Shown: piece by piece, positions 1-64,000 of the stretch
Layout: each line of letters opens with the position of its first letter
Position numbering within the stretch: position 1 is the stretch's first letter
Source: Desulfomicrobium baculatum DSM 4028
GTDB lineage: Bacteria; Desulfobacterota; Desulfovibrionia; Desulfovibrionales; Desulfomicrobiaceae
Direction of reading: 5' to 3'
Length of the DNA stretch: 64,000 nucleotides
Assembly (NCBI RefSeq): GCF_000023225.1
Contig: NC_013173.1
Coordinates: 2,544,501 to 2,608,500, forward strand
The notes under the pieces: model-generated
What the model was told of the DNA's origin: nothing
What the model saw: only the letters and a program-made list of their open reading frames with translations
Database searches by the model: none
Position numbers and translations under genes: made by a program

Positions 1-1468
1 CGAACCCGACCAACCTGCGATCCAGACGGAAGAGCCCGTATTGAACCACAATGATTACCAGTCCCTGCATGACCGACATCGCAAACAAGGAAAGATATCC
101 CGTCCCCATGTAATCCCTGACCGAAATCCAGAAAATCCATTGAGGCAAGACATGCGTCAGTGCGACGCATCCGAGCAACTGTATATAACTCGATAGAGGC
201 GCATCAGCCTGCCGAAACGCATAGTACGGAAGAAGGCATGCGCGAAAAATAAAAGAACAGACAAAAAACGACCACCCGACCCCAACAATCCCAAAGTACA
301 TCATGGAGATAATTGACGCGAAGACTACGCAAATACCCTCTCCTATATTGCAAATCGCCGTTATTCTATGCTGGGAAATGCCCATGAGAAATTCTTGTGC
401 CGGGATTATGCTTGTAGAGAATATTGACCCGATCGCCATGGGCACAAGGACAAGCTGCACGTCCCGAAATTCGGGACCAAGCCACAGCTCGACAAACTCT
501 CCACCGTAGAAAACAAGACAAAGCCCGACATAGGCCGAAACCCGATAACTGAGCCACAACGCGCTCAGCATGGATTGCCGAATCCCATCGTGGTCGTGTT
601 GAGCCTGAAGACGGCTGAAATGGGGAATGAATATCCCGAACGCGCTACGAATGAGATTGGTAAAATACGAAATCAATTGGGTTGCTATGGAAAAAACCGC
701 AACCCCTTCCGCGCCGATGGCCTTGACGATGATGTATGGCTGCGACCTGAAGCGCATAGCCTGTCCCACCTGAGCCACCAGGGAGGTCAACCCGAACCGG
801 AAAAGCTCTCCCCCCAGCCGCCAATCGACATGCCTGAAGCGGATGCTGACCGAAAAGCCGCGCCGGGCGAAAATCCAGTAGACCACGCCTTCCAGAAGAA
901 AACCCACGCCATTGACCACGGACAGAAACATCAGACCGTTTTCCCCGGATATCCAGATCAGGACCGATAGGCTCACGATCACGTTCTTGACCATGGAAAT
1001 GAAGGCCAACAGGGTCCAGCGCATCTCGCCCGCCAGCACCCCGTTCCAGGTTCGAAAAAGGAAGAGCAGGGAGAATGTGCCCGCATAGATGGCAAAATAC
1101 GTCTGGACTTGCGCAAAATCAGCGCCCTGCGGGATATGGTCCTTGCCGAAATAAAGCAGCACAACTGTAATAATGCATGACAAAAGACACGATATGACGT
1201 TCAGCGCGATCCCAGTGGAACAAATGCGATTTATTTCCTTCTGGTCTTCACGGGCAATGGCCGCTGCCACGAATTTGGAAACCGCCTGGGAAAGTCCGAA
1301 ATCAAGCAGGAGATAGTTGGCCACAGTGGCGCTGATCAGCGCCCAGACACCATAGGCGGCCTGGCCTATGGCATTTATTATGACCGGCGTCACAAACAGG
1401 GCAAAGACTATCCCCACCCCAAAGGACACCAGGCGCAACGTCGAGTTGCGTATGAGATAACGCATCAT
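1..1468 (-). CDS. Oligosaccharide flippase (Wzx/MATE-like), 3' part cut by window edge
   Basis: The minus-strand frame is open from an ATG at 1468 to the window edge, about 489 residues, so only the N-terminal and central part is seen. It begins MMRYLIRNSTLRLVSFG and runs through many hydrophobic helices, with the polar N-terminal motif GQAAYGVWALISA that is typical of polysaccharide flippases of the MOP superfamily. Its likely role is to flip a lipid-linked repeat unit across the inner membrane. The start lies 2 bp after the stop of the ligase-like gene, so it is co-transcribed with the exopolysaccharide operon. A second ATG at 1465 is an equally possible start. Confidence 0.82.
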   Translation of the reverse strand, partial: MMRYLIRNSTLRLVSFGVGIVFALFVTPVIINAIGQAAYGVWALISATVANYLLLDFGLSQAVSKFVAAAIAREDQKEINRICSTGIALNVISCLLSCIITVVLLYFGKDHIPQGADFAQVQTYFAIYAGTFSLLFLFRTWNGVLAGEMRWTLLAFISMVKNVIVSLSVLIWISGENGLMFLSVVNGVGFLLEGVVYWIFARRGFSVSIRFRHVDWRLGGELFRFGLTSLVAQVGQAMRFRSQPYIIVKAIGAEGVAVFSIATQLISYFTNLIRSAFGIFIPHFSRLQAQHDHDGIRQSMLSALWLSYRVSAYVGLCLVFYGGEFVELWLGPEFRDVQLVLVPMAIGSIFSTSIIPAQEFLMGISQHRITAICNIGEGICVVFASIISMMYFGIVGVGWSFFVCSFIFRACLLPYYAFRQADAPLSSYIQLLGCVALTHVLPQWIFWISVRDYMGTGYLSLFAMSVMQGLVIIVVQYGLFRLDRRLVGF

Positions 1469-1470
1469 TC

Positions 1471-2718
1471 TCACAGGCGCACCTTTTGCTGCCGCACCTG
1501 CAGTGCACTCTGCGGAGGATATCTGAGCGGAGCGCTGGAGCGGACTTTTTGCGGTACAGGCGCGCCGCTTGATCCGACATGGTGAAAATGCATGACCGCT
1601 GCCAAACCGAGCAGATAGTACAGCGTCGAGGAATACCCCGCGGAAATGAAGAAACTCGCTGTCCCGAAGCCGACAATGCCGACCTTCAAGGCAATCCAGC
1701 GCGCGCGGGCGCCGGTGCGTTCATCCTCCTCGACATGCCGCGTGATGAGCTGCCAGGCGCTGCAAAGCATGGCGAGATACAGAATGAATCCGGGGAGCCC
1801 CAGTTCAGCGGCAAACTGAAGGTAGGTATTGTGCGCCGTGAGCCCGATCTTGCCATCAAGCAAAAAGTGCGCGGTCCCGAACATTCCGATGCCCACGCCA
1901 AGCACCGGATTGTCGGCCACGATCTTCAGACCGTTTTTCCAAATCTGCACGCGACCGGACCTGCCCTCAAGATTGTAATCGGCGGCTTCGCCCTCCGCAG
2001 TGAGACTCGCAAACCGATCCCACAACGACTGCTCGGCAGTCGCCACGACAACGAGACCGGCCGCACAGACAAGGGCCAAAGCCAGGAGTCTGAACTTTTT
2101 GGCGGTCAGGACGAAATACAAGGCCTGAACGCCAATCGCGACGATCGCCCCACGCGAGCCGGTCAGGACAAGTCCGAGCAGGACCATGGAGCCCAGCCCC
2201 AGATAGAAACCGCGCCGGACCATGTTCCCATTCATGGCCTCGGCCAGAACAACAGGCATGAACGTGACAAACAGGAGCGCGATGTCGTTCGGGTCGTACG
2301 TAAAGCCGGCGGAAATCCTGCCGGCGCCCTTGCTCATGATCATTACACCGGCCAGCAAGGAAACGCCGTAAATGAGCGCCGCCCTGTATTGATTCAAATG
2401 CCCGGCGGCTGAAAGCAGCACCAGGCAACACGTAAAAAACAGGATCCGAGTAAAAGAAAGCAAACTGTTCAAAGCCCCGGTGCCCCAGACGCTGAACGGA
2501 ACGCTCACCATTGCCATGATGAACAGCAAAAACAGATAGTGTGCGAACGGAACGCTGGCCTTAAGCTTCCCCAAAAGTCCTTTCGGCAAGAAAAACAATG
2601 AAATAAAACCTGCTGCAAACGCAATTTTCCCAAGATGCAAGGGAACAAGAAATGTGAACAGCTCAGGCATTCGAGCCATGACCACAAAAACAATGATGAA
2701 AATTACTATTGCGTGCAT
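1471..2718 (-). CDS. O-antigen ligase/polymerase family membrane protein (Wzy_C)
   Basis: A protein of 415 residues with about ten to twelve hydrophobic segments. The large periplasmic loop near residues 245-300 carries RSGRVQIWKNGLKI, then GVGIGMFG and TAHNTYLQFAAELGLPG, which are hallmarks of the Wzy_C O-antigen ligase/polymerase family. It probably polymerises the exported repeat unit or transfers it to an acceptor. The sequence TGSRGA around residue 187 is also common in the family. It sits between the flippase and the acyltransferase in the minus-strand operon. Ligase and polymerase cannot be told apart from sequence. It does not look like the separate exosortase-A-associated ligase family, but I cannot exclude that. 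Confidence 0.8.
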   Translation of the reverse strand: MHAIVIFIIVFVVMARMPELFTFLVPLHLGKIAFAAGFISLFFLPKGLLGKLKASVPFAHYLFLLFIMAMVSVPFSVWGTGALNSLLSFTRILFFTCCLVLLSAAGHLNQYRAALIYGVSLLAGVMIMSKGAGRISAGFTYDPNDIALLFVTFMPVVLAEAMNGNMVRRGFYLGLGSMVLLGLVLTGSRGAIVAIGVQALYFVLTAKKFRLLALALVCAAGLVVVATAEQSLWDRFASLTAEGEAADYNLEGRSGRVQIWKNGLKIVADNPVLGVGIGMFGTAHFLLDGKIGLTAHNTYLQFAAELGLPGFILYLAMLCSAWQLITRHVEEDERTGARARWIALKVGIVGFGTASFFISAGYSSTLYYLLGLAAVMHFHHVGSSGAPVPQKVRSSAPLRYPPQSALQVRQQKVRL

Positions 2719-2764
2719 AAGGCCTCTTAAAAATTTTAGATGAAGAACTTAAAAAAACACTGAA

Positions 2765-3943
2765 CTATAAATAACTCAAAATTTTAAATTTTTTATATTT
2801 TTGCTTAATGCTTAAATAATATTTACTTATCGGATAAATACATATTATTGCTATAAGAGCTATAAAATAACTTGTTGGCACGCTAAAATAAACGTTTTTT
2901 GATATTGGCCAATACATTTGATTTAAAATTTTTGATAATCCGACAGCAATAATTTTGCATAAAGGAAGATGAACTATATATATAAAAAGAGATGTCGACC
3001 CGATGCTTATTAAAAACTGACACCGCAAGGAAAAATAATCGATCAAAAAGGAAAAAATAAAAATCGTCCCCAGCGTCACAAGTGAAAAATACAAGGAAGG
3101 CGGGTACTTCGAAATATTTACAAAGGATGCCACCGTCTTCCATGTTTCAGGATATTCCTGCCACAAAGGCTGATACCCGTAGACATTTGCACCGCGAAGC
3201 ACCACCCACACAAAAAAGAGGGACAAACCCAAAAAAAGGAAAACATTCCTTCTTTCCTTGAGGGGCAAGAGAAACAAATGTCCTGTGGCATACCCCAGAA
3301 GCATCATTCCAAACCATGGTATGACAGGAAAACGATTGAATATTGATGTGTCACCAACGAATCCAAACGTATCCGCGGTCATGAATATCCGCCAAATCAC
3401 ATGATCTTCACCCGGGAAGTCATAGAGGACAGGCAGTCCATGTCCGGCCAAAATCGCCACGCTCACGAGAAGAAGCAGATTTCGGGGCAGTTTGGAAAAA
3501 AAAGACAGCAGGATCATGGACATCCCGATGCTCCACAGCACATCGAGAGATGCCGGATACTCCGACGTGAAGAGCTGCATGACGGTCCTTACCAACTGCA
3601 GCGCGATCAACAGCAATCCTCTGGGGATCAGGAAGCTGCCCAGCGATCTCTGAACTCCGCCCTTGTGGGCCCACAGATAAGCGCCGACACCGGCCAGAAA
3701 CAGAAAAATGGGCGCCCCGCTGTGCGTGAACCAGCGATTGAAGAAAACGAAGACCGTGGTCACGTTGACGTTCAGCATGGCCAGCGGGAGCGGCGAGGCC
3801 TTGCCCAGGACTGCGGCCGCTTCGTAGGAAAGATAGTCGTAGCTGTGCCCCACGACCATAAGCATGATGGCGATCCCGCGCACCATGTCGATGGACTCGA
3901 TGCGCGAAGGGGCGGATGCCTGAACCGTGGTGGAACCGTGCAT
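2765..3943 (-). CDS. Membrane acyltransferase (DUF1624/HGSNAT-like)
   Basis: A 392-residue integral membrane protein. The N-terminus has RIESIDMVRGIAIMLMVVGH, the conserved Asp-Met-x-Arg-Gly then Gly-His pattern of DUF1624 and related transmembrane acyltransferases; another conserved stretch is THSGAPIFLFLAGVGAYLW near residue 75. Its likely role is O- or N-acetylation of a sugar of the exopolysaccharide from cytoplasmic acetyl-CoA. The stop of the upstream glycosyltransferase is 1 bp before its ATG. The C-terminal third (2765-3150) is much more AT-rich and lysine/isoleucine-rich than the rest of the operon. Confidence 0.72.
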   Translation of the reverse strand: MHGSTTVQASAPSRIESIDMVRGIAIMLMVVGHSYDYLSYEAAAVLGKASPLPLAMLNVNVTTVFVFFNRWFTHSGAPIFLFLAGVGAYLWAHKGGVQRSLGSFLIPRGLLLIALQLVRTVMQLFTSEYPASLDVLWSIGMSMILLSFFSKLPRNLLLLVSVAILAGHGLPVLYDFPGEDHVIWRIFMTADTFGFVGDTSIFNRFPVIPWFGMMLLGYATGHLFLLPLKERRNVFLFLGLSLFFVWVVLRGANVYGYQPLWQEYPETWKTVASFVNISKYPPSLYFSLVTLGTIFIFSFLIDYFSLRCQFLISIGSTSLFIYIVHLPLCKIIAVGLSKILNQMYWPISKNVYFSVPTSYFIALIAIICIYPISKYYLSIKQKYKKFKILSYL

Positions 3944-3944
3944 C

Positions 3945-5060
3945 TTAATTCCCCCTCGGATTCCAGGTCACGAACCTCTCGCCTTGGGCAAGCCGGAAAA
4001 GACCCAGCATCGCGGCCCAATGCAGGATGAAAAACATCCACGCCGCATGCGAAATGCCCCCCCGCCCCCGAAATCCCGCCCAGGCCGACACGGCCAGAGC
4101 CGCCAGTCCGAAAAGGACGAGGGCCTGCAAAACCCCGCTGCCCGCACCCGCGATGGCGCTCGCGCCCAGCACGGCCAGCAGCGGCAGGGTCAGCCAGCGC
4201 AAAATCTTGTGCGAGACAAGCTGCCACAGAAATCCGAAGCGCCCAGCCTGCAAAAGATCGCCACTGAAACGCAGACAAAGCAGCCAGGACTGCGCCATGA
4301 TGCGCGTCTGCCGCCGCAGCTCCGCCCCGCCGCTTTCCTCCCCCGCCTCGATCACCGTGGCCGAAGGCTCGCTTATGGCGCGCTTGCCGCGCAGGACGAC
4401 CTGGATGGGATGCAGAAAGTCGTTGATGTATTCAGGGCGCAGGGGTTCGAAAAGTTCCTTGCGCAAGGCGTAGATCGCGCCGTCGGCGCCGACGATGGAA
4501 AAAAGCCCGCTCTCGCCTTCCTTGATCCATTCCTCGTACCGGCGGTACAGGCCACCCGGAGTCTCGCGCCCATCCTTGTCCGCATACACGCTGCGCCCGC
4601 CGACCAAACCGACATCTTCGAGAGCAAAGGGCGCGATCAGTTTACGCATGCTGTCAGGACGGAACATGGAGTTGGCGTCGGTGAAAACCAGAATATCCCA
4701 GGCGGCCTCCCTCGCAGCTCTGTTGATGGCCCGGGTCTTGCCCCCGCGCGATGGCTGCCGCAGCAGACGGACCTGCGGGGAGGCGTACTGCGCGACCAGA
4801 GCCTCGGTGGCGTCATCGCTTCCGTCCGAGACCACCAGAAGCTCAATGCGGTCCTGCGGATAGTCGAGTTCCAGAAAATTGCGAATCTTGGCCGCGATGA
4901 CGCGCTCTTCGTTATAGACTGAGAGCAGCACGCTGATGCTCGGAAGCTCGCCACCGGACGGCACGGACCTGCGCCTGCGGCCAAGGATGGCGACAAGCAG
5001 CGGATACCCGGCAAAGGCATACGCAAGAGTCAGCAGGGAGATCCAGAACAGCGCGTTCAT
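3945..5060 (-). CDS. Family 2 glycosyltransferase with C-terminal membrane segments
   Basis: A 371-residue protein. A short hydrophobic N-terminus is followed by a GT-A domain: SVLLSVYNEERVIAAKI, VVSDGSDDATEAL, a DxN metal-binding pattern in FTDANSMFRPDS, and an acceptor-side EEWIKEGES. Two or three hydrophobic helices follow at the C-terminus. It should transfer a nucleotide-activated sugar to the lipid-linked repeat unit at the inner membrane. I chose the ATG at 5060 because it overlaps the aminotransferase stop as ATGA, the same junction seen elsewhere in this operon; an in-frame ATG nine codons upstream lies inside the neighbouring gene. Confidence 0.85.
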   Translation of the reverse strand: MNALFWISLLTLAYAFAGYPLLVAILGRRRRSVPSGGELPSISVLLSVYNEERVIAAKIRNFLELDYPQDRIELLVVSDGSDDATEALVAQYASPQVRLLRQPSRGGKTRAINRAAREAAWDILVFTDANSMFRPDSMRKLIAPFALEDVGLVGGRSVYADKDGRETPGGLYRRYEEWIKEGESGLFSIVGADGAIYALRKELFEPLRPEYINDFLHPIQVVLRGKRAISEPSATVIEAGEESGGAELRRQTRIMAQSWLLCLRFSGDLLQAGRFGFLWQLVSHKILRWLTLPLLAVLGASAIAGAGSGVLQALVLFGLAALAVSAWAGFRGRGGISHAAWMFFILHWAAMLGLFRLAQGERFVTWNPRGN

Positions 5061-6295
5061 GCCGCGACCTCCTTGACGCGTGCGCATCTCTTTGCAGGCA
5101 GATCCTGGAAGGCCCGCACAATGGCCCTGATGTCGTCACCGCGCACATGGCCATGGGTGGGCAGGGTCAGGAGATTTGCGGCCAGCATCGAGGCGCCGGG
5201 ATATTCGCCGACCGAGACCAGAAACGGCGCCAGCCCCGGGATGCGGTGCAGGGCCAAGGGATAGGAACGGACTACGCCGAGCGCCTGCGCCTCTGGCGCG
5301 ACTCCTCCCGGCCAGGCACCTGAAAGGGGCAGAAGCGGCAGGCGCAGATACACCGGCACGGTCCCGGCGGCTGGCTGCACGACGCGCACGCCAGGCACCC
5401 CCTGCAACCCTGCGTGCAGGGTGGCGGCAGTCCTGCGGCGGGCGGCATTCAAGTCGTCCAGCCGGTCCAGGACGCTGCGGGCTATGCCTGCCCGCAGTGC
5501 GTCCAAAGATTCCAGGCGAAAATCCGGATCGAAAACAGAGGCCCCGATCCCCAGAAACGGCAGGGATGCGGGCAGCCAGTACGCCCGGGGGTGAAGCATG
5601 GCCATGAGCGCCAGGGCTAGGCCCAGGCTTTGAACGGGCCGGAGCCTACTCCCCTCCGTAAAAAGCTCAGGCATAACCTTAAGCGCGTCCGCCAGGTCCT
5701 CGCGGTCGGTGAGGACGATCCCTCCGTCCACGGCGGTGATGTTCTTGCCCCGGCTCAGGCTGAAAAGCCCCGCATCACCCATGGTCCCGGCCAGTTCCGT
5801 CCCGGCCCGCGCGCCCATGGCCTGCGCGGCGTCGTCCAAAAGGGCTGCGCCGTGAACGCGGCACAGTTCACGCAGCGGCTCAAGATCCAGCGGATATCCG
5901 AAAAGATGACAGGCCACGACGCACAAGGTCTTGCGGTTCATGGCCTTTTCGAGGCTGGCCATGTCCGGGGCCAGGGTCCGGGGACTGACATCGTAAAGAC
6001 CGACCTTGAGCCCGGCATTGACCACGGCCGACGGCACGGAAAAGGAGGTGAAGGCGGGCAGGAGCACCTGGTCCCGTTGCGGGCAAAGCGTGCGCATGGC
6101 CCGCAGCAAAGCGGAAAGCCCGGCCCGGCCGGAAGTCGCGAAAAAGACGTGCCGCGCCCCGAACCGCCGTTTGATTTCGCGCCGCAGGGACTGCGCCCCT
6201 TGGCCGGTCACCCACGCCCTGATTCCGGCCGCGATATCGGCGGGACGCAGCGGCGAGGCGCTCGGCGGCAGCATGCGCAAATACGGACCGCTCAT
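5057..6295 (-). CDS. DegT/DnrJ/EryC1-family PLP aminotransferase
   Basis: A 412-residue PLP enzyme of the sugar aminotransferase fold. SGRAGLSALLRAM marks the phosphate-binding region, LLDDAAQAMGA contains the PLP-ring Asp, and SLSRGKNITAVDGG contains the Schiff-base Lys. It would aminate a keto-sugar nucleotide for the repeat unit. The start at 6295 (MSGPYLRML) overlaps the FemAB-like stop as ATGA; the open frame continues upstream but that part is the opposite reading of the neighbour. The last third is less conserved than in typical family members, so substrate cannot be predicted. Confidence 0.85.
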   Translation of the reverse strand: MSGPYLRMLPPSASPLRPADIAAGIRAWVTGQGAQSLRREIKRRFGARHVFFATSGRAGLSALLRAMRTLCPQRDQVLLPAFTSFSVPSAVVNAGLKVGLYDVSPRTLAPDMASLEKAMNRKTLCVVACHLFGYPLDLEPLRELCRVHGAALLDDAAQAMGARAGTELAGTMGDAGLFSLSRGKNITAVDGGIVLTDREDLADALKVMPELFTEGSRLRPVQSLGLALALMAMLHPRAYWLPASLPFLGIGASVFDPDFRLESLDALRAGIARSVLDRLDDLNAARRRTAATLHAGLQGVPGVRVVQPAAGTVPVYLRLPLLPLSGAWPGGVAPEAQALGVVRSYPLALHRIPGLAPFLVSVGEYPGASMLAANLLTLPTHGHVRGDDIRAIVRAFQDLPAKRCARVKEVAA

Positions 6296-7320
6296 GGAAT
6301 ATCCCGTACGATCAGGGGACCGAGGGCGCGGGTCATGGCCAGGGGCAGACGTTGCCACAGCCTGATGGCCATGGAAAATTTGGGGTTGCTGTTGCTCAGG
6401 TTCGGCAGCTTCGCGCCCGAAGGCAAAAGGTAGTGCCACTGCAATATTTCGGGCCGTGCCCCCCATTGCTCCTTGAACCTGAACGTCCCGGAGCCAAGGG
6501 AGGAGCGACCGAGATCGAACCGGCGCAGCCCCAGACGCAGAGCATGACGGATGGACTCCCAGTACATGAGGTTGTTGGGGCAAAGAGAATTGTAGTCCCG
6601 GATGGACGAGGCCCAGGGAATTTCCAGAGTCTCGCCGTGCCAGTAAAGCAGCCCGGCGGCGATGGGCTGGCCCTGCCTCCTGATCAGCACGATCCGGGTA
6701 GCGCCGGGCAGACCGGCCAGGATGTTGGCAAAAAATGAACGCGCATACACCGGGGTACCCAGGTCCCGCATATTGCGCACGAACACGGCGTAGAATTCAT
6801 CCAGCAATTCTTCCTCGCCCCAGACCGTCTCCAGACCGGCCTTTTGCGCCTTGCGGACCTGGTTGCGGACCTTGGCGTTGAAACCCGTCCACATTTCCTC
6901 TTCGCTTTGAGCCAGAGCCAGCACCATGGCCACCTTGTGCCGTCTGGCGGGCAGGTCCGGATTCACGGCCAAAGTGTGCCTCAGCTCCACGTGGTGCGCT
7001 CCCAGCCGGGAACGCAAGTCCTCGGCGGCGTCCAGCAGGGCCTCGCTTGAGGCCTGATCCCGGCAGAGCAGCCCGCCGTAGGTGACAAAGGGCAGGGAGA
7101 CCAAAAAATTGCCAAAGATGCTGCGCATGTGCACCAGCGGCAGGACCCCGGTCATGACGTCATTTGTCCTGGCGGCCAGAAAATGGGTTTCATGCCCGAA
7201 GCTGCGCTCCAGAATAGCGCGCCAGGCATGACTGTAATACCCCGCCGCGCAAGGCATGGATGCGACGAATCGATCCCAGTCCGCTGCCGCGCCCTGAAAG
7301 GTTTCCGTGCACACGCTCAT
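6292..7320 (-). CDS. FemAB-like protein of the XrtA/PEP-CTERM system
   Basis: A 342-residue soluble protein with the double GNAT fold of FemAB/peptidoglycan-bridge acyltransferases. Visible landmarks are YYSHAWRAILERSFGHET near the N-terminus, KVRNQVRKAQKAGL in the middle, and FDLGRSSLGSGTFRFKEQWG near the C-terminus. This combination matches the FemAB-related family found only in exosortase-A exopolysaccharide loci. It probably transfers an aminoacyl or acyl group during polymer or carrier modification; the substrate is unknown. It overlaps the deacetylase stop (ATGA) and the aminotransferase start. Confidence 0.88.
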   Translation of the reverse strand: MSVCTETFQGAAADWDRFVASMPCAAGYYSHAWRAILERSFGHETHFLAARTNDVMTGVLPLVHMRSIFGNFLVSLPFVTYGGLLCRDQASSEALLDAAEDLRSRLGAHHVELRHTLAVNPDLPARRHKVAMVLALAQSEEEMWTGFNAKVRNQVRKAQKAGLETVWGEEELLDEFYAVFVRNMRDLGTPVYARSFFANILAGLPGATRIVLIRRQGQPIAAGLLYWHGETLEIPWASSIRDYNSLCPNNLMYWESIRHALRLGLRRFDLGRSSLGSGTFRFKEQWGARPEILQWHYLLPSGAKLPNLSNSNPKFSMAIRLWQRLPLAMTRALGPLIVRDIP

Positions 7321-8213
7321 GGCTGCGACCGCTCCAGGCCGGTCCTGCTTGCGCTCTCATCGCCGTTTTCCCCGTCCAGCCCCAGCACCTGGGCCATGGT
7401 GTCAAAACGCAGCTCGCCCAGGAGGCTGCGGACCTTTTCTTCCGTCGTGTCCAGATTGAGATAATGCCGAAAGCGGGACCTGAGCCGAGCCTTGATCCGC
7501 GGCTGGTCGGGGTCCAATTCCCAGGGATGGAAATAGAGGACCACGGGCTGCTTCTCCGTAGTGTTGACGCTGCGCATCCCCCACAGCACAACGCCTGCGG
7601 GGAGAAGGCGCAGATAACCGCCTCCGGCGATGGGCAGGACAATTCTGCGGCCCGCGAAGTTCACCGCCAGGGTGGTCAGGGGAAATTCACGGATGGTGCC
7701 CCCGGGGCGAACGATGTCGTACGGGAATCGATGGGAGCCCGGAATGCCGTAATTATCGTGGACAATGGGAAAGATGCTCGAATCATAGACAAAGCCTTCC
7801 TCGATGAGGATGTCCAGAGCCCACATGGAGTTATTGGTGATGGAATAGCTCGGGGCGCGGTAACCCAGGACAGGGACGCCGGTCAGGTCTTCGAGCAGGG
7901 CCTTGCACCTGCGCACATCGCTGCGGAAAACATGGGGCTGCAGGTTGTAGACGAGGTCATGGCCGTAGCCGTGGCAGGCCACTTCGTGACCGCCGTTGGC
8001 AATGGCCTGCACGACGCCCGGATAATGCTCCGCCACCCAGCCCAGGACGAAGAATGTGCCTGACAGGGAAAATTCATCCAGCAAGTCCAGCACCCGCCGG
8101 GTGTTGTTTTCGACCCGGGACGGATAGACCATCCAATCCTGCCGCTTCACAACGCCGTCAAAGGCCGTGACTTGAAAATAATCTTCCACATCTATGGTCA
8201 AGGCGTTTTTCAT
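7317..8213 (-). CDS. XrtA-associated polysaccharide deacetylase
   Basis: A 298-residue NodB-fold deacetylase. It begins MKNALTIDVEDYFQV, with the catalytic and metal Asp pair in TIDVEDYF; the metal His pair lies in GHEVACHGYGHDLVY (H-x3-H type) and the Arg motif in GYRAPSYSI. This set is diagnostic of the deacetylase family linked to PEP-CTERM/exosortase-A loci. It removes N-acetyl groups from the polymer. The ATG at 8213 is preceded by a GGGGA ribosome site; an upstream ATG at 8285 would add a polar, cysteine-containing leader that family members lack. No export signal is visible. Confidence 0.9.
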   Translation of the reverse strand: MKNALTIDVEDYFQVTAFDGVVKRQDWMVYPSRVENNTRRVLDLLDEFSLSGTFFVLGWVAEHYPGVVQAIANGGHEVACHGYGHDLVYNLQPHVFRSDVRRCKALLEDLTGVPVLGYRAPSYSITNNSMWALDILIEEGFVYDSSIFPIVHDNYGIPGSHRFPYDIVRPGGTIREFPLTTLAVNFAGRRIVLPIAGGGYLRLLPAGVVLWGMRSVNTTEKQPVVLYFHPWELDPDQPRIKARLRSRFRHYLNLDTTEEKVRSLLGELRFDTMAQVLGLDGENGDESASRTGLERSQP

Positions 8214-8290
8214 GCATCCCCGTTCGTCGTTACAGGCCTTCGTGCCGCAGCCGCTGCCGTCATCATCGTCCTGTCCCGCTCCCATACTGC

Positions 8291-9514
8291 CTAGAAAGTC
8301 ATTGTGAGCTGCACGCCGACCCGGTTCACCTGATATTCCTCCTCCTCGTCATCCGATGAGGAATCCTTGAACCGGTACCAGCAGCCGAGTCCCACGCGTT
8401 CGCTCAAGGCGTATTTCAAGCCGACATTTGCGTACCAGCGCCGCGTGTCGTCATCCGAGCGGTCCTGAAAATCGTGGATAAGCCCCATGGAGGCGGTCAG
8501 GCGCTCACTCAGCTCATGGGACAGGCTCATCCCGAGCAGCGTTCTGCGCACCTCCTCCCCATCCTCGCCTTCATCGCTCCTGTCTTCGTACTCCTCCAAC
8601 GTGGAGTACACGCTGGCCGTGGTCCGGGACCAGGTCTTGGTCAGCCGCAGGGTGCCGAACCTGCGCTCATAAGTCTCGCCCGTGTCCGGATCGTCCTCGA
8701 AGGAGACTCCCGTGTTCAGGTGCAGGAGCACGGCCCCGAAATCATGATCCAGCCCCGCGTCCCAGAACAGGCTTGAAGAGCTGGTGTCGCGGTCCCGGTA
8801 GCGGGTATGCTGGGGGCCGGCCTTCAGGTACACGACGCCGTTTTCGGCGTAGGCATAGCGGCCGCCGAGATAGAGGATGTTGCGGTCCAGAGTCTCGTCT
8901 TCCCAGAGCTCCTGGGTATAGGAGTAGCCGCTGAGCAAGGCGGTCTGTCCGGAGAGCTCGTATTCCCCGTCCACGAACCCCCGGTGGATGTTCTTGGAGT
9001 CCCGGTCATCCTCGTCGTACCAGATGTTGCTGTAGGCGTAGCCGACCTTGGCCTGGCCGCGCTCCCCGAAACGCGGGGTGATGTAGGGGGAAAAAGTGAA
9101 GATGTTCTGCTGCAGCTGATCGACGGTCGAGTCCTCTTCCACGGCTTCGCCACGGGTCCGGTCCTGGTTGACCAGTCGGTATGTGTCGCGCAGGTCCAGG
9201 AAGAAAAAGTCCTCCCAGGCATTCAGCAGGCCATGCAGCATGGCATCGTGGTTGAATTCCTGATCCCGGCTCCCGGACGCGTAATGATTCCACGTCCCCC
9301 TGTAGCTGGTCTCCAGCAGCGTGCGCGCGCCCTCGTGTCTGTAGCTCAAACCGGGACGGACGGAGGTCACGAAATCTTCTTCGCCGTGGCGCTCTTCCTT
9401 TACATTGTCATTGTACTCTTCACTCACGCTCAAAGATGCCTTCCACTCTGGGTCTGCCCAGGCAGGGGATACGGCGATCATCAGCAAAAAGGCGGCGATC
9501 AGATAATTTTTCAT
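8291..9514 (-). CDS. Outer-membrane beta-barrel, PEP-CTERM system-associated
   Basis: A 407-residue secreted protein. The first 20 residues (MKNYLIAAFLLMIAVSPAWA) form a clear signal peptide with an Ala-x-Ala cleavage site. The rest alternates aromatic and polar residues in repeated beta-hairpins with many Asp/Glu-rich turns, and the chain ends in the C-terminal Phe favoured for BAM-dependent assembly. This fits the roughly 400-residue barrel present in nearly all exosortase-A exopolysaccharide loci, thought to be the outer-membrane pore or a scaffold for polymer secretion. It lies between the deacetylase and the ATPase, as in other genomes. Confidence 0.85.
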   Translation of the reverse strand: MKNYLIAAFLLMIAVSPAWADPEWKASLSVSEEYNDNVKEERHGEEDFVTSVRPGLSYRHEGARTLLETSYRGTWNHYASGSRDQEFNHDAMLHGLLNAWEDFFFLDLRDTYRLVNQDRTRGEAVEEDSTVDQLQQNIFTFSPYITPRFGERGQAKVGYAYSNIWYDEDDRDSKNIHRGFVDGEYELSGQTALLSGYSYTQELWEDETLDRNILYLGGRYAYAENGVVYLKAGPQHTRYRDRDTSSSSLFWDAGLDHDFGAVLLHLNTGVSFEDDPDTGETYERRFGTLRLTKTWSRTTASVYSTLEEYEDRSDEGEDGEEVRRTLLGMSLSHELSERLTASMGLIHDFQDRSDDDTRRWYANVGLKYALSERVGLGCWYRFKDSSSDDEEEEYQVNRVGVQLTMTF

Positions 9515-9578
9515 GGTGCGGTCTCACGTTGAAGTTCGGAATTAAAAGGGCCCGTTACGTCCCCCAGGCCGGTTTCAA

Positions 9579-10766
9579 TCAGTTCCCCCACAGGTAATTC
9601 CAGATGCTTCTCATGGTCCCGTTGCGTTTCTTCACGTCGACCTCGGCCGGCAGGGGATCAAGCTGCTGCACGATTTCACTGCGCAGTTGCTGCTGCATCG
9701 ATCGCAGCTCCCGGACTTTGGTCTCCAGGGACTTTTCCAGCCTGTCCACCCGTTCCTGCATGTCGAGCATGGCCGCATGGTCCCAGACGGGCATGAATTC
9801 CAGTTCCTCAATGCGTTTGTTCATGGACCCGATGACGCTTAGGATCCGGGACTGCGCGGCCGTATTCCGGGCCACCTCAGGGACTTCCCGCTTCTCTTCG
9901 GGCGGTGCAGTCGCCGCAATGGGCTCCTTTTTTTCAGACGGCTCCGGATTCCAGTACTGAGCCTCGAAGGACAGGTCCGCTGCCAGTTCGTGAATCACGC
10001 TTCCCCCTATGTTCCGGGTCTGGGAGGAAAAAGCGTCGATCATGATGTAATCGCAGAGGATGTTGACAAGCCGGGGAATGCCGCGGCTGTACGTAGCGAC
10101 GGCCTCCACGGCATCATCGTCAAAGACCAGGGCTGTCTTGTTGCCGGCCTTCTCCAGACGGAAAAGAATGTACTCACGGACCTCCGGCGCGCTCAGCGGC
10201 TGCAGATGGCAGTTGATCTGAATGCGCTGCCGCAACTGCAAGAGACCGGGCCGGGCCAGAAGGTCGCGCAGCTCCGGCTGGCCGACGAGAATGATCTGCA
10301 GAAGCTTGTCCCGATCCGTCTCCAGGTTCGAGAGCATGCGCACCTCTTCCAGGATTTCGGCGGACAGGTTCTGGGCCTCGTCGATGATCAGCACGGCCTG
10401 ACGGCGCTGGGCATATTGTTCGATGAGGAAATCGTTCAGTTCCCGCAGCAGCGTGGCCTTGTCCCGCCCGTCCGTATCCAGCCCGAAATCACCGTTGATC
10501 TGCATGAGGAGCTGCAAGGAATCGACACGGGTGTTGAACACCTTGGCCAGGACGCTGTCCCGCAGCTGCGACCGGATCATGTTGCGGATCAGGGTAGTCT
10601 TCCCGGACCCCACTTCGCCGGTCAGCAGAATGAACCCCGCCCGCTCCTTGATCCCATGCGTCAGATAGGTCAGCGCACGCTTGTGAGCCCGACTCGGATA
10701 CAGGAAATCGGGGTTGGGAAGAAGATCGAAGGGTTTCTCACGCAACCCGAAGAATGCTGTGTACAC
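9579..10766 (-). CDS. XrtA-associated AAA/ExeA-like ATPase
   Basis: A 395-residue cytoplasmic ATPase. It begins at a GTG codon (10766) with (V/M)YTAFFGLREKPFDLLPNPDF, the typical start of this family. Walker A is GEVGSGKT at about residues 49-56 and Walker B is LIIDEAQN near residue 125. The C-terminal third is charged and predicted to form a coiled coil (DRLEKSLETKVRELRSMQQQ). GTG was chosen because GGAG lies 11 bases upstream and the upstream kinase ends 8 bp before it; no ATG gives the family N-terminus. The family is a fixed member of exosortase-A operons and probably powers or gates export. Confidence 0.9.
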   Translation of the reverse strand: MYTAFFGLREKPFDLLPNPDFLYPSRAHKRALTYLTHGIKERAGFILLTGEVGSGKTTLIRNMIRSQLRDSVLAKVFNTRVDSLQLLMQINGDFGLDTDGRDKATLLRELNDFLIEQYAQRRQAVLIIDEAQNLSAEILEEVRMLSNLETDRDKLLQIILVGQPELRDLLARPGLLQLRQRIQINCHLQPLSAPEVREYILFRLEKAGNKTALVFDDDAVEAVATYSRGIPRLVNILCDYIMIDAFSSQTRNIGGSVIHELAADLSFEAQYWNPEPSEKKEPIAATAPPEEKREVPEVARNTAAQSRILSVIGSMNKRIEELEFMPVWDHAAMLDMQERVDRLEKSLETKVRELRSMQQQLRSEIVQQLDPLPAEVDVKKRNGTMRSIWNYLWGN

Positions 10767-10774
10767 GGGACAAT

Positions 10775-11575
10775 CTACTCCGCGTAATAGTAGGACGATC
10801 TGCTTTGCAGGTGCGCCCCGTTGTAGACAATGCCCAGAACCTTCTGATCCAGGGCGTCGATGGCCTCCTCGATCTGCTCCAGGCTTGGCATCCCCTCCTT
10901 CACGACCAGAATCACGCCATCGACGATGCTCGCGATGGACCGCGTCTCGGCAAAGGGCAACACCGGCGGGGTGTCGACTATGATGTAGCGGTCTCCGTAA
11001 CGTATCTTCATTTCCCGAAACAGGCTGCGCATGGCGTCGGAAGAGAACAGCTCCACCGGATTGGGGGTGGGCGTGCCCGCAGGCAGGACCGAGAGCTTTC
11101 CGATCCCCGTCTTGACCAGCAGTTCTCCCACGTCCAGACCCTCGCGCATGCAATCCGAAAGCCCCTTGCACGAGCCAAGGCCCAGGTACTTGTGCACGGC
11201 GGGCCGCCGCAGGTCGGCATCGACGAGCAGAACCGTATGATCGTACTCACCCGCAAGGCTTGCGGCCAGGTTGACCGCGGTCATGCTCTTGCCCTCGCCC
11301 GCGGTGGAACTGGTCACGGCGATGAGGTTGTCGAAACGCTCACGCTTGGTCATCTTGACCAGCGCCTCCTTCAACTTGCGGTACTCCTCCGCCATGGGCG
11401 ACAAAGGCGCGTTGATGACCACCATGGTCTCCTCGGCCAAGCGGACCCCGCCGACGCTGGTCGACTCGCCCATGGGCGCCCGGGCAATGCCGGACACTCC
11501 GGCCCTGTTTCCTTTGCTGTGCAATCCGGATTGCATTCCAGCCGCTTTGGCCAGTGCTTCCTCGATTCTGCTCAT
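10775..11575 (-). CDS. XrtA-associated tyrosine autokinase (BY-kinase)
   Basis: A 266-residue cytoplasmic BY-kinase domain without fused membrane helices. Walker A is STAGEGKSM near residue 101, Walker A' is LLVDADLRRP, and Walker B is YIIVDTPPVL. The C-terminus ends in the tyrosine cluster SSYYYAE, the usual autophosphorylation site. It works with the adjacent chain-length determinant, which supplies the membrane activator, to control polymer length. The order Wzz-like, kinase, ATPase matches other exosortase-A loci. Confidence 0.92.
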   Translation of the reverse strand: MSRIEEALAKAAGMQSGLHSKGNRAGVSGIARAPMGESTSVGGVRLAEETMVVINAPLSPMAEEYRKLKEALVKMTKRERFDNLIAVTSSTAGEGKSMTAVNLAASLAGEYDHTVLLVDADLRRPAVHKYLGLGSCKGLSDCMREGLDVGELLVKTGIGKLSVLPAGTPTPNPVELFSSDAMRSLFREMKIRYGDRYIIVDTPPVLPFAETRSIASIVDGVILVVKEGMPSLEQIEEAIDALDQKVLGIVYNGAHLQSRSSYYYAE

Positions 11576-11611
11576 TGGTTTTAAGTATCCTTTTAAATTC
11601 AGGTTTCGGAG

Positions 11612-13081
11612 CTACAGCCAAGGGCCGAGCGCCCTTTCAAACAGCACATCGAGGGGTGAGTTGCCCAGGGCCTCCATGACGCCGATGGTCACCAGCATGA
11701 GGAAATAAAGCGCCGCTCCGGACATAAAAATACGGTCCCCCCTCACGCGCTGCCTCTCCTCCTTTGGCTTGGAAATCGCAGGCAGAACGGCCAGCACCCG
11801 CTGGTTGAGAGACCGCAGGTCGGCCAGGCTCTCCACCGACCCGCGCATGAGGTACGGCACCATGATGACGGCCATGCCTATCCCGATTCCGGCCAGGGCC
11901 GACAAAAGCATGATCGGCACGCGCTTGGGACTGACAGTGGTGTCGGGCATGACAGCCGGATCCACGACCCGAAAGTTCATGGACTTGTTTTCCATCTCCA
12001 TTTGTTTGGAAACTTCCGACTGGCCGTAGCGGGTCACGAGCTGACTGTAGATCAGGGTCTCGTTATCCTTCTTGCGCAAGAGTTCGTTCAGCCCCGTGCG
12101 GAGCGTGGGAATCCGGCGCAGAAGCTCCGTCTTTTCCTCGATGGTCGCAAGCTGGGCCTTCTCCTGAAGCGTGGCGGCCTCTATCTCGGCCTGAACCAGT
12201 GTCTTGGCGGCTGCTCCCGAGTTCCCGGTCATGCCGCCCGACGGACTGCTTTTCACGGCCCTGATCTGCCCCTGCAGCCGCACGACCTTTGGATGCTGAT
12301 CCGTATAGGCCGTCAAAAGCGTCGCCAATTGGCGCTCCATATCGGCCAGATGCGCGGACCGGCCCCCTCCGGAGGGCATGAGCTGCAACTTGGTCTCAAG
12401 CTCAAGCTTGCGCGCCCGAATGGCCTCCAGCTTTCTCTCGGCATCGGCGATCTCGAAACGGATTGTGGTCTCGTCCGTCGCCAGCTGGAGGCCATGCTCG
12501 GCCCTGTACTGATTGATCTCATCCTCCACCGCGTCGAGGCGCTTCTTGAAGCTCTCTATCTGCTCGGATAAAAAGCGGGTCGCTTCCAGGGATTCGTCCC
12601 GCTTGGAGGCCGTATTCGACTCGATGTAGACTTGAGTGATGGTGTTGACGAAATCACGGGCATAACGCGGGTCGCTGTCCTGAAAGGAGATGAAGAAGAT
12701 CCCCCGTTTTTCGTCCAGCCTGATGGAAATCCGCTCCCGCAAATCCTTGATGTATGCTTCCCGATCCATATCCGAAGCAAACTCGACATCCTTATCCAGA
12801 ATGCGCATCACCTTGAAGAGCGTTTCCCGACTGAGCATGGCCACGGTCAAAACCTTGATCTTGGCCTCCATGGACGGAGTGGTGGCAATGCCCTTGACCA
12901 ATTCGCTGATGACGCTCTGTTCGATGAAAACCGTGGACTGCGCCTCGTATTTCCTGGGCAGGACATAACTGGTTATAACGCCCAGGGTCATGACCAGCAG
13001 AGCCACGACGACCACAACGCGCTTGCGTTGCAGCAAGATCCGCGCATACCTTTCAAATTGCTGATACAGTTCATGATTCAT
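11612..13081 (-). CDS. XrtA system polysaccharide chain-length determinant (Wzz/GNVR)
   Basis: A 489-residue inner-membrane protein. The N-terminal helix is VVVVVALLVMTLGVITSYVL (residues 19-40). A long periplasmic region, about residues 45-390, is mostly coiled coil and contains the GNVR-like motif. Two hydrophobic segments follow near residues 400-425 and 455-475. This is the polysaccharide co-polymerase layout and sets chain length together with the downstream kinase. ATG at 13081 follows the export protein by 21 bp, consistent with co-transcription. Confidence 0.9.
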   Translation of the reverse strand: MNHELYQQFERYARILLQRKRVVVVVALLVMTLGVITSYVLPRKYEAQSTVFIEQSVISELVKGIATTPSMEAKIKVLTVAMLSRETLFKVMRILDKDVEFASDMDREAYIKDLRERISIRLDEKRGIFFISFQDSDPRYARDFVNTITQVYIESNTASKRDESLEATRFLSEQIESFKKRLDAVEDEINQYRAEHGLQLATDETTIRFEIADAERKLEAIRARKLELETKLQLMPSGGGRSAHLADMERQLATLLTAYTDQHPKVVRLQGQIRAVKSSPSGGMTGNSGAAAKTLVQAEIEAATLQEKAQLATIEEKTELLRRIPTLRTGLNELLRKKDNETLIYSQLVTRYGQSEVSKQMEMENKSMNFRVVDPAVMPDTTVSPKRVPIMLLSALAGIGIGMAVIMVPYLMRGSVESLADLRSLNQRVLAVLPAISKPKEERQRVRGDRIFMSGAALYFLMLVTIGVMEALGNSPLDVLFERALGPWL

Positions 13082-13102
13082 GTGTGGCTCCGCTCCTGCG
13101 GC

Positions 13103-13948
13103 TTAAAAAAAACTTTCCGCGGCAATGATGTAATCCCCGCGACGCAAGACTACGTTCTGAGACAAATCGCGGCCCTCGGCCAGATCCTGGGCCCGGACCG
13201 GAATCCGCTTCTCGGCCCCGTCCTCTCGCCGGACCACGACCGTATCGTTCTTCTTGGCGAATTTGTTGAATCCTCCGCACGCCAGCAGGGCATCGAGCAC
13301 CGTCATCCCGTCCTTGTAAGGCAGGGCCTGGGGCGTGTTCACGGCACCGACGACATAGACATACGGTTCAGGCAGAGCCGGAAAGACAATGATGTCGTTG
13401 TGGCGCAGAACAAGGTCCTGCTTTAAGTCCCCGTTGCGCAGCAGAAGATCGAAGTCCCGATCCATCCGGGCCCCGTCGCGCATGACATGGGCACCGTGCA
13501 GGTCGGCCCGGGCCAAATCCATGCCCGCCAGAAGATGCAGAAGCGAGGTCTTCTGCTTCAGGGGGTAAACGCCCGTGACGACGCCACCGCCGATGATGTA
13601 GACCTTGCTGTTCTCGATGCCGACCATGGACACCGTGACCATCGGCTCCTTGACCAGGGCCGAGAGACGGCCTGCGATCTCCTTCTGCAGGGCCTCGGGG
13701 GTCAAACCCTCGGCCATGATCTCTCCGGCTCCGGGCAGGGAGATGCGGCCGTCGGGACGTACAAGGGCGGGAACCGTCAAATCAGGCTCGCCCCACACGA
13801 AGACATGCACGCTGTCTCCCGCGCCGATGATGTACTCGCCGGCCAGCCCTGTCCCACCAAGAAGCATCGCGCCGAAAATCAGCACCGCAACCTTGGCCAT
13901 AAAACATTTCTTCCACATGATGGATCCAATTCCGATACAAGACGACAT
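13103..13948 (-). CDS. XrtA-associated polysaccharide export protein (Wza-like)
   Basis: A 281-residue secreted protein. It begins with a short polar stretch and the hydrophobic segment MAKVAVLIFGAMLLGGTGLAG, then the polysaccharide-export domain EYIIGAGDSVHVFVWGEPDLT, followed by two SLBB-type domains (VYIIGGGVVTGVYPLK and YVYVVGAVNTPQALPYK). It should form the outer-membrane or periplasmic export channel. The ATG at 13948 has a strong GGGAGG site 5 bases upstream, and the upstream gene stops inside that site. ATGs at residues 11 and 17 would also leave an export signal. No lipobox cysteine is visible, unlike classical Wza. Confidence 0.9.
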   Translation of the reverse strand: MSSCIGIGSIMWKKCFMAKVAVLIFGAMLLGGTGLAGEYIIGAGDSVHVFVWGEPDLTVPALVRPDGRISLPGAGEIMAEGLTPEALQKEIAGRLSALVKEPMVTVSMVGIENSKVYIIGGGVVTGVYPLKQKTSLLHLLAGMDLARADLHGAHVMRDGARMDRDFDLLLRNGDLKQDLVLRHNDIIVFPALPEPYVYVVGAVNTPQALPYKDGMTVLDALLACGGFNKFAKKNDTVVVRREDGAEKRIPVRAQDLAEGRDLSQNVVLRRGDYIIAAESFF

Positions 13949-13950
13949 CT

Positions 13951-15327
13951 CTACCTCCCTTTTCCAAGCAATACGACTTTAAATGTTTTAATAACAATGT
14001 ACAAATCAAGTATTATTGAGATGTTCTTTATGTAATACATATCATAACGAAGCTTCTCAATTGCATCCTCAACGGTTGAACCATACGGATAGAGCACTTG
14101 CGCCCACCCCGTCAGTCCCGGCTTCACATAGTGCCGCTCCGAATAGTATGGGATCATTTCCTTCAGCTCACTCACGAACTCAGGGCGTTCCGGCCTGGGA
14201 CCGACCAGGCTCATGTCGCCTTTGAGGATGTTGATCAGCTGTGGAATCTCGTCCAGGCGGGAACGGCGCAGGAAGTTGCCGAACTTGGTTATGCGCGGAT
14301 CATCCACCTGGGACCAAACGGCTCCGGTCCCTGCTTCGGCGTCTTCGCGCATGGTGCGGAACTTCATGAGCACAAAGGGCCTGTCGCCCCTGCCGACCCT
14401 GACCTGCCGAAACAGCATGGGGCCGGGAGAATCCATTTTGATGGCCAGCGCGATGAACGGCACGAACGGCATAAAACAGATCAGGCCGATACTGGCGGCG
14501 CTCAGGTCAAAGACGCGCTTGCACAGGCGCAGCATCCAGTTCACCTTGAACCCATGACTGAATATGAACCAGCTGGGCGAGATGTTCTCGATGAGCAGCT
14601 TATGCGTCGCGCTTTCATAGAAGGAGGGGGCGTCCACGACCTCGATCCCGGCCATCTTGCAGTTCAAAAGCTCCTCCACCGGGAAAAAGCCCCGCCGTTC
14701 GGCCAGGGCGACCACGACCTTGTCGGCCCCGAAATTCTGGGCCAGGCGCAACAATCTGCCGATCCTGTCAGGAGCCGCTTCATGCCCGGCCTCTTCGTCT
14801 GCCGGGGGAAAAACCGTCGACGTGCAGCTGACTCTGCCCAGCATGACATAACTCTCCCGATTGGCGTGCATGAACTCCTCCATCTGCACGGCCAGAGGAC
14901 CGTCTCCAACGATAAGTACGCGCTTGAGCACTCCCGGGATGACCCTGCGATACTTGGCGAAGAGGTATTCGGCGGACTTGAGCCCGGCAAAGACGCCGAG
15001 CCCCAGCACGACAAGACGGATCTCGCTTCCGAGCATACCCGATGACCTGTCCACGACATAAAGCATCGCCATGGTCAGCGAGGTCGCCACGGCTTGATAA
15101 TACAAGGCCCTCGGCGCCCTCGGTTTACGGCCGGTGAACCAGAAGACCGACCAGACCCCGACCGAGGGCAGGAGGGTAATGGCCAGAACACTGCTGGCAC
15201 CGCGCACGAACTCAAAGTCCCCGGAAAGCGATGCGACGGACGGCGCCAGGATGGCCAGGGACGCACTCAGGGCCAGCAACGCCCAGACGATGTCGTGGGC
15301 AAGATTGCGAAGTATAATTGGAGACAT
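13951..15327 (-). CDS. Polyprenyl-phosphate sugar-1-phosphate transferase (EpsB/WbaP type)
   Basis: A 458-residue initiating glycosyltransferase. The N-terminal half has four to five hydrophobic segments and a nucleotide-binding-like fold (VLIVGDGPLAVQMEEF). The C-terminal half is the bacterial sugar transferase domain: KRVFDLSAASIGL, SPGPMLFRQVRVGRGDRPF, LMKFRTM, RRSRLDEIPQLINIL and GPRPERPEF. It transfers a sugar-1-phosphate from a UDP-sugar to undecaprenyl phosphate, which starts each repeat unit. It directly follows prsT in the operon, the usual position in exosortase-A systems. Confidence 0.93.
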   Translation of the reverse strand: MSPIILRNLAHDIVWALLALSASLAILAPSVASLSGDFEFVRGASSVLAITLLPSVGVWSVFWFTGRKPRAPRALYYQAVATSLTMAMLYVVDRSSGMLGSEIRLVVLGLGVFAGLKSAEYLFAKYRRVIPGVLKRVLIVGDGPLAVQMEEFMHANRESYVMLGRVSCTSTVFPPADEEAGHEAAPDRIGRLLRLAQNFGADKVVVALAERRGFFPVEELLNCKMAGIEVVDAPSFYESATHKLLIENISPSWFIFSHGFKVNWMLRLCKRVFDLSAASIGLICFMPFVPFIALAIKMDSPGPMLFRQVRVGRGDRPFVLMKFRTMREDAEAGTGAVWSQVDDPRITKFGNFLRRSRLDEIPQLINILKGDMSLVGPRPERPEFVSELKEMIPYYSERHYVKPGLTGWAQVLYPYGSTVEDAIEKLRYDMYYIKNISIILDLYIVIKTFKVVLLGKGR

Positions 15328-15336
15328 GCTTCCTCC

Positions 15337-17991
15337 CTACTTCCCGCTCAAGGCGCGCAGAAGCTTTTCGGCGTCCTCGCGTTCAGCGAAATCGGCCGAA
15401 GCCAAGGCCGTTTCAAGCGTTGCCCTGGCTTCGGCCGTGCGGCCCAGCTCGGCCTGGGCCAGGCCCTGATGATAAAGGATTCCGGGATTGCCTGGAGCAA
15501 GGGTCAAGGCCCGCGCGAGTACGCCCAGGGCCTCCTCTGGACGATTGTTACGAATCAGGGCGTAGCCGAGCGTGTCGATGACGGCGGGGTCGCTGTTCGC
15601 AAGCACAAAGGCTGCCATGGCCAGATTCACGGCCTGGGCGCTTTTCGCCTCGTCATCGGCCCAGATCATGGCCAGATTATTCAAGGCCGGGACATGGTCG
15701 TGCCGGGCCTGGACGGCCTGGAGATACATCCTGGCCGCGTCGTCGTTCCTGCCAAGCAGTTGCAAGGCCATGCCCTTCCCGGTCAGGGCCGGGGCGTTGG
15801 TGGGTGAATGCGCCAAAACCTGATCAAAGGTGGCGAGCGCCTTCTTGGTCTCCCGGCCACGCAGCTGAAACTCGCCCAGCACGACGCCGACCTGATCGTC
15901 CGAGGGCTCCAGCTCCCACCCTTTGAGCAGTACTTTTTCGGCTTCTGCCCGGTTCTGGCGCATCTCAAGAATACTGGCCAACGGCAGGCAGGACTGCCCC
16001 TTGTCCGGCTTCAACTGCATCAGACGCCGGGCGCTTTCCTCGGCCTTGTCCAGATCTCCGGCGGCCATCCACGCTCTCATCCGCTCCACCGTCCCGGCAT
16101 AGGGGTCGATTTGCTCAAGCCGGCTGTATAAGGCCATGGCCTTGTCCATTTCCTTGCGCGCGACATGCAGCTTGGCCATGCCCTGGACAATGACCATATT
16201 CTCGGGTTGCTTCGTTCGTTCCTGGTCCAGAACCGCCAGGGCCTCGTCGCTTTTCCCGTTTCGCTGCAGGAAACTCGAAAGCATCAGGATCGCCCCGGTG
16301 TCCTTGGTGGAACGAGCCTTTTCCAGCCGGACCCGGGCCTCGTCGAGCTTCCCCTGCTTCTCAAGGACCGCCGCCGAGGCAATGAGGGCCCGCACGTCGT
16401 TCGGGGCGAAGCCCAGGGCCAGATCATACTGCGTCACGGCCTCGTCGAGCTTGTTCTGGAAGAGTTTGGCGATGGCGCCGTGATAATAGGTCTGTAGGAA
16501 AGCCGGGTCCGCGCCACGTGCCTTGGCCAGATATTCCTCGGCCTCCTTGGCGTTCTTGCGTCCCAATGACGCCTTGGCCAAGGCGTTATAGAGCACCGCG
16601 TCATTTTTGCTTCCATTCAGGCCTTCGCTTAGCACGGCCACGGCCTCGTCCATGCGGCCATTTCTGAAATAATACGAGTGCAGGGCCATGCGCGCATCGA
16701 CGCCCTCGGGCGAAATTTTGATCGCGCTGACCATGTCGTCCTCTCCGCTCAGGTCCCCCAAGGAGAGCTTGAGCAGGCCCGTCTTGAGCAACAAGCCATA
16801 ATGAGATGGCGCCAATCCAATGCCCTGTTTGAATTCAGCCAGCGCCTCATGGGCCTTCCCCTGCATCAGCAGGGCATCGCCTTTGAGGACATGGCCGCGA
16901 AAATCCTCCGGACTGCCTTCGATCAGTTTTTCAGCCGCGACCATCGCTTCCGGTCCCCGGCCCTGGCGCAGAAATATCTCACCCTGCATGATCCTGGCCT
17001 GCACGAAGCCGGGACTGTAATCGAGCACGGTCTGGAATTGGGTCACCGCCAGTTCCAGATTGTCGAGGTTGTAGTAGACAAGACCAAGCAGGTAGTATGT
17101 TTCCAGATCCGGCTTGATGCGCAGGGATTTGCTGAGGTACGTCGCGGCCTCGTCGAATTTACCCTCACGGAAGAGATACAGCCCCATGAGCCGATGCCCT
17201 TCGGCGCTGTCGGGATACTCACTCAGCATGGCCTCGGCCGAAACCCTGACCTTCTCCCCTTCGCCTTTGTTCATGAGGAGACTGCCTTGCTTGTAGCGGG
17301 CAAACAAATCGGAGGGGTAGATGGAAGAGATGCGGGAATACGCATCCAGCATGGCTTCGGGATCCTTTTCCTGGGCCTCAAGCTGCGCCAGCGCGTGCAG
17401 ACCCGATCTGTTCTCGGGATCTTGAGCCAACAGTTTGTCGAGCATTTTGCGAGCCTCGGCCCTGTCCCCCTGAATCATAAAAATCTGGACAAGACCCAGC
17501 TTGGCCGAAATCCGGTCAGGCTCGACGGCCAGCGCCTTTTCCAGATGTCCCTTGGCACTGGCGGGATCTCCGGAAATCGTGGCCGAAATGGCGAGCTGCT
17601 CCAGGGCGGCGGCATCATCCGGATGTTCCTGCAAATAGGCCATGATCAAGGGCACGGCCACGGCAGGCTTGTTCTGGAAATTGGCGATCCGGCCCAGCTG
17701 AAAATTGACTCGGCCGTCATAGGGGTTCTGCAGCAGAACTTTCTGAAATTCCCGCTCGGCCTGGTCCATCTTGCCGGTTTCGATATAAGCCAAACCGAGG
17801 TTGTATCGCGCCGCGACAAAATTGGGGTCCTTCTCCAAGGCGTTCTTGTAATGGACGATCGCCCCGTTATAGTTGCCTTGCTTGAAAAGCGCCTCCCCTT
17901 CGGCGTTGAGGGATTCGCTGGTATGTCCCTTGCAACCAGCAAGCGCGACGCAGAGCATGAGCGCAACCGCGAATACAGTACATCTGATCAT
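15337..17991 (-). CDS. prsT: PrsT-type TPR-repeat lipoprotein of the PEP-CTERM system
   Basis: An 884-residue lipoprotein that opens the exopolysaccharide operon. The signal peptide ends in a lipobox (VALAGCKG), so the mature protein starts with a lipidated Cys near residue 20. The rest is about twenty tetratricopeptide repeats of 34 residues, for example YNGAIVHYKNALEKDPNF. This size and position match the PEP-CTERM TPR lipoprotein PrsT, thought to act as a periplasmic scaffold. The ATG at 17991 has GGAGG 4 bases upstream; the six codons before it are not needed. A sigma-54 promoter lies about 290 bp upstream, at 18285-18300. Confidence 0.92.
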   Translation of the reverse strand: MIRCTVFAVALMLCVALAGCKGHTSESLNAEGEALFKQGNYNGAIVHYKNALEKDPNFVAARYNLGLAYIETGKMDQAEREFQKVLLQNPYDGRVNFQLGRIANFQNKPAVAVPLIMAYLQEHPDDAAALEQLAISATISGDPASAKGHLEKALAVEPDRISAKLGLVQIFMIQGDRAEARKMLDKLLAQDPENRSGLHALAQLEAQEKDPEAMLDAYSRISSIYPSDLFARYKQGSLLMNKGEGEKVRVSAEAMLSEYPDSAEGHRLMGLYLFREGKFDEAATYLSKSLRIKPDLETYYLLGLVYYNLDNLELAVTQFQTVLDYSPGFVQARIMQGEIFLRQGRGPEAMVAAEKLIEGSPEDFRGHVLKGDALLMQGKAHEALAEFKQGIGLAPSHYGLLLKTGLLKLSLGDLSGEDDMVSAIKISPEGVDARMALHSYYFRNGRMDEAVAVLSEGLNGSKNDAVLYNALAKASLGRKNAKEAEEYLAKARGADPAFLQTYYHGAIAKLFQNKLDEAVTQYDLALGFAPNDVRALIASAAVLEKQGKLDEARVRLEKARSTKDTGAILMLSSFLQRNGKSDEALAVLDQERTKQPENMVIVQGMAKLHVARKEMDKAMALYSRLEQIDPYAGTVERMRAWMAAGDLDKAEESARRLMQLKPDKGQSCLPLASILEMRQNRAEAEKVLLKGWELEPSDDQVGVVLGEFQLRGRETKKALATFDQVLAHSPTNAPALTGKGMALQLLGRNDDAARMYLQAVQARHDHVPALNNLAMIWADDEAKSAQAVNLAMAAFVLANSDPAVIDTLGYALIRNNRPEEALGVLARALTLAPGNPGILYHQGLAQAELGRTAEARATLETALASADFAEREDAEKLLRALSGK

Positions 17992-18284
17992 TCTTCCTCC
18001 GTCGAACAAGCCTTTTGAAGAGCGGATCGCTCCGTATGCTGAATAATGCGCCGTGGTCCGTCCTGGGCAGTCAATCCCGGGCGAGCCGACCGCGCCCGGA
18101 CGTCAGGCCCCAAGGCAACTCATCCGATGTGCAGGACAGCGCGGCCGCTCATCTTTCAAAGCGCCGCGAACATCACGCTCCGCCCGCCTCGCCGACGCCG
18201 TTGATGTCCTTAGGGATACGCACCCAGGCCGCCTCGTCAGAGGCAGGGCCGACAGACGCTCATCACGCCCGTCGACCCCCCTAG

Positions 18285-18300
18285 AGCAAGTTCAATGCCC
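18285..18300 (-). promoter_or_regulatory. Sigma-54 promoter of the prsT exopolysaccharide operon
   Basis: Read on the minus strand the site is GGGCATTGAACTTGCT. Against the -24/-12 consensus TGGCACGN4TTGCW it keeps the GG, CA and the full TTGCT with exact spacing. The predicted start is near 18274, giving a leader of about 283 nt before prsT. The shared 17-bp upstream element is centred about 258 bp upstream of that start. Confidence 0.65.
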
Positions 18301-18523
18301 GGAGGAGAAAAACCCGCTCAAATTTAAATTATTGCATTAATTCAAAATGTTAAGGAATAAAAAGAGACCTCGGCAGGGGTGCGGAAGCACGCAAAAGCGT
18401 TGCGCGCAGCAGAAGTGTTGCATCAACATGTAACAGACATCAAATCTCCATTTTTATCTTCATTAGCTGTGCAACAGCGCAAATCAAAAACCGGCTTCAA
18501 GTGTTAAAAATATCTCGATTTAC

Positions 18524-18540
18524 TGTCGAAAAAACTTACA
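18524..18540 (-). promoter_or_regulatory. Candidate enhancer (UAS) copy 1, prsT operon
   Basis: On the minus strand this reads TGTAAGTTTTTTCGACA, matching the shared consensus TGTAARNTTNTYCGACA at every defined position. It lies in the divergent region and could also serve the plus-strand gene at 18712. Confidence 0.6.
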
Positions 18541-18711
18541 TTTAATCAAAATTATCCGAAATAATTCGCAGCGGATCTCCTGACCATTACTGTTGCATCA
18601 CTTTTTTTTATCTCTTCCAACATATCATTGACACTTCGGGCAATTTCCATGAAAAAACATGGGAGATGGAGGTGGCGGCCTCAAACAATCAAAAATCCGT
18701 GAGCGTCGATC

Positions 18712-19506
18712 ATGCATACCCGCACCCTGTTCCCGAAATATTTCCTTTTCTGCTCGATCCTGTTCTGGGGCTTTGCCAACCCGGCGCTTCCGGCCCACGC
18801 CCAGCCTTCGGGCCGGGAACTGGCCCAACTGGTCCATGACCGCTACGTGGGCGACGATTCCGTCTCCCGGCAAACCATGGAGCTCGTTCCGGCCTCGGGA
18901 CAAAAGCGCGTCCGCCAGCTGAACATTTCCGTTCTGGAAAAAAACGACGCTCGATCTACCCTGCTCCGGTTCATATCCCCTGCGGATATCCAGGGCACAG
19001 GCTTTCTGGCCGTCGAGGACGGACAGGGGGAGACGGCCCAATTCCTCTACCTGCCCGCCCTGAACAGAACGCGACGCATCGTGGCAGGTCAGAAGAGCCG
19101 GAGCTTCGTGAACACCGATTTCACTTACGAAGAGATGGAGCGCAGGCCTGTCGACGACTCCGAGCACATCATTGTCGGCGACGAATCACTGAACAGCGTA
19201 CGGTGCTGGATCATGGAAAGCAGGCCCAAAGACGGATCAAATTCCCAGTACACCATGGTCCGAAGCTGGGTGGCGCAGGATATGCTCCTGCCTTTGCGGG
19301 TAGAATTCTTTGCCGGCGGCGAAACCCCGATCAAACGCTACGCCGTGCTCCAGCTGGAAAGCATCCAGAACATCTGGACCGAGACCAAGGTGGCCATGGA
19401 AGACCTCTCGTCCGGTCATAAAACAACCATGGAAACAACGGATATCCAATACAATACAGGGTTATCAGACAGCATATTCACGCAGCAGGCTCTCGAGCGC
19501 TGGTAA
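18712..19506 (+). CDS. LolA-like outer-membrane lipoprotein-sorting protein
   Basis: A 264-residue secreted protein. It begins with a hydrophobic signal (residues 8-30, ending AHA). The mature part has the single-domain LolA/LolB-like half-barrel: the segments VRQLNISVLEKND, STLLRFISPADIQGTGFLAV and FLYLPALNRTRRIVAG are typical of the LolA-like proteins encoded beside RND/MMPL exporters. It probably carries a hydrophobic ligand across the periplasm. It is the first gene of the plus-strand run ending at 27984, which also contains an RND exporter at 23592, so a partner role is likely. Confidence 0.82.
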   Translation: MHTRTLFPKYFLFCSILFWGFANPALPAHAQPSGRELAQLVHDRYVGDDSVSRQTMELVPASGQKRVRQLNISVLEKNDARSTLLRFISPADIQGTGFLAVEDGQGETAQFLYLPALNRTRRIVAGQKSRSFVNTDFTYEEMERRPVDDSEHIIVGDESLNSVRCWIMESRPKDGSNSQYTMVRSWVAQDMLLPLRVEFFAGGETPIKRYAVLQLESIQNIWTETKVAMEDLSSGHKTTMETTDIQYNTGLSDSIFTQQALERW

Positions 19507-19624
19507 AATAATCGAACATGCATATGTACAATTTTCTCCGCCCCATGAACATGCTGAATGAGTCTCCAGGACTGAAAAAAATTTACCCACAAACTGAAGT
19601 GCAGTTCTGGGAGATCCGAGACAT

Positions 19625-21499
19625 ATGAAAACTCGACAAAAAAGGCTGCCCTCATCGTGCAGATGGACGCACCGCCAACCTGGACCTGCCTTGCCGCCTC
19701 TCTTGCACGTCATCCTGTTGTTCATCGCGTTCATCTTCCCGATCCCAGCCTTTGCAAACACGCCCGTCCTGGTCTCCGCTTTCGAGCTGAGCCAGGCAGA
19801 TGCGCCGCAAACCCTGACCATCCTTTTGTCCAGAGCACCGCGAAGCGTACGCTCTTTTGTATTGGACGACTCCAATCGGCTGGTGCTCGACATCACCGAG
19901 GCACGGCTTTCAGGCACGGCCACCACTCTGCCCGCGCAGCACCCGTTGATCTTCCGTGTCCGCGCGGCCCAATTCAACCCGACAACCGTGCGTGTGGTCC
20001 TGGACTTGAAAGACGAGGTGACGCACCGCATCGACGCGATCCCCACAAGCACGGAAAACGTCGCCCACAAGATCGTGGTCAGCCTGGCCCCGATGAACCC
20101 GGCAGCGCCACCCCAAAAGTCCGCTCTTCCCACCCCGCCACCGCAAGGCGTCAAGCCCGGCATCCAAAAGGTGCATCCGGCGTATACCGTGGCCCTGGCA
20201 GACACAGACGGCAGCCCCGAGAATAAAACCCTTGTCTTTGGAGAATCCAAAGCCCCAAGCGAGGACCAGGAAGAGCCTTCGCCTTGGGGGCGGCTCAACT
20301 TTTCAGGGTTCCTCCTGGCAAAAATAGCGCAGGAACTGCATGAATCGGGTGATCCCGAGCAGGCGCGAAACTTCCGCAACACGGTCAGGCTCGAAGGAAA
20401 ATGGACTCCGCCGCTGCCCGGCAACGACCCTACGGCCGTCCCCGGCGCATCGAGCACCTTTCTTTTGGCCTCGCTGCAGTCCGACTACCTCTGGTTCGGT
20501 CCCGAACATTCAACGGACGACTATGACCTAGACCTTTACGAAGGCTACATCTCCCACGCCACTCCGGACTGGGACCTGCGCCTGGGCAGACAGATCGTGC
20601 GCTGGGGCAAGACGGACCAGATCAGTCCGGCGGACAACGTCAATCCTCAGGACATGCGGGAATTCTTCGTCCCGGAACTGGAAGACCGCAAGATTCCCAA
20701 CTGGATGGCCAGAATCCGACTGTTCCCCGGCGACATCACGCTGGAAGGCCTCTTCATCCCCTTTTTCGAGGAAAACGAATTCGACTTCTCCGGGACCACC
20801 TGGGCCCTGCTCGGCAATCAGCCGAGCGACCTGAGAATCAGGGAGTCAAAGCCCAGCAAGGGACTGGACGACGCCGATCTGGGCTTGCGCACCTCCGCGT
20901 CCCTGGCGGGATGGGACGTGGCGGCGAGCTACCTGTACGCGACGGAAAAGTCGCCCCGCCTGCGCTTCGACCCGGCCAATCCCGCAGGACCAACCCTGCA
21001 TGCCGACTACCACAGGCAACACATCTGGGCCGTGGAATTCGAAACCACCGCGGACAAATTCGGATTTCGGGGCGAAGGGGCCTATTTCGACAAACAGAGC
21101 CTGCACACAGAGTCCCTCGACTCCGTGGCCAAACCCGTGGCCCATTATGTCTTGGGGGTGGATTATCTGGGCGAGCAGGACTGGTACGCGAACGTGCAGC
21201 TCTCGCACCAGCACGTCTTCGAATACGAGTCCCGGATCCTGTTTCTCCGGCGCGACAATTTTTATTTGAACGGCGAAATCAACCGCGAGTTCTGGCGGGG
21301 AAACGCCATGCTGAAACTGCGCTATGCCCTGGATCTTTACGATGGAGGCTCGTTTCTGACGCCGGAAGCCACCCTTAGCTACTACAAGAACCTCGAACTC
21401 ACGCTGGGCGCAAACGTCTTTTTCGGCCCACAGGATTCCCTGTTTGGCCGCTACCGGGACAACGACCAGGTCTTTTGCAAAGCCAAATACTATTTTTAG
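19625..21499 (+). CDS. AMIN-domain fused to DUF1302-like outer-membrane barrel
   Basis: A 624-residue secreted protein. After a signal peptide (about residues 1-41) comes an AMIN-like beta domain (residues 45-155; VSAFELSQADAPQTLTILLS, RLVLDITEARL, RVVLDLKDEVTHRI), known from AmiC and PilQ for binding peptidoglycan. A Pro-rich linker follows, then from residue 220 a beta-barrel with the DUF1302 signature LRLGRQIVRWGKTDQISPAD and NPQDMREFF; the chain ends in Phe. I infer an outer-membrane channel tethered to the cell wall. A GGGAGA ribosome site lies 9 bases before the ATG. A hairpin terminator follows at 21595. Confidence 0.72.
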   Translation: MKTRQKRLPSSCRWTHRQPGPALPPLLHVILLFIAFIFPIPAFANTPVLVSAFELSQADAPQTLTILLSRAPRSVRSFVLDDSNRLVLDITEARLSGTATTLPAQHPLIFRVRAAQFNPTTVRVVLDLKDEVTHRIDAIPTSTENVAHKIVVSLAPMNPAAPPQKSALPTPPPQGVKPGIQKVHPAYTVALADTDGSPENKTLVFGESKAPSEDQEEPSPWGRLNFSGFLLAKIAQELHESGDPEQARNFRNTVRLEGKWTPPLPGNDPTAVPGASSTFLLASLQSDYLWFGPEHSTDDYDLDLYEGYISHATPDWDLRLGRQIVRWGKTDQISPADNVNPQDMREFFVPELEDRKIPNWMARIRLFPGDITLEGLFIPFFEENEFDFSGTTWALLGNQPSDLRIRESKPSKGLDDADLGLRTSASLAGWDVAASYLYATEKSPRLRFDPANPAGPTLHADYHRQHIWAVEFETTADKFGFRGEGAYFDKQSLHTESLDSVAKPVAHYVLGVDYLGEQDWYANVQLSHQHVFEYESRILFLRRDNFYLNGEINREFWRGNAMLKLRYALDLYDGGSFLTPEATLSYYKNLELTLGANVFFGPQDSLFGRYRDNDQVFCKAKYYF

Positions 21500-21594
21500 A
21501 AATAAAAACGCACTCCACCCGCGCCGCGATCTTCGGGGACACGCAGACCATCTTAGCCCCGGCAGCTTGCGACGGAGATATTCGCCGACAAGAG

Positions 21595-21639
21595 CGGCGC
21601 TATCCTGTGTTCCAATGAACCAGGGATAGCGCCGTTCTT
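21595..21639 (+). terminator. Hairpin terminator or attenuator after the AMIN-barrel gene
   Basis: An 11-bp perfect stem (CGGCGCTATCC / GGATAGCGCCG) with an 18-nt loop is followed by GTTCTTG. It lies only 39 bp before the next gene, so partial read-through into the synthase genes is more likely than full separation. Confidence 0.55.
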
Positions 21640-21677
21640 GCGAGCAACACGCAAAAACACATTTGTCTGGAGATATA

Positions 21678-22544
21678 ATGACACTGACAAGACATAGATG
21701 GCTCAATTTCTCAAACTCAATCACGCGCGAAAATGAATGTTTTCAGCGTGCAGAAGAGATTGATTATCTGTTCAAAGTTGCCGATTCCGCATGCGAGCTA
21801 CTGGAATCCTACCACCTCTTGTATCACGAATATGTAAATGCAGGGTACGCACAAGAGAATAAAAGCGAAATATTATTCACAAAACACCATCTGCATCCCA
21901 AAACAACGGTGCTTTTGGCCAAGTCCGAAAGCACCGTGATATCCACAGCGACACTTGTTCCCGACTCCAATCAGTTCGGTCTGCCCATGGACGACTTGTA
22001 CGGCAAGGAACTGGGGTCGCTACGCAGGCAGCGGCGCAAGGTGGTGGAAGTATGCTCCCTGGCGTCCAGCACGCATAGATTTTCGAGAATCGGCATTCAC
22101 AATTTCACCAGGTTGCTCTTCTTGTATTGCGTATTCCTGGATGTCGACGACGTCTGCGTGATGGTCAATCCGAAACATGTCCCCGTCTACAAGAGGCTCT
22201 GCGACCTGGAACTTTTCGGAGACGAGAAGCACTATCACAGGGTCAACGCCCCGGCCGTGGCGCTTCGCGCGGACGTGGCCGCGGTGCGGGAGCGACTCGG
22301 CAGCAATGGCCTCATGACCTCGTACCGCAACACGCTCGACTCTCAGTACATGTCGCTGCGGATCGCCCTCTGCGAGCGGATCACAGGCATCTTCAAAGGC
22401 GAACACTTTCCACGGTTCCGCCCCAACCCCCTGGACACGGGTCTGATCAACCGCATCCTGTCCGACGTCATCGACGACCTGCAGGATCTGTCCCTGGAAT
22501 GCAAAATCCTGCTCCGGAATTCGTATCCCGGCCTGCAGATCTGA
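21678..22544 (+). CDS. FeeM-type N-acyl amino acid synthase, copy 1 (PEP-CTERM-associated)
   Basis: A 288-residue cytoplasmic GNAT-fold protein. Residues 35-60 contain ELLESYHLLYHEYVNAGYAQ, the substrate-binding region shared by acyl-homoserine-lactone synthase-like and FeeM proteins. Later come TVISTATLVPDSNQFGLPMD, KVVEVCSLAS (the acyl-CoA/ACP-side strand), and DDVCVMVNPKHVPVYKRL, the signature of the N-acyl amino acid synthase family. It should join a long-chain acyl group, probably from acyl-ACP, to an amino acid. The ATG at 21678 follows GGAG by 5-6 bases. A paralogue follows at 22696. Which amino acid is used cannot be told. Confidence 0.72.
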   Translation: MTLTRHRWLNFSNSITRENECFQRAEEIDYLFKVADSACELLESYHLLYHEYVNAGYAQENKSEILFTKHHLHPKTTVLLAKSESTVISTATLVPDSNQFGLPMDDLYGKELGSLRRQRRKVVEVCSLASSTHRFSRIGIHNFTRLLFLYCVFLDVDDVCVMVNPKHVPVYKRLCDLELFGDEKHYHRVNAPAVALRADVAAVRERLGSNGLMTSYRNTLDSQYMSLRIALCERITGIFKGEHFPRFRPNPLDTGLINRILSDVIDDLQDLSLECKILLRNSYPGLQI

Positions 22545-22562
22545 TTCTCCCAAACCAGGTTC

Positions 22563-22578
22563 AGGCATGGCATATGCA
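22563..22578 (+). promoter_or_regulatory. Possible internal sigma-54 promoter before the second synthase
   Basis: AGGCATGGCATATGCA matches the -24/-12 consensus in GGCA, the G at position 7 and TGCA with correct spacing. Predicted start near 22589, 107 nt before the gene. No copy of the 17-bp element is seen upstream, so this may be chance. Confidence 0.3.
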
Positions 22579-22695
22579 ACGAACATTTGCGTCTCTTCAA
22601 GCGTTGCCGCCAGGAGGAAACGATAACGAACAGGGCCGTGACGCGAGCCGCGTCGGCTTTTCCTTTTTTTCCGTGCTCGCGAATATGGAGAACCC

Positions 22696-23595
22696 ATGAC
22701 CGATCTCTCCGAAAATACGCGCCAGGATCGCCGAAGATCCGTCAGACTTCGCCGTTCCGCCATGCTGAGGGCCAAGCTGGATGAAATAGACCGACCGAAC
22801 ATCAAAATTGCGGAAGCCCGCGATGAGTGGGCTCAGTCCTTCGCCCTCGTCTACAGGGAGTACCTTGCCTCGGGATACATCGCGGAGCCGCACCCTTCGG
22901 GGATGCATTTAAGCGCCTACAATCTCCTGCCGGCGACGTGCGTCTTCATTTTCAGGACCTATGTCACGGTCATATCCACCCTGACCCAGATATTCGACAG
23001 CGAACTCTTCGGCTTGCCCATGGACGCTCTGTATCGGCCAGAGCTTGATGCGTTGCGTTCCCAGGGCAGAAAGATCACCGAGCTTTCGGCCTTGGCAACG
23101 CCCAGGGAGACACGCTGGTGCAATCTCATGGTCTTCCTGTCAAAAACGATGTTTGAATATTCGATGATGAACAACATTGACGACATATGCATCATGGTCA
23201 ACCCGAAGCATGTCAATTTTTACAAGACAATGTTCCTGTTCGAAGACTTCGGAGAAGAGCGTTTTTACCCGGGAGTTGGCGCTCCGGCAGTCGCCTTGCG
23301 CATCAACATGGAGCATATCGAAGACAAGGCGTCGGAAAAATACAAGGATTATGACGTGGATGACAATATCCATGAATTCTTCTACAAAATGAAAAGCACC
23401 TTGGTGGAATTGAACAACGGGTGGACGTTCTATGACAAAAGGCCCCCCATGAGCGAAGAGGACGCGCGGTTCTTTTTCAACACCCGGCAGGAACTCTGCG
23501 AAAAGCTGTCCCCGCGCCAAATGGAGCATCTGACGCGGCTCTATCCCTTCCTCAAAAGCATCCCCGCATCCACCATGCGCACGGATCATCCATGA
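22696..23595 (+). CDS. FeeM-type N-acyl amino acid synthase, copy 2
   Basis: A 299-residue paralogue of the preceding gene. It shares the same landmarks: FALVYREYLASGYIAE, TVISTLTQIFDSELFGLPMD, KITELSALATP, and DDICIMVNPKHVNFYKTM. The C-terminal 80 residues, beginning around KYKDYDVDDNI, differ and are charged. A GGAG ribosome site lies 6 bases before the ATG, and its stop overlaps the RND exporter start (ATGA), so the two are translationally coupled. Two diverged synthases next to each other suggest two acyl-amino-acid substrates or one inactive regulatory copy; the sequence does not decide. Confidence 0.7.
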   Translation: MTDLSENTRQDRRRSVRLRRSAMLRAKLDEIDRPNIKIAEARDEWAQSFALVYREYLASGYIAEPHPSGMHLSAYNLLPATCVFIFRTYVTVISTLTQIFDSELFGLPMDALYRPELDALRSQGRKITELSALATPRETRWCNLMVFLSKTMFEYSMMNNIDDICIMVNPKHVNFYKTMFLFEDFGEERFYPGVGAPAVALRINMEHIEDKASEKYKDYDVDDNIHEFFYKMKSTLVELNNGWTFYDKRPPMSEEDARFFFNTRQELCEKLSPRQMEHLTRLYPFLKSIPASTMRTDHP

Positions 23596-25859
23596 AGCAC
23601 CTCGCCAGCCTGGTCACCCGCTTCCCCATACTCTGCCTCGTGCTGTCCCTGTGCCTGGCCGCCCCGTTCCTGATCCAGCTTCCCCGCATCCAGACCGTGG
23701 ACAATGTGGATTATTTCACCGTCGAGGACGATCCGGACGTCGCCTTTTACCAAAGCATCAAGGACACCTTCGGAGAAGACGAATTCTTCGTGATCGCCTT
23801 TTCAAATCCTGAACTTTTCACGCCCCCCATCTTGCGCATGATCGCGGCCATCACGCAGGAACTCGAAACCATCCCCGAAGTCCGGGAAGTACAAAGCCTG
23901 GCCAATGTGGACTACATCCACGGCGAAGAGGAATATTTCGAAGTCCGCCCCTTCCTGGAGCGCATTCCGGAAGATGCTCCGGGACTGGCCGTCCTGCGGA
24001 AGCAGGCGCTGGGCAACCCGCTGTATGTCGGCAACCTCGTCTCCGCCGACGGGGAGACCACTGCCCTGGTGGTCTTTCCCACAGCGCACGAGGCAGGGGA
24101 CGGAAGCTTTCGCAAGAGGCTCATCGAACAGACCGAAACGGTGCTCGCCAAACATGAAGCGCTCGCCGGCCGGTTTCACCTGGCCGGCTGGACCATGACC
24201 AACTTCAGCCTCAGCCAGTACATGAAGTCGGATGTGGCCGTGTTCATTCCGGTGACCTACCTGTTCATCACCCTGACCATCTGGCTCTTTTTCCGCAACG
24301 TGCGTCTGACCCTGCTGGCCCTGGCCAACATCTCCATGTGCACGGGGGCGACCATGGGTCTCTTCCCCCTGCTCGGCATCACGCTGAACAACGTGACCAC
24401 CGTTGTACCGCCCCTGGTCATGGCCCTGGCTCTGGCCGATTCCGTACACATTTTCGCCCATCTGGATAAAAAACTGCTGGATGATGCCCCATCACCCGCC
24501 AAGGCCATGGAGAGCATCCTGCATCGGGTCATAACCCCCTGCTTTCTGACCAGCCTGACTACGGCCGTGGGCTTCATCTCCCTTGTCGTGAGCGACATTC
24601 CGCCGATCAAGGAATTTGGATACGTGGCTTCGGCGGGCATGATCTTCGAATTTCTGTTCTCCTTCCTGCTGCTGCCGCCGCTCATGCTCATGTGCAGGCC
24701 CGACGCCATATACACACACCAGCGCAAGGACATCGGCATGGGCGCCTTTCTGGGCCGCCTCTCCACGTTGGTGCAGACCCACGCCCGCCCCATAACCATC
24801 TTCATCGCGTTCCTGACCCTGGGCGCTTTGTGGGCGGCCTCGACGATCCGGGTCGAGACCAACCTGCTGGAGTACTTCAAGCCTTCAAGTCCCCTGCGCC
24901 AGGAGCTTTCCTACATCGAACCCCGCCTGAGCGGGGTCGGCACGGTGGACATTTCCGTCAAAGCCGGGGAGCGGGATGCCTTGCGCGACCCGGACAAGCT
25001 GGCCGTGATCGACAGGCTGCAAACCTTCGCCCTGACCCTGCCGGGCGTCGACCGAACCATGTCCTTCGTGGACTTTTTGAAAGACATGAACATGTCCTTT
25101 CACAACGAGGATCCGGATTTCTACGTCATCCCCGTAAGCCGGGAACTGGTGTCCCAGTATCTGCTGCTCTACGACTCCGACGACATGGATGAATTCATCA
25201 CCCCGGAATACGATCAGGCCCGCATCCTGATCCGCATCTCCGAGCACAGCTCCGCAGGCCAGGCCGAACTCATTGACTCCCTGCGCGCCTTCATCGACCA
25301 GCACGAACACGATGGCCTGCAAATCCGGGTCACCGGCCGGGCCGTACAGGACGTGAACACCATCGACGCCCTGGTCCAGGGACAGGTGGAAAGTCTGGCC
25401 CTGGCCGCCGCCGTGATCACGTTCATCATGTTCCTGGCCCTGCGCTCGCTTGTCACAGGGGCCTTAAGCCTGATCCCTAATGCATTTCCGATCATTCTCA
25501 ACTTCGGGATCATGGGCCTGCTCGGCATCCCCCTGAACACCTCCACGGCCCTGATCTCCGTGGTAGCCTTGGGCATCGCCGTGGACGACACCATCCATTT
25601 CTTGACCGAGTACAATCGAAAACGCGCCGAGAACCTGCCCATGCGGGAGGCTCTTCAACAATCCATCCTGGAAAAGGGTACGGCCATTACCGCCTCGTCG
25701 CTGATCCTGGTCATCGGCTTCGGCGTGCTTCTTTTCAGCAGCTTCGTGCCTACCATGAGCTTCGGGGGCTTAAGCGCCGTGATCATGATCACGGCCTTGA
25801 TAGGCGACCTGATCGTTCTGCCGGCGGCCATGCTTTCCTTTGACGGCAAGAGCGCGTGA
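23592..25859 (+). CDS. RND-superfamily exporter (MMPL/HpnN-like)
   Basis: A 755-residue inner-membrane transporter with two repeats, each one helix, a periplasmic domain of about 170-200 residues and a bundle of five helices. Helices are visible near residues 10-30, 215-360, 400-420 and 600-750. Functional motifs include ALALADSVHIFAHLDK in the first half and LGIAVDDTIHFLTEYNRKRA in the second, where the Asp residues are the proton-relay positions of MMPL-type RND proteins. It is likely to move a lipidic product out of the inner membrane, handing it to the LolA-like protein at 18712. It is coupled to the upstream synthase by ATGA overlap. Confidence 0.88.
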   Translation: MKHLASLVTRFPILCLVLSLCLAAPFLIQLPRIQTVDNVDYFTVEDDPDVAFYQSIKDTFGEDEFFVIAFSNPELFTPPILRMIAAITQELETIPEVREVQSLANVDYIHGEEEYFEVRPFLERIPEDAPGLAVLRKQALGNPLYVGNLVSADGETTALVVFPTAHEAGDGSFRKRLIEQTETVLAKHEALAGRFHLAGWTMTNFSLSQYMKSDVAVFIPVTYLFITLTIWLFFRNVRLTLLALANISMCTGATMGLFPLLGITLNNVTTVVPPLVMALALADSVHIFAHLDKKLLDDAPSPAKAMESILHRVITPCFLTSLTTAVGFISLVVSDIPPIKEFGYVASAGMIFEFLFSFLLLPPLMLMCRPDAIYTHQRKDIGMGAFLGRLSTLVQTHARPITIFIAFLTLGALWAASTIRVETNLLEYFKPSSPLRQELSYIEPRLSGVGTVDISVKAGERDALRDPDKLAVIDRLQTFALTLPGVDRTMSFVDFLKDMNMSFHNEDPDFYVIPVSRELVSQYLLLYDSDDMDEFITPEYDQARILIRISEHSSAGQAELIDSLRAFIDQHEHDGLQIRVTGRAVQDVNTIDALVQGQVESLALAAAVITFIMFLALRSLVTGALSLIPNAFPIILNFGIMGLLGIPLNTSTALISVVALGIAVDDTIHFLTEYNRKRAENLPMREALQQSILEKGTAITASSLILVIGFGVLLFSSFVPTMSFGGLSAVIMITALIGDLIVLPAAMLSFDGKSA

Positions 25860-25893
25860 CAAGGCAGGAGCAAGCCGCCCAGCAAACACGCCG

Positions 25894-25923
25894 GAGACGC
25901 CCCGCATCCCGGGGGCATCTCCT
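25894..25923 (+). terminator. Hairpin between the exporter and ThiF-nitroreductase genes
   Basis: GGAGACGCCCC pairs with GGGGCATCTCC around a short loop, with one internal mismatch. There is no T-run, so it is more likely an mRNA-processing or attenuation hairpin than a full stop. Confidence 0.35.
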
Positions 25924-25944
25924 TAAGGAAAAAGAGGATCAAGC

Positions 25945-27984
25945 ATGAAACGAGATGAACACCTGGCAACGCTACAGACCCTGGGCATTTCCAGCGCGGC
26001 GGCATACCGCGAAGCCGCCTTTTCCCGCAACATCGGGCTGTTTTCGCCGGGCGAGCAGGAGCGGCTGGCCGAGGCCAGGGTCGCGATTCCGGGTATGGGC
26101 GGAGTGGGCGGAGTACATTTGATCAATCTTGTACGCACCGGAATCGGCCGCTTCCATCTGGCCGACTTCGACCAGTTTGAGCCGGTCAACGTGAACCGCC
26201 AGTTCGGGGCCAAGGTTCCTTCCTTCGGTCGCCCCAAGCTTGCGGTCATGATCGAAGAGGCGCACAGCATCAACCCGTTCCTGGATATCACCCCCTATCC
26301 CGCAGGGCTGACTGCGGACAACATGGAAGCCTTTCTGACGGATGTGGACGTGGTCCTGGACGGACTGGATTTCTTCCAGTTCGAAATCAGGCGGACGCTC
26401 TTCAACATGGCCCGGTCCATGGGCGTGCCCGTGATCACGGCCGGGCCGCTGGGATACAGCTCGGCCCTGCTGGTCTTCACCCCGCAAGGCATGGGCTTTG
26501 ACGACTATTTCGATGTGGGCGGAAAACTGCCGGAAGAGCAGAAATACCTGCGCTTCGCCATGGGGCTGGCCCCCAGACCGACACATATCGGATACATGGA
26601 CCTGTCACGCGTGGACCTCAAGGGCGGCAAAGGCCCGTCCCTGAACATCGCCTGCCAACTGTGCTCGTCTCTTGCCGCCACCGAGGCCGTGCGCATCATT
26701 CTTGGCAAGCCTGGGCTCAGGCCCGCGCCCTGCTTCCTGCAGTTCGACCCCTTCCGCCAGGTGCTCCGCAAAGGACGCCTGAGCCGGGGCAATCGCACCT
26801 TCAGCCAGCGCGCCAAACTCTGGTACGTGCAAAACGTGCTGATCAAGGCTACCGACCAGGCTCGGGTGCGCATACCGGACCCACCTGTTGTAAGCGTCGC
26901 ACATTTCGATTCCCTGCCCCAGGGTGTCGGCACCTATCTGCTGCAGGCCGCAGTTCAAGCTCCTTCCGGGGATAATGTCCAACCCTGGCAGTTCCGTCTG
27001 GCAGGCAACGACATCCACGTTTTTCTGGATCCGGAAGCCGACGTGTCCTTTTTCAATGTCCGCCAGACCGCCTCCATCATCGCCTGCGGGGCAGCAATGG
27101 AAAACATCCGCCTGGCCGCCACAACCATGGGCATGGATGCGACCACGCAAATCCGGCCGGATGCCGCGCAAGAAAATCTGCTGGCCACCGTGCGCATTCA
27201 GCCAGGCGATCACACAGCAGACCCGCTGGCCCGGCACATCTGGACGCGCTGCACCAACCGCCGCCCGTACAGCAAGCGGCCTCTGCCGGAGTGGGTGCAC
27301 AACGACCTCAAAACCCGCATCCGCAGCATGCCCGAAGCGCACCTCCACCTTTTGACCGGCCGCGCTCAACTCCGCAAGCTTGCCAAGGTCATCTACCTGG
27401 CCGACAGGATCCGCACCGAGCATCAGGGCTTGCACGAGCATTTCACATCCATGATCCGCTTCAACATGAAGGAGGCCGAGCAGCGACGCGATGGGCTGCC
27501 TCTCAAAAACCTGGAAGCCGGATTGGCGGGGGAGGCATTCCTGCGCCTGACCAAGCCGTGGCCCGCAATGCGTGTCGCCAACGGCATCGGCCTCGGCCGT
27601 TTGGTGGCCTTGCACTCGGCCCAGGGCATCCTGGAGAGCGGAGCTGCCGGGATGGTTGTGGTCGATGGGTTCGAAACACGGGATTTTATGCTCGGAGGCC
27701 AGGCCTTGCAGCGCATCTGGCTGGCAATGGAGCACCATGGCCTGCAAATGCAGCCCATGACCGCCGTGACCCTCTTCTGGCTGCGCTGGCTGTGGGAAGG
27801 GCCGTCAAGTTTTTCCGAAAAACACCGCAAATTACTGGAACGGGTCTGGCAGGATTTGAAAGGGTTGTTCGCTTCCGTTGATTTTGAAAAGCAAGGTCTG
27901 GTCATGCTCTTTCGCGCAGGCTACGGCCCCGGAATCCGTCACCGCACCTTGCGGCGGGGTGCTGGCGACTTTCTGATGAAATAA
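25945..27984 (+). CDS. ThiF/E1-like adenylyltransferase fused to a nitroreductase
   Basis: A 679-residue two-domain protein. Residues 1-290 form an E1/ThiF-like domain: the ATP-binding glycine loop GMGGVGGVHLINLVRTGIG, the Asp motif LADFDQFEPVNVNRQFG, and DVVLDGLDFF. A single Cys pair (ACQLC) occurs near residue 237 instead of the two CxxC pairs of zinc-binding E1 enzymes. Residues 325-660 form an FMN nitroreductase-like domain with VQAPSGDNVQPWQF and later GLGRLVALHSAQGILESGA. The fusion family is of unknown function. Its place after the acyl synthases and exporter suggests it adenylates or oxidises the acyl-amino-acid product; that is inference. Confidence 0.78.
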   Translation: MKRDEHLATLQTLGISSAAAYREAAFSRNIGLFSPGEQERLAEARVAIPGMGGVGGVHLINLVRTGIGRFHLADFDQFEPVNVNRQFGAKVPSFGRPKLAVMIEEAHSINPFLDITPYPAGLTADNMEAFLTDVDVVLDGLDFFQFEIRRTLFNMARSMGVPVITAGPLGYSSALLVFTPQGMGFDDYFDVGGKLPEEQKYLRFAMGLAPRPTHIGYMDLSRVDLKGGKGPSLNIACQLCSSLAATEAVRIILGKPGLRPAPCFLQFDPFRQVLRKGRLSRGNRTFSQRAKLWYVQNVLIKATDQARVRIPDPPVVSVAHFDSLPQGVGTYLLQAAVQAPSGDNVQPWQFRLAGNDIHVFLDPEADVSFFNVRQTASIIACGAAMENIRLAATTMGMDATTQIRPDAAQENLLATVRIQPGDHTADPLARHIWTRCTNRRPYSKRPLPEWVHNDLKTRIRSMPEAHLHLLTGRAQLRKLAKVIYLADRIRTEHQGLHEHFTSMIRFNMKEAEQRRDGLPLKNLEAGLAGEAFLRLTKPWPAMRVANGIGLGRLVALHSAQGILESGAAGMVVVDGFETRDFMLGGQALQRIWLAMEHHGLQMQPMTAVTLFWLRWLWEGPSSFSEKHRKLLERVWQDLKGLFASVDFEKQGLVMLFRAGYGPGIRHRTLRRGAGDFLMK

Positions 27985-28026
27985 CCCGCCGTTGCTCCCG
28001 GGAAAGAGGACCACATAAACGAAAAA

Positions 28027-28060
28027 TGGCCGGGAAGCATGCGCTTCCCGGCCTTCATTT
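28027..28060. terminator. Convergent hairpin terminator
   Basis: An 11-bp perfect stem (GGCCGGGAAGC / GCTTCCCGGCC) with a 4-nt loop, at 28028-28053. On the minus strand it is followed by ATTTTTC, so it mainly ends the PEP-CTERM gene, and it can also stop transcripts from 27984. Confidence 0.85.
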
Positions 28061-28076
28061 GACGAGATCAATCTGA

Positions 28077-28868
28077 TCAGTTCTTCTTGTTGCGACGTAC
28101 CGCTATGCCAAGGCCGAGCAGGCCGGCACCGAGAAGAAGCATGGTGGCAGGTTCGGGAACAGGCGAGGCCATGATGCTCAGGTTGAACTGAGCCGAGTTG
28201 TCGCCGTCTTCACTTGCAAGCCAGCCAAAATACTCTGTGTCAATTCCCAACTTGCCGACAATGAAATCATGATAAGCGCCAGTGATGAGCCCGAAACCAT
28301 CGCTATTGAAAGCAAAGTCATACTTATAGCCGTCATAGTTGAACGTGCCCTCGGTCAGACCTGGGTCGATGAGGATAAAGATATCCATTGGCGTCACATC
28401 ATCATTCGGAGTTTCAAAGAACAAAAACTCCAGAAAGGCGGTGTCGATAGGCTGTTGCGGTCCAGCAGGAACAAAAGGCGTAAACTGAATGGTAGCCGCA
28501 ACCTTTCCATATGCAAGGGTTGGATACAGGGAAGAAAGAACGTGGTTATAATGTGTAATTGAAGTAACAGGTACCGCAGGTCCTAACTCCAGCCAGCCAG
28601 TCATCAGGTCATCACCGCTGACAGGAGCGAAAAGCTCAAGCGAGCTTTGAAGCCCGGTTTCACTGAAGTCGGACGGAACGCCCCAATACAGGGTATTCAA
28701 ATCCGCGCTTACGCTCATTTCGTCCTGGTTGCCTTCATCGTTAAGCCAATCAACGAAATTCGCGTCATTGGTATACGACCACTGAGTCACCAAGGCAGCG
28801 GAGGCGAATGTCGCCGAGAAAAGAAACGCCACAGCCAAAAGACATGTTACAACGAAATTCTTCCTCAT
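28077..28868 (-). CDS. PEP-CTERM surface protein, THxN family (copy 1)
   Basis: A 263-residue exported protein. A signal peptide (residues 1-24, ending ASA) is followed by a beta-rich domain containing the family motif SITHYN (Thr-His-x-Asn). The C-terminus is the sorting signal: VPEPATMLLLGAGLLGLGIAV, then RRNKKN. An exosortase is expected to cleave at the PEP box and attach or release the protein at the envelope. It is a clear paralogue of 31650-32429. A sigma-54 promoter lies 48-63 bp upstream and the shared enhancer element about 95 bp before the predicted start; GGAGG precedes the ATG by 6 bases. Confidence 0.92.
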   Translation of the reverse strand: MRKNFVVTCLLAVAFLFSATFASAALVTQWSYTNDANFVDWLNDEGNQDEMSVSADLNTLYWGVPSDFSETGLQSSLELFAPVSGDDLMTGWLELGPAVPVTSITHYNHVLSSLYPTLAYGKVAATIQFTPFVPAGPQQPIDTAFLEFLFFETPNDDVTPMDIFILIDPGLTEGTFNYDGYKYDFAFNSDGFGLITGAYHDFIVGKLGIDTEYFGWLASEDGDNSAQFNLSIMASPVPEPATMLLLGAGLLGLGIAVRRNKKN

Positions 28869-28915
28869 GGTAATCCTCCAATGTTAAAATAATTATCTTG
28901 TGGTGACAGGGTATA

Positions 28916-28931
28916 AGCATGGTCCATGCCA
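28916..28931 (-). promoter_or_regulatory. Sigma-54 promoter of PEP-CTERM gene 28077-28868
   Basis: Minus-strand sequence TGGCATGGACCATGCT matches TGGCACGN4TTGCW at all but two positions, with exact -24/-12 spacing. The predicted start near 28905 leaves a 37-nt leader containing the ribosome site. Confidence 0.8.
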
Positions 28932-28991
28932 ATATTTAAATTCATGATACCAGACAGTTAAGCACAGACATAATAACAGGAACTCAAAAAA

Positions 28992-29008
28992 TGTAAGGTC
29001 TGCCGACT
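28992..29008 (+). promoter_or_regulatory. Candidate enhancer (UAS) copy 2
   Basis: TGTAAGGTCTGCCGACT on the plus strand, centred 95 bp before the predicted start of the minus-strand gene. It keeps TGTAAG and CCGAC of the shared element and deviates at the last base and in the centre. Confidence 0.55.
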
Positions 29009-29148
29009 TTCTTCCAGTTAAAATTTACAGACAAGGAATGCCCCTCGTCTCGGAGTCGCCAACGCGGTGTGATCCTGCCCTGCGGTAAACGAGTCCCATA
29101 TCGGGACAAATCAAAAATCATACATAATTTCTGCATGATAAATAAAAA

Positions 29149-29185
29149 GACTCGAAACATCCTTGGGATGTTCCGAGTCTTTTTT
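29149..29185. terminator. Terminator of PEP-CTERM gene 29203-30114
   Basis: A long stem (GACTCG plus AACATCC, paired with GGATGTT plus CGAGTC) with A-run on the left and TTTTTT on the right. Read on the minus strand it is also followed by a T-run, so it works both ways. Confidence 0.85.
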
Positions 29186-29202
29186 ACCGAGAACGGCTTG
29201 TT

Positions 29203-30114
29203 TTATTTGCGCAGCTTACGGCCTGTGAAGGCCAAAGCCGCCATGCCGAGTCCGAGCAGAGCCACGGTGGCCGGTTCAGGCACTGGAGGCGGAGGAGGAT
29301 TCTCGCTTCTGTAACCCAGAATGAAGAAATCTTCAAAACCATCGCTCAAAAGCTGATACTGGAATGTAGCCGTGAAGAAAAGGCCCTGACCAATAAACTG
29401 GGACAGGTCCATTGTCGGAGCATAGACAAGAAAGTCCACGTCGTTTGTTCCGGTTGTATCGAACGAATATTCCACGCCCATGAACTCCACAGTGCGGGTG
29501 TTCGGCACCTCGACAAGTGCTTCCTCGTCAAACTCTCCATTAGGAGAACTGTCAAAAGCCCATTCTGCAAGACCGAAAGCATCTGGTGCATACGGGACAA
29601 CGGCACCGAGTTCATCGACAATCGCGACATACCCATTGCCAAGCATGTTGGGCTGGTTGCCTATCTGATTAATATCGAAAGCAAAAACAGGTATATTTGA
29701 ATTTTCGAATTCGCTTTGCAGAAAATCGTAAAGCAAATCTACGGATACTTCCCAAGTGATAAGCAAATCAGTGTTAAATTCCGTAGTCGAACCTGCGTTC
29801 GGAAATGACAACGGATCAGGAAAGTCATATCCGCCCCTGATGTCCAAATTGTCTCCAGCAGCCTTATCGGCACTCTCGCTATCACCCCACCATATTTTGA
29901 GCTCATCTTTTAGCGAACCCTGATTTGATGGATAATCGGAAAATCCTCCTGGATAAAGTTGCTGCAATATGCTTGTGGAATAGGAATAATATTCGTCGTA
30001 CGGCATCGCATTAGGAAAGACCGGCTCCGGCAACCAAATACTTGCCCATGACGGCGAAGCCAATAAAAACACCAGCACTGTCGTGCAAAGACTGCCCTTG
30101 ACAAGCGATTTCAT
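29203..30114 (-). CDS. PEP-CTERM surface protein, unique family
   Basis: A 303-residue exported protein. The signal peptide (about residues 1-25) is followed by a mainly beta domain with no family I recognise and many Asn, Asp, Ser and aromatic residues. The C-terminus is VPEPATVALLGLGMAALAF and GRKLRK, a complete PEP-CTERM tripartite signal preceded by a Pro-rich spacer (PPPPPVPEP). I chose the ATG at 30114, which is 8 bases after GGAGG; the ATG at 30120 is only 2 bases away. It has a sigma-54 promoter and the shared enhancer element upstream. Not homologous to its two PEP-CTERM neighbours beyond the sorting signal. Confidence 0.88.
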   Translation of the reverse strand: MKSLVKGSLCTTVLVFLLASPSWASIWLPEPVFPNAMPYDEYYSYSTSILQQLYPGGFSDYPSNQGSLKDELKIWWGDSESADKAAGDNLDIRGGYDFPDPLSFPNAGSTTEFNTDLLITWEVSVDLLYDFLQSEFENSNIPVFAFDINQIGNQPNMLGNGYVAIVDELGAVVPYAPDAFGLAEWAFDSSPNGEFDEEALVEVPNTRTVEFMGVEYSFDTTGTNDVDFLVYAPTMDLSQFIGQGLFFTATFQYQLLSDGFEDFFILGYRSENPPPPPVPEPATVALLGLGMAALAFTGRKLRK

Positions 30115-30171
30115 AATCATTCCCTCCGGTTGTTTTCTCTCTGTGACGTCCTTTGACTATCAATCCTGTGG

Positions 30172-30187
30172 AGCAGGAAAAATGCCA
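30172..30187 (-). promoter_or_regulatory. Sigma-54 promoter of PEP-CTERM gene 29203-30114
   Basis: Minus-strand TGGCATTTTTCCTGCT keeps TGGCA and TGCT with exact spacing. The predicted start near 30161 gives a leader of about 47 nt. Confidence 0.75.
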
Positions 30188-30239
30188 AGACGCACCATCC
30201 GTTAATCATTCAATTTATTGTAAATACACGCTCAAGTAA

Positions 30240-30256
30240 TGTAAGATTATCCGACA
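30240..30256 (+). promoter_or_regulatory. Candidate enhancer (UAS) copy 3
   Basis: TGTAAGATTATCCGACA, a full match to the shared consensus, centred 87 bp before the predicted start of the minus-strand PEP-CTERM gene. A half-similar TGTAAATACACG lies 22 bp to the left. Confidence 0.65.
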
Positions 30257-30404
30257 ACGCGTTGCTTTACTTTCCAAGTATCGACCAACGCTTGCCCCAA
30301 TGAAACGCTCCGGCACAACCACCAGATTCGAGGAGCAGCAAAATCGTTTTCAACTCGCAACGGAACGTTGCAAACAGGCACACTTTTAGTTTAACAGCCA
30401 GACA

Positions 30405-31091
30405 ATGAACGACAACGCCTGGCCGCGCATATTGCCTTTTGCCCTCTTCATGGCCGTCATCGGTCTAGAGGAAGGATTGCGTTTCATGGATGACAAAGCC
30501 TGGGTCAGCATCCAGGACTCCACCTTCGCCCTGCTTTATCCGCTGAGACCCCTGGTTGCCGGCATCGCACTCATCCTGTGCCGCCGGGCCTACACGGAAC
30601 TGCGGTGGTCCGACCTGGCCCGGAGCAGCCAGACAGTGATGAGTATCGCGCTGGGGCTTGTGGTCTTTGCGCTGTGGGTCAACATGGACTGGACTATCGG
30701 CGCGCTGAGCGAGCCGCCGGGCTTCAATCCGGGCATCTTTCCGGACCCCGGCCTGCGCCGGGTCATGACCGTCATCCGCATCGGCAGCGCCGTGCTCGTT
30801 GTCCCGATCATGGAGGAAATCTTCTGGCGTTCCTTCATTCTGCGCTACGTCATCAATCCGGATTTCGCCAAAGTCCCGCTCGGTACGTTCACCTGGATTT
30901 CGTTTCTGGTCGGAGCCGTGCTCTTCGGCTTGGCCCACCATTTCATCCTAGCCGGAATCATGGCCGGCATGGCCTATTCCTGGTTGCTCTACAGAACCAG
31001 GAGTCTGGCGCAATGCGTCCTGTCCCACGCAGTGACCAATCTGGCCCTGGCCGCCTTTGTGCTGAACACGGAAAAATGGTGGTTTTGGTAA
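30405..31091 (+). CDS. Exosortase-associated CAAX-type membrane protease (CPBP family)
   Basis: A 228-residue integral membrane protein with about seven helices. The CPBP/Abi signature is complete: EEIFWRSFILRY (Glu-Glu-x3-Arg, residues 138-149), FGLAHHFILAG with the metal His near residue 177, and HAVTNLALAAF near residue 208. This version is the CAAX-protease-related family that co-occurs with PEP-CTERM/exosortase systems, where it is either alone or fused to an exosortase. It sits between two PEP-CTERM gene groups, which supports a role in processing sorted proteins. No clear ribosome site precedes the ATG, so the start is less certain. Confidence 0.8.
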   Translation: MNDNAWPRILPFALFMAVIGLEEGLRFMDDKAWVSIQDSTFALLYPLRPLVAGIALILCRRAYTELRWSDLARSSQTVMSIALGLVVFALWVNMDWTIGALSEPPGFNPGIFPDPGLRRVMTVIRIGSAVLVVPIMEEIFWRSFILRYVINPDFAKVPLGTFTWISFLVGAVLFGLAHHFILAGIMAGMAYSWLLYRTRSLAQCVLSHAVTNLALAAFVLNTEKWWFW

Positions 31092-31131
31092 ATCGTGAGA
31101 AAACCTTTCGGCAGGCTCCGCAAGACACGCC

Positions 31132-31443
31132 TCACGTCAGCGAGATTCCGCCGTAAAGAAGGCCGACGACCACCCCAAAATTAAAGGCAAAGACCCAGCG
31201 GCTTCCGAAGCGATGGATCTTGTACAGCGACACGGCCACGCTCGCGATGCAGATCAGGACAACGACCATCCAGCCAAGACTCGACCCGCCCCATTCAACA
31301 ATGCTTTTCGCCACATAGATCTGACCATAGCCGAGCAGCATCCCGTGAGCCAGGGAGACGGCCCCTACCCGGCTCATGAAATCGTCCAAGGCCTGCATGC
31401 CCTGACAAACAAGAATCGCGGCAATGGCCAGCAATATCTCCAT
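31132..31443 (-). CDS. Small membrane protein of unknown function
   Basis: A 103-residue protein with three to four hydrophobic segments (MEILLAIAAILVCQ, VSLAHGMLLGYGQIYVA, LGWMVVVLICIASVAVSLY, WVFAFNFGVVVGLLYGG) and few charges. The start at 31443 is chosen from a GGGAG site 9 bases upstream; an ATG at 31461 is possible. It converges on the CAAX-type protease with a 40-bp gap. I recognise no family. Its place among PEP-CTERM genes is the only hint to function. Confidence 0.55.
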   Translation of the reverse strand: MEILLAIAAILVCQGMQALDDFMSRVGAVSLAHGMLLGYGQIYVAKSIVEWGGSSLGWMVVVLICIASVAVSLYKIHRFGSRWVFAFNFGVVVGLLYGGISLT

Positions 31444-31590
31444 CAGCCGATTCTCCCTCATGGATGCGCGGGCACCACAAACACCGCCGGTTCGCATGCA
31501 ATCATGCACAATCAGCAACGAACAGTTGCAGTTACGTCGGTATATTTCCGGCTCGGCGTCCCTTGAACAGCACGCTCATGGACACGGAAT

Positions 31591-31626
31591 CAAAAAAGGC
31601 CGGGCAGCTCATGCTCCCCGGCCTTT
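31591..31626 (-). terminator. Terminator of PEP-CTERM gene 31650-32429
   Basis: GGCCGGG pairs with CCCGGCC (31598-31623), with an additional AG/CT pair inside. On the minus strand it is followed by TTTTTT, at 31592-31597. The stem resembles the terminator of the paralogue at 28027. Confidence 0.8.
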
Positions 31627-31649
31627 CCCTAGTGATCGAAAGCGCGTGA

Positions 31650-32429
31650 TCAATTCTTCTTGTTGCGTCGCGCCGCCAAGCCCAGGCCAAGCAGGCCGGC
31701 GCCGAGAAGAAGCATGGTGGCCGGCTCGGGGACAGGAGCCACCGAGATACCCAGGTAGAACTGAGCCGACGTGCTGCCGTCCTCGTTTGCAAGCCAGCCG
31801 TAATAGTCTGTGTCCACACCGAGCTGACTGACAATGTAATCATGATACGCGCCAGTGAGGAGTCCGAAGCCGTCGCTCAAGAAAGAGAAGTTGTATGTGT
31901 AGCCATCGTAGTTAAATGCGCCGCTGGTTGCGCCCGGATCGGTGAGAACGAAGATATCCATGGGCGTCGCGACATTACTGTTTGGAGTCTCGAAGAACAG
32001 AAACTCAAGATAAGTTGTTTCGGCAGGAAGAGGCAGTCCCGCAGGCAAAAATGGCGTAAACTCAACATTAGCCTCGACCTTACCATACGCAAGATTAGGA
32101 AATGCTGAACTCATCAAGTAATTGAAGTGTGTAATTGACACTACCTCTACAGCGGATCCCGAAGTCATCAGATCGTTTCCAGCGACAGGCCCGTCGATCA
32201 CAAGCGAACTTTGCAGTCCTGTTTTAGAGAAAACGGATGGCACTCCCCAGGACAACGTTCTGCCGTCGGGGCTTAGCACCATATAATCCTGATTAACGTC
32301 TTCGTTGCTCCAATCGACAAAAGTAGCATCGTTGACATACGACCACTGTGTCACCAGAGCTGCGGAAGCAAATGTTGCTGAAAAGATGAATGCCGCCGCC
32401 AGACATGTCGCTGCTAGTTTTTTCTTCAC
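31650..32429 (-). CDS. PEP-CTERM surface protein, THxN family (copy 2)
   Basis: A 259-residue exported protein, clearly paralogous to 28077-28868 over its whole length. Shared stretches include AALVTQWSY, SDGFGL-TGAYHD and the sorting signal VPEPATMLLLGAGLLGLGLAA followed by RRNKKN. The motif SITHFN is the Thr-His-x-Asn family mark. Translation starts at GTG (32429), with GGAG 9 bases upstream. It has the best sigma-54 promoter of the set and the shared enhancer element. The two copies flank the CAAX-type protease and the unrelated PEP-CTERM gene. Confidence 0.92.
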   Translation of the reverse strand: MKKKLAATCLAAAFIFSATFASAALVTQWSYVNDATFVDWSNEDVNQDYMVLSPDGRTLSWGVPSVFSKTGLQSSLVIDGPVAGNDLMTSGSAVEVVSITHFNYLMSSAFPNLAYGKVEANVEFTPFLPAGLPLPAETTYLEFLFFETPNSNVATPMDIFVLTDPGATSGAFNYDGYTYNFSFLSDGFGLLTGAYHDYIVSQLGVDTDYYGWLANEDGSTSAQFYLGISVAPVPEPATMLLLGAGLLGLGLAARRNKKN

Positions 32430-32474
32430 AGTAGTACTCCAGTGTTAGATAATTATGTCGTTCTCTCACAACAA

Positions 32475-32490
32475 TGCATCGACCGTGCCA
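32475..32490 (-). promoter_or_regulatory. Sigma-54 promoter of PEP-CTERM gene 31650-32429
   Basis: Minus-strand TGGCACGGTCGATGCA differs from TGGCACGN4TTGCW at a single position. The predicted start near 32464 gives a 35-nt leader. Confidence 0.85.
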
Positions 32491-32551
32491 AAATATAACT
32501 ATCCAATATCACTATATTATTCTTCAAGAAATCTTCAGAAAAAACATACCG

Positions 32552-32568
32552 TGTAAAGTTCTCCGACA
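32552..32568 (+). promoter_or_regulatory. Candidate enhancer (UAS) copy 4
   Basis: TGTAAAGTTCTCCGACA, a full match to the shared consensus, centred 96 bp before the predicted start of the minus-strand gene. Confidence 0.65.
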
Positions 32569-32685
32569 TACTTCCTGGGCAAACTTACACGCCAGGAAAC
32601 ACAATCCAAAAGTCCACGGACGCTTCGAGCGTGCCGGCCAAAATTTCGCATGCGCAAAGCCCTTTTGCATGATTCGCTGCGAAGA

Positions 32686-33036
32686 TCAGTTCGACCTCTG
32701 CGCGTCCACTTCCGGAGAAGCGATGGGAACGGCAAGCTCCACGCCAACGGAATACGTGCCCATGAGCGAGGATTCGTCGGTCTGGCCCCAGCGGACGTGG
32801 CCCTGATAGCTGTCACTCAAATCATAGCCATCCACTTCTCTTCCGGGGCTTGCGATAATCGACAGGACATCGCCGACATTGAACGCGCAATCCGTCTCTA
32901 TGAGGAACCCTTGCCTGCTCATGTTGAGGATTCGACCCAATACGATCGTGTCCTTTTTCTTCCCGCATATGATTCCGCAGGGAAACAGGCAGGCGTGACG
33001 CTTCCATTTTCTGATTTTTTGTTCTGTCGTCGACAT
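32686..33036 (-). CDS. PilZ-domain protein (probable c-di-GMP receptor)
   Basis: A 116-residue single-domain protein. The beta-strand motif NMSRQGFLIETD matches [DN]-x-S-x2-G of PilZ domains, and TYSVGVELAVP matches the later conserved strand. Basic residues near the N-terminus (KIRKWKRHACLFPC) take the place of the RxxxR c-di-GMP-binding motif, with only an approximate match. It would sense c-di-GMP and control secretion or surface behaviour. A sigma-54 promoter at 33134-33149 and the shared enhancer element place it in the PEP-CTERM regulon. AGGA lies 8 bases before the ATG. Confidence 0.72.
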   Translation of the reverse strand: MSTTEQKIRKWKRHACLFPCGIICGKKKDTIVLGRILNMSRQGFLIETDCAFNVGDVLSIIASPGREVDGYDLSDSYQGHVRWGQTDESSLMGTYSVGVELAVPIASPEVDAQRSN

Positions 33037-33133
33037 GGTTTGTCCTGCCTTGAGGCGTTTTGCATATTATCAAGCATCCAGCGCCCAGTCTTGATTGAAA
33101 ATTTTGATGATGAACACATTTTCCATCACATTT

Positions 33134-33149
33134 AGCAACGAACGTACCA
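33134..33149 (-). promoter_or_regulatory. Sigma-54 promoter of the PilZ gene
   Basis: Minus-strand TGGTACGTTCGTTGCT has one mismatch to TGGCACGN4TTGCW. The predicted start near 33123 gives an 87-nt leader before the PilZ gene. Confidence 0.75.
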
Positions 33150-33263
33150 GCAAGTCCGAACTGCATCGGCACGGACATGCTGCGTATTACATGATACCTG
33201 CGCACCCTGAAGTTGTGCACATCAGAAAAATTTCGGAGAGTTGTAAGATTTCACGCCCGGCAT

Positions 33264-33280
33264 TGTCGAAAAAATTTACA
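33264..33280 (-). promoter_or_regulatory. Candidate enhancer (UAS) copy 5, PilZ gene
   Basis: On the minus strand TGTAAATTTTTTCGACA, nearly identical to the prsT copy. It is centred 149 bp before the predicted PilZ start. A weaker TGTAAGATTTCACG lies at 33242-33255. Confidence 0.6.
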
Positions 33281-33687
33281 TGCGAGACATCGCTTTTTCC
33301 GTTCAAGGCCATGCCGCAACAAGCCTGGGCCGGAGAAGCCCTGTCGGTACTGAATTCTGGAGACTTCCACGCCGCGCCCAAGGCCTCAAAAGACGTCGTC
33401 AAGCATCCAAAGGGTCGCACAGACGCGCCTGGTTTCCGCTCGGCGGGAATGGCGGTCAGCGAAGTCACTTTTTGGCATAGAACATGATACGGCAATCGTG
33501 AAAGACAGTTCCAGATTCCGGCAAACACTCGTGACATAGCCGGCAACGCGGACAAATGGCGGATGCCTCTCCTTGCTAACGATGACGCAACCCCGTCATT
33601 CATTGCGGCGCCTGGCAACGAAATCACGAGTTGAGCATACCCCTCCCTGATAAGCCACCAGGGGGGGGGATTTTTTTTGGGGGGGGA
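33281..33687. other. Region without a supported gene; ends in homopolymer tracts
   Basis: Both strands have open frames of 130-146 codons across 33095-33627, but neither has a ribosome site or a family I recognise. The region ends in G9-A-T8-G8 (33661-33686), immediately after the stop of the GGDEF/EAL gene. It may hold a degenerate repeat; I cannot assign it. Confidence 0.5.
33661..33686. repeat. Homopolymer tracts G9, T8, G8
   Basis: Nine G, one A, eight T and eight G in a row, directly downstream of the GGDEF/EAL gene stop. Such tracts are prone to slippage and to sequencing error. Confidence 0.95.
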
Positions 33688-35358
33688 TTACGAGGGATTT
33701 CTTTGAGAAGCGAGTGCCGCGAAGGCTTCGGTGGCCATTGGCCGACCGAGGTAGTATCCTTGTCCTTCGGCACAGTGATGTTTTTTGAAGAAGGCATGCT
33801 GCGTCTGCGTTTCAATGCCTTCGGCCACGATTTGATGATTAAAGCCCCGCGCCATCGCCAGCAGGGCGGAGGCCACCGCCTTTCCTGATTTGGCCTCGAT
33901 GTTGTGCACGAACGACTTGTCGATCTTGACCGTACCGATCGGAAATTCCCGTAAAAAACTCAAACTCGCATACCCTGTGCCGAAGTTATCCACGGCAATC
34001 TGCACTCCAAGGTTCTTGAGCGCATGCAAGGCAGGCAGAGCCTGTTGCGCATCCCGCGACAGGCCGTTCTCGCTCATTTCAATCTGCAGAAAATGCGGAT
34101 CCAGTCCCGTCTCGCGCAGGATGGCACGAACTCCAGTCAAAAAATTCTTGTCCCTGAATTCAACCGCCGAGACATTGACCGCGATCCGGCTCAGGTTGAA
34201 GCCCGTCTGCAGCCACGCCTGCGCCTGCCTGCAGGACTCACGGATCACCCACTGCCCAATCGGCAGAATGAGCCCGCAGCTCTCGGCAATGGTGAGGAAC
34301 TGAGCCGGGAAGTTGAGCTGATGATCGGAACGCTCCCAGCGCAGCAGAACCTCGGCGCCGGTGATGACGCCGGTCTCCAGATTCACCGTCGGTTGGTAGT
34401 GCAGGATGAATTCGCCGTGGTCGAGAGCGCGCTTCAGAGCCATCTCGGCGGACTTGCGCATGGCTGAACTGGAACTCGGGTTCATGCTCGGGGTGAATAT
34501 CTTGTAGCTGTTGCGACCGGCCTTTTTGGCCTGATACATCGCCATGTCCGCCTTGCGCATCAGCGCTTCGGCGTCGACACCGTCATCCGGATACATGCTG
34601 ATGCCGACGCTCAAGGTGACGCGGAGCTCTTGTCCGGAAATGAAATGGGGCTCTCCCACGCTGTGAATCAGTTTCTCAGCGGCGTGGGCGGCGCTCTGCA
34701 CATCCTCGACTTCCGGAAGCAGGACCACGAATTCGTCACCGCCGTGACGGCTGACCGTATCCGAATTACGGACGCTGGCCTGCAGACGCTTTGCAACGGA
34801 TTGCAGCAACTGATCGCCAATCCCATGCCCCAGGGAGTCGTTGATATGCTTGAAGTGGTCGAGGTCCAGAAACATCAGCGCCACTTTGTTGCCGTGGCGC
34901 TTTGCGAGCAGGATCGACTGCACCAGACGGTCGGTCAAAAGCGCCCGGTTCGGCAATCCGGTGAGCAGATCATGCTCGGCCATGTAGGACAAATGAACCG
35001 AGACCCGCTCGACCGCCTCGGTCATCATATGCGCATTGACCGAGGCGACGACGAGTTTCTCGTTTGCTTCCCGGAGCGTAGTTTCCATTTCCGAACAGGA
35101 ATCGATCTTGACCTTTTCGGCATTTTTGCGCACCCGCAACGCCTTCTTGACCACCTTCAAAACTTCTTCTTGCCTGTCGGAAAGCGCCTCGTCATGAGTG
35201 CCTGTTCTTGCTTCTCGCACGGTCTTTTCGCCAGCCTCGTGTTTGCTTCCCGGAAGCGTTTGCAGGGCCTTAAAACTCGACGGCAAGGTGTACGCACGCC
35301 TCCTGAGCGGTCGTTTGGACGTATAACGCCTGTACATCAAACCAATTTTGTTCAGCAT
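33688..35358 (-). CDS. GGDEF-EAL c-di-GMP turnover protein
   Basis: A 556-residue protein. The N-terminal 115 residues are basic then helical, without a recognised sensor or membrane helix. The diguanylate cyclase domain (about 125-290) has the intact signature RHGGDEF at residues 204-210. The phosphodiesterase domain (about 300-550) has EVL instead of EAL (336-338), keeps NVS and KIDKSFV, but reads VDNFGTGYASL where active enzymes have DDFGTGYSSL, so one metal-binding Asp is Asn at residue 458. Its hydrolase activity may be reduced or lost. Its ATG lies inside the end of the KaiC-like gene, a 7-bp overlap, so the two are one unit. Confidence 0.88.
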   Translation of the reverse strand: MLNKIGLMYRRYTSKRPLRRRAYTLPSSFKALQTLPGSKHEAGEKTVREARTGTHDEALSDRQEEVLKVVKKALRVRKNAEKVKIDSCSEMETTLREANEKLVVASVNAHMMTEAVERVSVHLSYMAEHDLLTGLPNRALLTDRLVQSILLAKRHGNKVALMFLDLDHFKHINDSLGHGIGDQLLQSVAKRLQASVRNSDTVSRHGGDEFVVLLPEVEDVQSAAHAAEKLIHSVGEPHFISGQELRVTLSVGISMYPDDGVDAEALMRKADMAMYQAKKAGRNSYKIFTPSMNPSSSSAMRKSAEMALKRALDHGEFILHYQPTVNLETGVITGAEVLLRWERSDHQLNFPAQFLTIAESCGLILPIGQWVIRESCRQAQAWLQTGFNLSRIAVNVSAVEFRDKNFLTGVRAILRETGLDPHFLQIEMSENGLSRDAQQALPALHALKNLGVQIAVDNFGTGYASLSFLREFPIGTVKIDKSFVHNIEAKSGKAVASALLAMARGFNHQIVAEGIETQTQHAFFKKHHCAEGQGYYLGRPMATEAFAALASQRNPS

Positions 35359-36845
35359 CGTCGGTCCTGATCATTCGCGGCCAAAGCCGTAGTCAACGTC
35401 GGGCTTCCACTCATAATCCCGCTATATTCGGACAAAGTCTCGCCGATGACAATGCCGCCATCGTTGATCTCAAATTCCCGCAGCGCATTGCTGTGGGCGC
35501 TGGCGCGGACCTTGACGACCGCCATGACCCGCTTCAGGCGGCTCTTAACCTCTATGTAGCGCTGCACGATAATGGCGTCGGTGAGAAATGCGGACCCGTA
35601 GGGGCTGAAACGCAGATCCGTGAACCTGTCTTCAAGTTCCGAAGTCATGAGCACCGTCACCCCGAGATTGGACAGCGCGGCGATCATGCGAAACAGCGAC
35701 TCCCGAAAATCCTCGCGAAAGGTCGGGGCCACGGCGAGCTCGAATCCGGACAGCGAATCGATCACCACACGTGTCGCTTTCATGCTGTGAATGAGGTTTA
35801 TGAGATGCTGAATGACCTCGTCCATGGACAGATCGAGGGAACGGGTATTGATCAGACCAATGCTCCCGGCCCGGACCAGTTCGTCGATGGTGCGCGTTCG
35901 GGACTGGCTCGGAGTCTGCTCAAAGGCGACAATCACGCCTGGCTCGCCCAGCCGCACCCCCTCCACCAGAAAGGCCGTGGCCAGGATGGTCTTGCCAGAA
36001 CCGGACGGTCCGGCGACAAGAAGCGAATAGCCGGACGGCAACCCCCCGCCCATCATCTCATCAAGACGCGGCACGCCCATGGACAGACGCTTTTCCGTGG
36101 AATCCGTGCGGCGGGGCGTGGCCGCGAGGTTGCCGTCATCACGAACCTCCACCGCAGGGAAGACGACGATCCCGTCGCCCGTGATGCGGAACGTATGCAC
36201 CCCGGGGCGGGTGGCCTGGCCGCGCATTTTCATGATCTGAATCTTGCGCACCATGGAGTTCCGATAAACGCTCTGTTCAAGCGATATGAGCCCGTCGGCC
36301 ATGGTGAAAATCGGCGGTGGACCTGTCTTTGAAGAATATTCACCAATCAGAAAGGTTGTTGTCTCCCATCCCATGAGTTGCATACCCAGCTGCTGGATGA
36401 ATTGCTGCTGGCTGATCGATCCGTCGGACTGACGCTGCGCCTCCAGCATGATCGAGCGGAACGAATCGACGAAGACCAGCGCCGGAGCGGTGGTCTCGAC
36501 CTCATGCGTGATCCGCTTCAAAACCTCGGTAAATGTCCCCGTGGCGACGTCATCGCCCAGGCTGACGAAGCGAATCGCCCCGCTGATCTTGTCCTGATCG
36601 AAAAACGAAAACTGCTGCTGGTAACGGAGCATCTTCATGGGCGATTCGCCGAGCACGGTAAAAAAGAGCGCAGGCCGCTCACGTGTCGCCATGGCGAACA
36701 TGAGCTGATGCGCAAGCGTGGTCTTGCCGCAGCCCGGAGCCCCCAAAATGAGATTGAACGAGAGATCCGGGATCCCGCCGCCAAGGATCGCATCAAGCCC
36801 GGGAACGCCGGTGGCGAGGCGGGCTATGCTAACTTTTCGGTTCAT
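35352..36845 (-). CDS. KaiC-like double-domain ATPase
   Basis: A 497-residue protein with two RecA-like KaiC domains. Walker A motifs are GAPGCGKT (residues 35-42) and GPSGSGKT (279-286); Walker B-like strands are ALVFVDSF and RVVIDSLSG. In non-cyanobacterial species such proteins are signalling ATPases rather than clocks and often sit beside two-component or c-di-GMP genes. Here it overlaps a GGDEF/EAL gene at its 3' end and a small gene at its 5' end (ATGA). No histidine kinase is seen next to it. Confidence 0.9.
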   Translation of the reverse strand: MNRKVSIARLATGVPGLDAILGGGIPDLSFNLILGAPGCGKTTLAHQLMFAMATRERPALFFTVLGESPMKMLRYQQQFSFFDQDKISGAIRFVSLGDDVATGTFTEVLKRITHEVETTAPALVFVDSFRSIMLEAQRQSDGSISQQQFIQQLGMQLMGWETTTFLIGEYSSKTGPPPIFTMADGLISLEQSVYRNSMVRKIQIMKMRGQATRPGVHTFRITGDGIVVFPAVEVRDDGNLAATPRRTDSTEKRLSMGVPRLDEMMGGGLPSGYSLLVAGPSGSGKTILATAFLVEGVRLGEPGVIVAFEQTPSQSRTRTIDELVRAGSIGLINTRSLDLSMDEVIQHLINLIHSMKATRVVIDSLSGFELAVAPTFREDFRESLFRMIAALSNLGVTVLMTSELEDRFTDLRFSPYGSAFLTDAIIVQRYIEVKSRLKRVMAVVKVRASAHSNALREFEINDGGIVIGETLSEYSGIMSGSPTLTTALAANDQDRRC

Positions 36846-37279
36846 GATGTCTTCTCCTGCTCCACCACATCAGGCGCGGTAATCCAGACCGGATCCAGAA
36901 GGCGCCTAGTCAGGGAATTTCCAATCAAGGTGGCGAGTAATTCAGTGAACGTTATCAGTAGCGAACTGCTTGCCTGCGCCGCCGCGACCGGTTCGCGCCC
37001 GGCCAAAAGCGCGTTGATTCGCACCGGAAGAGAGTCAATGTCCATCTGCGCATCCGGAATTGTCATCCAAGGGAAGACGACACTCGTCAGATGCACAGAT
37101 CGTTTGAGAATGGCTTCAACACCATTGCCGCCAATCACAGGCGTCAACTGAGCGGACATCAGCAGCCATGTCTCGGACGTCGCCTTGGCGATGGCCAGCG
37201 CGTCGGGGGAATCGCCGGCGCGGTGCCTCAGCGTTCTTCGTATCGCTTCACGGCAGAGGTCGCGATCTGTGATTGCCAT
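36842..37279 (-). CDS. Small protein of unknown function co-translated with KaiC
   Basis: A 145-residue soluble protein with start MAITDRDLCREAIRRTLRHR. AGGAG lies 9 bases upstream of the ATG at 37279; the open frame extends upstream but has no ribosome site there. It has a helical N-terminus, a central IGGNGVEAILKRSVHL segment, and a helical C-terminus. I recognise no family. The ATGA overlap with the KaiC-like gene implies equal expression and probably a physical partner. Confidence 0.6.
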   Translation of the reverse strand: MAITDRDLCREAIRRTLRHRAGDSPDALAIAKATSETWLLMSAQLTPVIGGNGVEAILKRSVHLTSVVFPWMTIPDAQMDIDSLPVRINALLAGREPVAAAQASSSLLITFTELLATLIGNSLTRRLLDPVWITAPDVVEQEKTS

Positions 37280-37398
37280 CGGAATGACTCCTGAAACCTG
37301 ACACCTGGCTTTGTGTGTGGACATGCGCGATTCGTCGGCACGCCATAAAATTGTATCGTATGACGGCACTCTGAAAGTCGAACCAGGACAAAACTGCA

Positions 37399-37629
37399 TC
37401 AGGCGTGGCTTCGCAGGACAGAGATCGCCATATAGATCAAGATTGAAATCCCAAGAATCCAAAGCCACGGCCATCCGATCCTGCCAAATTCCCTACTGCG
37501 CGGGGCAATCCGCCACCTTTGGTCGTGCTGCAAAAAATCAAATTTGAGCGAATGCAATTTTTCAATATCTCCAGACCTCAAAATGTTATTAAAAATACCC
37601 TGCCGCTTACTGGTTTTCTGCAATAACAT
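37399..37629 (-). CDS. Possible small single-helix membrane protein
   Basis: A 76-residue frame starting MLLQKTSKRQGIFNNILRSG, with GGAG 6 bases before the ATG. It ends in a membrane helix (WPWLWILGISILIYMAISVL) and a basic tail. It lies 120 bp upstream of the small gene before kaiC. I recognise no family; the good ribosome site and the helix are the only support. Confidence 0.42.
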   Translation of the reverse strand: MLLQKTSKRQGIFNNILRSGDIEKLHSLKFDFLQHDQRWRIAPRSREFGRIGWPWLWILGISILIYMAISVLRSHA

Positions 37630-37937
37630 CGGTTCTCCATGTTCGGATATGTGTCGATTTTTATCACGAGAGCGAGCACGCAAACGCCAAAAAGCGATCC
37701 TGCTCAGCACATCAACTAAGCAACGATCGCGCCAAGACGATCCTGCGAAGAGTGTTTCACATCAAACTGATTATATAGGGGAAATACAAACGCCGGAGGG
37801 GAGCAGACGAAAAGAAATTGCAACGAAATCCGTCGCATACACCGCAACCGGGATATATGACGGGTCAGGCCGGAGGGGAGCCCAGCGTATATATCGCGGG
37901 TGCGCAGCCGTAAGCTCCGCACCCGCGTGGCAATGGA
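37630..37937. other. Intergenic spacer
   Basis: About 300 bp between the small membrane gene and the DmsC-like stop. Apart from the hairpin at 37895-37927 I see nothing in it; a promoter for the KaiC group probably lies here but no consensus is clear. Confidence 0.5.
37895..37927 (-). terminator. Inverted repeat downstream of dmsC-like gene
   Basis: A 10-bp perfect stem (CGCGGGTGCG / CGCACCCGCG) with a 13-nt loop, 10 bp after the DmsC-like stop on the minus strand. No T-run follows. Confidence 0.5.
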
Positions 37938-38735
37938 TCAGTACACGCCGCCGATATTCATGGCTGTATGGATGGTTTCGGAAAAGAACACCGCCCGGCC
38001 CGCCAGTTCGGCGGCCAGAGCCAGAATGGGGAGCCAGACCGGAATTGTCCGGTTTTTCCAGAGAACGCCCAGACACGCCGCCATGAGCGCGACATGGACC
38101 CAGTACAGCGGGGCGCCAAGCCAGGCCAGGCCCGTCTGGCGCATGACTTCCGAACCGGAGAGCCAGGCGCAGGGCACGGTAAGACGCACGACCAGACCGA
38201 CCACGAGGGCCGTTACGAATATGCGCGCCAGCAGCGGCTGATTCTCCGCCCCGGCGAACCAGCTTGCGAACCCGGCACCCAGGACCACGGCGGAGATGAG
38301 GAAGAAGACCGTGGGCAGGGCGTTGTTCACCGCCGGCAGCGCGGGCGGGGCATAGGTCATGCCCGAGGCCAGAAGCACCGACAGCCCGGCCAGGATCGAC
38401 GCCCACATCAGCACAGGCGAACCTTTTCCCCGTGCCGTGATTGCGGCGAACACAGCCAAGGCGAAAAAGATCCCCGCCGCAAGCACCTCGCGGCTGAGCC
38501 ATGCCTTTTCAAGATGTACAAGCGCCCGATATGATTCAAGAGGATGGCCGAGATGGAAGAGAGACGCCGCGATGCCCACCCCCATGAAGGCCGCGATCAG
38601 CGTCCATTCCATGCGGACGTTGCCCTCGCCGGGGCCTGCGCAACGACACTGACGCACGGCATTCATGAGGACGAGGCCGATGGCGGCCTGCGAGAGCACC
38701 GTGAACAGGACCAGTGGTAATTCCATGGATTGCAT
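37938..38735 (-). CDS. DmsC-like membrane anchor of a molybdoenzyme
   Basis: A 265-residue protein with eight hydrophobic helices. It begins MQSMELPLVLFTVLSQAAIG, and GIAASLFHLGHPLESYRALVHLEKAWLSRE contains the His/Pro motif near the quinol site of DmsC-type anchors. It should pass electrons from menaquinol to the iron-sulfur subunit. It is the last gene of the A-B-C run and follows the B subunit by 2 bp. Confidence 0.85.
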   Translation of the reverse strand: MQSMELPLVLFTVLSQAAIGLVLMNAVRQCRCAGPGEGNVRMEWTLIAAFMGVGIAASLFHLGHPLESYRALVHLEKAWLSREVLAAGIFFALAVFAAITARGKGSPVLMWASILAGLSVLLASGMTYAPPALPAVNNALPTVFFLISAVVLGAGFASWFAGAENQPLLARIFVTALVVGLVVRLTVPCAWLSGSEVMRQTGLAWLGAPLYWVHVALMAACLGVLWKNRTIPVWLPILALAAELAGRAVFFSETIHTAMNIGGVY

Positions 38736-38737
38736 GC

Positions 38738-39295
38738 CTACCTCCTTACCATTGTCGGAACTTTGGGCAGGATGAACCGGGTGGAGGGGTTCACCTTGTC
38801 GTTTTTCGGGAATCCGGGAGGAAACTGGACATGGTTCCCGGGCTCAAGAGTCGCCAGATCCACAAGTTTCAGCGCCTCCGTGGGGCAGCTTTGCACGCAG
38901 GCCGGGAGCAACCCCGCGTCAAGGCGCTCGTGACAGAAGCTGCATTTCTCGGCGCGCTTCTCCACCGGGTTGTACACCGGGGCACCGTAGGGGCACGAGC
39001 GGATGCAGTTTCCGCAGCCGATGCACTTCTCCTGATGGTGGACGACAACCCCGTCCTCGCGCTTGGTGTAGGCTTCCACCGGACACACGTTGAGGCAGGT
39101 CGGATTTTCGCAATGGTTGCAGGCCAGCGAAAAGAAAGCCCGTTCCCGATGCGGATATATTTCTTCGTTGAGCGGGTAGACATGCCTCCATACAACGCCC
39201 TTTTCCTGCTGGTAATAGTTGCGGCAGGCCATGGCGCAGGTGAAGCAGCCGATGCATCGCTCCGAATCCACTAAAAAAGCATATTGTTTCTTCAT
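38738..39295 (-). CDS. DmsB-like four-cluster ferredoxin subunit
   Basis: A 185-residue iron-sulfur protein. Four cluster-binding motifs are complete: CIGCFTCAMAC, CNHCENPTCLNVCP, CIGCGNCIRSCP, and CSFCHERLDAG with CVQSCP. It carries electrons between the catalytic subunit and the membrane anchor. The ATG at 39295 (MKKQYAFLVDSERC) is 8 bases after AGGAG; the ATG at 39304 is only 3 bases after it. Confidence 0.9.
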   Translation of the reverse strand: MKKQYAFLVDSERCIGCFTCAMACRNYYQQEKGVVWRHVYPLNEEIYPHRERAFFSLACNHCENPTCLNVCPVEAYTKREDGVVVHHQEKCIGCGNCIRSCPYGAPVYNPVEKRAEKCSFCHERLDAGLLPACVQSCPTEALKLVDLATLEPGNHVQFPPGFPKNDKVNPSTRFILPKVPTMVRR

Positions 39296-39307
39296 TGCAT
39301 TCACTCC

Positions 39308-41560
39308 TTAGACCCGTTCCACATTGGCAAACTGGCCATGTATGGCGACGCCGGGCGCTCCGGTCTTGTATGCGCCCATGTCGGAGGACTCATCATCCAC
39401 CAGATTCTGGACATTGAAGTCGTTTCCAGCCCCAAACCATGCTTCATAGATGACCAGGCTTTTCTTGGCGACGTTGCTGGTCAGCTTGACCTTGATTTTG
39501 AGCTCTCCGACCTTGTTGAAGACACGCACCGTATCAAGGTCGGCAATCTTCTTTTCCTGCGCATCATCGGGATGCATGTAGAGGAACGGCTCCTTGTTGA
39601 ACTCCTGCATCCAGTCGAGATTGACGAACTGGGAATGCAGACCGAATTTCGTATGCGGCGTCAGCAGCCTGAATTCATCATACGGCTTGCGCCCTTCCTT
39701 GTATCTGGGCAGGGCGTCGTGGCCGTTCTGCTGGCACAGCTCGGACTGAAACTCGTACTTTCCGGAGGGCGTGCCGAACTTCATGTCGCTCCAGGAGGCC
39801 GAGGACGCGAGCCGTGCCTTGACGGGGCCGTTTTTAAGGTCGGTCCAGTGCTTGATGCCCAGGTAGTCGTAGATGCCCTGGTTGAATTCCTTTTCCAGCC
39901 ATTCCCTGGTGTCGATGTCCTGCGGGAACGTGCAGGATCCGGGCGAGAGCTGGTTCATCTTTTTGGAGAGCACGGCCGCGATCTCGATATTCGATTTGGT
40001 CTCGTACATGGGCGTTATGGCCTGTTCGTTGATGCCCACCCAGTAATGCCAGTAGGAAGCGTTGACGGTCCACTCCTCGAACAGCGTGGTCACCGGCAGC
40101 ACGATGTCCGAGTTGTTGACCGTTTCGGTAAAGAACTGCTCCACCGAGACGACCATCTCCAGCGTATCGAAGGCCTTCTCCAGCTTTGGCCGGTCGAAGT
40201 CCTGGGCAAAGGGATTCTTGCACGACACCCACAGCATCCGCAAAGCGGGATCCTTGGTATCGAGGATGGCCTGCGCAGTCTTGTTGATGTTCACGGTGCG
40301 ATCCGTGAAACTGGCGGCCTCGCCCTTGGTGAAATCGAACTCGCCCTTGGGGCCGGTCGCCCCGATGAAACCGGTGGAGCCTTCGGGCTGCTTCTGCAGC
40401 AGCGCGTGGTAGTTGAAGCCCCACGTGCGCAGATGGCCGTAACGCGCCCCGCCGCCTTCCTTGCCGACATTGCCGGTCATGGCGACCAGCGCGTCGATGG
40501 CGCGGACGGAGGCGCCGCCGTTGGTGTGCCGCTGCATCCCGTAGCCGATCCAGATTGTGGCCGGATCAGCGGTGGCGAACTCCTCGGCCACTTCCTTTAT
40601 CTGAACGGCAGGGATGCCGCTGACCTGTGACGCCCACTCCACGGTCACGTTTTCGCGCAGATATGCGGCGAATTCAGCGTACCCGATGGCGTGCGTGTTC
40701 ACGAAATCGTTGTCCACCAAGCCCTGGTCCAGAATGTGGCGAGCCATGCCCAGTGCCAGGGCGCCGTCGCTCGACGTTTCGGGCTGCCAATAGACATCCC
40801 CCTTGGCCGCAGTCTGGGTGAAGATGGGATCGATGACCACGACCTTCGCGCCGCGACGTTTCGCCTCGTTCACGTACTTCATGGAATGCACCGAACACCA
40901 CGCGGGATTGGCGCCCCAGATGATGACGAACCTGGATTTGACCATGTCCTCGGGATCGTTGCACCACATGTCGCCAAGGTCGTAGTTCTGCGCATCGATA
41001 CCGGCCGGCCAGCAGGGCGTACCCACAAAGCGGGTGGTGTAGCCGAGCGAGGACATCATGCCCTCGACGCCGTAGTTGGTGATGCCGAAGTTTCCGGAAT
41101 ACTTGGTCAATCCCATTCCCAGCAGGTTGCCGTCCTTTTCCTTGATTTCAAGGATTTTGCCGGCGATGCGGTCCATGGCCTCGTCCCATGAGACGCGGCG
41201 CCAGTTGCCCGTGCGGCGGCCGTCCTGCACCATAGGATACTTGATCCGGTCAGGGCTGTAGACCCGCCGGGGATAGGCATACCCTTTCACGCACAGGCCG
41301 CCCTTGGTGAAGGTGGACTCCTGCGCGCCCTCGATGAACTTGACCACCCCGTCCTTGACGTACGTCTTGATGGAACAGGTGTCGTAGCAGTTCCTGGGGC
41401 AGGCGTTCCTGAATATCTGGAAATCCTGCTCCCTGAACGCCGTCGCGGCCTCGGCGGAATACGGCATCAGCAGCTTGAGCGGGAGCAGCGAGGCCGCTCC
41501 GGCCACGGAGATCCCTTTCAGGAACTGACGCCTGCTGAGTGCTCTTGTTTTTTGAGACAT
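39308..41560 (-). CDS. DMSO-reductase-family molybdopterin catalytic subunit
   Basis: A 750-residue protein of the complex iron-sulfur molybdoenzyme family. It begins with a twin-arginine signal (LSRRQFLKGISVAGAASLLP), so it is exported folded. A 4Fe-4S site follows with Cys at 54, 58, 62 and 90 (C-x3-C-x3-C-x27-C). The region likely to hold the metal ligand reads VGTPCWPAGID near residue 183, suggesting Cys, as in polysulfide or thiosulfate reductases, rather than the Ser of true DMSO reductase; that alignment is tentative. The ATG at 41560 follows AAGGAGG by 5-6 bases. Substrate could be DMSO, polysulfide, thiosulfate or tetrathionate. Confidence 0.88.
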   Translation of the reverse strand: MSQKTRALSRRQFLKGISVAGAASLLPLKLLMPYSAEAATAFREQDFQIFRNACPRNCYDTCSIKTYVKDGVVKFIEGAQESTFTKGGLCVKGYAYPRRVYSPDRIKYPMVQDGRRTGNWRRVSWDEAMDRIAGKILEIKEKDGNLLGMGLTKYSGNFGITNYGVEGMMSSLGYTTRFVGTPCWPAGIDAQNYDLGDMWCNDPEDMVKSRFVIIWGANPAWCSVHSMKYVNEAKRRGAKVVVIDPIFTQTAAKGDVYWQPETSSDGALALGMARHILDQGLVDNDFVNTHAIGYAEFAAYLRENVTVEWASQVSGIPAVQIKEVAEEFATADPATIWIGYGMQRHTNGGASVRAIDALVAMTGNVGKEGGGARYGHLRTWGFNYHALLQKQPEGSTGFIGATGPKGEFDFTKGEAASFTDRTVNINKTAQAILDTKDPALRMLWVSCKNPFAQDFDRPKLEKAFDTLEMVVSVEQFFTETVNNSDIVLPVTTLFEEWTVNASYWHYWVGINEQAITPMYETKSNIEIAAVLSKKMNQLSPGSCTFPQDIDTREWLEKEFNQGIYDYLGIKHWTDLKNGPVKARLASSASWSDMKFGTPSGKYEFQSELCQQNGHDALPRYKEGRKPYDEFRLLTPHTKFGLHSQFVNLDWMQEFNKEPFLYMHPDDAQEKKIADLDTVRVFNKVGELKIKVKLTSNVAKKSLVIYEAWFGAGNDFNVQNLVDDESSDMGAYKTGAPGVAIHGQFANVERV

Positions 41561-41589
41561 ACAATCCTCCTTGAAGGTCGCCTGCCCGA

Positions 41590-42159
41590 TCACTTCGGGT
41601 GCGAGGCTGCAATGGTGTTGAGTTCGTTGTCGAACCACGCGGCAAGGGCGTCCGTAGCCAGGGCGATGACCCCGCCTTGGGACGCGTGTGTTCTGGTCGC
41701 CAGGATGAAATGCGGGAGCCATCGGGCCAGGTGCTCGCGCACGAACCACGCGTGCCGGGCCACCGTGTCCGGGGAAGGAGAAGAGTTCGCGCCAAGAGCG
41801 CTTTTCAGGACGATCATCGCCTCCAGCTCATAGGCCAGATGGTCGTCAGGGATGACGCCCTCCTGCGGCACGGCCAGTCCGAGCCGATGATAAAGCTCGC
41901 GGGCCTCCAAGGCCGCCTTGCCCATCAGCACGCGGTCGGATTCGCAATAGGCGGAGGCATAGGGAGGGGCGGGCACGGCGGCAGGACCTACGAACAGGCG
42001 GTTGAATTCATACTCCACCGCTGTCCAGTCCGTACCGGGCAAAATGGCTGCATCGACGCTACCGCCAATGCGGCCGGCCGCATCCTTGAGCTCGATGGCG
42101 TTACATGCGGAAAAGAAATCACGCAGGCCTTCCAGGGAGGCGATACATGCGTCGGTCAT
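41590..42159 (-). CDS. TorD/DmsD-family molybdoenzyme chaperone
   Basis: A 189-residue all-helical cytoplasmic protein. VEYEFNRLFVGPAAVPAPPYASAY and DDHLAYELEAM match the conserved core of the TorD/DmsD family. It would bind the twin-arginine signal of the adjacent catalytic subunit until the molybdenum cofactor is inserted. It lies 29 bp upstream of that gene in the same direction. Confidence 0.88.
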   Translation of the reverse strand: MTDACIASLEGLRDFFSACNAIELKDAAGRIGGSVDAAILPGTDWTAVEYEFNRLFVGPAAVPAPPYASAYCESDRVLMGKAALEARELYHRLGLAVPQEGVIPDDHLAYELEAMIVLKSALGANSSPSPDTVARHAWFVREHLARWLPHFILATRTHASQGGVIALATDALAAWFDNELNTIAASHPK

Positions 42160-42265
42160 GCGGGCGCACCTCGGTAATGGGGAAGAGTTCTTTATATGCT
42201 GTATCCCAATTACAGGCGCGCCGCCATGATAAACAGGCGGGATTCAGGGTATATATTGGGTAGCT

Positions 42266-43606
42266 TTATGTACCCAGCGAGTCGTCCAGCCCCATGGTGT
42301 TCAGATGGGCGTACAGGCTGACGCTTTTGCCGAGCAGCCCGAGCTTGCGGCGGATGTTCTTGCGATGGGTCTGGATGGTTTCGACGGAGAGGCTTAAAAG
42401 CTCGGCGATTTCCTTGTTGGAGTGGCCGGATTGAATGAACTGGCAGACTTTCATCTCCATCTGCGTGAGCTTGAGCAGCAGGGGCATGCCGCCCGGGTCC
42501 CGGGGCAAAAGGCGCGTCAGCTGGTCTTTGACGACGGTGACATACCCCTTGCGGATCGCGGGATCATTTTCCGACTCGATGCGTTCCAGCGCCGGCAATA
42601 CCAGGGTGTTGACCTTGGCGGCCAGGTTGCTGGCGTGGTCTTCGTGTTCCTTGCCGACACTTTTCAAAACGTTGCGCAGCGTGATGTTCATCTCTTCAAG
42701 TTGCGCCTTTTCCCGGCGCAGCGCCTCGGTCTTTTCGTCGACAATGCCCTCCAGGGTCTGACGCTGCATGGCCTGGGTGGTCATGTTGGTCAGCACGAAG
42801 ATGTACTGGTCGCTGGCTAGGCTGACCTGGTTGATGGTGTTGATCTGCATCCTGTAGATGACGTCCTCGTCAAAGGGGGCCAGCTCGCAGGTGATGCCCA
42901 CCGGATAGTAGCGCAGCAACTCGTCCACCGAAGCGCCCTCCAGGGAAAGGACCTCCCAGATCGGGCGGTTCAGCGTCGAGGCTTCATCCATCACTGCCCT
43001 TACCGCGGCGTTGATGTTCGCGACCAGGCCATTACCCTCCACCACGAAGATGAGGTCGGAGGTTGCGTTCAGCGTATTTTCAAAACGGCACTTCTCAAGG
43101 GTCAGCAACCTGTTCATCTCGTCAAGCTTGCTGTTTGAAAACTCGGGAAAGGTCCGGATCCAGTCCTGCAGATAGAGCACCTCAAGCGCGTCCCCGTAGA
43201 GCCTGATGAGCCTGCGCGCCTCCACCTTGTGATTGAACTCGACGTCCATCTGCTCGATGACGTCCAGCAGGCTGTACACAAAGGTCTTGAAACAGCCGAG
43301 AAACATGTCGAAAGTGATGCCGCGTGATCTGTGACGACGGGACGATTCGATCAGGAAACGTTCCCAGCCGGTGTCGCAGCGGAGCAATGCGGAAAATTCC
43401 TCGGGGACGTCGTGCTCCTCGATATGTCGTAACAGCGGCTGCAGAAACTCTTTCAGGGCGACAAGGCAGTCGACGCGCTTGGCCGTGGTGTGTTGCAGGT
43501 ATCCGGCGGTAGCCATGCGCAGGGACCACCGCTCAAGAAAATAGTCCTGGTGCGTTTCCGCCAGGCGCAGCAATATCTGATAACCAGTCGATTCGTGTGC
43601 CTTCAT
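42266..43606 (-). CDS. LuxR-family regulator with PAS-like sensor
   Basis: A 446-residue protein. Residues 1-170 are helical and may be a sensory module. A PAS-like domain spans about 175-285 (FENTLNATSDLIFVVEGNGLVANINAA). A coiled coil follows (MQRQTLEGIVDEKTEALRRE), and the C-terminal LuxR helix-turn-helix is complete (MKVCQFIQSGHSNKEIAELL, SVETIQTHRKNIRRKLG). There is no receiver domain. It lies 106 bp upstream of the chaperone-DmsABC run, same direction, and probably regulates it. Confidence 0.82.
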   Translation of the reverse strand: MKAHESTGYQILLRLAETHQDYFLERWSLRMATAGYLQHTTAKRVDCLVALKEFLQPLLRHIEEHDVPEEFSALLRCDTGWERFLIESSRRHRSRGITFDMFLGCFKTFVYSLLDVIEQMDVEFNHKVEARRLIRLYGDALEVLYLQDWIRTFPEFSNSKLDEMNRLLTLEKCRFENTLNATSDLIFVVEGNGLVANINAAVRAVMDEASTLNRPIWEVLSLEGASVDELLRYYPVGITCELAPFDEDVIYRMQINTINQVSLASDQYIFVLTNMTTQAMQRQTLEGIVDEKTEALRREKAQLEEMNITLRNVLKSVGKEHEDHASNLAAKVNTLVLPALERIESENDPAIRKGYVTVVKDQLTRLLPRDPGGMPLLLKLTQMEMKVCQFIQSGHSNKEIAELLSLSVETIQTHRKNIRRKLGLLGKSVSLYAHLNTMGLDDSLGT

Positions 43607-43630
43607 GGGATCCTTTTTTTCTTATGCTTC

Positions 43631-43663
43631 CCCCTACCCATCCCCTACCCATCCCCTACCCAA
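43631..43663. repeat. 11-bp tandem repeat, about three copies
   Basis: The unit CCCCTACCCAT occurs at 43631 and 43642, and as a partial third copy at 43653, just upstream of the LuxR-type gene start and 73 bp before the small secreted-protein gene. Confidence 0.9.
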
Positions 43664-43735
43664 AGGCTTGTCTTATTTCTTTTAAGGCCTATCAGCAAGG
43701 ATGCCCGAGCAATACAAAAAATCCGAGGTGGAATC

Positions 43736-44152
43736 GTGCGATTTTTTCTGATTTTGCTTATCATGCTGACCCTGAACATGACTGGACTCGCCCTCGCAGG
43801 CGACACGCCAGCCCGAGCCAAGGGCATGGAAGAGAATGCCACGGTAGTCATTGCCGGTGACCGGATTGTCGGCGCACCGCTCGTCGCCACCTTTGAAATG
43901 GGCGATTACAAAGTGCCTGAAGGAATGTACGCATCGATCAATATCGACGTGGAGAAGAAGCCGGAGGGAAAAAAACCTGAAATCCAAACCGGATATCCGC
44001 AGTCGCGCCTTCTCTTCTCAGCGCCGGGCACCTACGAGCTCAGATTTCGACTCAACCAGATCAGCAAATCCAGTTGCGGCGGGGTAGACTCCCTTCTGCT
44101 GCTGGAGAAGACGGAGGTTTTGGAAATCTTGCCCGCCGGGGGAGGTCAATGA
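43736..44152 (+). CDS. Small secreted protein of unknown function
   Basis: A 138-residue protein starting at GTG (43736) with GAGGTGG upstream. It has a signal peptide ([19 protein letters not shown]), then a domain with predicted beta strands and an interesting Cys pair absent except for one Cys ([20 protein letters not shown]). The fold may resemble an Ig-like or proteinase-inhibitor-like protein, but I do not recognise it. The upstream open frame is longer but has no ribosome site. It is divergent from the LuxR-type regulator. Confidence 0.55.
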
Positions 44153-44370
44153 CTGTAGGCGCTCAAACAAACCACATGCGCCTCAGCATTATCGCAACTC
44201 AGGGAAACACCTGCTCGTCCCTAACATCCTTCCAGCTCATGTCATCGTACGCCACTGCCCGTTTTCGAGCAGCGCAACGAACGCACGACCATTCACCATC
44301 ACTCTGTTCCACCGCAGCGCAGTCCAAATGTTGGACATGGTACTGGGCGGACAATAAAACGACACGAAAA

Positions 44371-44399
44371 AAGGGCCTGGATTTTACATCCAAGCCCTT
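44371..44399 (-). terminator. Terminator of tRNA-Pro
   Basis: On the minus strand a stem (AAGGGCTTGGAT paired with ATCCAGGCCCTT) is followed by TTTTTT, 11 bp after the tRNA CCA end. Confidence 0.85.
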
Positions 44400-44409
44400 G
44401 TTTTCTTTA

Positions 44410-44486
44410 TGGTCGGGGCGAGAGGATTCGAACCTCCGGCCCTCGGTTCCCAAAACCGATGCGCTACCAAACTGCGCTACGCCCCG
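44410..44486 (-). tRNA. tRNA-Pro (anticodon TGG)
   Basis: The minus strand folds as a complete cloverleaf: acceptor CGGGGCG / CGCCCCG, D-arm GCGCAGTTTGGTAGCGC, anticodon loop TTTGGGA within TCGGT/ACCGA, and T-arm GGAGGTTCGAATCCTCT. The 3' CCA is encoded. The anticodon TGG reads proline codons. Confidence 0.97.
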
Positions 44487-44579
44487 AAGAGTGGCGTATC
44501 TACACAGGCGCGCTTCACGCTGTCAACAGGTTTCTCGATGGGCTCTGGACAGGCCCCGGCCTTGGTCGTAAAACATGTC

Positions 44580-45362
44580 ATGCGCGCGGTTATCGTTTTA
44601 CTCACAGACTTTGGGCACCTTGATCCCTATACAGGACAAATGAAGGGGGTTCTTTTGCGCGAGGCGCCGGACGCGCGCATTGTGGACCTTTGCCATGAAG
44701 TGGAGGCACACAACATACTTCAGGCCGGCTTTTTGCTGCAGGCCAGTTATCAACACTTTCCGCCGCAGAGTATCTTTCTGGGCGTGGTCGATCCCGGGGT
44801 CGGTTCATCGCGGTCCATTGTGCTGGCCGAACGGGAGAATCAGCTTTTTCTGGCCCCGGACAATGGTCTGCTGTCATTTCTGATCGATGAGCCTGTCTCG
44901 TGGTGGCGGATTGACGCGCAGGCTTATGCCGCCGGCAACACCTTTCACGGGCGGGACATTTTCGCGCCCATCGCCGCCCGCTTGGCCCTGGGTGCGGCGC
45001 CGCAAGCCTTCGGGTCCCGCATCGGGCCGGACATGATCATGCGACGTGATTTCATCTGGGCCGAGATTGGGAACCGCGCCATTGACTGTACGGTCCTGCA
45101 TGTGGACCGCTTCGGGAACTGCCTGCTGAACCTGCGCGCAGAAAATTTTCCCGCACTGCCACGGACCTGGGCCCTTGATGACGGCAGATCGGTTGTTACG
45201 ACTGCAACCTACGCAGACCTCGCGCCGGGACAAATAGGACTCCTGGCGGGCAGTCAGGGGGTGCTGGAACTGGCCGTGAACCAGGGCGACTGCGCCCGTA
45301 CCTTGGGCCTTTGCCCCGGCCGAAACATACGCCTGACCCAAAAGGACATCCCGCACCAGTGA
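44580..45362 (+). CDS. SAM hydroxide adenosyltransferase (DUF62 family)
   Basis: A 260-residue enzyme. The N-terminal motif VIVLLTDFGHLDPYTGQMKG with the Asp-Phe-Gly-x4-Tyr pattern, then VVDPGVGSSRS and HGRDIFAPIAARL, is diagnostic of the S-adenosyl-L-methionine hydrolase family, which gives adenosine and methionine. The ATG at 44580 gives the family N-terminus; a longer reading would run through the tRNA. Its stop overlaps the cobS start as GTGA. Confidence 0.9.
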   Translation: MRAVIVLLTDFGHLDPYTGQMKGVLLREAPDARIVDLCHEVEAHNILQAGFLLQASYQHFPPQSIFLGVVDPGVGSSRSIVLAERENQLFLAPDNGLLSFLIDEPVSWWRIDAQAYAAGNTFHGRDIFAPIAARLALGAAPQAFGSRIGPDMIMRRDFIWAEIGNRAIDCTVLHVDRFGNCLLNLRAENFPALPRTWALDDGRSVVTTATYADLAPGQIGLLAGSQGVLELAVNQGDCARTLGLCPGRNIRLTQKDIPHQ

Positions 45363-46084
45363 ACCCGCTGCAAGATTTTCTCGTTGCCCTGACTTTTCTG
45401 ACCCGCCTGGGCCGTGCCCACATCACCACCAGCGAGGCCATCAGCCGGTCCATGCGCATGTATCCGATGGTGGGGCTCCTCCTTGGGCTGATTTTGGCCT
45501 TGTCGTCGATGCTCCCGCTTTCGTCCTGGATCCTGGCCTGGCTGTTGACCGGGCTCAATATTTATCTGACCCGGGGCCTGCACTGGGACGGATGGGCCGA
45601 CCTCTGGGACGGATGGGGCAGCGGGGCCACGGGGATGCGTTTCTGGACCATCGTCAAGGACAGCCACATTGGAGCCTTCGGCACCATGGGCCTTATTCTG
45701 GGCCTTGGACTGCAAACCGCGCTCTTTGAAGCGGCCGTCGCTCAAAAGGCGTGGATGGCGCTGCTCTTCGCCCCTGTTTTCGGCCGTTTCTGCTGTCTGG
45801 CCTTGGCCCGGATGAGCCAAAGCCTGTCCCGGCCGGGTCTGGGACAAAACGCCGTGCAGGGCGCAACCACATCCGCCCTGATCCTGGGGGGCTGTACCGC
45901 CCTGCTCCCGGCCCTACCGCTGGGTCCGAGCCATCTGGCCGCCACCCTTGCACTGGCCGTGGCCGCCCTGGCTGCGCTGCTGGCGCTGGGCCGCAAGCAC
46001 GAAGGCGTGAATGGCGATTTTCTGGGTGCGGCCATCATTGCCGGGGAGGTCTGCGCACTGCTCCCCCTATCACTGTCAATCTGA
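45359..46084 (+). CDS. cobS: Adenosylcobinamide-GDP ribazoletransferase
   Basis: A 241-residue membrane enzyme that joins adenosylcobinamide-GDP and alpha-ribazole in the last steps of cobalamin synthesis. GLHWDGWADLWDGWGSG is the CobS metal/active-site signature, and six or so hydrophobic helices fit. The GTG start at 45359 overlaps the preceding stop, so the two genes are translationally coupled. No cobalamin riboswitch is visible upstream. Confidence 0.9.
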   Translation: MNPLQDFLVALTFLTRLGRAHITTSEAISRSMRMYPMVGLLLGLILALSSMLPLSSWILAWLLTGLNIYLTRGLHWDGWADLWDGWGSGATGMRFWTIVKDSHIGAFGTMGLILGLGLQTALFEAAVAQKAWMALLFAPVFGRFCCLALARMSQSLSRPGLGQNAVQGATTSALILGGCTALLPALPLGPSHLAATLALAVAALAALLALGRKHEGVNGDFLGAAIIAGEVCALLPLSLSI

Positions 46085-46090
46085 CCCCCT

Positions 46091-46191
46091 GCAGGTATGT
46101 ATCCTGCGTCCTTGAAGGCCCGATCAATGCCTGCACATCTGCCCATCCGGCATTTATGCCATTCTGCAGACAATGGGTCCGGCGGGCCTTC
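46091..46191. other. Structured intergenic element (candidate RNA or MITE-like repeat)
   Basis: Nested inverted repeats lie between cobS and the next gene: GCAGG/CCTGC (46091-46107), then a 9-bp outer stem GAAGGCCCG/CGGGCCTTC (46114-46122 with 46183-46191) enclosing CCCAT/ATGGG and a hairpin GGCATTTATGCC. Neither a known riboswitch nor a terminator T-run is recognised. Confidence 0.45.
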
Positions 46192-46302
46192 ATTGACCCC
46201 TGTTTTATTTTAAGTTAGCAGCGCGACAAACGCCTTCATTAAGTGGTCACTCAAGCCCTGCTTCCCAACGGCCACGAGGCGCAATCCATACAGGAGAACA
46301 CC

Positions 46303-47385
46303 ATGGACTTTCCACAACTCAAGATCGGTGATCTTGTTGCAAAAATCCCCATCATCCAGGGCGGCATGGGTGTTGGCATTTCCCTTTCCGGGCTGGCCTC
46401 GGCCGTGGCCAAGGAAGGCGGAATCGGCGTCATCGCCGCCGCCATGATCGGCATGGGCGAGCCCGATATCGGAAGCAATTACCGCGAAGCCAACATACGT
46501 GCCCTGGCCCGTGAACTGCGCGCGGCCCGCGAAAAAACCGACGGCATCCTGGGCGTAAACATCATGGTCGCCCTGACCAATTTCAGCGACATGGTCAAAA
46601 CCTCCATCAAGGAGGGCGCGGACGTCATCTTCGCCGGTGCCGGCCTGCCTCTTGACCTGCCCTCCTACATTAAAGACGGGGCCAAGACCAAACTCGTGCC
46701 CATCATCTCCTCGGCCCGGGCCGCCAGCATCATCTGCAAGAAATGGCTGTCCAAGTTCGATTACCTGCCCGACGCCTTCGTGGTCGAAGGACCCAAGGCC
46801 GGCGGTCATCTCGGTTTCAAGCCCGAGCAGATCGACGATCCCGAGTTCTCTCTTGAAAAGACCGTGCCCGAAGTCATCGAGGCAGTACGGGAATTCGAGA
46901 AAAAAGCCGGCCGACCGATCCCGGTCATCGCCGCCGGCGGTGTGTGGGACGGCGCGGACATCCACAAGTACCTCAAGATGGGCGCGGCGGGAGTACAGAT
47001 GGGCACCCGCTTCGTGGCCACCCACGAATGCGATGCGGACATCAAATTCAAGGAGTCCTACATAAACGCCAAGGAAGAGGACATCCAGATCATCAAAAGC
47101 CCCGTGGGTCTTCCCGGACGGGCGGTCAGGGGTCCCTTTCTCGATGACGTGAACAGCGGCCTCAAGAAACCCTTCAAGTGCCCGTTCCATTGCATCAGTT
47201 CCTGCGACTACACCAAGAGCCCGTATTGCATCGCGCTGGCCCTGGTGAACGCCAAGAAAGGCATGCTGAAACACGGCTTCGCCTTTGCAGGAGCCAACGC
47301 GTACCGGGTCAACGCCATCGTCTCCGTCAAGGAGCTGATCGAATCCCTGCGCCAAGGGTACATCGCGGCAGCCAGCGCCGCCTAG
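46303..47385 (+). CDS. Nitronate monooxygenase-family flavoprotein
   Basis: A 360-residue TIM-barrel FMN protein. PIIQGGMGVGISLSGLASAV is the family N-terminus, PIISSARAASI and EGPKAGGHLG carry the catalytic His region, and PVIAAGGVWDGADIHKYLKM with GAAGVQMGTRFVATHEC is the phosphate-binding end. It may oxidise nitronates, though many family members are uncharacterised or FabK-like. A Cys-rich stretch (FKCPFHCISSCDY) near residue 295 is notable. AGGAG precedes the ATG by 6 bases. It is a single-gene unit ending in the terminator at 47411. Confidence 0.85.
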   Translation: MDFPQLKIGDLVAKIPIIQGGMGVGISLSGLASAVAKEGGIGVIAAAMIGMGEPDIGSNYREANIRALARELRAAREKTDGILGVNIMVALTNFSDMVKTSIKEGADVIFAGAGLPLDLPSYIKDGAKTKLVPIISSARAASIICKKWLSKFDYLPDAFVVEGPKAGGHLGFKPEQIDDPEFSLEKTVPEVIEAVREFEKKAGRPIPVIAAGGVWDGADIHKYLKMGAAGVQMGTRFVATHECDADIKFKESYINAKEEDIQIIKSPVGLPGRAVRGPFLDDVNSGLKKPFKCPFHCISSCDYTKSPYCIALALVNAKKGMLKHGFAFAGANAYRVNAIVSVKELIESLRQGYIAAASAA

Positions 47386-47410
47386 CACAAGCGACTCCAC
47401 GATTACCGAA

Positions 47411-47438
47411 AGCCCGGCCGAAATGGTCGGGCTTTTTT
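47411..47438 (+). terminator. Terminator of the nitronate monooxygenase gene
   Basis: Stem AGCCCGGCC / GGTCGGGCT with a 5-nt loop and six T residues. Confidence 0.9.
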
Positions 47439-47465
47439 GTGCACGCTTTTTGCTAATATGCCGAC

Positions 47466-47909
47466 ATGGCACGCCCCTTTTCATTCAAACTGGAAAAAAT
47501 CCTGGAATACCGCAGGCAGCTCGAAGACCAGGCAAAACTGGCCTTGAGCCTGACCAGACAACAGATTGCCGAACAGAACCTGCGCGTGGAGGCCTTACAC
47601 AAAGACCTGGAGGCCTGCCTTCTTGAGCTGAGCCGCCTCAAACAAATGACCCAACCGGAGCTGTGGCTCTGGTCGGGGTGGCGAAAGCGTCTGGAACTTG
47701 ACAAAAAACAAGCACAGGCAAAACTTGTCGAGCTGCAGCAGCTGGCCGAAACCCGTCGGCTTGAATTGGTGACAAAAGCCAAAGACCGTAAACTCCTGGA
47801 GAAACTCCGGGCCAAACAGGCAGAAAAACATGGTCAGGAAGAACAACGAAAAGAGCAAAAAGAATTCGACGAGACAGGCACCCTCCGGCACGGGCGCACG
47901 CCTTACTAG
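47466..47909 (+). CDS. fliJ: Flagellar export chaperone FliJ
   Basis: A 147-residue, almost entirely coiled-coil, highly charged protein. The start MARPFSFKLEKILEYRRQLE is typical of FliJ (Phe-x-Phe-x-Leu-x3-Leu-x2-Arg). It assists flagellar type III export with FliH/FliI. Its last 80 bp overlap the next gene in another frame. No other flagellar export genes are in the window. Confidence 0.85.
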   Translation: MARPFSFKLEKILEYRRQLEDQAKLALSLTRQQIAEQNLRVEALHKDLEACLLELSRLKQMTQPELWLWSGWRKRLELDKKQAQAKLVELQQLAETRRLELVTKAKDRKLLEKLRAKQAEKHGQEEQRKEQKEFDETGTLRHGRTPY

Positions 47910-48489
47910 ACTGGTCCAGGCCTGCATCGCCCTTGCAGCCGTCAAGCTGGTGGCCATCTGCCTGCTCTGGATTCCGTCCGCCGTCCCGGAAACCTCCTTG
48001 TTGCAACCCGTGATCATCCGCCCGGCCATTGCCGCAAGTCTGGCGCAGGCCGAGGAGCCTGCGGCGACCTCCGCAAAAACCCAGGACAACGCCACCGATC
48101 CCGATACGCAGACAGGCCAGCTCCAGGACCTCAATGCGCGTGAACAGGCCCTGGCCAAAAAGGAAGCGGAACTGAAGGCGCTTGAAGCGCAAGTCGATGA
48201 AAAGCTCACAACATTGCGGGAGCTTGAAATCAGGATGCAAAACCTGATCGATTCCGCCGGAAGCATCCAGGACGAAAAAATGGCGCATCTCATCGATGTC
48301 TATTCGAACATGAAACCCAAGCAGGCCGCATTGGTCCTGCAGACCCTGGAAGAACCCATCGCCGTCAGAATCCTGGCGGGGATGAGCGGCCGCAAGGCCG
48401 GCGAGATCCTTTCATCGGTGCGGCCCGACCGTGCGGCCGCGCTCTCCGCAGCCCTGACCCGGCTGCAGACCGGCGAAAGCGGGAATTAG
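47830..48489 (+). CDS. MotE-like flagellar motor chaperone
   Basis: A 219-residue protein with one N-terminal membrane helix (VQACIALAAVKLVAICLLW), a periplasmic coiled coil (REQALAKKEAELKALEAQVD), and a C-terminal MgtE-intracellular-N-like domain (MAHLIDVYSNMKPKQAALVL, MSGRKAGEILSSV). This architecture matches MotE, which stabilises MotC in stator assembly. The 80-bp overlap with fliJ implies coupled translation. Confidence 0.8.
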   Translation: MVRKNNEKSKKNSTRQAPSGTGARLTRLVQACIALAAVKLVAICLLWIPSAVPETSLLQPVIIRPAIAASLAQAEEPAATSAKTQDNATDPDTQTGQLQDLNAREQALAKKEAELKALEAQVDEKLTTLRELEIRMQNLIDSAGSIQDEKMAHLIDVYSNMKPKQAALVLQTLEEPIAVRILAGMSGRKAGEILSSVRPDRAAALSAALTRLQTGESGN

Positions 48490-48490
48490 C

Positions 48491-49231
48491 ATGCCGCGCA
48501 TCCGACTGACCGTGGCCTACGTCGGCACTCGCTACCAGGGCTGGCAGATCCAAGGCCGGGGCGAGACCATTCAGGGCGCCATCGAGGACAAACTGGCCCG
48601 CATCTGCGGCGAACTGGTGCGGGTCCACGGCTCCGGGCGCACGGATTCGGGCGTGCACGCCCTGGCGCAGGTGGCTCACTTCGACGTGCCCGAGTCCAAA
48701 AGGCATATCCCCTGGAGGCAGGCCCTGAACGCCATGCTCCCGGACGACATCTCCATCCTCGAAGCGCGCGAAGCGCAGGATGACTTTCACGCACGCTTTT
48801 CGGTCCGCTCCAAACGCTACGCCTATACGCTCTGGACCGAGCCCAGGTTCACCATGCCCCAGCGGGCGCCCTTTGTCTGGCCTGTGCGCGGGCTTGATTT
48901 CGAAGCCATGGACCAGGCCGCGGAGGTGCTTGCCGGAACCCACGATTTCGCGGCCTTCCAGAACGCCGGCACGGAGATAAAAGGCACGGTGCGCACCCTG
49001 GAGCCCATTGTCCGCGCTCCCGGAACCCATTCTGCGGAGTGGGTCTTCCGCTTTCAGGCCGATGGTTTTTTAAAACAGATGGTCCGCAACCTCATGGGCC
49101 TCCTGGTCGAAGTGGGACGAGGCGGGCTGGCCCCCGCTGACGTCCGCCCTATCCTCGAAGGGTGTGATCGCCGCAAGGCCCCGGCCACGGCCCCGGCACG
49201 GGGGCTCACATTAGAGGAAGTCATGTATTAA
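48491..49231 (+). CDS. truA: tRNA pseudouridine(38-40) synthase TruA
   Basis: A 246-residue enzyme. The catalytic Asp lies in GSGRTDSGVHAL near residue 52, and the start RLTVAYVGTRYQGWQIQG is typical of TruA. It modifies uridines 38-40 in the tRNA anticodon arm. Its ATG is 1 bp after the MotE-like stop. Confidence 0.95.
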   Translation: MPRIRLTVAYVGTRYQGWQIQGRGETIQGAIEDKLARICGELVRVHGSGRTDSGVHALAQVAHFDVPESKRHIPWRQALNAMLPDDISILEAREAQDDFHARFSVRSKRYAYTLWTEPRFTMPQRAPFVWPVRGLDFEAMDQAAEVLAGTHDFAAFQNAGTEIKGTVRTLEPIVRAPGTHSAEWVFRFQADGFLKQMVRNLMGLLVEVGRGGLAPADVRPILEGCDRRKAPATAPARGLTLEEVMY

Positions 49232-49318
49232 TGACTTTTGAAAACCAGCCGATTTATCAAGAATGTTCTACCGAATTTCGACTGCTTCGACACCATTAGC
49301 GCCAGTTCAGAGGTTTTC

Positions 49319-50161
49319 ATGGCCTTAAGCGACCTGCAAAAACTATTCGTCGTCTCCACCGCCACCCAGATGTGGCAGCAGGATCTGCTCATGAACGCCT
49401 ATTTTCAGGGCTCCGCCGTGGGCGCGAACCTGCGCGAAATGATTCTCGGGCAACAGCCGGTCAAACCCCTGACCAACCCCTTCGACGAGGCTATCACCGG
49501 CAGGCTGCGTTCGGACAGCGCGGCCATCCGCCGGGCCGGTAAAAATGTGCTGGAAGCCTCCTCCATGGCCGGCATCGCGGCCAGTGCGGTAGGCACGATC
49601 AAAGGCGTTCTGGAAGAAATGCAGAGTCTGGCCCAGCAGATCAAGGACGGCACCCTGACCTATTCCGCGGATGTCGCGAATCAGTACAACGCCCTGCGCG
49701 ACAGCATAACGCCGATCATCGAAGGAACCTATCACAACGGCATCGCCGTGCTGGACAAATCCCAGTGGGGCACGGACCAGATCAGCTCCGACGGCAAGGT
49801 ACATATCCAATCACTTCCCTCGGCGGCGGGAGGAGGCGGGTTCGACGTTGTCTTTCAGGAAATGGATGAAGCCGGTCTGGCCGCCCTCGACGGCGGCAAT
49901 CTGGAAGACAACCCGGCAGGCAGCCTGCAAACCGAACTGGACAACCTCTCCACCCATATCGGCGACATGGCCACCCTGGAAGAAATCTACTCCCAGCGTG
50001 AAGACGGACTGACCTACCAGGCCACGGCCCTTAATTCCCAGGCCGACCTCTTGGACCAGGCAGTGGAGGCGCGGCGGCAGACGCCGACCCTGTCCCTGGA
50101 GGAAATCCTGATCCGGCTGCTCATGCGCGACACCGGAACCCTTTTGGACGAACTCAGCTAA
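49319..50161 (+). CDS. Orphan flagellin-like protein
   Basis: A 280-residue protein. Residues 75-150 resemble the flagellin D0/D1 helices: AGIAASAVGTIKGVLEEMQS followed by LAQQIKDGTLTYSADVANQY, then YHNGIAVLD, which is close to the STTFNGQKLLD-type turn of flagellins. The N-terminal 50 residues (LQKLFVVSTATQMWQQDLLM) and C-terminal 80 residues are not flagellin-like, and the terminal helix that packs the filament core is not obvious. It could be a junction, cap or variant-filament protein. GAGG precedes the ATG by 5 bases. Not coupled to truA (87-bp gap). Confidence 0.6.
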   Translation: MALSDLQKLFVVSTATQMWQQDLLMNAYFQGSAVGANLREMILGQQPVKPLTNPFDEAITGRLRSDSAAIRRAGKNVLEASSMAGIAASAVGTIKGVLEEMQSLAQQIKDGTLTYSADVANQYNALRDSITPIIEGTYHNGIAVLDKSQWGTDQISSDGKVHIQSLPSAAGGGGFDVVFQEMDEAGLAALDGGNLEDNPAGSLQTELDNLSTHIGDMATLEEIYSQREDGLTYQATALNSQADLLDQAVEARRQTPTLSLEEILIRLLMRDTGTLLDELS

Positions 50162-50251
50162 AGCCCTCAGGCAGGGCATTCAACCCATTTTTCCTTGCTT
50201 TCTTTTCTCCACAAAACTTGCCCAAAGTCTTTTTCGCGATTACCATCCTTG

Positions 50252-50257
50252 TATAAT
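50252..50257 (+). promoter_or_regulatory. Possible sigma-70 -10 box
   Basis: A perfect TATAAT in an AT-rich spacer, 88 bp before the PagL-like gene. The -35 region (near TTTTTC) is weak. Confidence 0.4.
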
Positions 50258-50345
50258 ACACTTTTTTTTCAGGCCAAAACACTTCCGTAGGAATACGCCT
50301 GCTCGTTTGGCAGGTCAGCAAGGGTGAATCCCGAGGCAGCTCATC

Positions 50346-50939
50346 ATGAACCGCGCACGCTACCTAAAAATTATGTATTTCCTGCTCATCGCGATCCTGC
50401 TCGCTCCTGGCGCCAACGCCTCCGCGTCATCAGAAAATAACATCGCAGCCAGCCTTTACGGTGGAGTCATGACCGACGATAACTGGCGCCAGTCCATTTC
50501 CGGACAAGCCGAGCTGGTCGATTCGCACATTCTTGTCGGCGCCTTGGGCTGGACATTCCACCGCCCAACCAACCGTCTCTGGTCCCTGGAACTCGAGGCC
50601 AATGTGGCCCGGCATTTCGGCATCCAGGACCATTTTGAATTCAACGCCCCGGTACTGAACGTCCGCTGGGAATATTTCCCCTGGGACAAGATCCTGGATA
50701 CAAGCCTGGCCTACGGCCTCGGCCCTTCCTACGCCACGAAGCTGCCCGAATACGAAAGACAAAAAAGCGGTGACAGCGAACAATTTCTGCTCTTCTGGCA
50801 CATCGAGGCCGCCTTTGCCTTGCCGGATTCCAGTTGGTCCACCATCTTCCGCCTGCATCACCGATCCTCGGGCTACGGCATGTTCGCCGACAAAGGCGGA
50901 AGCAACATCCTGACAATGGGATTGCGCTACGAATTCTAA
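50346..50939 (+). CDS. PagL-like outer-membrane acyloxyacyl hydrolase
   Basis: A 197-residue secreted barrel. The signal peptide (about residues 1-27) is followed by beta strands and a C-terminal Phe. FRLHHRSSGYGMF near residue 163 provides the His-x-Ser pair that is catalytic in PagL. It would remove the 3-O acyl chain from lipid A. Overall similarity is low, so a general MipA/OmpV-like barrel is an alternative. Confidence 0.6.
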   Translation: MNRARYLKIMYFLLIAILLAPGANASASSENNIAASLYGGVMTDDNWRQSISGQAELVDSHILVGALGWTFHRPTNRLWSLELEANVARHFGIQDHFEFNAPVLNVRWEYFPWDKILDTSLAYGLGPSYATKLPEYERQKSGDSEQFLLFWHIEAAFALPDSSWSTIFRLHHRSSGYGMFADKGGSNILTMGLRYEF

Positions 50940-51048
50940 AACGCGAACAGCCTGGGATACGGCTCGACTGAATCCATTTTTCCCTTGCCTGCGCAGCCGG
51001 ATCGGGCCTACGATCTTCACAAACATTGCATCCACACCGGAGGAACCC

Positions 51049-51798
51049 ATGCCTGTTCGTACCAAATCACCGTATCTGACGACCATCTGTGTTCTGGCTG
51101 CAGCGGTGCTCATGTCCGCCACAGTCTGGGCGCAAAGCAATCTGTTGCAGCAGGGGCTGGGGCTGCTGTCCTCGGGCGGTTCCAAAACCGGTTCCCTGTC
51201 CCAGGGCGAAATGGGTGACGGCCTCAAGGAAGCCCTGCGCGTGGGCACCGAGAACGTGGTCGCCAATCTGGGCCAAACGGACGGCTTTTACACGGACAAG
51301 GCCATCCACATCCCCCTGCCGGGACAGCTGGCCACGGTGCAGAAGGCGCTTAAAGCCGCCGGGTATTCGAGTCTGGTCGACGATCTGGAACTGAAGCTGA
51401 ACCGGGCCGCCGAACAGGCCACGCCCAAGGCCAAGGCCCTTTTCGTGGACGCCATCTCGGCCATGACCATCGAGGATGCCCAGAAAATACTGAGCGGCCC
51501 CGATGACGCGGCCACCCAGTATTTCCGCAAGGCCATGGGCCCGGGTCTGGCCACAGAGATGCAGCCCATCGTCGACGCCACTCTGGCCGAGGCCGGAGCG
51601 GTGCAGGCCTACGACAACATGATGGGACAATACAAAGCCCTGCCCTTCATGCCCGACGCCAAGGCCGACCTCACGGACTACGTGGTGGAAAAAGGCATGG
51701 ACGGCATCTTCCACTATGTGGCCAAGGAAGAAGCGGCCATCCGCACCAACCCGGCCGCGAGAACCACGGATCTGCTGAAAAAGGTTTTCAGCAAGTAG
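51049..51798 (+). CDS. DUF4197 periplasmic protein
   Basis: A 249-residue protein with a signal peptide ending AQ (about residue 29). The mature part is helical and has the DUF4197 marks: GLKEALRVGTENVVANLGQT, DGFYTDKAIHIPLPG, and MTIEDAQKILSGPDDAATQY. The function of the family is unknown. It is followed by a convergent hairpin. Confidence 0.85.
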   Translation: MPVRTKSPYLTTICVLAAAVLMSATVWAQSNLLQQGLGLLSSGGSKTGSLSQGEMGDGLKEALRVGTENVVANLGQTDGFYTDKAIHIPLPGQLATVQKALKAAGYSSLVDDLELKLNRAAEQATPKAKALFVDAISAMTIEDAQKILSGPDDAATQYFRKAMGPGLATEMQPIVDATLAEAGAVQAYDNMMGQYKALPFMPDAKADLTDYVVEKGMDGIFHYVAKEEAAIRTNPAARTTDLLKKVFSK

Positions 51799-51808
51799 CC
51801 AAAACACC

Positions 51809-51840
51809 ATGAGGGCGAAGCCCCCCGGCCTCGCCCTCAT
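51809..51840. terminator. Convergent hairpin between DUF4197 and phosphomannomutase genes
   Basis: A perfect 10-bp stem, ATGAGGGCGA / TCGCCCTCAT, with a 12-nt loop. No strong T-run. Confidence 0.7.
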
Positions 51841-51883
51841 CCATCCTGGGCACTCCCAGGACCATCCCTTCCATTCAGTCCAC

Positions 51884-53236
51884 TCAGTCCATCCCGTCCA
51901 CAACCTCCAGGATCTCCCGCGTCTTCTCCTCCATGAGCGTCCGGTCCCCGCGCGACTCGACGTTGAGACGCAGCACCGGTTCGGTGTTGGATGAGCGCAG
52001 GTTGAAGCGCCACTGATCAAACTCAAGGCTCAAACCGTCGGTTTCGTCACGACGCAGGCTTTGAGCGGCAAACCGCGCCTCCACGGCGGCAATGGCCGCG
52101 CCCGCGTCCTTGACCCGGCGGTTGATCTCTCCGCTGGCCGGATACGCGGCCATAGCCTCGTCCACCAGCTCGGCCAGCGACTTGCCCGTGCGCGAGATCT
52201 GCTCAGCGACCAGGAGCCAGGGGATCATGCCCGAATCGCAATAGGCGAAATCACGGAAATAATGGTGCGCGCTCATCTCCCCGCCGTAGACCGCGTCTTC
52301 CAGGCGCATGCGCTCCTTGATGAAAGCGTGCCCGGTCTTGGACATGATGGGCCGGCCTCCTGCGGCGCTCACGGCGGCGATGGTGTTCCAGGTCAGGCGC
52401 GGATCGTGGATGATGCCCGCCCCCGGAACCTTGCGGGCGAAGGCCTCGCCCAGAAGACCCACCAGATAATAGCCTTCGATGAAGCGCCCGCTGCCGTCAA
52501 AGAAAAAACAACGGTCGAAGTCCCCGTCCCAGGCCAGCCCCAGGTCCGCCTTGTGTTCGAGCACCGCCCGGGCGGTCAATTCCCTGTTTTCCGGCAGCAA
52601 CGGGTTGGGCACGCCGGCCGGAAAATTGCCGTCGGGCTTGTGCAGCAGCTTATGGAATCTGAAGGGCAGCTTGTGTTGGAGCAGGTCAACGATGACCCCG
52701 GCTCCGCCGTTTCCGGCATTGACCACGATGGACAGGGGTCGCAGCACATCGCGATCCACATAGGACAAAAGATGGTCGATATAGCGCGGGCGCATGTTCA
52801 GTTCGTACAACTGACCGACCCGTTGCGCGGCCCTGAATTCTCCGGCCACCGCCAGGTCGCGGATGGCGAAAAGGCCAGTGTCGCCGCTGATGGGGCGGGA
52901 CTCTTCGCGCACGAGCTTCATGCCGTTGTAATCTTTGGGATTGTGACTGGCGGTGACCATGATGCCGCCGTCAAGCCCCTGATCAAAGACGGCGAAATAC
53001 ACTTCCTCGGTGCCGCACTCGCCCAGGGTGCACACATCCACGCCGGAATCGCGCAGGCCGCGGATCACGGCATCCGCCATGGCGGGGCTTGAAAGGCGGA
53101 TGTCATGGCCGACCACCACCCGGTCGGGATTCAGAAAAGCGGCATAGGCCCGGCCGATACGATACGCCAGGGCTTCATCCAGCTCGTCCGGGACGCGTCC
53201 GCGAATATCGTAGGCTTTGAAACAGGAAAGGTTCAT
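51884..53236 (-). CDS. Phosphomannomutase/phosphoglucomutase
   Basis: A 450-residue alpha-D-phosphohexomutase. The phosphorylated Ser is in [15 protein letters not shown] (Ser97), the metal site is DGDFDR (237-242), and the sugar-binding loop reads [10 protein letters not shown]. It supplies mannose-1-phosphate and/or glucose-1-phosphate for surface polysaccharides, so it probably feeds the exopolysaccharide system. The ATG at 53236 has AGGAG 9 bases upstream; longer reading frames lack a ribosome site. Confidence 0.92.
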
Positions 53237-53590
53237 GCTTGAGACTCCTGAAATACTGACATGCATTGAAATATCACGGCCAAGAGAACCGGACAGACGG
53301 CTACCAGGCCCGGACCGCCTGAAGCAAGCAAAAAGAGGGATTTTGCCGCCACGCCGCCCCCAGATACTGTTATGCCCTACGGCCAGGCATGTCGACATGC
53401 ACGTGCGCCCCGCAACGTGCAGGCGCGCACCCCCTTTTACGCAAGACAATCCGGTGCCGGGAGAAACCGAATCAAATCAGGCTGTTGAACACCAGGTCCA
53501 GGCTACTGCCTGAAAAGCAGATTAATCTTGTCAGAATTTCTGTTTTTGAATACCTTAATAGTATCTTTTATCAAAAACAAGGAGACGCTC
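53237..53590. other. Divergent spacer before the D-lactate dehydrogenase gene
   Basis: About 350 bp between phosphomannomutase and the dehydrogenase. It holds a perfect 14-bp palindrome GCATGTCGACATGC at 53387-53400, a candidate operator, and AT-rich sequence from 53500. A TTGTCA at 53527 could be a -35 but no good -10 is spaced from it. Confidence 0.5.
53387..53400. promoter_or_regulatory. Perfect palindrome, candidate operator
   Basis: GCATGTCGACATGC, about 190 bp before the D-lactate dehydrogenase start. Also adjacent to GCACGTGC. No regulator is encoded beside it. Confidence 0.3.
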
Positions 53591-56404
53591 ATGCTTGCTT
53601 CAAAATATCGTGCCTTCCACAACGCGGTGGCCGCATTCGTCCCCATCGCGCGCATCATCACCGATCCCTTGCGTCTGCTGGCCTATGGCACCGACGCGAG
53701 CTTCTATCGCCTCGTGCCGAAAATCGTCATCAATGTGGAAAACGAGGCCGAGGTGGCCCGTATCCTGCGCCTGGCATACAAGAGCCGCATCCCCGTGACC
53801 TTCCGCGCCGCCGGGACCAGCCTCTCCGGCCAGGCCGTGACGGACTCGGTGCTGATCCGCCTCGGTGAAGGATGGCAAGGCTGCCGCGTCTATGACCAGG
53901 CCCGCCGCATCGACCTTGAACCCGGCATCATCGGCGCCCACGCCAACCGCACCCTGGCCCCATTCGGCAAGAAGATCGGCCCGGACCCGGCCTCCATCGA
54001 CAGCTGCAAGATCGGCGGCATCCTGGCCAACAACGCCAGCGGCATGTGTTGCGGCGTGGCCGAGAACAGCTACCAGACCCTTGAAGAGCTGCGGCTCATC
54101 CTGGTCGACGGCACGGTCCTGGACACCGGCGACGACGAATCCAAGCGCAGGTTCCGGGAAAAGCACCCGGAAATAGTGGAAGGGCTGGCGGATCTGAGGC
54201 GTCAGGTCATAAGCGCCCCGGAACTTGAAGCGCGCATCCGCCACAAGTTCAAAATCAAAAACACCACGGGCTACAGCCTGAACGCACTGGTCGATTTCGA
54301 GGACCCGTTCGACATCCTCAAGCATCTCCTGGTCGGATCCGAAGGAACGCTGGCCTTCATCTCCAAGGTCACCTACCGCACCGTGACCGAGCACGCCCAC
54401 AAGGCCTCGGCGCTGATGCTCTTCCCGGACATCCGCACCGCCTGCGAGGCGACCATCATTTTGAAGAAGCAACCCGTGGCCGCCGTGGAACTCATGGACC
54501 GCCCGGCGCTTCGGTCAGTGCAGGACAAGGACGGCATGCCTCCCTACCTACGTGAACTGTGCGATACCGCCGCCGCCCTGCTGGTCGAGACCCGCGCCGG
54601 GGACAAGGCGGAGCTCGACGCCCAGATCGAAACCATCAAGGCCGCCCTGGCCGGGGTGAACATGGTCCGCGAGATCGAGTTCACCCCCGTGCCGCAGGAA
54701 TTCGCCAAGCTATGGAACATCCGCAAGGGCCTCTTCCCGGCCGTCGGCTCGGTGCGGGCCACCGGCACCACGGTCATCATCGAGGATGTGGCCTTCCCCA
54801 TCGAGCGCCTGGCCGACGCGACCCTGGAGTTGCAGGGTCTGCTCGATACATACGGCTACTCAGAAGCCATCATCTTCGGCCACGCGCTAGAAGGAAACCT
54901 GCACTTCGTCTTCACCCAGGATTTCGGAGACCCCAAAGAAATCGAGCGCTACAGCAAACTCATGGACGACGTGACCGTGATGGTCGTCGAGAAATACGAC
55001 GGCTCCCTCAAGGCCGAGCACGGCACGGGCCGCAACATGGCGCCCTTTGTCGAGATGGAGTGGGGGCAGGACGCGTACCGGCTCATGCAGGACATAAAGC
55101 GCATCTTCGACCCGCTGACGCTCCTCAATCCGGGCGTCATCCTGAACCCGGATCCCAAGGCCCACCTGAAGGACTTGAAACCCCTGCCTGCCGCCCACGA
55201 ACTGGTGGACAAGTGCATCGAATGCGGGTTCTGCGAACCCATCTGCCCCTCCAAGCACATAACCCTGTCCCCGCGCCAGCGCATCACGTCCTGGCGTGAA
55301 ATCCAGCGACTTCAAGGCAAGCCCGAACACAAGACGGAGCTGGCCAAGCTTTTAAAAGCCTACGGCTACCAGGGTGACGGCACCTGCGCCACGGACGGGC
55401 TGTGCGGCACGCGCTGCCCCGTGGGCATCGACACGGGCAAGATGACCAAGGCCCTGCGCGCCGAAAGCGCGACCATACGGCAGAAAAAAGCCGCCGACTG
55501 GATCGGAGAACACTTCGCGGGCGTGGCCCGGACCGTGTCCGGGGTGCTGCAGGCCGTGGACGCGGTGCATGCCGTGGCCGGGACAAAATTTATGGATGTG
55601 TCCTCCGAAACCCTGCATCGCATGACGGGCAAGCGCGTCCCGCGCTGGAACGCGCAGATGCCGGGAGGAATCAGCCGCATCCGCCGCGAAAAGGTGAATG
55701 AAGGCAACCCGCTGAAAGTGGTCTACTTCCCGAGCTGCATCGCCCGCAACATGGGTCCATCCCGCTGCGAAAAGATCCGTCCCCTGCCCGAGACCACGGT
55801 GAGCGTGCTGCGCAAGGCCGGATACGAGGTCATCTTCCCTGAGAACATGGCCGCGCTGTGCTGCGGTCAGGCCTTTGAGAGCAAAGGCTTCGTGGCCCAG
55901 GCCGACGTCAAGAGCGCTCAGCTCGAAGAGGCGCTCCTGACCGCAAGTCGAAATGGAGCCCTGCCCGTGCTGTGCGATACCAGCCCATGCCTCAAGCGCA
56001 TGCAGGAGGTGCTGGACCCGCGCCTCAAAATCTATGACCCGAGCGTGTTCGTGCTGGAGTTCCTGCAGGACAAGCTGACCTTCACGAAAAAAGACAAACG
56101 CGTGGCCCTGCATGTGACCTGCACGTCCCGCAAGCTGGGCCTCGAAGGCAAGCTGCTGGAGCTGGCCAAAAAATGCGCCGCCAAGGTGGTCGTACCGGAG
56201 GACATCTTTTGCTGCGGCTTTGCCGGGGACAAGGGCTTTTCCGTACCGGAACTGAACGCCTCGGCCCTGAAAACCCTGGCCGAGAAGGTCGAGGACTGCA
56301 CCGAAGGCTACTCCACCAGCCGGACCTGCGAGATCGGCCTGGCCCTGCACGGCGGCATCCCGTACCGCAACATCCTCTACCTGGTGGATGAATGCACGGC
56401 CTGA
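53591..56404 (+). CDS. FAD/4Fe-4S D-lactate dehydrogenase (Dld-II type)
   Basis: A 937-residue fusion. Residues 30-260 are the FAD-binding domain (PVTFRAAGTSLSGQAVTDSV and GPDPASIDSCKIGGILANNA), 260-530 the FAD-linked oxidase C-terminal domain (AEHGTGRNMAPFVEMEWG), then 4Fe-4S motifs CIECGFCEPICPSKH and CATDGLCGTRCPVG near 540-610, and two CCG-domain Cys motifs (ALCCGQ, FCCGFAGDKG) near 755 and 873. It oxidises D-lactate (possibly another 2-hydroxy acid) and passes electrons to the respiratory chain, a key step when sulfate reducers grow on lactate. The ATG at 53591 has AGGAG 6 bases upstream. Confidence 0.88.
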   Translation: MLASKYRAFHNAVAAFVPIARIITDPLRLLAYGTDASFYRLVPKIVINVENEAEVARILRLAYKSRIPVTFRAAGTSLSGQAVTDSVLIRLGEGWQGCRVYDQARRIDLEPGIIGAHANRTLAPFGKKIGPDPASIDSCKIGGILANNASGMCCGVAENSYQTLEELRLILVDGTVLDTGDDESKRRFREKHPEIVEGLADLRRQVISAPELEARIRHKFKIKNTTGYSLNALVDFEDPFDILKHLLVGSEGTLAFISKVTYRTVTEHAHKASALMLFPDIRTACEATIILKKQPVAAVELMDRPALRSVQDKDGMPPYLRELCDTAAALLVETRAGDKAELDAQIETIKAALAGVNMVREIEFTPVPQEFAKLWNIRKGLFPAVGSVRATGTTVIIEDVAFPIERLADATLELQGLLDTYGYSEAIIFGHALEGNLHFVFTQDFGDPKEIERYSKLMDDVTVMVVEKYDGSLKAEHGTGRNMAPFVEMEWGQDAYRLMQDIKRIFDPLTLLNPGVILNPDPKAHLKDLKPLPAAHELVDKCIECGFCEPICPSKHITLSPRQRITSWREIQRLQGKPEHKTELAKLLKAYGYQGDGTCATDGLCGTRCPVGIDTGKMTKALRAESATIRQKKAADWIGEHFAGVARTVSGVLQAVDAVHAVAGTKFMDVSSETLHRMTGKRVPRWNAQMPGGISRIRREKVNEGNPLKVVYFPSCIARNMGPSRCEKIRPLPETTVSVLRKAGYEVIFPENMAALCCGQAFESKGFVAQADVKSAQLEEALLTASRNGALPVLCDTSPCLKRMQEVLDPRLKIYDPSVFVLEFLQDKLTFTKKDKRVALHVTCTSRKLGLEGKLLELAKKCAAKVVVPEDIFCCGFAGDKGFSVPELNASALKTLAEKVEDCTEGYSTSRTCEIGLALHGGIPYRNILYLVDECTA

Positions 56405-56449
56405 ATCAAATCAGACTGCCGCGTCCTGAACAAACGATCGAACAACGCC

Positions 56450-56490
56450 GCGGCGGCCCGGACTCAAGAGTCCGGGCCGCCGCCTGCTTT
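56450..56490 (+). terminator. Terminator of the D-lactate dehydrogenase gene
   Basis: A 15-bp perfect stem (GCGGCGGCCCGGACT / AGTCCGGGCCGCCGC) with a CAAG loop, then CTGCTTTTG. Confidence 0.85.
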
Positions 56491-56601
56491 TGAAAAGCAA
56501 GCCCTCCAACGCACACTCGCCTCTTCCTTTGCCGCCTTGACCACGCCCCACAAAAGACCTAATTAAAGCCCCATAAACAGGCCTTAAAAAAAGGAGTCCT
56601 C

Positions 56602-56850
56602 ATGCCCAACATGATCCTTGCCGATGTGGCGGCCAGCGTATCGGAACTCAAGAAAAACCCCATGGCCACCGTAGCCGCAGGCGAGGGCTTCCCCGTGGCC
56701 ATCCTCAACCACAACGAACCGGTCTTCTACTGCGTGCCGGCTCATGCATACGAAGCCCTCATGGACAAGCTCGAAGACATGGAGCTTGCAGCCCTGGCCG
56801 TCGCCCGCAAGGATCAGCCGGAGATCGAGGTGGCCTGGGATGACCTATAG
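56602..56850 (+). CDS. Type II antitoxin (Phd/RelB-like)
   Basis: An 82-residue protein. ADVAASVSELKKNPMATV and GEGFPVAILNHNEPVFYCVP are the DNA-binding N-terminus of Phd/YefM-StbD-type antitoxins; the acidic C-terminus (DQPEIEVAWDDL) would wrap the toxin. AGGAG precedes the ATG by 5 bases. Its 3' end overlaps the toxin start by 11 bp, the usual arrangement that keeps antitoxin in excess. Confidence 0.88.
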   Translation: MPNMILADVAASVSELKKNPMATVAAGEGFPVAILNHNEPVFYCVPAHAYEALMDKLEDMELAALAVARKDQPEIEVAWDDL

Positions 56851-57127
56851 CCTGCGTTTCAAGGAAGAGGCCAAAAAGGAATGGGACAGGCTTGATCCCG
56901 TCATCCGTGAGCATTTCGCCAAAAAACTGCGCCAGCGGCGCGAGAACCCAAGGGTAAACAGCGCGAGGCTCTCGGGCATGCCAGACTGCTTCAAGATCAA
57001 GCTCCGCAGCGCCGGTTACAGACTTGTTTACGAGGTCCGCGACCACGAGGTGGTCATTGTCGTGATCGCGGTGGGAAAGCGTGAACGCAGCGCGGTGTAC
57101 AAGATCGCGGCCAAAAGACTGGGCTGA
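56840..57127 (+). CDS. RelE-family mRNA interferase toxin
   Basis: A 95-residue basic protein of the RelE/ParE fold. SLRFKEEAKKEWDRLDP is the family start; RLSGMPDCFKIKLRSAGYRL and VIAVGKRERSAVYKIA carry the Arg/Lys residues used for ribosome-dependent mRNA cleavage. It forms an operon with the overlapping antitoxin. Confidence 0.9.
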   Translation: MTYSLRFKEEAKKEWDRLDPVIREHFAKKLRQRRENPRVNSARLSGMPDCFKIKLRSAGYRLVYEVRDHEVVIVVIAVGKRERSAVYKIAAKRLG

Positions 57128-57280
57128 CTTTTTTCGAGCATCTTCCCCCTTTCTCTTGGACAAGTCCCCTGCTATGAAGGCTCGCATTCAAAGACCAGAA
57201 GGTCTGGACCGTGTTTTCTCTTTTCGCCCTGACTTTAAAAGCGTCAAACCATTTTTCCAGCACCTCTCGCGGAGGCTCTC

Positions 57281-57469
57281 ATGTTCGGAATAGGCGTTCA
57301 GGAACTGCTCATCATTCTGGTCATCGCCCTGTTTGTCTTCGGGGCAAAAAATCTCCCGCTTCTCGGCACCAATATGGGCCGGGCCATCTCCAATTTCAAA
57401 AGAGGGCTCAGCGAACCGGAGGTGATCGACGTCACGGCCGAATCGAAGCCCAAGGACACGGCCGCATAA
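57281..57469 (+). CDS. tatA: Sec-independent translocase protein TatA
   Basis: A 62-residue protein with the TatA pattern: [20 protein letters not shown], then the Phe-Gly hinge [10 protein letters not shown] and an amphipathic helix ([10 protein letters not shown]). It forms the pore for folded proteins with twin-arginine signals, such as the molybdoenzyme at 39308. GGAGG precedes the ATG. No tatB or tatC is beside it. Confidence 0.92.
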
Positions 57470-57605
57470 AACACGCAACTTCAAGCGTGCCGCCCCGGAG
57501 TCCCATGTTGCACAGGCCTCTTGCGACCATGAGGCTGCACTCATGGCTCAAGAAACGTCACCTCATGCCGGAATGAACCTACTCTTCCACCCCGTCTGAA
57601 ATGAT

Positions 57606-57640
57606 CTCCGCCGGCCCCCTGCCGGCGGAGATTTTCCTTT
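57606..57640 (+). terminator. Terminator of tatA
   Basis: A 10-bp perfect stem (CTCCGCCGGC / GCCGGCGGAG) with a 5-nt loop, then ATTTTCCTTTT. Confidence 0.88.
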
Positions 57641-57792
57641 TCCTCCGGTGCAAAAGCCTGAGTAATAGAAAGTCATTTGCCGCGACCGTCACATCTTGCT
57701 AGTATTTGTCCAAATATTCGTGGATGCCCCGGCAATTCATATCCTCGCCGGCAACCGCCCCTTTTCATGCAAGCCTGGCTCAAGGAGTCTTT

Positions 57793-58374
57793 ATGCGAAT
57801 CAGAACCATTTTCACTTTTCTTTTCTTTTTGCTGCTCTCCGGCAGCGCCGTGGCCATGGAGGCCTCGGACAACGCGAACTCCCACCCCCTGCCCGTAGGC
57901 GCCGCCATGCCGGACCTGCTCCTGCGCGGCGAACTGAGCGCGGAGCATCTGGCCCATCTGGGGCTCAAAGGCCCTGCGCCACGACATCTTTCCGAAATAA
58001 ACGCCAAGACCGTCATTCTTGTTGCGTTCAGTATGTACTGTCCTCACTGCCAGCGCGAAGCCCCGGCCCTCAACGACTTGAACGCCCTGATCGCAAGCCG
58101 GGGCCTGAGCGAAGAGGTCAAGCTCATCGGGGTGGGCATCGGCAACTCGGACTTTGAGGTGCAGGTTTTCCGCGACAAGTACGCAACCACCTTCCCACTC
58201 TTTTCGGACCCGGATTTCAGGGTCAACAAGGAACTCGGCGAAGTCGGCACCCCGTTCTTCTATGTGCTGGCCATGAACCCGGAGAAAAAGGAGATCCGTG
58301 TCGTCAAGACACTGCTTGGACGCATGGAATCAGCGGAGAGTTTTTTTGACCAGGCCATGAAGGCTTGTGAATAG
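57793..58374 (+). CDS. Periplasmic TlpA-like thioredoxin-family protein
   Basis: A 193-residue protein. After the signal peptide (TIFTFLFFLLLSGSAVAM), a redoxin domain has FSMYCPHCQREAPAL with the Cys-x-x-Cys pair near residues 82-85, and the cis-Pro motif VGTPFFYVLA. It likely reduces or carries thiol groups in the periplasm. AAGGAG precedes the ATG at 57793 by 5 bases. The next gene, a second thiol protein, begins 11 bp later. Confidence 0.82.
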   Translation: MRIRTIFTFLFFLLLSGSAVAMEASDNANSHPLPVGAAMPDLLLRGELSAEHLAHLGLKGPAPRHLSEINAKTVILVAFSMYCPHCQREAPALNDLNALIASRGLSEEVKLIGVGIGNSDFEVQVFRDKYATTFPLFSDPDFRVNKELGEVGTPFFYVLAMNPEKKEIRVVKTLLGRMESAESFFDQAMKACE

Positions 58375-58385
58375 AGGAATAAAAA

Positions 58386-58985
58386 ATGACACCTACCCTG
58401 CCCGCCAGTCTGTTCTTCGTTGCCCTGCTGCTGTTCCTGCCGGCTCAGCTCCCGGCCCAGGAAGCGTCGATTCCCCCGGACAGGATCTATGAGACAGGCC
58501 AGCTCAAGCCGGTGGACAGCACGCTCAAGGTCAAGGTCGGAGACCAGGCTCCGGATTTTTCCCTGCCCACCATAAGCGGGGAGACAGTCACCCTGGCCCA
58601 GTTCCGGGGCAACAAGAACGTGGTGCTTTCTTTTATTCCGGCCGCCTGGACCCCGGTCTGCTCCGGCCAGTGGCCCGGCTACAACATTGTGCAGGACATG
58701 TTTGAACAGACCGACACGCAGCTCATCGGCATCAGCGCGGACAATGTCCCGACCCTGCATGCCTGGGTGCAGGAGATGGGCGGAGTGTGGTTCACCGTGG
58801 CCTCGGATTTCTACCCCCACGGACAACTGGCCGACTCACTGGGCATCCTGCGATCAACAGGGGAAACGGAGCGCGCGCTGTTCCTCATCGATAAGGAAGG
58901 CATCATCCGCTACATCGACGTGCACGACATCAACTCGAGGCCGGACCTTGGCCCGCTGATAAAGGCCATGCAGAGTCTCAAGTAG
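58386..58985 (+). CDS. Exported peroxiredoxin (AhpC/TSA family)
   Basis: A 199-residue protein. The N-terminus (LPASLFFVALLLFLPAQLPAQ) is an export signal. The catalytic motif PAAWTPVC (Pro-x3-Thr-x2-Cys, near residue 92) places the peroxidatic Cys, and ISADNVPTLHAWVQEMGG is family-typical. It would detoxify peroxides in the periplasm. It is probably transcribed with the preceding thioredoxin-like gene, which may be its reductant. Confidence 0.85.
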   Translation: MTPTLPASLFFVALLLFLPAQLPAQEASIPPDRIYETGQLKPVDSTLKVKVGDQAPDFSLPTISGETVTLAQFRGNKNVVLSFIPAAWTPVCSGQWPGYNIVQDMFEQTDTQLIGISADNVPTLHAWVQEMGGVWFTVASDFYPHGQLADSLGILRSTGETERALFLIDKEGIIRYIDVHDINSRPDLGPLIKAMQSLK

Positions 58986-59007
58986 TCCCGTGCCAAACCC
59001 TGGCTGA

Positions 59008-59043
59008 AACGCCCTTCGGACTTTGCGGTCCGAGGGCGTTTTT
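59008..59043 (+). terminator. Terminator of the thiol-protein pair
   Basis: Stem AACGCCCTTCGGAC / GTCCGAGGGCGTT with a short loop and five T residues. Confidence 0.9.
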
Positions 59044-59126
59044 GCTTGGCATACCGCGCAACGACAACTATGAAAGAAGCAAACCCATGCCGTCCGGCGT
59101 GGACACCCGAAACAAGGAGACGTCTG

Positions 59127-59636
59127 ATGGAACTCATCGAAGCCATCCACACCCGCCGAAGCATCCGTAAATATCTCGACAAGCCCGTTTCACCGGAAAT
59201 GATCGAGACCATCATAAAAGCCGCCATGGCCGCGCCTTCGGCTGGAAACCAGCAGCCGTGGCACTTCATCGTCATCACGGATCGCACCAAGCTCGACGCC
59301 ATCCCGGCCTTTCACCCCTACAGCAAGATGGTCCTGCAGGCCCCCGCCGCCATCCTGCTTTGCGGTGACCCGGATGGCAAAAAATGGCCGACCTTCTGGG
59401 ACCAGGACTTAAGCGCCGCCACCCAGAACATGCTCCTGACCGCCCGTGACCTGGGCCTTGGCACGGTCTGGGTCGGGGTCTTCCCGGAAAAGGACCGCAT
59501 GGAAGGATTCCGCAAGCTTTTCGCCATCCCGGATAACATCCATCCCTTCGCCCTGATTCCGATAGGATGGCCGGACGGACAATTCGAGGCCGTGAGCCGC
59601 TACCGGCCGGAGTTGATCCATCGGGAAGCATGGTAG
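59127..59636 (+). CDS. Nitroreductase-family flavoprotein
   Basis: A 169-residue FMN enzyme. THTRRSIRKYLDKPVSP is the N-terminal Arg-Arg-Ser-x-Arg FMN-binding motif, and APSAGNQQPWHFIVI the second. It has the compact fold of NfsA/NfsB-related proteins. Substrate unknown. AAGGAG lies 7 bases before the ATG at 59127. The longer reading upstream lacks a ribosome site. Confidence 0.88.
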   Translation: MELIEAIHTRRSIRKYLDKPVSPEMIETIIKAAMAAPSAGNQQPWHFIVITDRTKLDAIPAFHPYSKMVLQAPAAILLCGDPDGKKWPTFWDQDLSAATQNMLLTARDLGLGTVWVGVFPEKDRMEGFRKLFAIPDNIHPFALIPIGWPDGQFEAVSRYRPELIHREAW

Positions 59637-59676
59637 ATCTAGAAAGCAGCCGAGAGGCTTCAAGCGCACAGCCCAT

Positions 59677-59696
59677 AGCGGCAAAATTTTGCCGCT
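59677..59696. promoter_or_regulatory. Perfect 20-bp palindrome (regulator-site candidate A)
   Basis: AGCGGCAAAATTTTGCCGCT, without a T-run. The core CGGCAAAATTTTGCCG reappears with one change at 60999-61014, on the other side of the sigma-54 regulator gene. Confidence 0.5.
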
Positions 59697-59814
59697 GCTA
59701 ATCATAGGCGCCTGCAAAGCAACGCATAGACCCGCCGGCAGGGAAATTGAACTGCGCAACGATGCGAGGAAAAAGGTTGCCGCAGGCGCGCCTTCCTAAA
59801 GCAAAAAGGGGATT

Positions 59815-60891
59815 TCAGGTCAGCTTCAGATCGTATTCGGCCAATTTGTAGCGCAGAGTTCGCGGGCTCACGGCCAGGATTTCGGCCAGTTTAGCCTTGC
59901 TGCCCCCGGCTTCAGCCCAGCCTCTGACAATGGCCGCGACCTCGGCCTGGCGCACGGCCGCTTCCAGGGTCATGACGTTCTGCCCGCACTCGGTGGCGGG
60001 CAAGCCCGTGGCCAGACGCATCTCCAGGGGCAGGTGGGCGGGCTCGATGAGCGGTTCGGCGCAGAGCAGGACCAGCCGTTCCGTCAGGTTGCGCAGCTCG
60101 CGCACATTGCCCGGCCAGGAATACCCGCACAGGGTCTCAAGCGTGGCCGGGGCCAGACGCACATCGGGCTTGTGATAGCGATGCCGATACATGGCCAGAA
60201 AATATTCGGCCAGGGGAGGAATGTCGTCGATGCGCTCACGCAGGGGCGGAAGTGTTACCGGAATGACATTCAGACGATAATACAGGTCGGCCCTGAATTC
60301 CCCCACAGTGACCATCTTGTGCAGCACCCGGTTGGTGGCGGCCACGATGCGGGCATCGAAGGGCTGGGTCTTCTCCCCGCCCAGGCGTCGGAAGGTCTTC
60401 TCTTCCAGAACGCGCAGAAAATCGACCTGATTGGGGGGCGGGATCTCGCCCACTTCATCCAGAAACAGGGTCCCATCGACGGCCAGCTCGAAGCTGCCCT
60501 TGCGCTGGCGCTGGGCTCCGGTGAAGGCTCCGGCCTCATGCCCGAAGAACTTGTCGGCGAAGAGCTCTCCTTTGAGCACCCCGCAGTTAACGGGAATGAA
60601 GGGCTTTGCCCTGCGACCCGAAAGCTGGTGCACGAGGCGGGCGAAAAGCTCCTTGCCCGTCCCCGATTCGCCGTAAACCAGGATGGTCGCATCGGAACCG
60701 GCAACCTGCGTGGCCAGGCGATACAGGTCGCGCATGGTCCGGGACTGGATGACGAACTTTCCGAGCCCGTCCTCTGTTCCCAGTTCCAGAATCTCCACTC
60801 CGGAATCCAGCGGAACTTCCGGCAATTTCTTGCCGGACCGCGAGCGCCCTCCACCTTTGGGCTGTTTGACAATATCCGGCTGAAATTCCAT
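59815..60891 (-). CDS. Sigma-54-dependent regulator (minimal bEBP)
   Basis: A 358-residue regulator. After about 45 N-terminal residues without a receiver or PAS domain comes the AAA+ domain: Walker A GESGTGKE (74-81), the sigma-54-contact loop GAFTGA, Walker B TLFLDEVGEI, and RFRRLGGEKTQPFDAR. The C-terminal helix-turn-helix ends GSKAKLAEILAVSPRTLRYK. It resembles PspF-like activators whose activity is controlled by partners. It is divergent from the TauE-type gene, whose promoter is sigma-54-type. AGGA lies 8 bases before the ATG at 60891; longer frames extend into the promoter. Confidence 0.9.
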   Translation of the reverse strand: MEFQPDIVKQPKGGGRSRSGKKLPEVPLDSGVEILELGTEDGLGKFVIQSRTMRDLYRLATQVAGSDATILVYGESGTGKELFARLVHQLSGRRAKPFIPVNCGVLKGELFADKFFGHEAGAFTGAQRQRKGSFELAVDGTLFLDEVGEIPPPNQVDFLRVLEEKTFRRLGGEKTQPFDARIVAATNRVLHKMVTVGEFRADLYYRLNVIPVTLPPLRERIDDIPPLAEYFLAMYRHRYHKPDVRLAPATLETLCGYSWPGNVRELRNLTERLVLLCAEPLIEPAHLPLEMRLATGLPATECGQNVMTLEAAVRQAEVAAIVRGWAEAGGSKAKLAEILAVSPRTLRYKLAEYDLKLT

Positions 60892-60928
60892 TGTTTGAAT
60901 CCTACTCCATGCTTTCGGCGAAAACCTG

Positions 60929-60948
60929 AATGTCGGTACACCGACATT
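60929..60948. promoter_or_regulatory. Perfect palindrome in the divergent region
   Basis: AATGTCGGTACACCGACATT, two 9-bp half-sites around AC, at about -156 from the predicted TauE transcript start and 38 bp before the regulator start codon. Could serve autoregulation. Confidence 0.45.
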
Positions 60949-60998
60949 TTGCCCTGTGGGCTCTGAATTTGAGAAAAAAGGCACAATCCTGCCGCTTG

Positions 60999-61014
60999 CG
61001 GCAATATTTTGCCG
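60999..61014. promoter_or_regulatory. Near-palindrome (regulator-site candidate B)
   Basis: CGGCAATATTTTGCCG, one mismatch from the palindrome at 59677, centred about 88 bp before the predicted TauE start. It abuts another inverted repeat, TGCCGCTTGCGGCA. Confidence 0.55.
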
Positions 61015-61067
61015 TTTACTCCCTGTGCCCAGGTACGTCAACAAAGGAGCCGCCTGTATTTTCGTGC

Positions 61068-61083
61068 TGGCATGGTCTTTGCC
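61068..61083 (+). promoter_or_regulatory. Sigma-54 promoter of the sulfite-exporter operon
   Basis: TGGCATGGTCTTTGCC matches TGGCACGN4TTGCW except at two positions, with exact spacing. The predicted start near 61094 gives a 73-nt leader. Confidence 0.8.
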
Positions 61084-61166
61084 TATTCTGGAGTTCGGAT
61101 GCGTTGTGCATCGCGGTGCAACATCAATCAATTCTTGAAGAACGTGTAAACGGGAGCGAAACAGGA

Positions 61167-62156
61167 ATGAAACTGAACACGAAGTGGATGCGAATTCTGG
61201 GAGGGGCCGCATTGTGCGCACTCCTGTTGGTCACTTTGGCTTGGGCGAGCAATAACCCTGAAATCGCGGATGAAGCGGCCAAACAGCTGGCGGAAGCCAC
61301 GGGCACATCTTCGGCCCTGCCCTGGTGGGCCTGGCCTGTCATCTTGCTGTTTTTCTGTTTTATACTTGGCATCATCGCGGTCCTTGCCGGTGTTGGCGGC
61401 GGCGTGCTCTACGTACCGCTGGTCAGCGGATTTTTTCCCTTCCATCTTGACTTTGTGCGCGGCGCGGGCCTGCTTGTGGCCTTGGCCGGAGCCCTGGCCG
61501 CCGGTCCCGGTCTCCTGAAACGCAATCTGGCCAGCCTGCGCCTGGCACTGCCCGTTGCGCTCATAGCCTCCAGCTGCGCCATCCTCGGCGCCTTCCTCGG
61601 ACTTGCGCTGCCGAACCACGTAATCCAGATCTGCCTGGGCGGCACCATCATGGGTATCGCCATCCTGCTCCTGCTCTCCAAGAACACGGCTCGTCCCGTC
61701 GTCGAAAAGCAGGACGCCCTGAGTATGGCCCTCGGCATGCGAGGCGCCTACATGGAGCCCGCCACCGGCGAGATCGTGGAGTGGAAAACCCACCGCACCA
61801 TCATGGGCCTCTTGCTCTTCATCGTCATCGGCATCATGGCCGGCATGTTCGGTCTGGGTGCGGGCTGGGCCAACGTACCCGTCCTGAACCTGCTCATGGG
61901 CGCACCGCTCAAGGTCGCCGTCGGCACCAGCAAATTTCTCCTCTCCATCACCGACACCTCCGCCGCCTGGGTTTATCTGAACCAGGGCTGCGTCATCCCG
62001 CTCATGGCCATACCCTCCATCGTGGGCCTGATGATGGGCTCTTTCGTGGGTGTGCGTCTGCTGGCCATCGCCAAGCCCACATTCATCCGCTACATGGTCA
62101 TCGGCGTGCTGCTCTTCGCAGGTGGAAAGGCACTGGCCAAGGGCCTGGGCTTCTAA
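61167..62156 (+). CDS. TauE/SafE-family sulfite exporter-like permease
   Basis: A 329-residue membrane protein with about eight to nine helices. LAGVGGGVLYVPLVSGFFPF and LLGAPLKVAVGTSKF-like features (MGAPLKVAVGTSKFLLSITD) are characteristic of the two repeats of the TSUP family. It probably exports sulfite or a related organosulfur anion, fitting a sulfate reducer. The chosen ATG at 61167 has GGGAG upstream and gives the typical N-terminus. It is followed by a small membrane protein and a PAS/AAA+ gene in one apparent operon. Confidence 0.88.
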   Translation: MKLNTKWMRILGGAALCALLLVTLAWASNNPEIADEAAKQLAEATGTSSALPWWAWPVILLFFCFILGIIAVLAGVGGGVLYVPLVSGFFPFHLDFVRGAGLLVALAGALAAGPGLLKRNLASLRLALPVALIASSCAILGAFLGLALPNHVIQICLGGTIMGIAILLLLSKNTARPVVEKQDALSMALGMRGAYMEPATGEIVEWKTHRTIMGLLLFIVIGIMAGMFGLGAGWANVPVLNLLMGAPLKVAVGTSKFLLSITDTSAAWVYLNQGCVIPLMAIPSIVGLMMGSFVGVRLLAIAKPTFIRYMVIGVLLFAGGKALAKGLGF

Positions 62157-62183
62157 CATATTCCAGAATCAAGGAGAAAAGAC

Positions 62184-62603
62184 ATGAATAAACCCGATAC
62201 CAACGCGCCTGCCGAACAGATCGCCTACGCAAACATCCTCTTCTACGGATGTTGGGGCGGCCTTGCGCTCATGCTTGTCACATACGTGCTCTACGTCACC
62301 GGCATCATGGATCCCTACGTGTCCATGGACAACGTGATCAAATACTGGGCGCTGCCCGTAGGCCAGTACCTCGCCGACAACAACGTGCCCAACGGCTGGG
62401 GCTGGGCAACTCTGCTGTCCAATGGCGACTTCCTGAACTTCCTTGGAATCGCGCTCCTGGGCGGCCTGACCATCGTGGCCTATATCCCGGTCACCCTCGC
62501 CTACTTCAAGAAAAAGGACTTCGCGTTCGCCATTATCGCGCTCCTTGAGGTCCTTGTCCTCTGCTTCGCGGCATCCGGAATCGTCGGAGGCGGCGCGCAC
62601 TAA
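62184..62603 (+). CDS. Small three-helix membrane protein (possibly DUF1634-like)
   Basis: A 139-residue protein with three helices (ILFYGCWGGLALMLVTYVLY, LGIALLGGLTIVAYIPVTLA, FAIIALLEVLVLCFAASGIV). It sits directly after the TauE-type exporter, where DUF1634 proteins are common, but I only see general resemblance. It may be a subunit of the exporter. Confidence 0.6.
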   Translation: MNKPDTNAPAEQIAYANILFYGCWGGLALMLVTYVLYVTGIMDPYVSMDNVIKYWALPVGQYLADNNVPNGWGWATLLSNGDFLNFLGIALLGGLTIVAYIPVTLAYFKKKDFAFAIIALLEVLVLCFAASGIVGGGAH

Positions 62604-62614
62604 AGGAGAGGCTC

Positions 62615-63847
62615 GTGCTCAAACGGATTGAAGAATTGATCGGCACCAATTGCCCGGACCTGCCCTCCCTGCTGGACGGGCTGCCCGTTGGGGTGGCCCT
62701 CCTGGACGAAGAGGGACATGTCCTCATGCTCAACAAGGCCCTCGAAGCTTTGACCGGCTACAACCGGGAAGAAGTGCGCGGACTGCCTTGCCGGCACGTC
62801 CTGCGCAGCCGGGCCTGCCTGCAGGACTGCCCTCACGGGCGCGAGGCCGCTGCAGGAGTCGGAATTGAGACCGATTGCATCAACCGTCACCACCGCAAGA
62901 TTCCCATCCGCATCACTCCGGTGCGCGTTCTGGACGGCAACAACCGCCCGATCTGCGTGCTCGATGTGGTTGAAGAATTGACGGCCTTGCGGGAAATTGA
63001 GGCGCGCCTGTCCCAAGCTGCGGATCATGGCCAGATTGTCGGACGCAGTCCGGCCATGAAAAAGATTCTCGGCCTTGTGCCGGTCATCGCCCAGCACGAC
63101 ACTGCGGTGCTGATCACCGGCGAGACAGGCACGGGCAAGGATCTTTTGGCCGAATCCGTGCACAAGGCTTCGCCCAGATCACGCGAACCCTTCGTGCGCT
63201 TCAGTTGCGGGCCTATGCCCTCCGAACTGCTCGACGCCGAACTGTTCGGACGCATGCAGGGACCCGACGGAGAGTTCAAGCCGGGCCGATTTCAGCAGGC
63301 TCAGGGCGGAACCCTGTACTTGTCGGAGATCGCGGATCTGCCGCTCTCCCAGCAAAGCAGTCTGGTCAGGTTTCTGGATGAAGGAACCATTCTGCCTGTC
63401 GGCGCGGGCAAACCCCTGCGCGCGAGCGCCCGGCTCATGGCTTCCACCGCCGAGTCACCGGAAAAACTGGTTCAGGACGGCCGTCTGCGGGAAGATCTTT
63501 TTCATCGCATTTCAGCCATCCGCCTGCACCTGCCCAGGCTCAAGGACCGCGCGGAAGACCTTGGATTTCTGTTGCACCATTTCATGGGCCATTATGCGGC
63601 GCGTTTCAAAAAGGATATCAGCGCCATCAGCCCAAGAGCCCAGCGCCATGTCTACGCCCACGATTTTCCGGGCAACGTGCGGGAACTCAAAAACATCATG
63701 GAATTTGCCGCCATGGTCTGCAACGGCGATACCATTCGGACCGAACACCTGCCCATGCATTTGACCGACGACGTCGAGCCTGAATCGGTTGTCCGACCGG
63801 TGGAGAAAGGCCGCAAAGCCGGCCGCAAGAACACAGAGGAGCGATAG
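62615..63847 (+). CDS. PAS-AAA+ protein, degenerate sigma-54-activator-like, no HTH
   Basis: A 410-residue protein starting at GTG with AAGGAG upstream. The PAS domain (15-125) carries a Cys cluster: C59, C68, C72 and C88. The AAA+ domain has intact Walker A GETGTGKD (169-176) and the Arg-finger region LREDLFHRIS. But the sigma-54-contact loop GAFTGA is absent (the segment reads GRMQGPDGEFKPG), Walker B reads TLYLSEI with Ser for the catalytic Asp at residue 237, and there is no C-terminal helix-turn-helix. I think it is a sensor that modulates the minimal activator at 59815. Confidence 0.8.
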   Translation: MLKRIEELIGTNCPDLPSLLDGLPVGVALLDEEGHVLMLNKALEALTGYNREEVRGLPCRHVLRSRACLQDCPHGREAAAGVGIETDCINRHHRKIPIRITPVRVLDGNNRPICVLDVVEELTALREIEARLSQAADHGQIVGRSPAMKKILGLVPVIAQHDTAVLITGETGTGKDLLAESVHKASPRSREPFVRFSCGPMPSELLDAELFGRMQGPDGEFKPGRFQQAQGGTLYLSEIADLPLSQQSSLVRFLDEGTILPVGAGKPLRASARLMASTAESPEKLVQDGRLREDLFHRISAIRLHLPRLKDRAEDLGFLLHHFMGHYAARFKKDISAISPRAQRHVYAHDFPGNVRELKNIMEFAAMVCNGDTIRTEHLPMHLTDDVEPESVVRPVEKGRKAGRKNTEER

Positions 63848-63849
63848 CA

Positions 63850-64000
63850 ATGGAACGCCGCGTGCTGATCACCGTCGCCAAGGACGAAATCGCCCCTCGC
63901 TTCGATCTGACGACCGAAGCGCTGTTGCTGACCATTTCCGATGGTGGAGAAATCGTCTTGCGCAAGTCCTTTCTTCTGGCTTACGCTTCCGGAGACGAAC
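63850..64000 (+). CDS. NifX/NifB-like iron-molybdenum cofactor-binding protein, partial
   Basis: Only 50 residues are visible: MERRVLITVAKDEIAPRFDL followed by TTEALLLTISDGGEIVLRK. The start is typical of the small NifX/NifB C-terminal-like proteins (LITVAKDEIAPRFDL). Such genes in sulfate reducers often accompany PAS or sulfur-metabolism genes. The ATG follows the previous stop by 2 bp. The rest lies outside the window. Confidence 0.6.
   Translation, partial: MERRVLITVAKDEIAPRFDLTTEALLLTISDGGEIVLRKSFLLAYASGDE

Follow-up and report, generated by a model that had tools for sequence, protein, structure and literature searches.

Acyl-oxazolones are formed by ATP-dependent cyclization and FMN/O2-dependent desaturation in the systems described for OxzB, for TyzB together with TyzC, and for TrzS (PMC10404671, PMC12856293). 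TrzS is reported as a ThiF-FMN fusion that first cyclizes an N-acyl amino acid with ATP and then desaturates it with O2, and under limited O2 it accumulates the cyclized, non-oxidized intermediate (PMC12856293). For the purified M. smegmatis enzyme, the same report assigns D217 to cyclization and R540 and Q651 to the flavin step; it describes products that hydrolyze readily in acid, with the oxazolone seen after a gentle quench, and it calls the physiological role of oxazolones a major unresolved question. OxzB (de Rond 2021) is reported in PMC10404671 to have the same architecture and to carry out cyclization and desaturation, and TyzB and TyzC to perform cyclization and oxidation as separate proteins. 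According to that source ThiF-FMN fusions are numerous, and its two flavin-oxidase subclusters, of 14,445 and 623 sequences, both consist predominantly of longer proteins that are predicted fusions. Loci that combine synthase, ThiF and nitroreductase genes are tied in PMC12479983 to N-acyl dehydrotyrosines, with no oxazolone observed in the account given there.

The gene run and the fusion protein

The window is the whole stretch of Desulfomicrobium baculatum DSM 4028 DNA that was analyzed (64,000 nucleotides). The features that bear on the fusion gene are the following.

6292–18009, − strand: XrtA/PEP-CTERM exopolysaccharide locus (profile matches)
18712–19506, + strand: LolA-like outer membrane lipoprotein-sorting protein, at the start of the run (Pfam LolA_like, 198 bits)
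19625–21499, + strand: AMIN and DUF1302 protein, probable outer-membrane barrel (DUF1302 73 bits, AMIN 41 bits)
21663–22544, + strand: FeeM1, second FeeM-family N-acyl amino acid synthase (Pfam FeeM 147 bits; NF011425 123 bits)
22696–23595, + strand: FeeM2, FeeM-family N-acyl amino acid synthase, likely substrate supplier (Pfam FeeM 162 bits; NF011425 292 bits)
23592–25859, + strand: MMPL/RND-type transporter, overlapping FeeM2 by 4 bp (Pfam MMPL 109 bits; HAE3 below cut-off)
25945–27984, + strand: ThiF-nitroreductase (FMN) fusion, 679 aa, proposed oxazolone synthetase (cyclase-desaturase) (ORF list, profiles, model)
26020–26778, + strand: ThiF/E1 adenylating domain, residues 26–278 (Pfam PF00899, residue table, ThiF alignment)
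26092–26112, + strand: GMGGVGG glycine loop of the ThiF domain, residues 50–56
26653–26664, + strand: single CxxC, C237–C240, in a helix, lacking in the aligned Rv1355c-family relatives (model, residue table)
26902–27981, + strand: Acg-type FMN nitroreductase/flavin-dependent oxidase domain, residues 320–679 (Acg 2YMV structure and sequence)
26962–26988, + strand: PSGDNVQPW of the FMN domain, residues 340–348
28028–28053, no strand: GC-rich hairpin of 11 pairs (9 G-C), probable terminator, separating the fusion gene from the convergent PEP-CTERM gene
28077–28868, − strand: THxN-family PEP-CTERM protein, convergent neighbor of the fusion (NF038125, 190 bits)

The fusion gene is one uninterrupted 679-residue ORF with exact coordinates, and it is the last of six + strand genes separated, in order, by 118, 163, 151, −4 and 85 bp; we infer that the six form one transcript. 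The hairpin behind it heads a list of 17 terminator-like sites (mean in shuffled sequences, 13.2). The sigma-54 pattern TGGCAC-N5-TTGC, with at most one mismatch, occurs 5 times in the window, where chance would give 6.4, and nowhere before the run, so sigma-54 control was dropped; a sigma-70 scan gave 2 sites compared with 4.0 in shuffled sequences. The transporter reaches 207 bits with NCBIfam HAE3, below the cut-off of 352. The XrtA/PEP-CTERM locus encodes FemAB-like, deacetylase, outer-membrane, ATPase, chain-length, export, glycosyltransferase and PrsT proteins.

A second PEP-CTERM protein (31650–32429, − strand) resembles the convergent neighbor, as judged by eye from its translation, and a CAAX-type (Rce1-like) membrane protease gene (30405–31091, + strand) lies near the PEP-CTERM genes; a CAAX protease-related gene is also found near the N. 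vulgaris plasmid cluster described below. Farther along, a GGDEF/EAL-looking protein adjoins a KaiC-like ATPase-looking protein (33688–35358 and 35352–36845, − strand, by eye). The mycobacterial trzAS locus is also reported beside predicted cyclic di-GMP genes (PMC12856293), and a GGDEF gene occurs near two Rhodococcus plasmid copies of the Rv1355c type.

The preliminary description read the protein as an E1-like domain fused to an FMN nitroreductase-like domain, and both profiles and predicted structure bear this out within the single ORF. Pfam ThiF (PF00899) matches residues 26–278 with 154 bits, and Pfam Nitroreductase (PF00881) matches the short stretch 324–353 with 36.4 bits (cut-off 23.5). 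The AlphaFold2 model, built from a 50-row alignment, has a mean pLDDT of 92.2 and consists of a ThiF-type N-terminal half and an Acg-type C-terminal half. ThiF, MoeB and AclA are structural matches to residues of about 17–285 (E1/ThiF domain, about 18–285), with Z about 26–27; Acg (2YMV) matches residues 320–679 with a Z of 33.5 and an rmsd of 2.4 over 301 residues, and it also matches the FMN half in sequence (E 1.5e-12). FMN binding by the C-terminal domain is thus predicted from its fold and residues.

NCBIfam NF011424 (PRK14851), the fusion's own family, covers residues 1–678 with 1301 bits, above the cut-off of 1170; PRK14851 and PRK14852 are both named only 'hypothetical protein', with no function assigned. 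The Acg FMN family profile NF047509 matches residues 332–609 with 168 bits, below its cut-off of 199. The Rv1355c family profile NF005901, which represents TrzS proper, gives 279.7 bits against an NCBIfam cut-off of 476 (as separate matches, 211 bits for the FMN half and 66 bits for the ThiF half), which indicates that the fusion is not TrzS itself; it stands outside the TrzS family proper while its working parts are the same.

The fusion shares with TrzS, the tryptazolone synthase of mycobacteria and Rhodococcus (Rv1355c family), the order of a ThiF domain followed by an Acg-like FMN oxidase domain, an adjoining acyltransferase gene in the species studied, and residues of the D217/R540/Q651 type. 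In contrast, TrzS acts on short-chain acyl-Trp, and four TrzS-type plasmid relatives are 23–26% identical to the fusion, with a GL-SVG glycine loop, about 60 more N-terminal residues and no CxxC; none of these four copies has a LolA, DUF1302 or MMPL gene annotated within 5 kb. OxzB of Pseudoalteromonas rubra, compared by description only, is likewise a ThiF-nitroreductase fusion paired with an N-acyltransferase (OxzA), but its products are tyrazolones and phenazolones. TyzA, TyzB and TyzC of M. tuberculosis (PMC10404671) supply an acyltransferase, a ThiF cyclase and an FMN oxidase with an mmpL gene nearby; the cyclase and oxidase are separate proteins, and the order of their steps is not obligate (PMC12856293). 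The stieleriacine, thalassotalic acid and kyonggic acid loci also keep synthase, ThiF and nitroreductase genes together, and the Stieleria maiorica cluster is reported to contain a PEP-CTERM gene (PMC7293339), whereas their ThiF and nitroreductase are separate and their products are dehydrotyrosines, with no oxazolone seen in PMC12479983.

Active-site residues and the single CxxC

The fusion was aligned with eight relatives, four of the Rv1355c family encoded on actinobacterial plasmids and four that are closer to it. All nine rows share R28, D74, D76, N82, N84, R85, K98 and D142 in the ThiF half, and N344, Q346, P347, W348, R435, R439, R488, R490, P604, R657 and R670 in the flavin half; Q603 is kept in seven and is H in two Rhodococcus plasmid rows. 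We take the conserved ThiF-half residues to be ATP-site residues on the basis of the ThiF alignment, of D217 in the TrzS work and, in part, of general background on these enzymes. D142 corresponds to TrzS D217, R490 or R488 of the ADRIR motif to R540, and Q603 to Q651 by numbering offset only (13–15, against a Mycolicibacterium relative in place of an alignment of TrzS itself). In the 50-row set, which is rich in sulfate reducers and comprises the window protein and 49 of the 50 ThiF-nitroreductase ORFs found below (L080 left out) with zero triple fusions, N344, Q346, R435, R439, P604, R657 and R670, among others, are invariant; R490 and Q603 are present in at least 90% of rows and R488 in fewer. 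The loss of FMN-binding residues, which had been named in advance as evidence against the proposed chemistry, was not observed, and the tested ATP- and flavin-site residues are retained.

Zinc-binding ThiF/MoeB E1 proteins carry two CxxC pairs. The fusion has exactly one (C237–C240), as the preliminary description had noted in setting it apart from such proteins; the other cysteines are at 263, 381 and 436. The motif lies within the helix of residues 234–253 in the predicted model and is present in at least 90% of the 50-row set, and the two positions are V and G in all four Rv1355c-family relatives. This substitution, together with the helical position, argues against the CxxC as half of a family-wide zinc site, and that assignment was rejected.

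Linkage to FeeM-family synthases and distribution

A scan of named genomes retained 80 of 162 confirmed relatives; the search started from aligned fusions of the Desulfobacterota type, toward which the mix of taxa leans. The 80 loci comprise 50 ThiF-nitroreductase fusions, 18 ThiF genes with the nitroreductase as the next gene, 4 FeeM-ThiF-nitroreductase triple fusions, 1 FeeM-ThiF fusion, 6 ThiF genes alone and 1 locus without a ThiF ORF, with ORF starts set mechanically at the longest frame. A FeeM-like gene or domain occurs in 55 of the 80; of the 39 loci flanked by 6 kb or more on each side, 33 have one. It is absent from 25 of the 80, 6 of them among the 39. Since the FeeM profile was iterated, drift was checked with Pfam FeeM, which matched 48 of the 51 FeeM-like ORFs checked. 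In 18 loci the gene immediately upstream, in the same orientation, is a separate FeeM-like gene (gap −20 to 108 bp), with a 4-bp overlap in 4 of these loci. The 39 well-flanked loci also contain LolA-like (14), MMPL (13), DUF1302 (13) and PrsT (15) genes. Neighborhoods that never include acyl synthases had been proposed as grounds for abandoning the acyl-amino-acid reading; instead, acyl synthases recur.

Four named loci related to the unfused ThiF genes described below (L074, L083, L087 and L105) have LolA-like and DUF1302 genes immediately upstream. In two Methylomonas loci (L076 and L078), FeeM-like genes are about 3.9 kb from the ThiF and nitroreductase genes. Beside another ThiF-nitroreductase fusion (L053:2511–3671, + strand) is a FeeM synthase with a C-terminal cyclic nucleotide-binding domain, which suggests an N-acyl amino acid synthase under cyclic-nucleotide control; cNMP_binding was matched by 5 of the 51 FeeM-like ORFs.

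The profile PRK14852 (NF011425) spans FeeM, ThiF and nitroreductase parts, and FeeM2 matches its N-terminal part (profile positions 5–276 of 989). The N. vulgaris DP4 plasmid pDVUL01 carries a 989-aa gene of this kind (L128:11107–14076), surrounded by XrtA and PEP-CTERM genes. It is annotated as a ThiF family adenylyltransferase and is read here as a triple fusion; its first 300 residues are taken as the synthase part from the alignment with the fusion, as the profile implies. For D. vulgaris, PMC3333781 reports a PEP-CTERM gene regulator on pDV1 and three-fold less biofilm in the plasmid-free strain.

Neither window synthase emerged as the sole partner across loci. The two window proteins were aligned with 49 of the FeeM-like ORFs, of which 72 are listed in the named loci; 8 adjacent synthases are nearer FeeM2, 6 are nearer FeeM1 and 7 are undecided, and the fused synthases divide into 1, 0 and 4, respectively; those nearer FeeM2 include L055, L056, L060 and L065 (adjacent) and L070 (fused). 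The host genome (one contig, 3,942,657 bases) has two FeeM matches above the cut-off, both in this run, and 1 of 14 control genomes has a match. Three neighbor proteins of plasmid Rv1355c-family copies (L129, L131 and L132) gave no FeeM match and are of no help to the acyltransferase link there. The oxazolone reading is supported by the FeeM link, which is seen in 33 of 39 and 55 of 80 loci, in the triple fusions and in the placement of both FeeM genes of the genome within the run.

The recurrent synthase also bears on two other roles that the N-terminal fold might suggest. The ThiF fold and ATP motifs would suit ordinary ThiF/MoeB-type activation of sulfur-carrier proteins, presumably the type labeled 'MoeY' in annotations, with a nitroreductase unrelated to acyl amino acids. 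Such a sulfur-carrier or molybdopterin role is disfavored and very unlikely: the genome has other ThiF-type genes, one of which (L004, among the three of four scanned for this role) scores 222 bits against the ThiS adenylyltransferase cut-off of 159, and in relatives of the fusion the linkage and fusion partner is FeeM. MccB and PaaA also match the model (Z about 23–24), which is compatible with a peptide-modifying E1 acting on a small precursor peptide; with FeeM as the recurring and sometimes fused partner, this role is just as improbable.

The fusion gene is patchily distributed. Among 395 genomes of the phylum, including the host, matches reach E 1e-40 or better in 23, 6 of which have both domains in one ORF, and none was found in the 16 listed 'same order' genomes. 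This patchiness and the presence on plasmids suggest horizontal spread. 'Desulf' appears in the record title of 37 of the 80 named loci, a share biased upwards by the query built from sulfate-reducer-type fusions. In a ThiF-domain tree made with a quick method (77 of the 80 named loci after 3 with a missing or short ThiF domain were dropped, the window protein, and 4 plasmid rows, L132 excluded), the window protein groups with sulfate-reducer fusions, and the Rv1355c type is a far outgroup on a branch of 3.99. Fused and unfused forms alternate: the well-supported branches require 6 or more changes, and 28 of the 79 inner branches are weak. Unfused ThiF genes 49–62% identical to the ThiF domain here occur in other genomes of the phylum (L009 and L016–L024), four of them (L020–L023) close to a nitroreductase-domain ORF.

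Proposed reaction and oxygen dependence

By analogy with the described enzymes, the fusion protein is probably a bifunctional oxazolone synthetase that acts on an N-acyl amino acid. FeeM2, and perhaps FeeM1, would attach a fatty acyl chain to what is probably an aromatic amino acid. The ThiF domain would bind Mg-ATP and adenylate the carboxyl group, and attack of the amide oxygen on the acyl-AMP would give a five-membered 5(4H)-oxazolone. The FMN domain would then take two hydrogens from the C-alpha/C-beta bond to yield a conjugated acyl-oxazolone, which may hydrolyze to an N-acyl dehydro-amino acid. Passage of the product across the envelope would fall to the LolA-like, DUF1302 and MMPL proteins. 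The architecture, predicted fold, conserved sites, neighborhood and triple fusions are observed for the fusion, and the order of steps and the dependence on ATP and O2 are established for TrzS; from these we infer the same activity, the substrate, the export and a reoxidation of FMN in an anaerobe. Ring formation and dehydrogenation of an activated N-acyl amino acid, as first suggested from the sequence, find support in homology (TrzS and OxzB architecture, FeeM linkage and kept sites), and the idea is already in print. Counting against it are the distance from the TrzS-type relatives and their different glycine loop, the 25 of 80 loci without FeeM, the O2 need and the stieleriacine-type producers without oxazolone. 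A limited literature look found no enzyme assay for this protein's clade, and one literature collection returned no publication joining the words oxazolone, Desulfo and N-acyl amino acid.

Most of these steps would be shared if the ring were transient and hydrolyzed, and the true end product were an open-chain N-acyl 2,3-dehydro-amino acid like the thalassotalic acids, kyonggic acids and stieleriacines. This outcome, which differs in the final product, is possible but the less probable one. It agrees with the dehydrotyrosine products, without oxazolone, reported for synthase, ThiF and nitroreductase loci (PMC12479983), with the acid lability reported for TrzS products and with the 18 of 80 loci in which the nitroreductase is the next gene after ThiF. 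However, the oxazolone of TrzS is visible on a gentle quench, and its absence elsewhere could be an artefact of extraction.

The oxazolone synthetase reading meets a puzzle in the host. The hosts of TrzS and OxzB are aerobic. PMC3035215 describes D. baculatum as strictly anaerobic, and a desaturation that depends on O2 is out of place in such a host unless some other electron acceptor takes over. The genome does encode cytochrome bd subunit I (594 bits), so the host may meet O2. The strong conservation of the flavin-half residues in a set rich in sulfate reducers points to a flavin step that is probably used and under selection there; either another electron acceptor serves or the step runs only when O2 arrives.

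Alternatively, only the cyclase works in the anaerobe: a saturated, reactive acyl-oxazolone (azlactone) would acylate an acceptor such as an envelope component, and the flavin domain would be idle or used only on O2 exposure. The strictly anaerobic description of the host, the non-oxidized intermediate that TrzS is reported to pile up at limited O2 and the exopolysaccharide/PEP-CTERM locus beside the genes are consistent with this possibility, which is nevertheless unlikely, since the invariant flavin-half residues indicate a selected step for which another acceptor could serve.

Rather speculatively, the enzyme in sulfate reducers could be an oxygen-gated chemical switch. Without O2 it would stop at the saturated, short-lived azlactone, which would hydrolyze or acylate an envelope partner; with O2 the FMN domain would produce the stable conjugated oxazolone, to be exported by the MMPL, LolA-like and DUF1302 proteins. 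The exported oxazolone would alter exopolysaccharide or PEP-CTERM surface output. An alternative to such a switch, no less interesting, would be that the enzyme is the first oxazolone desaturase to work without O2, by using another electron acceptor.

The kind of enzyme is already known; what makes this case interesting is its anaerobic setting, together with the triple fusions and the envelope genes that recur nearby. The analysis offers a probable function for PRK14851 and PRK14852. It would place acyl-oxazolone-type chemistry in anaerobic sulfate reducers and link that chemistry to N-acyl amino acid synthases, a possible lipid-export module and an exosortase/exopolysaccharide locus. The O2 need of the known enzymes, set against an anaerobic host, poses a sharp and testable question, and the role that oxazolones play in physiology would gain a recurring genetic context.
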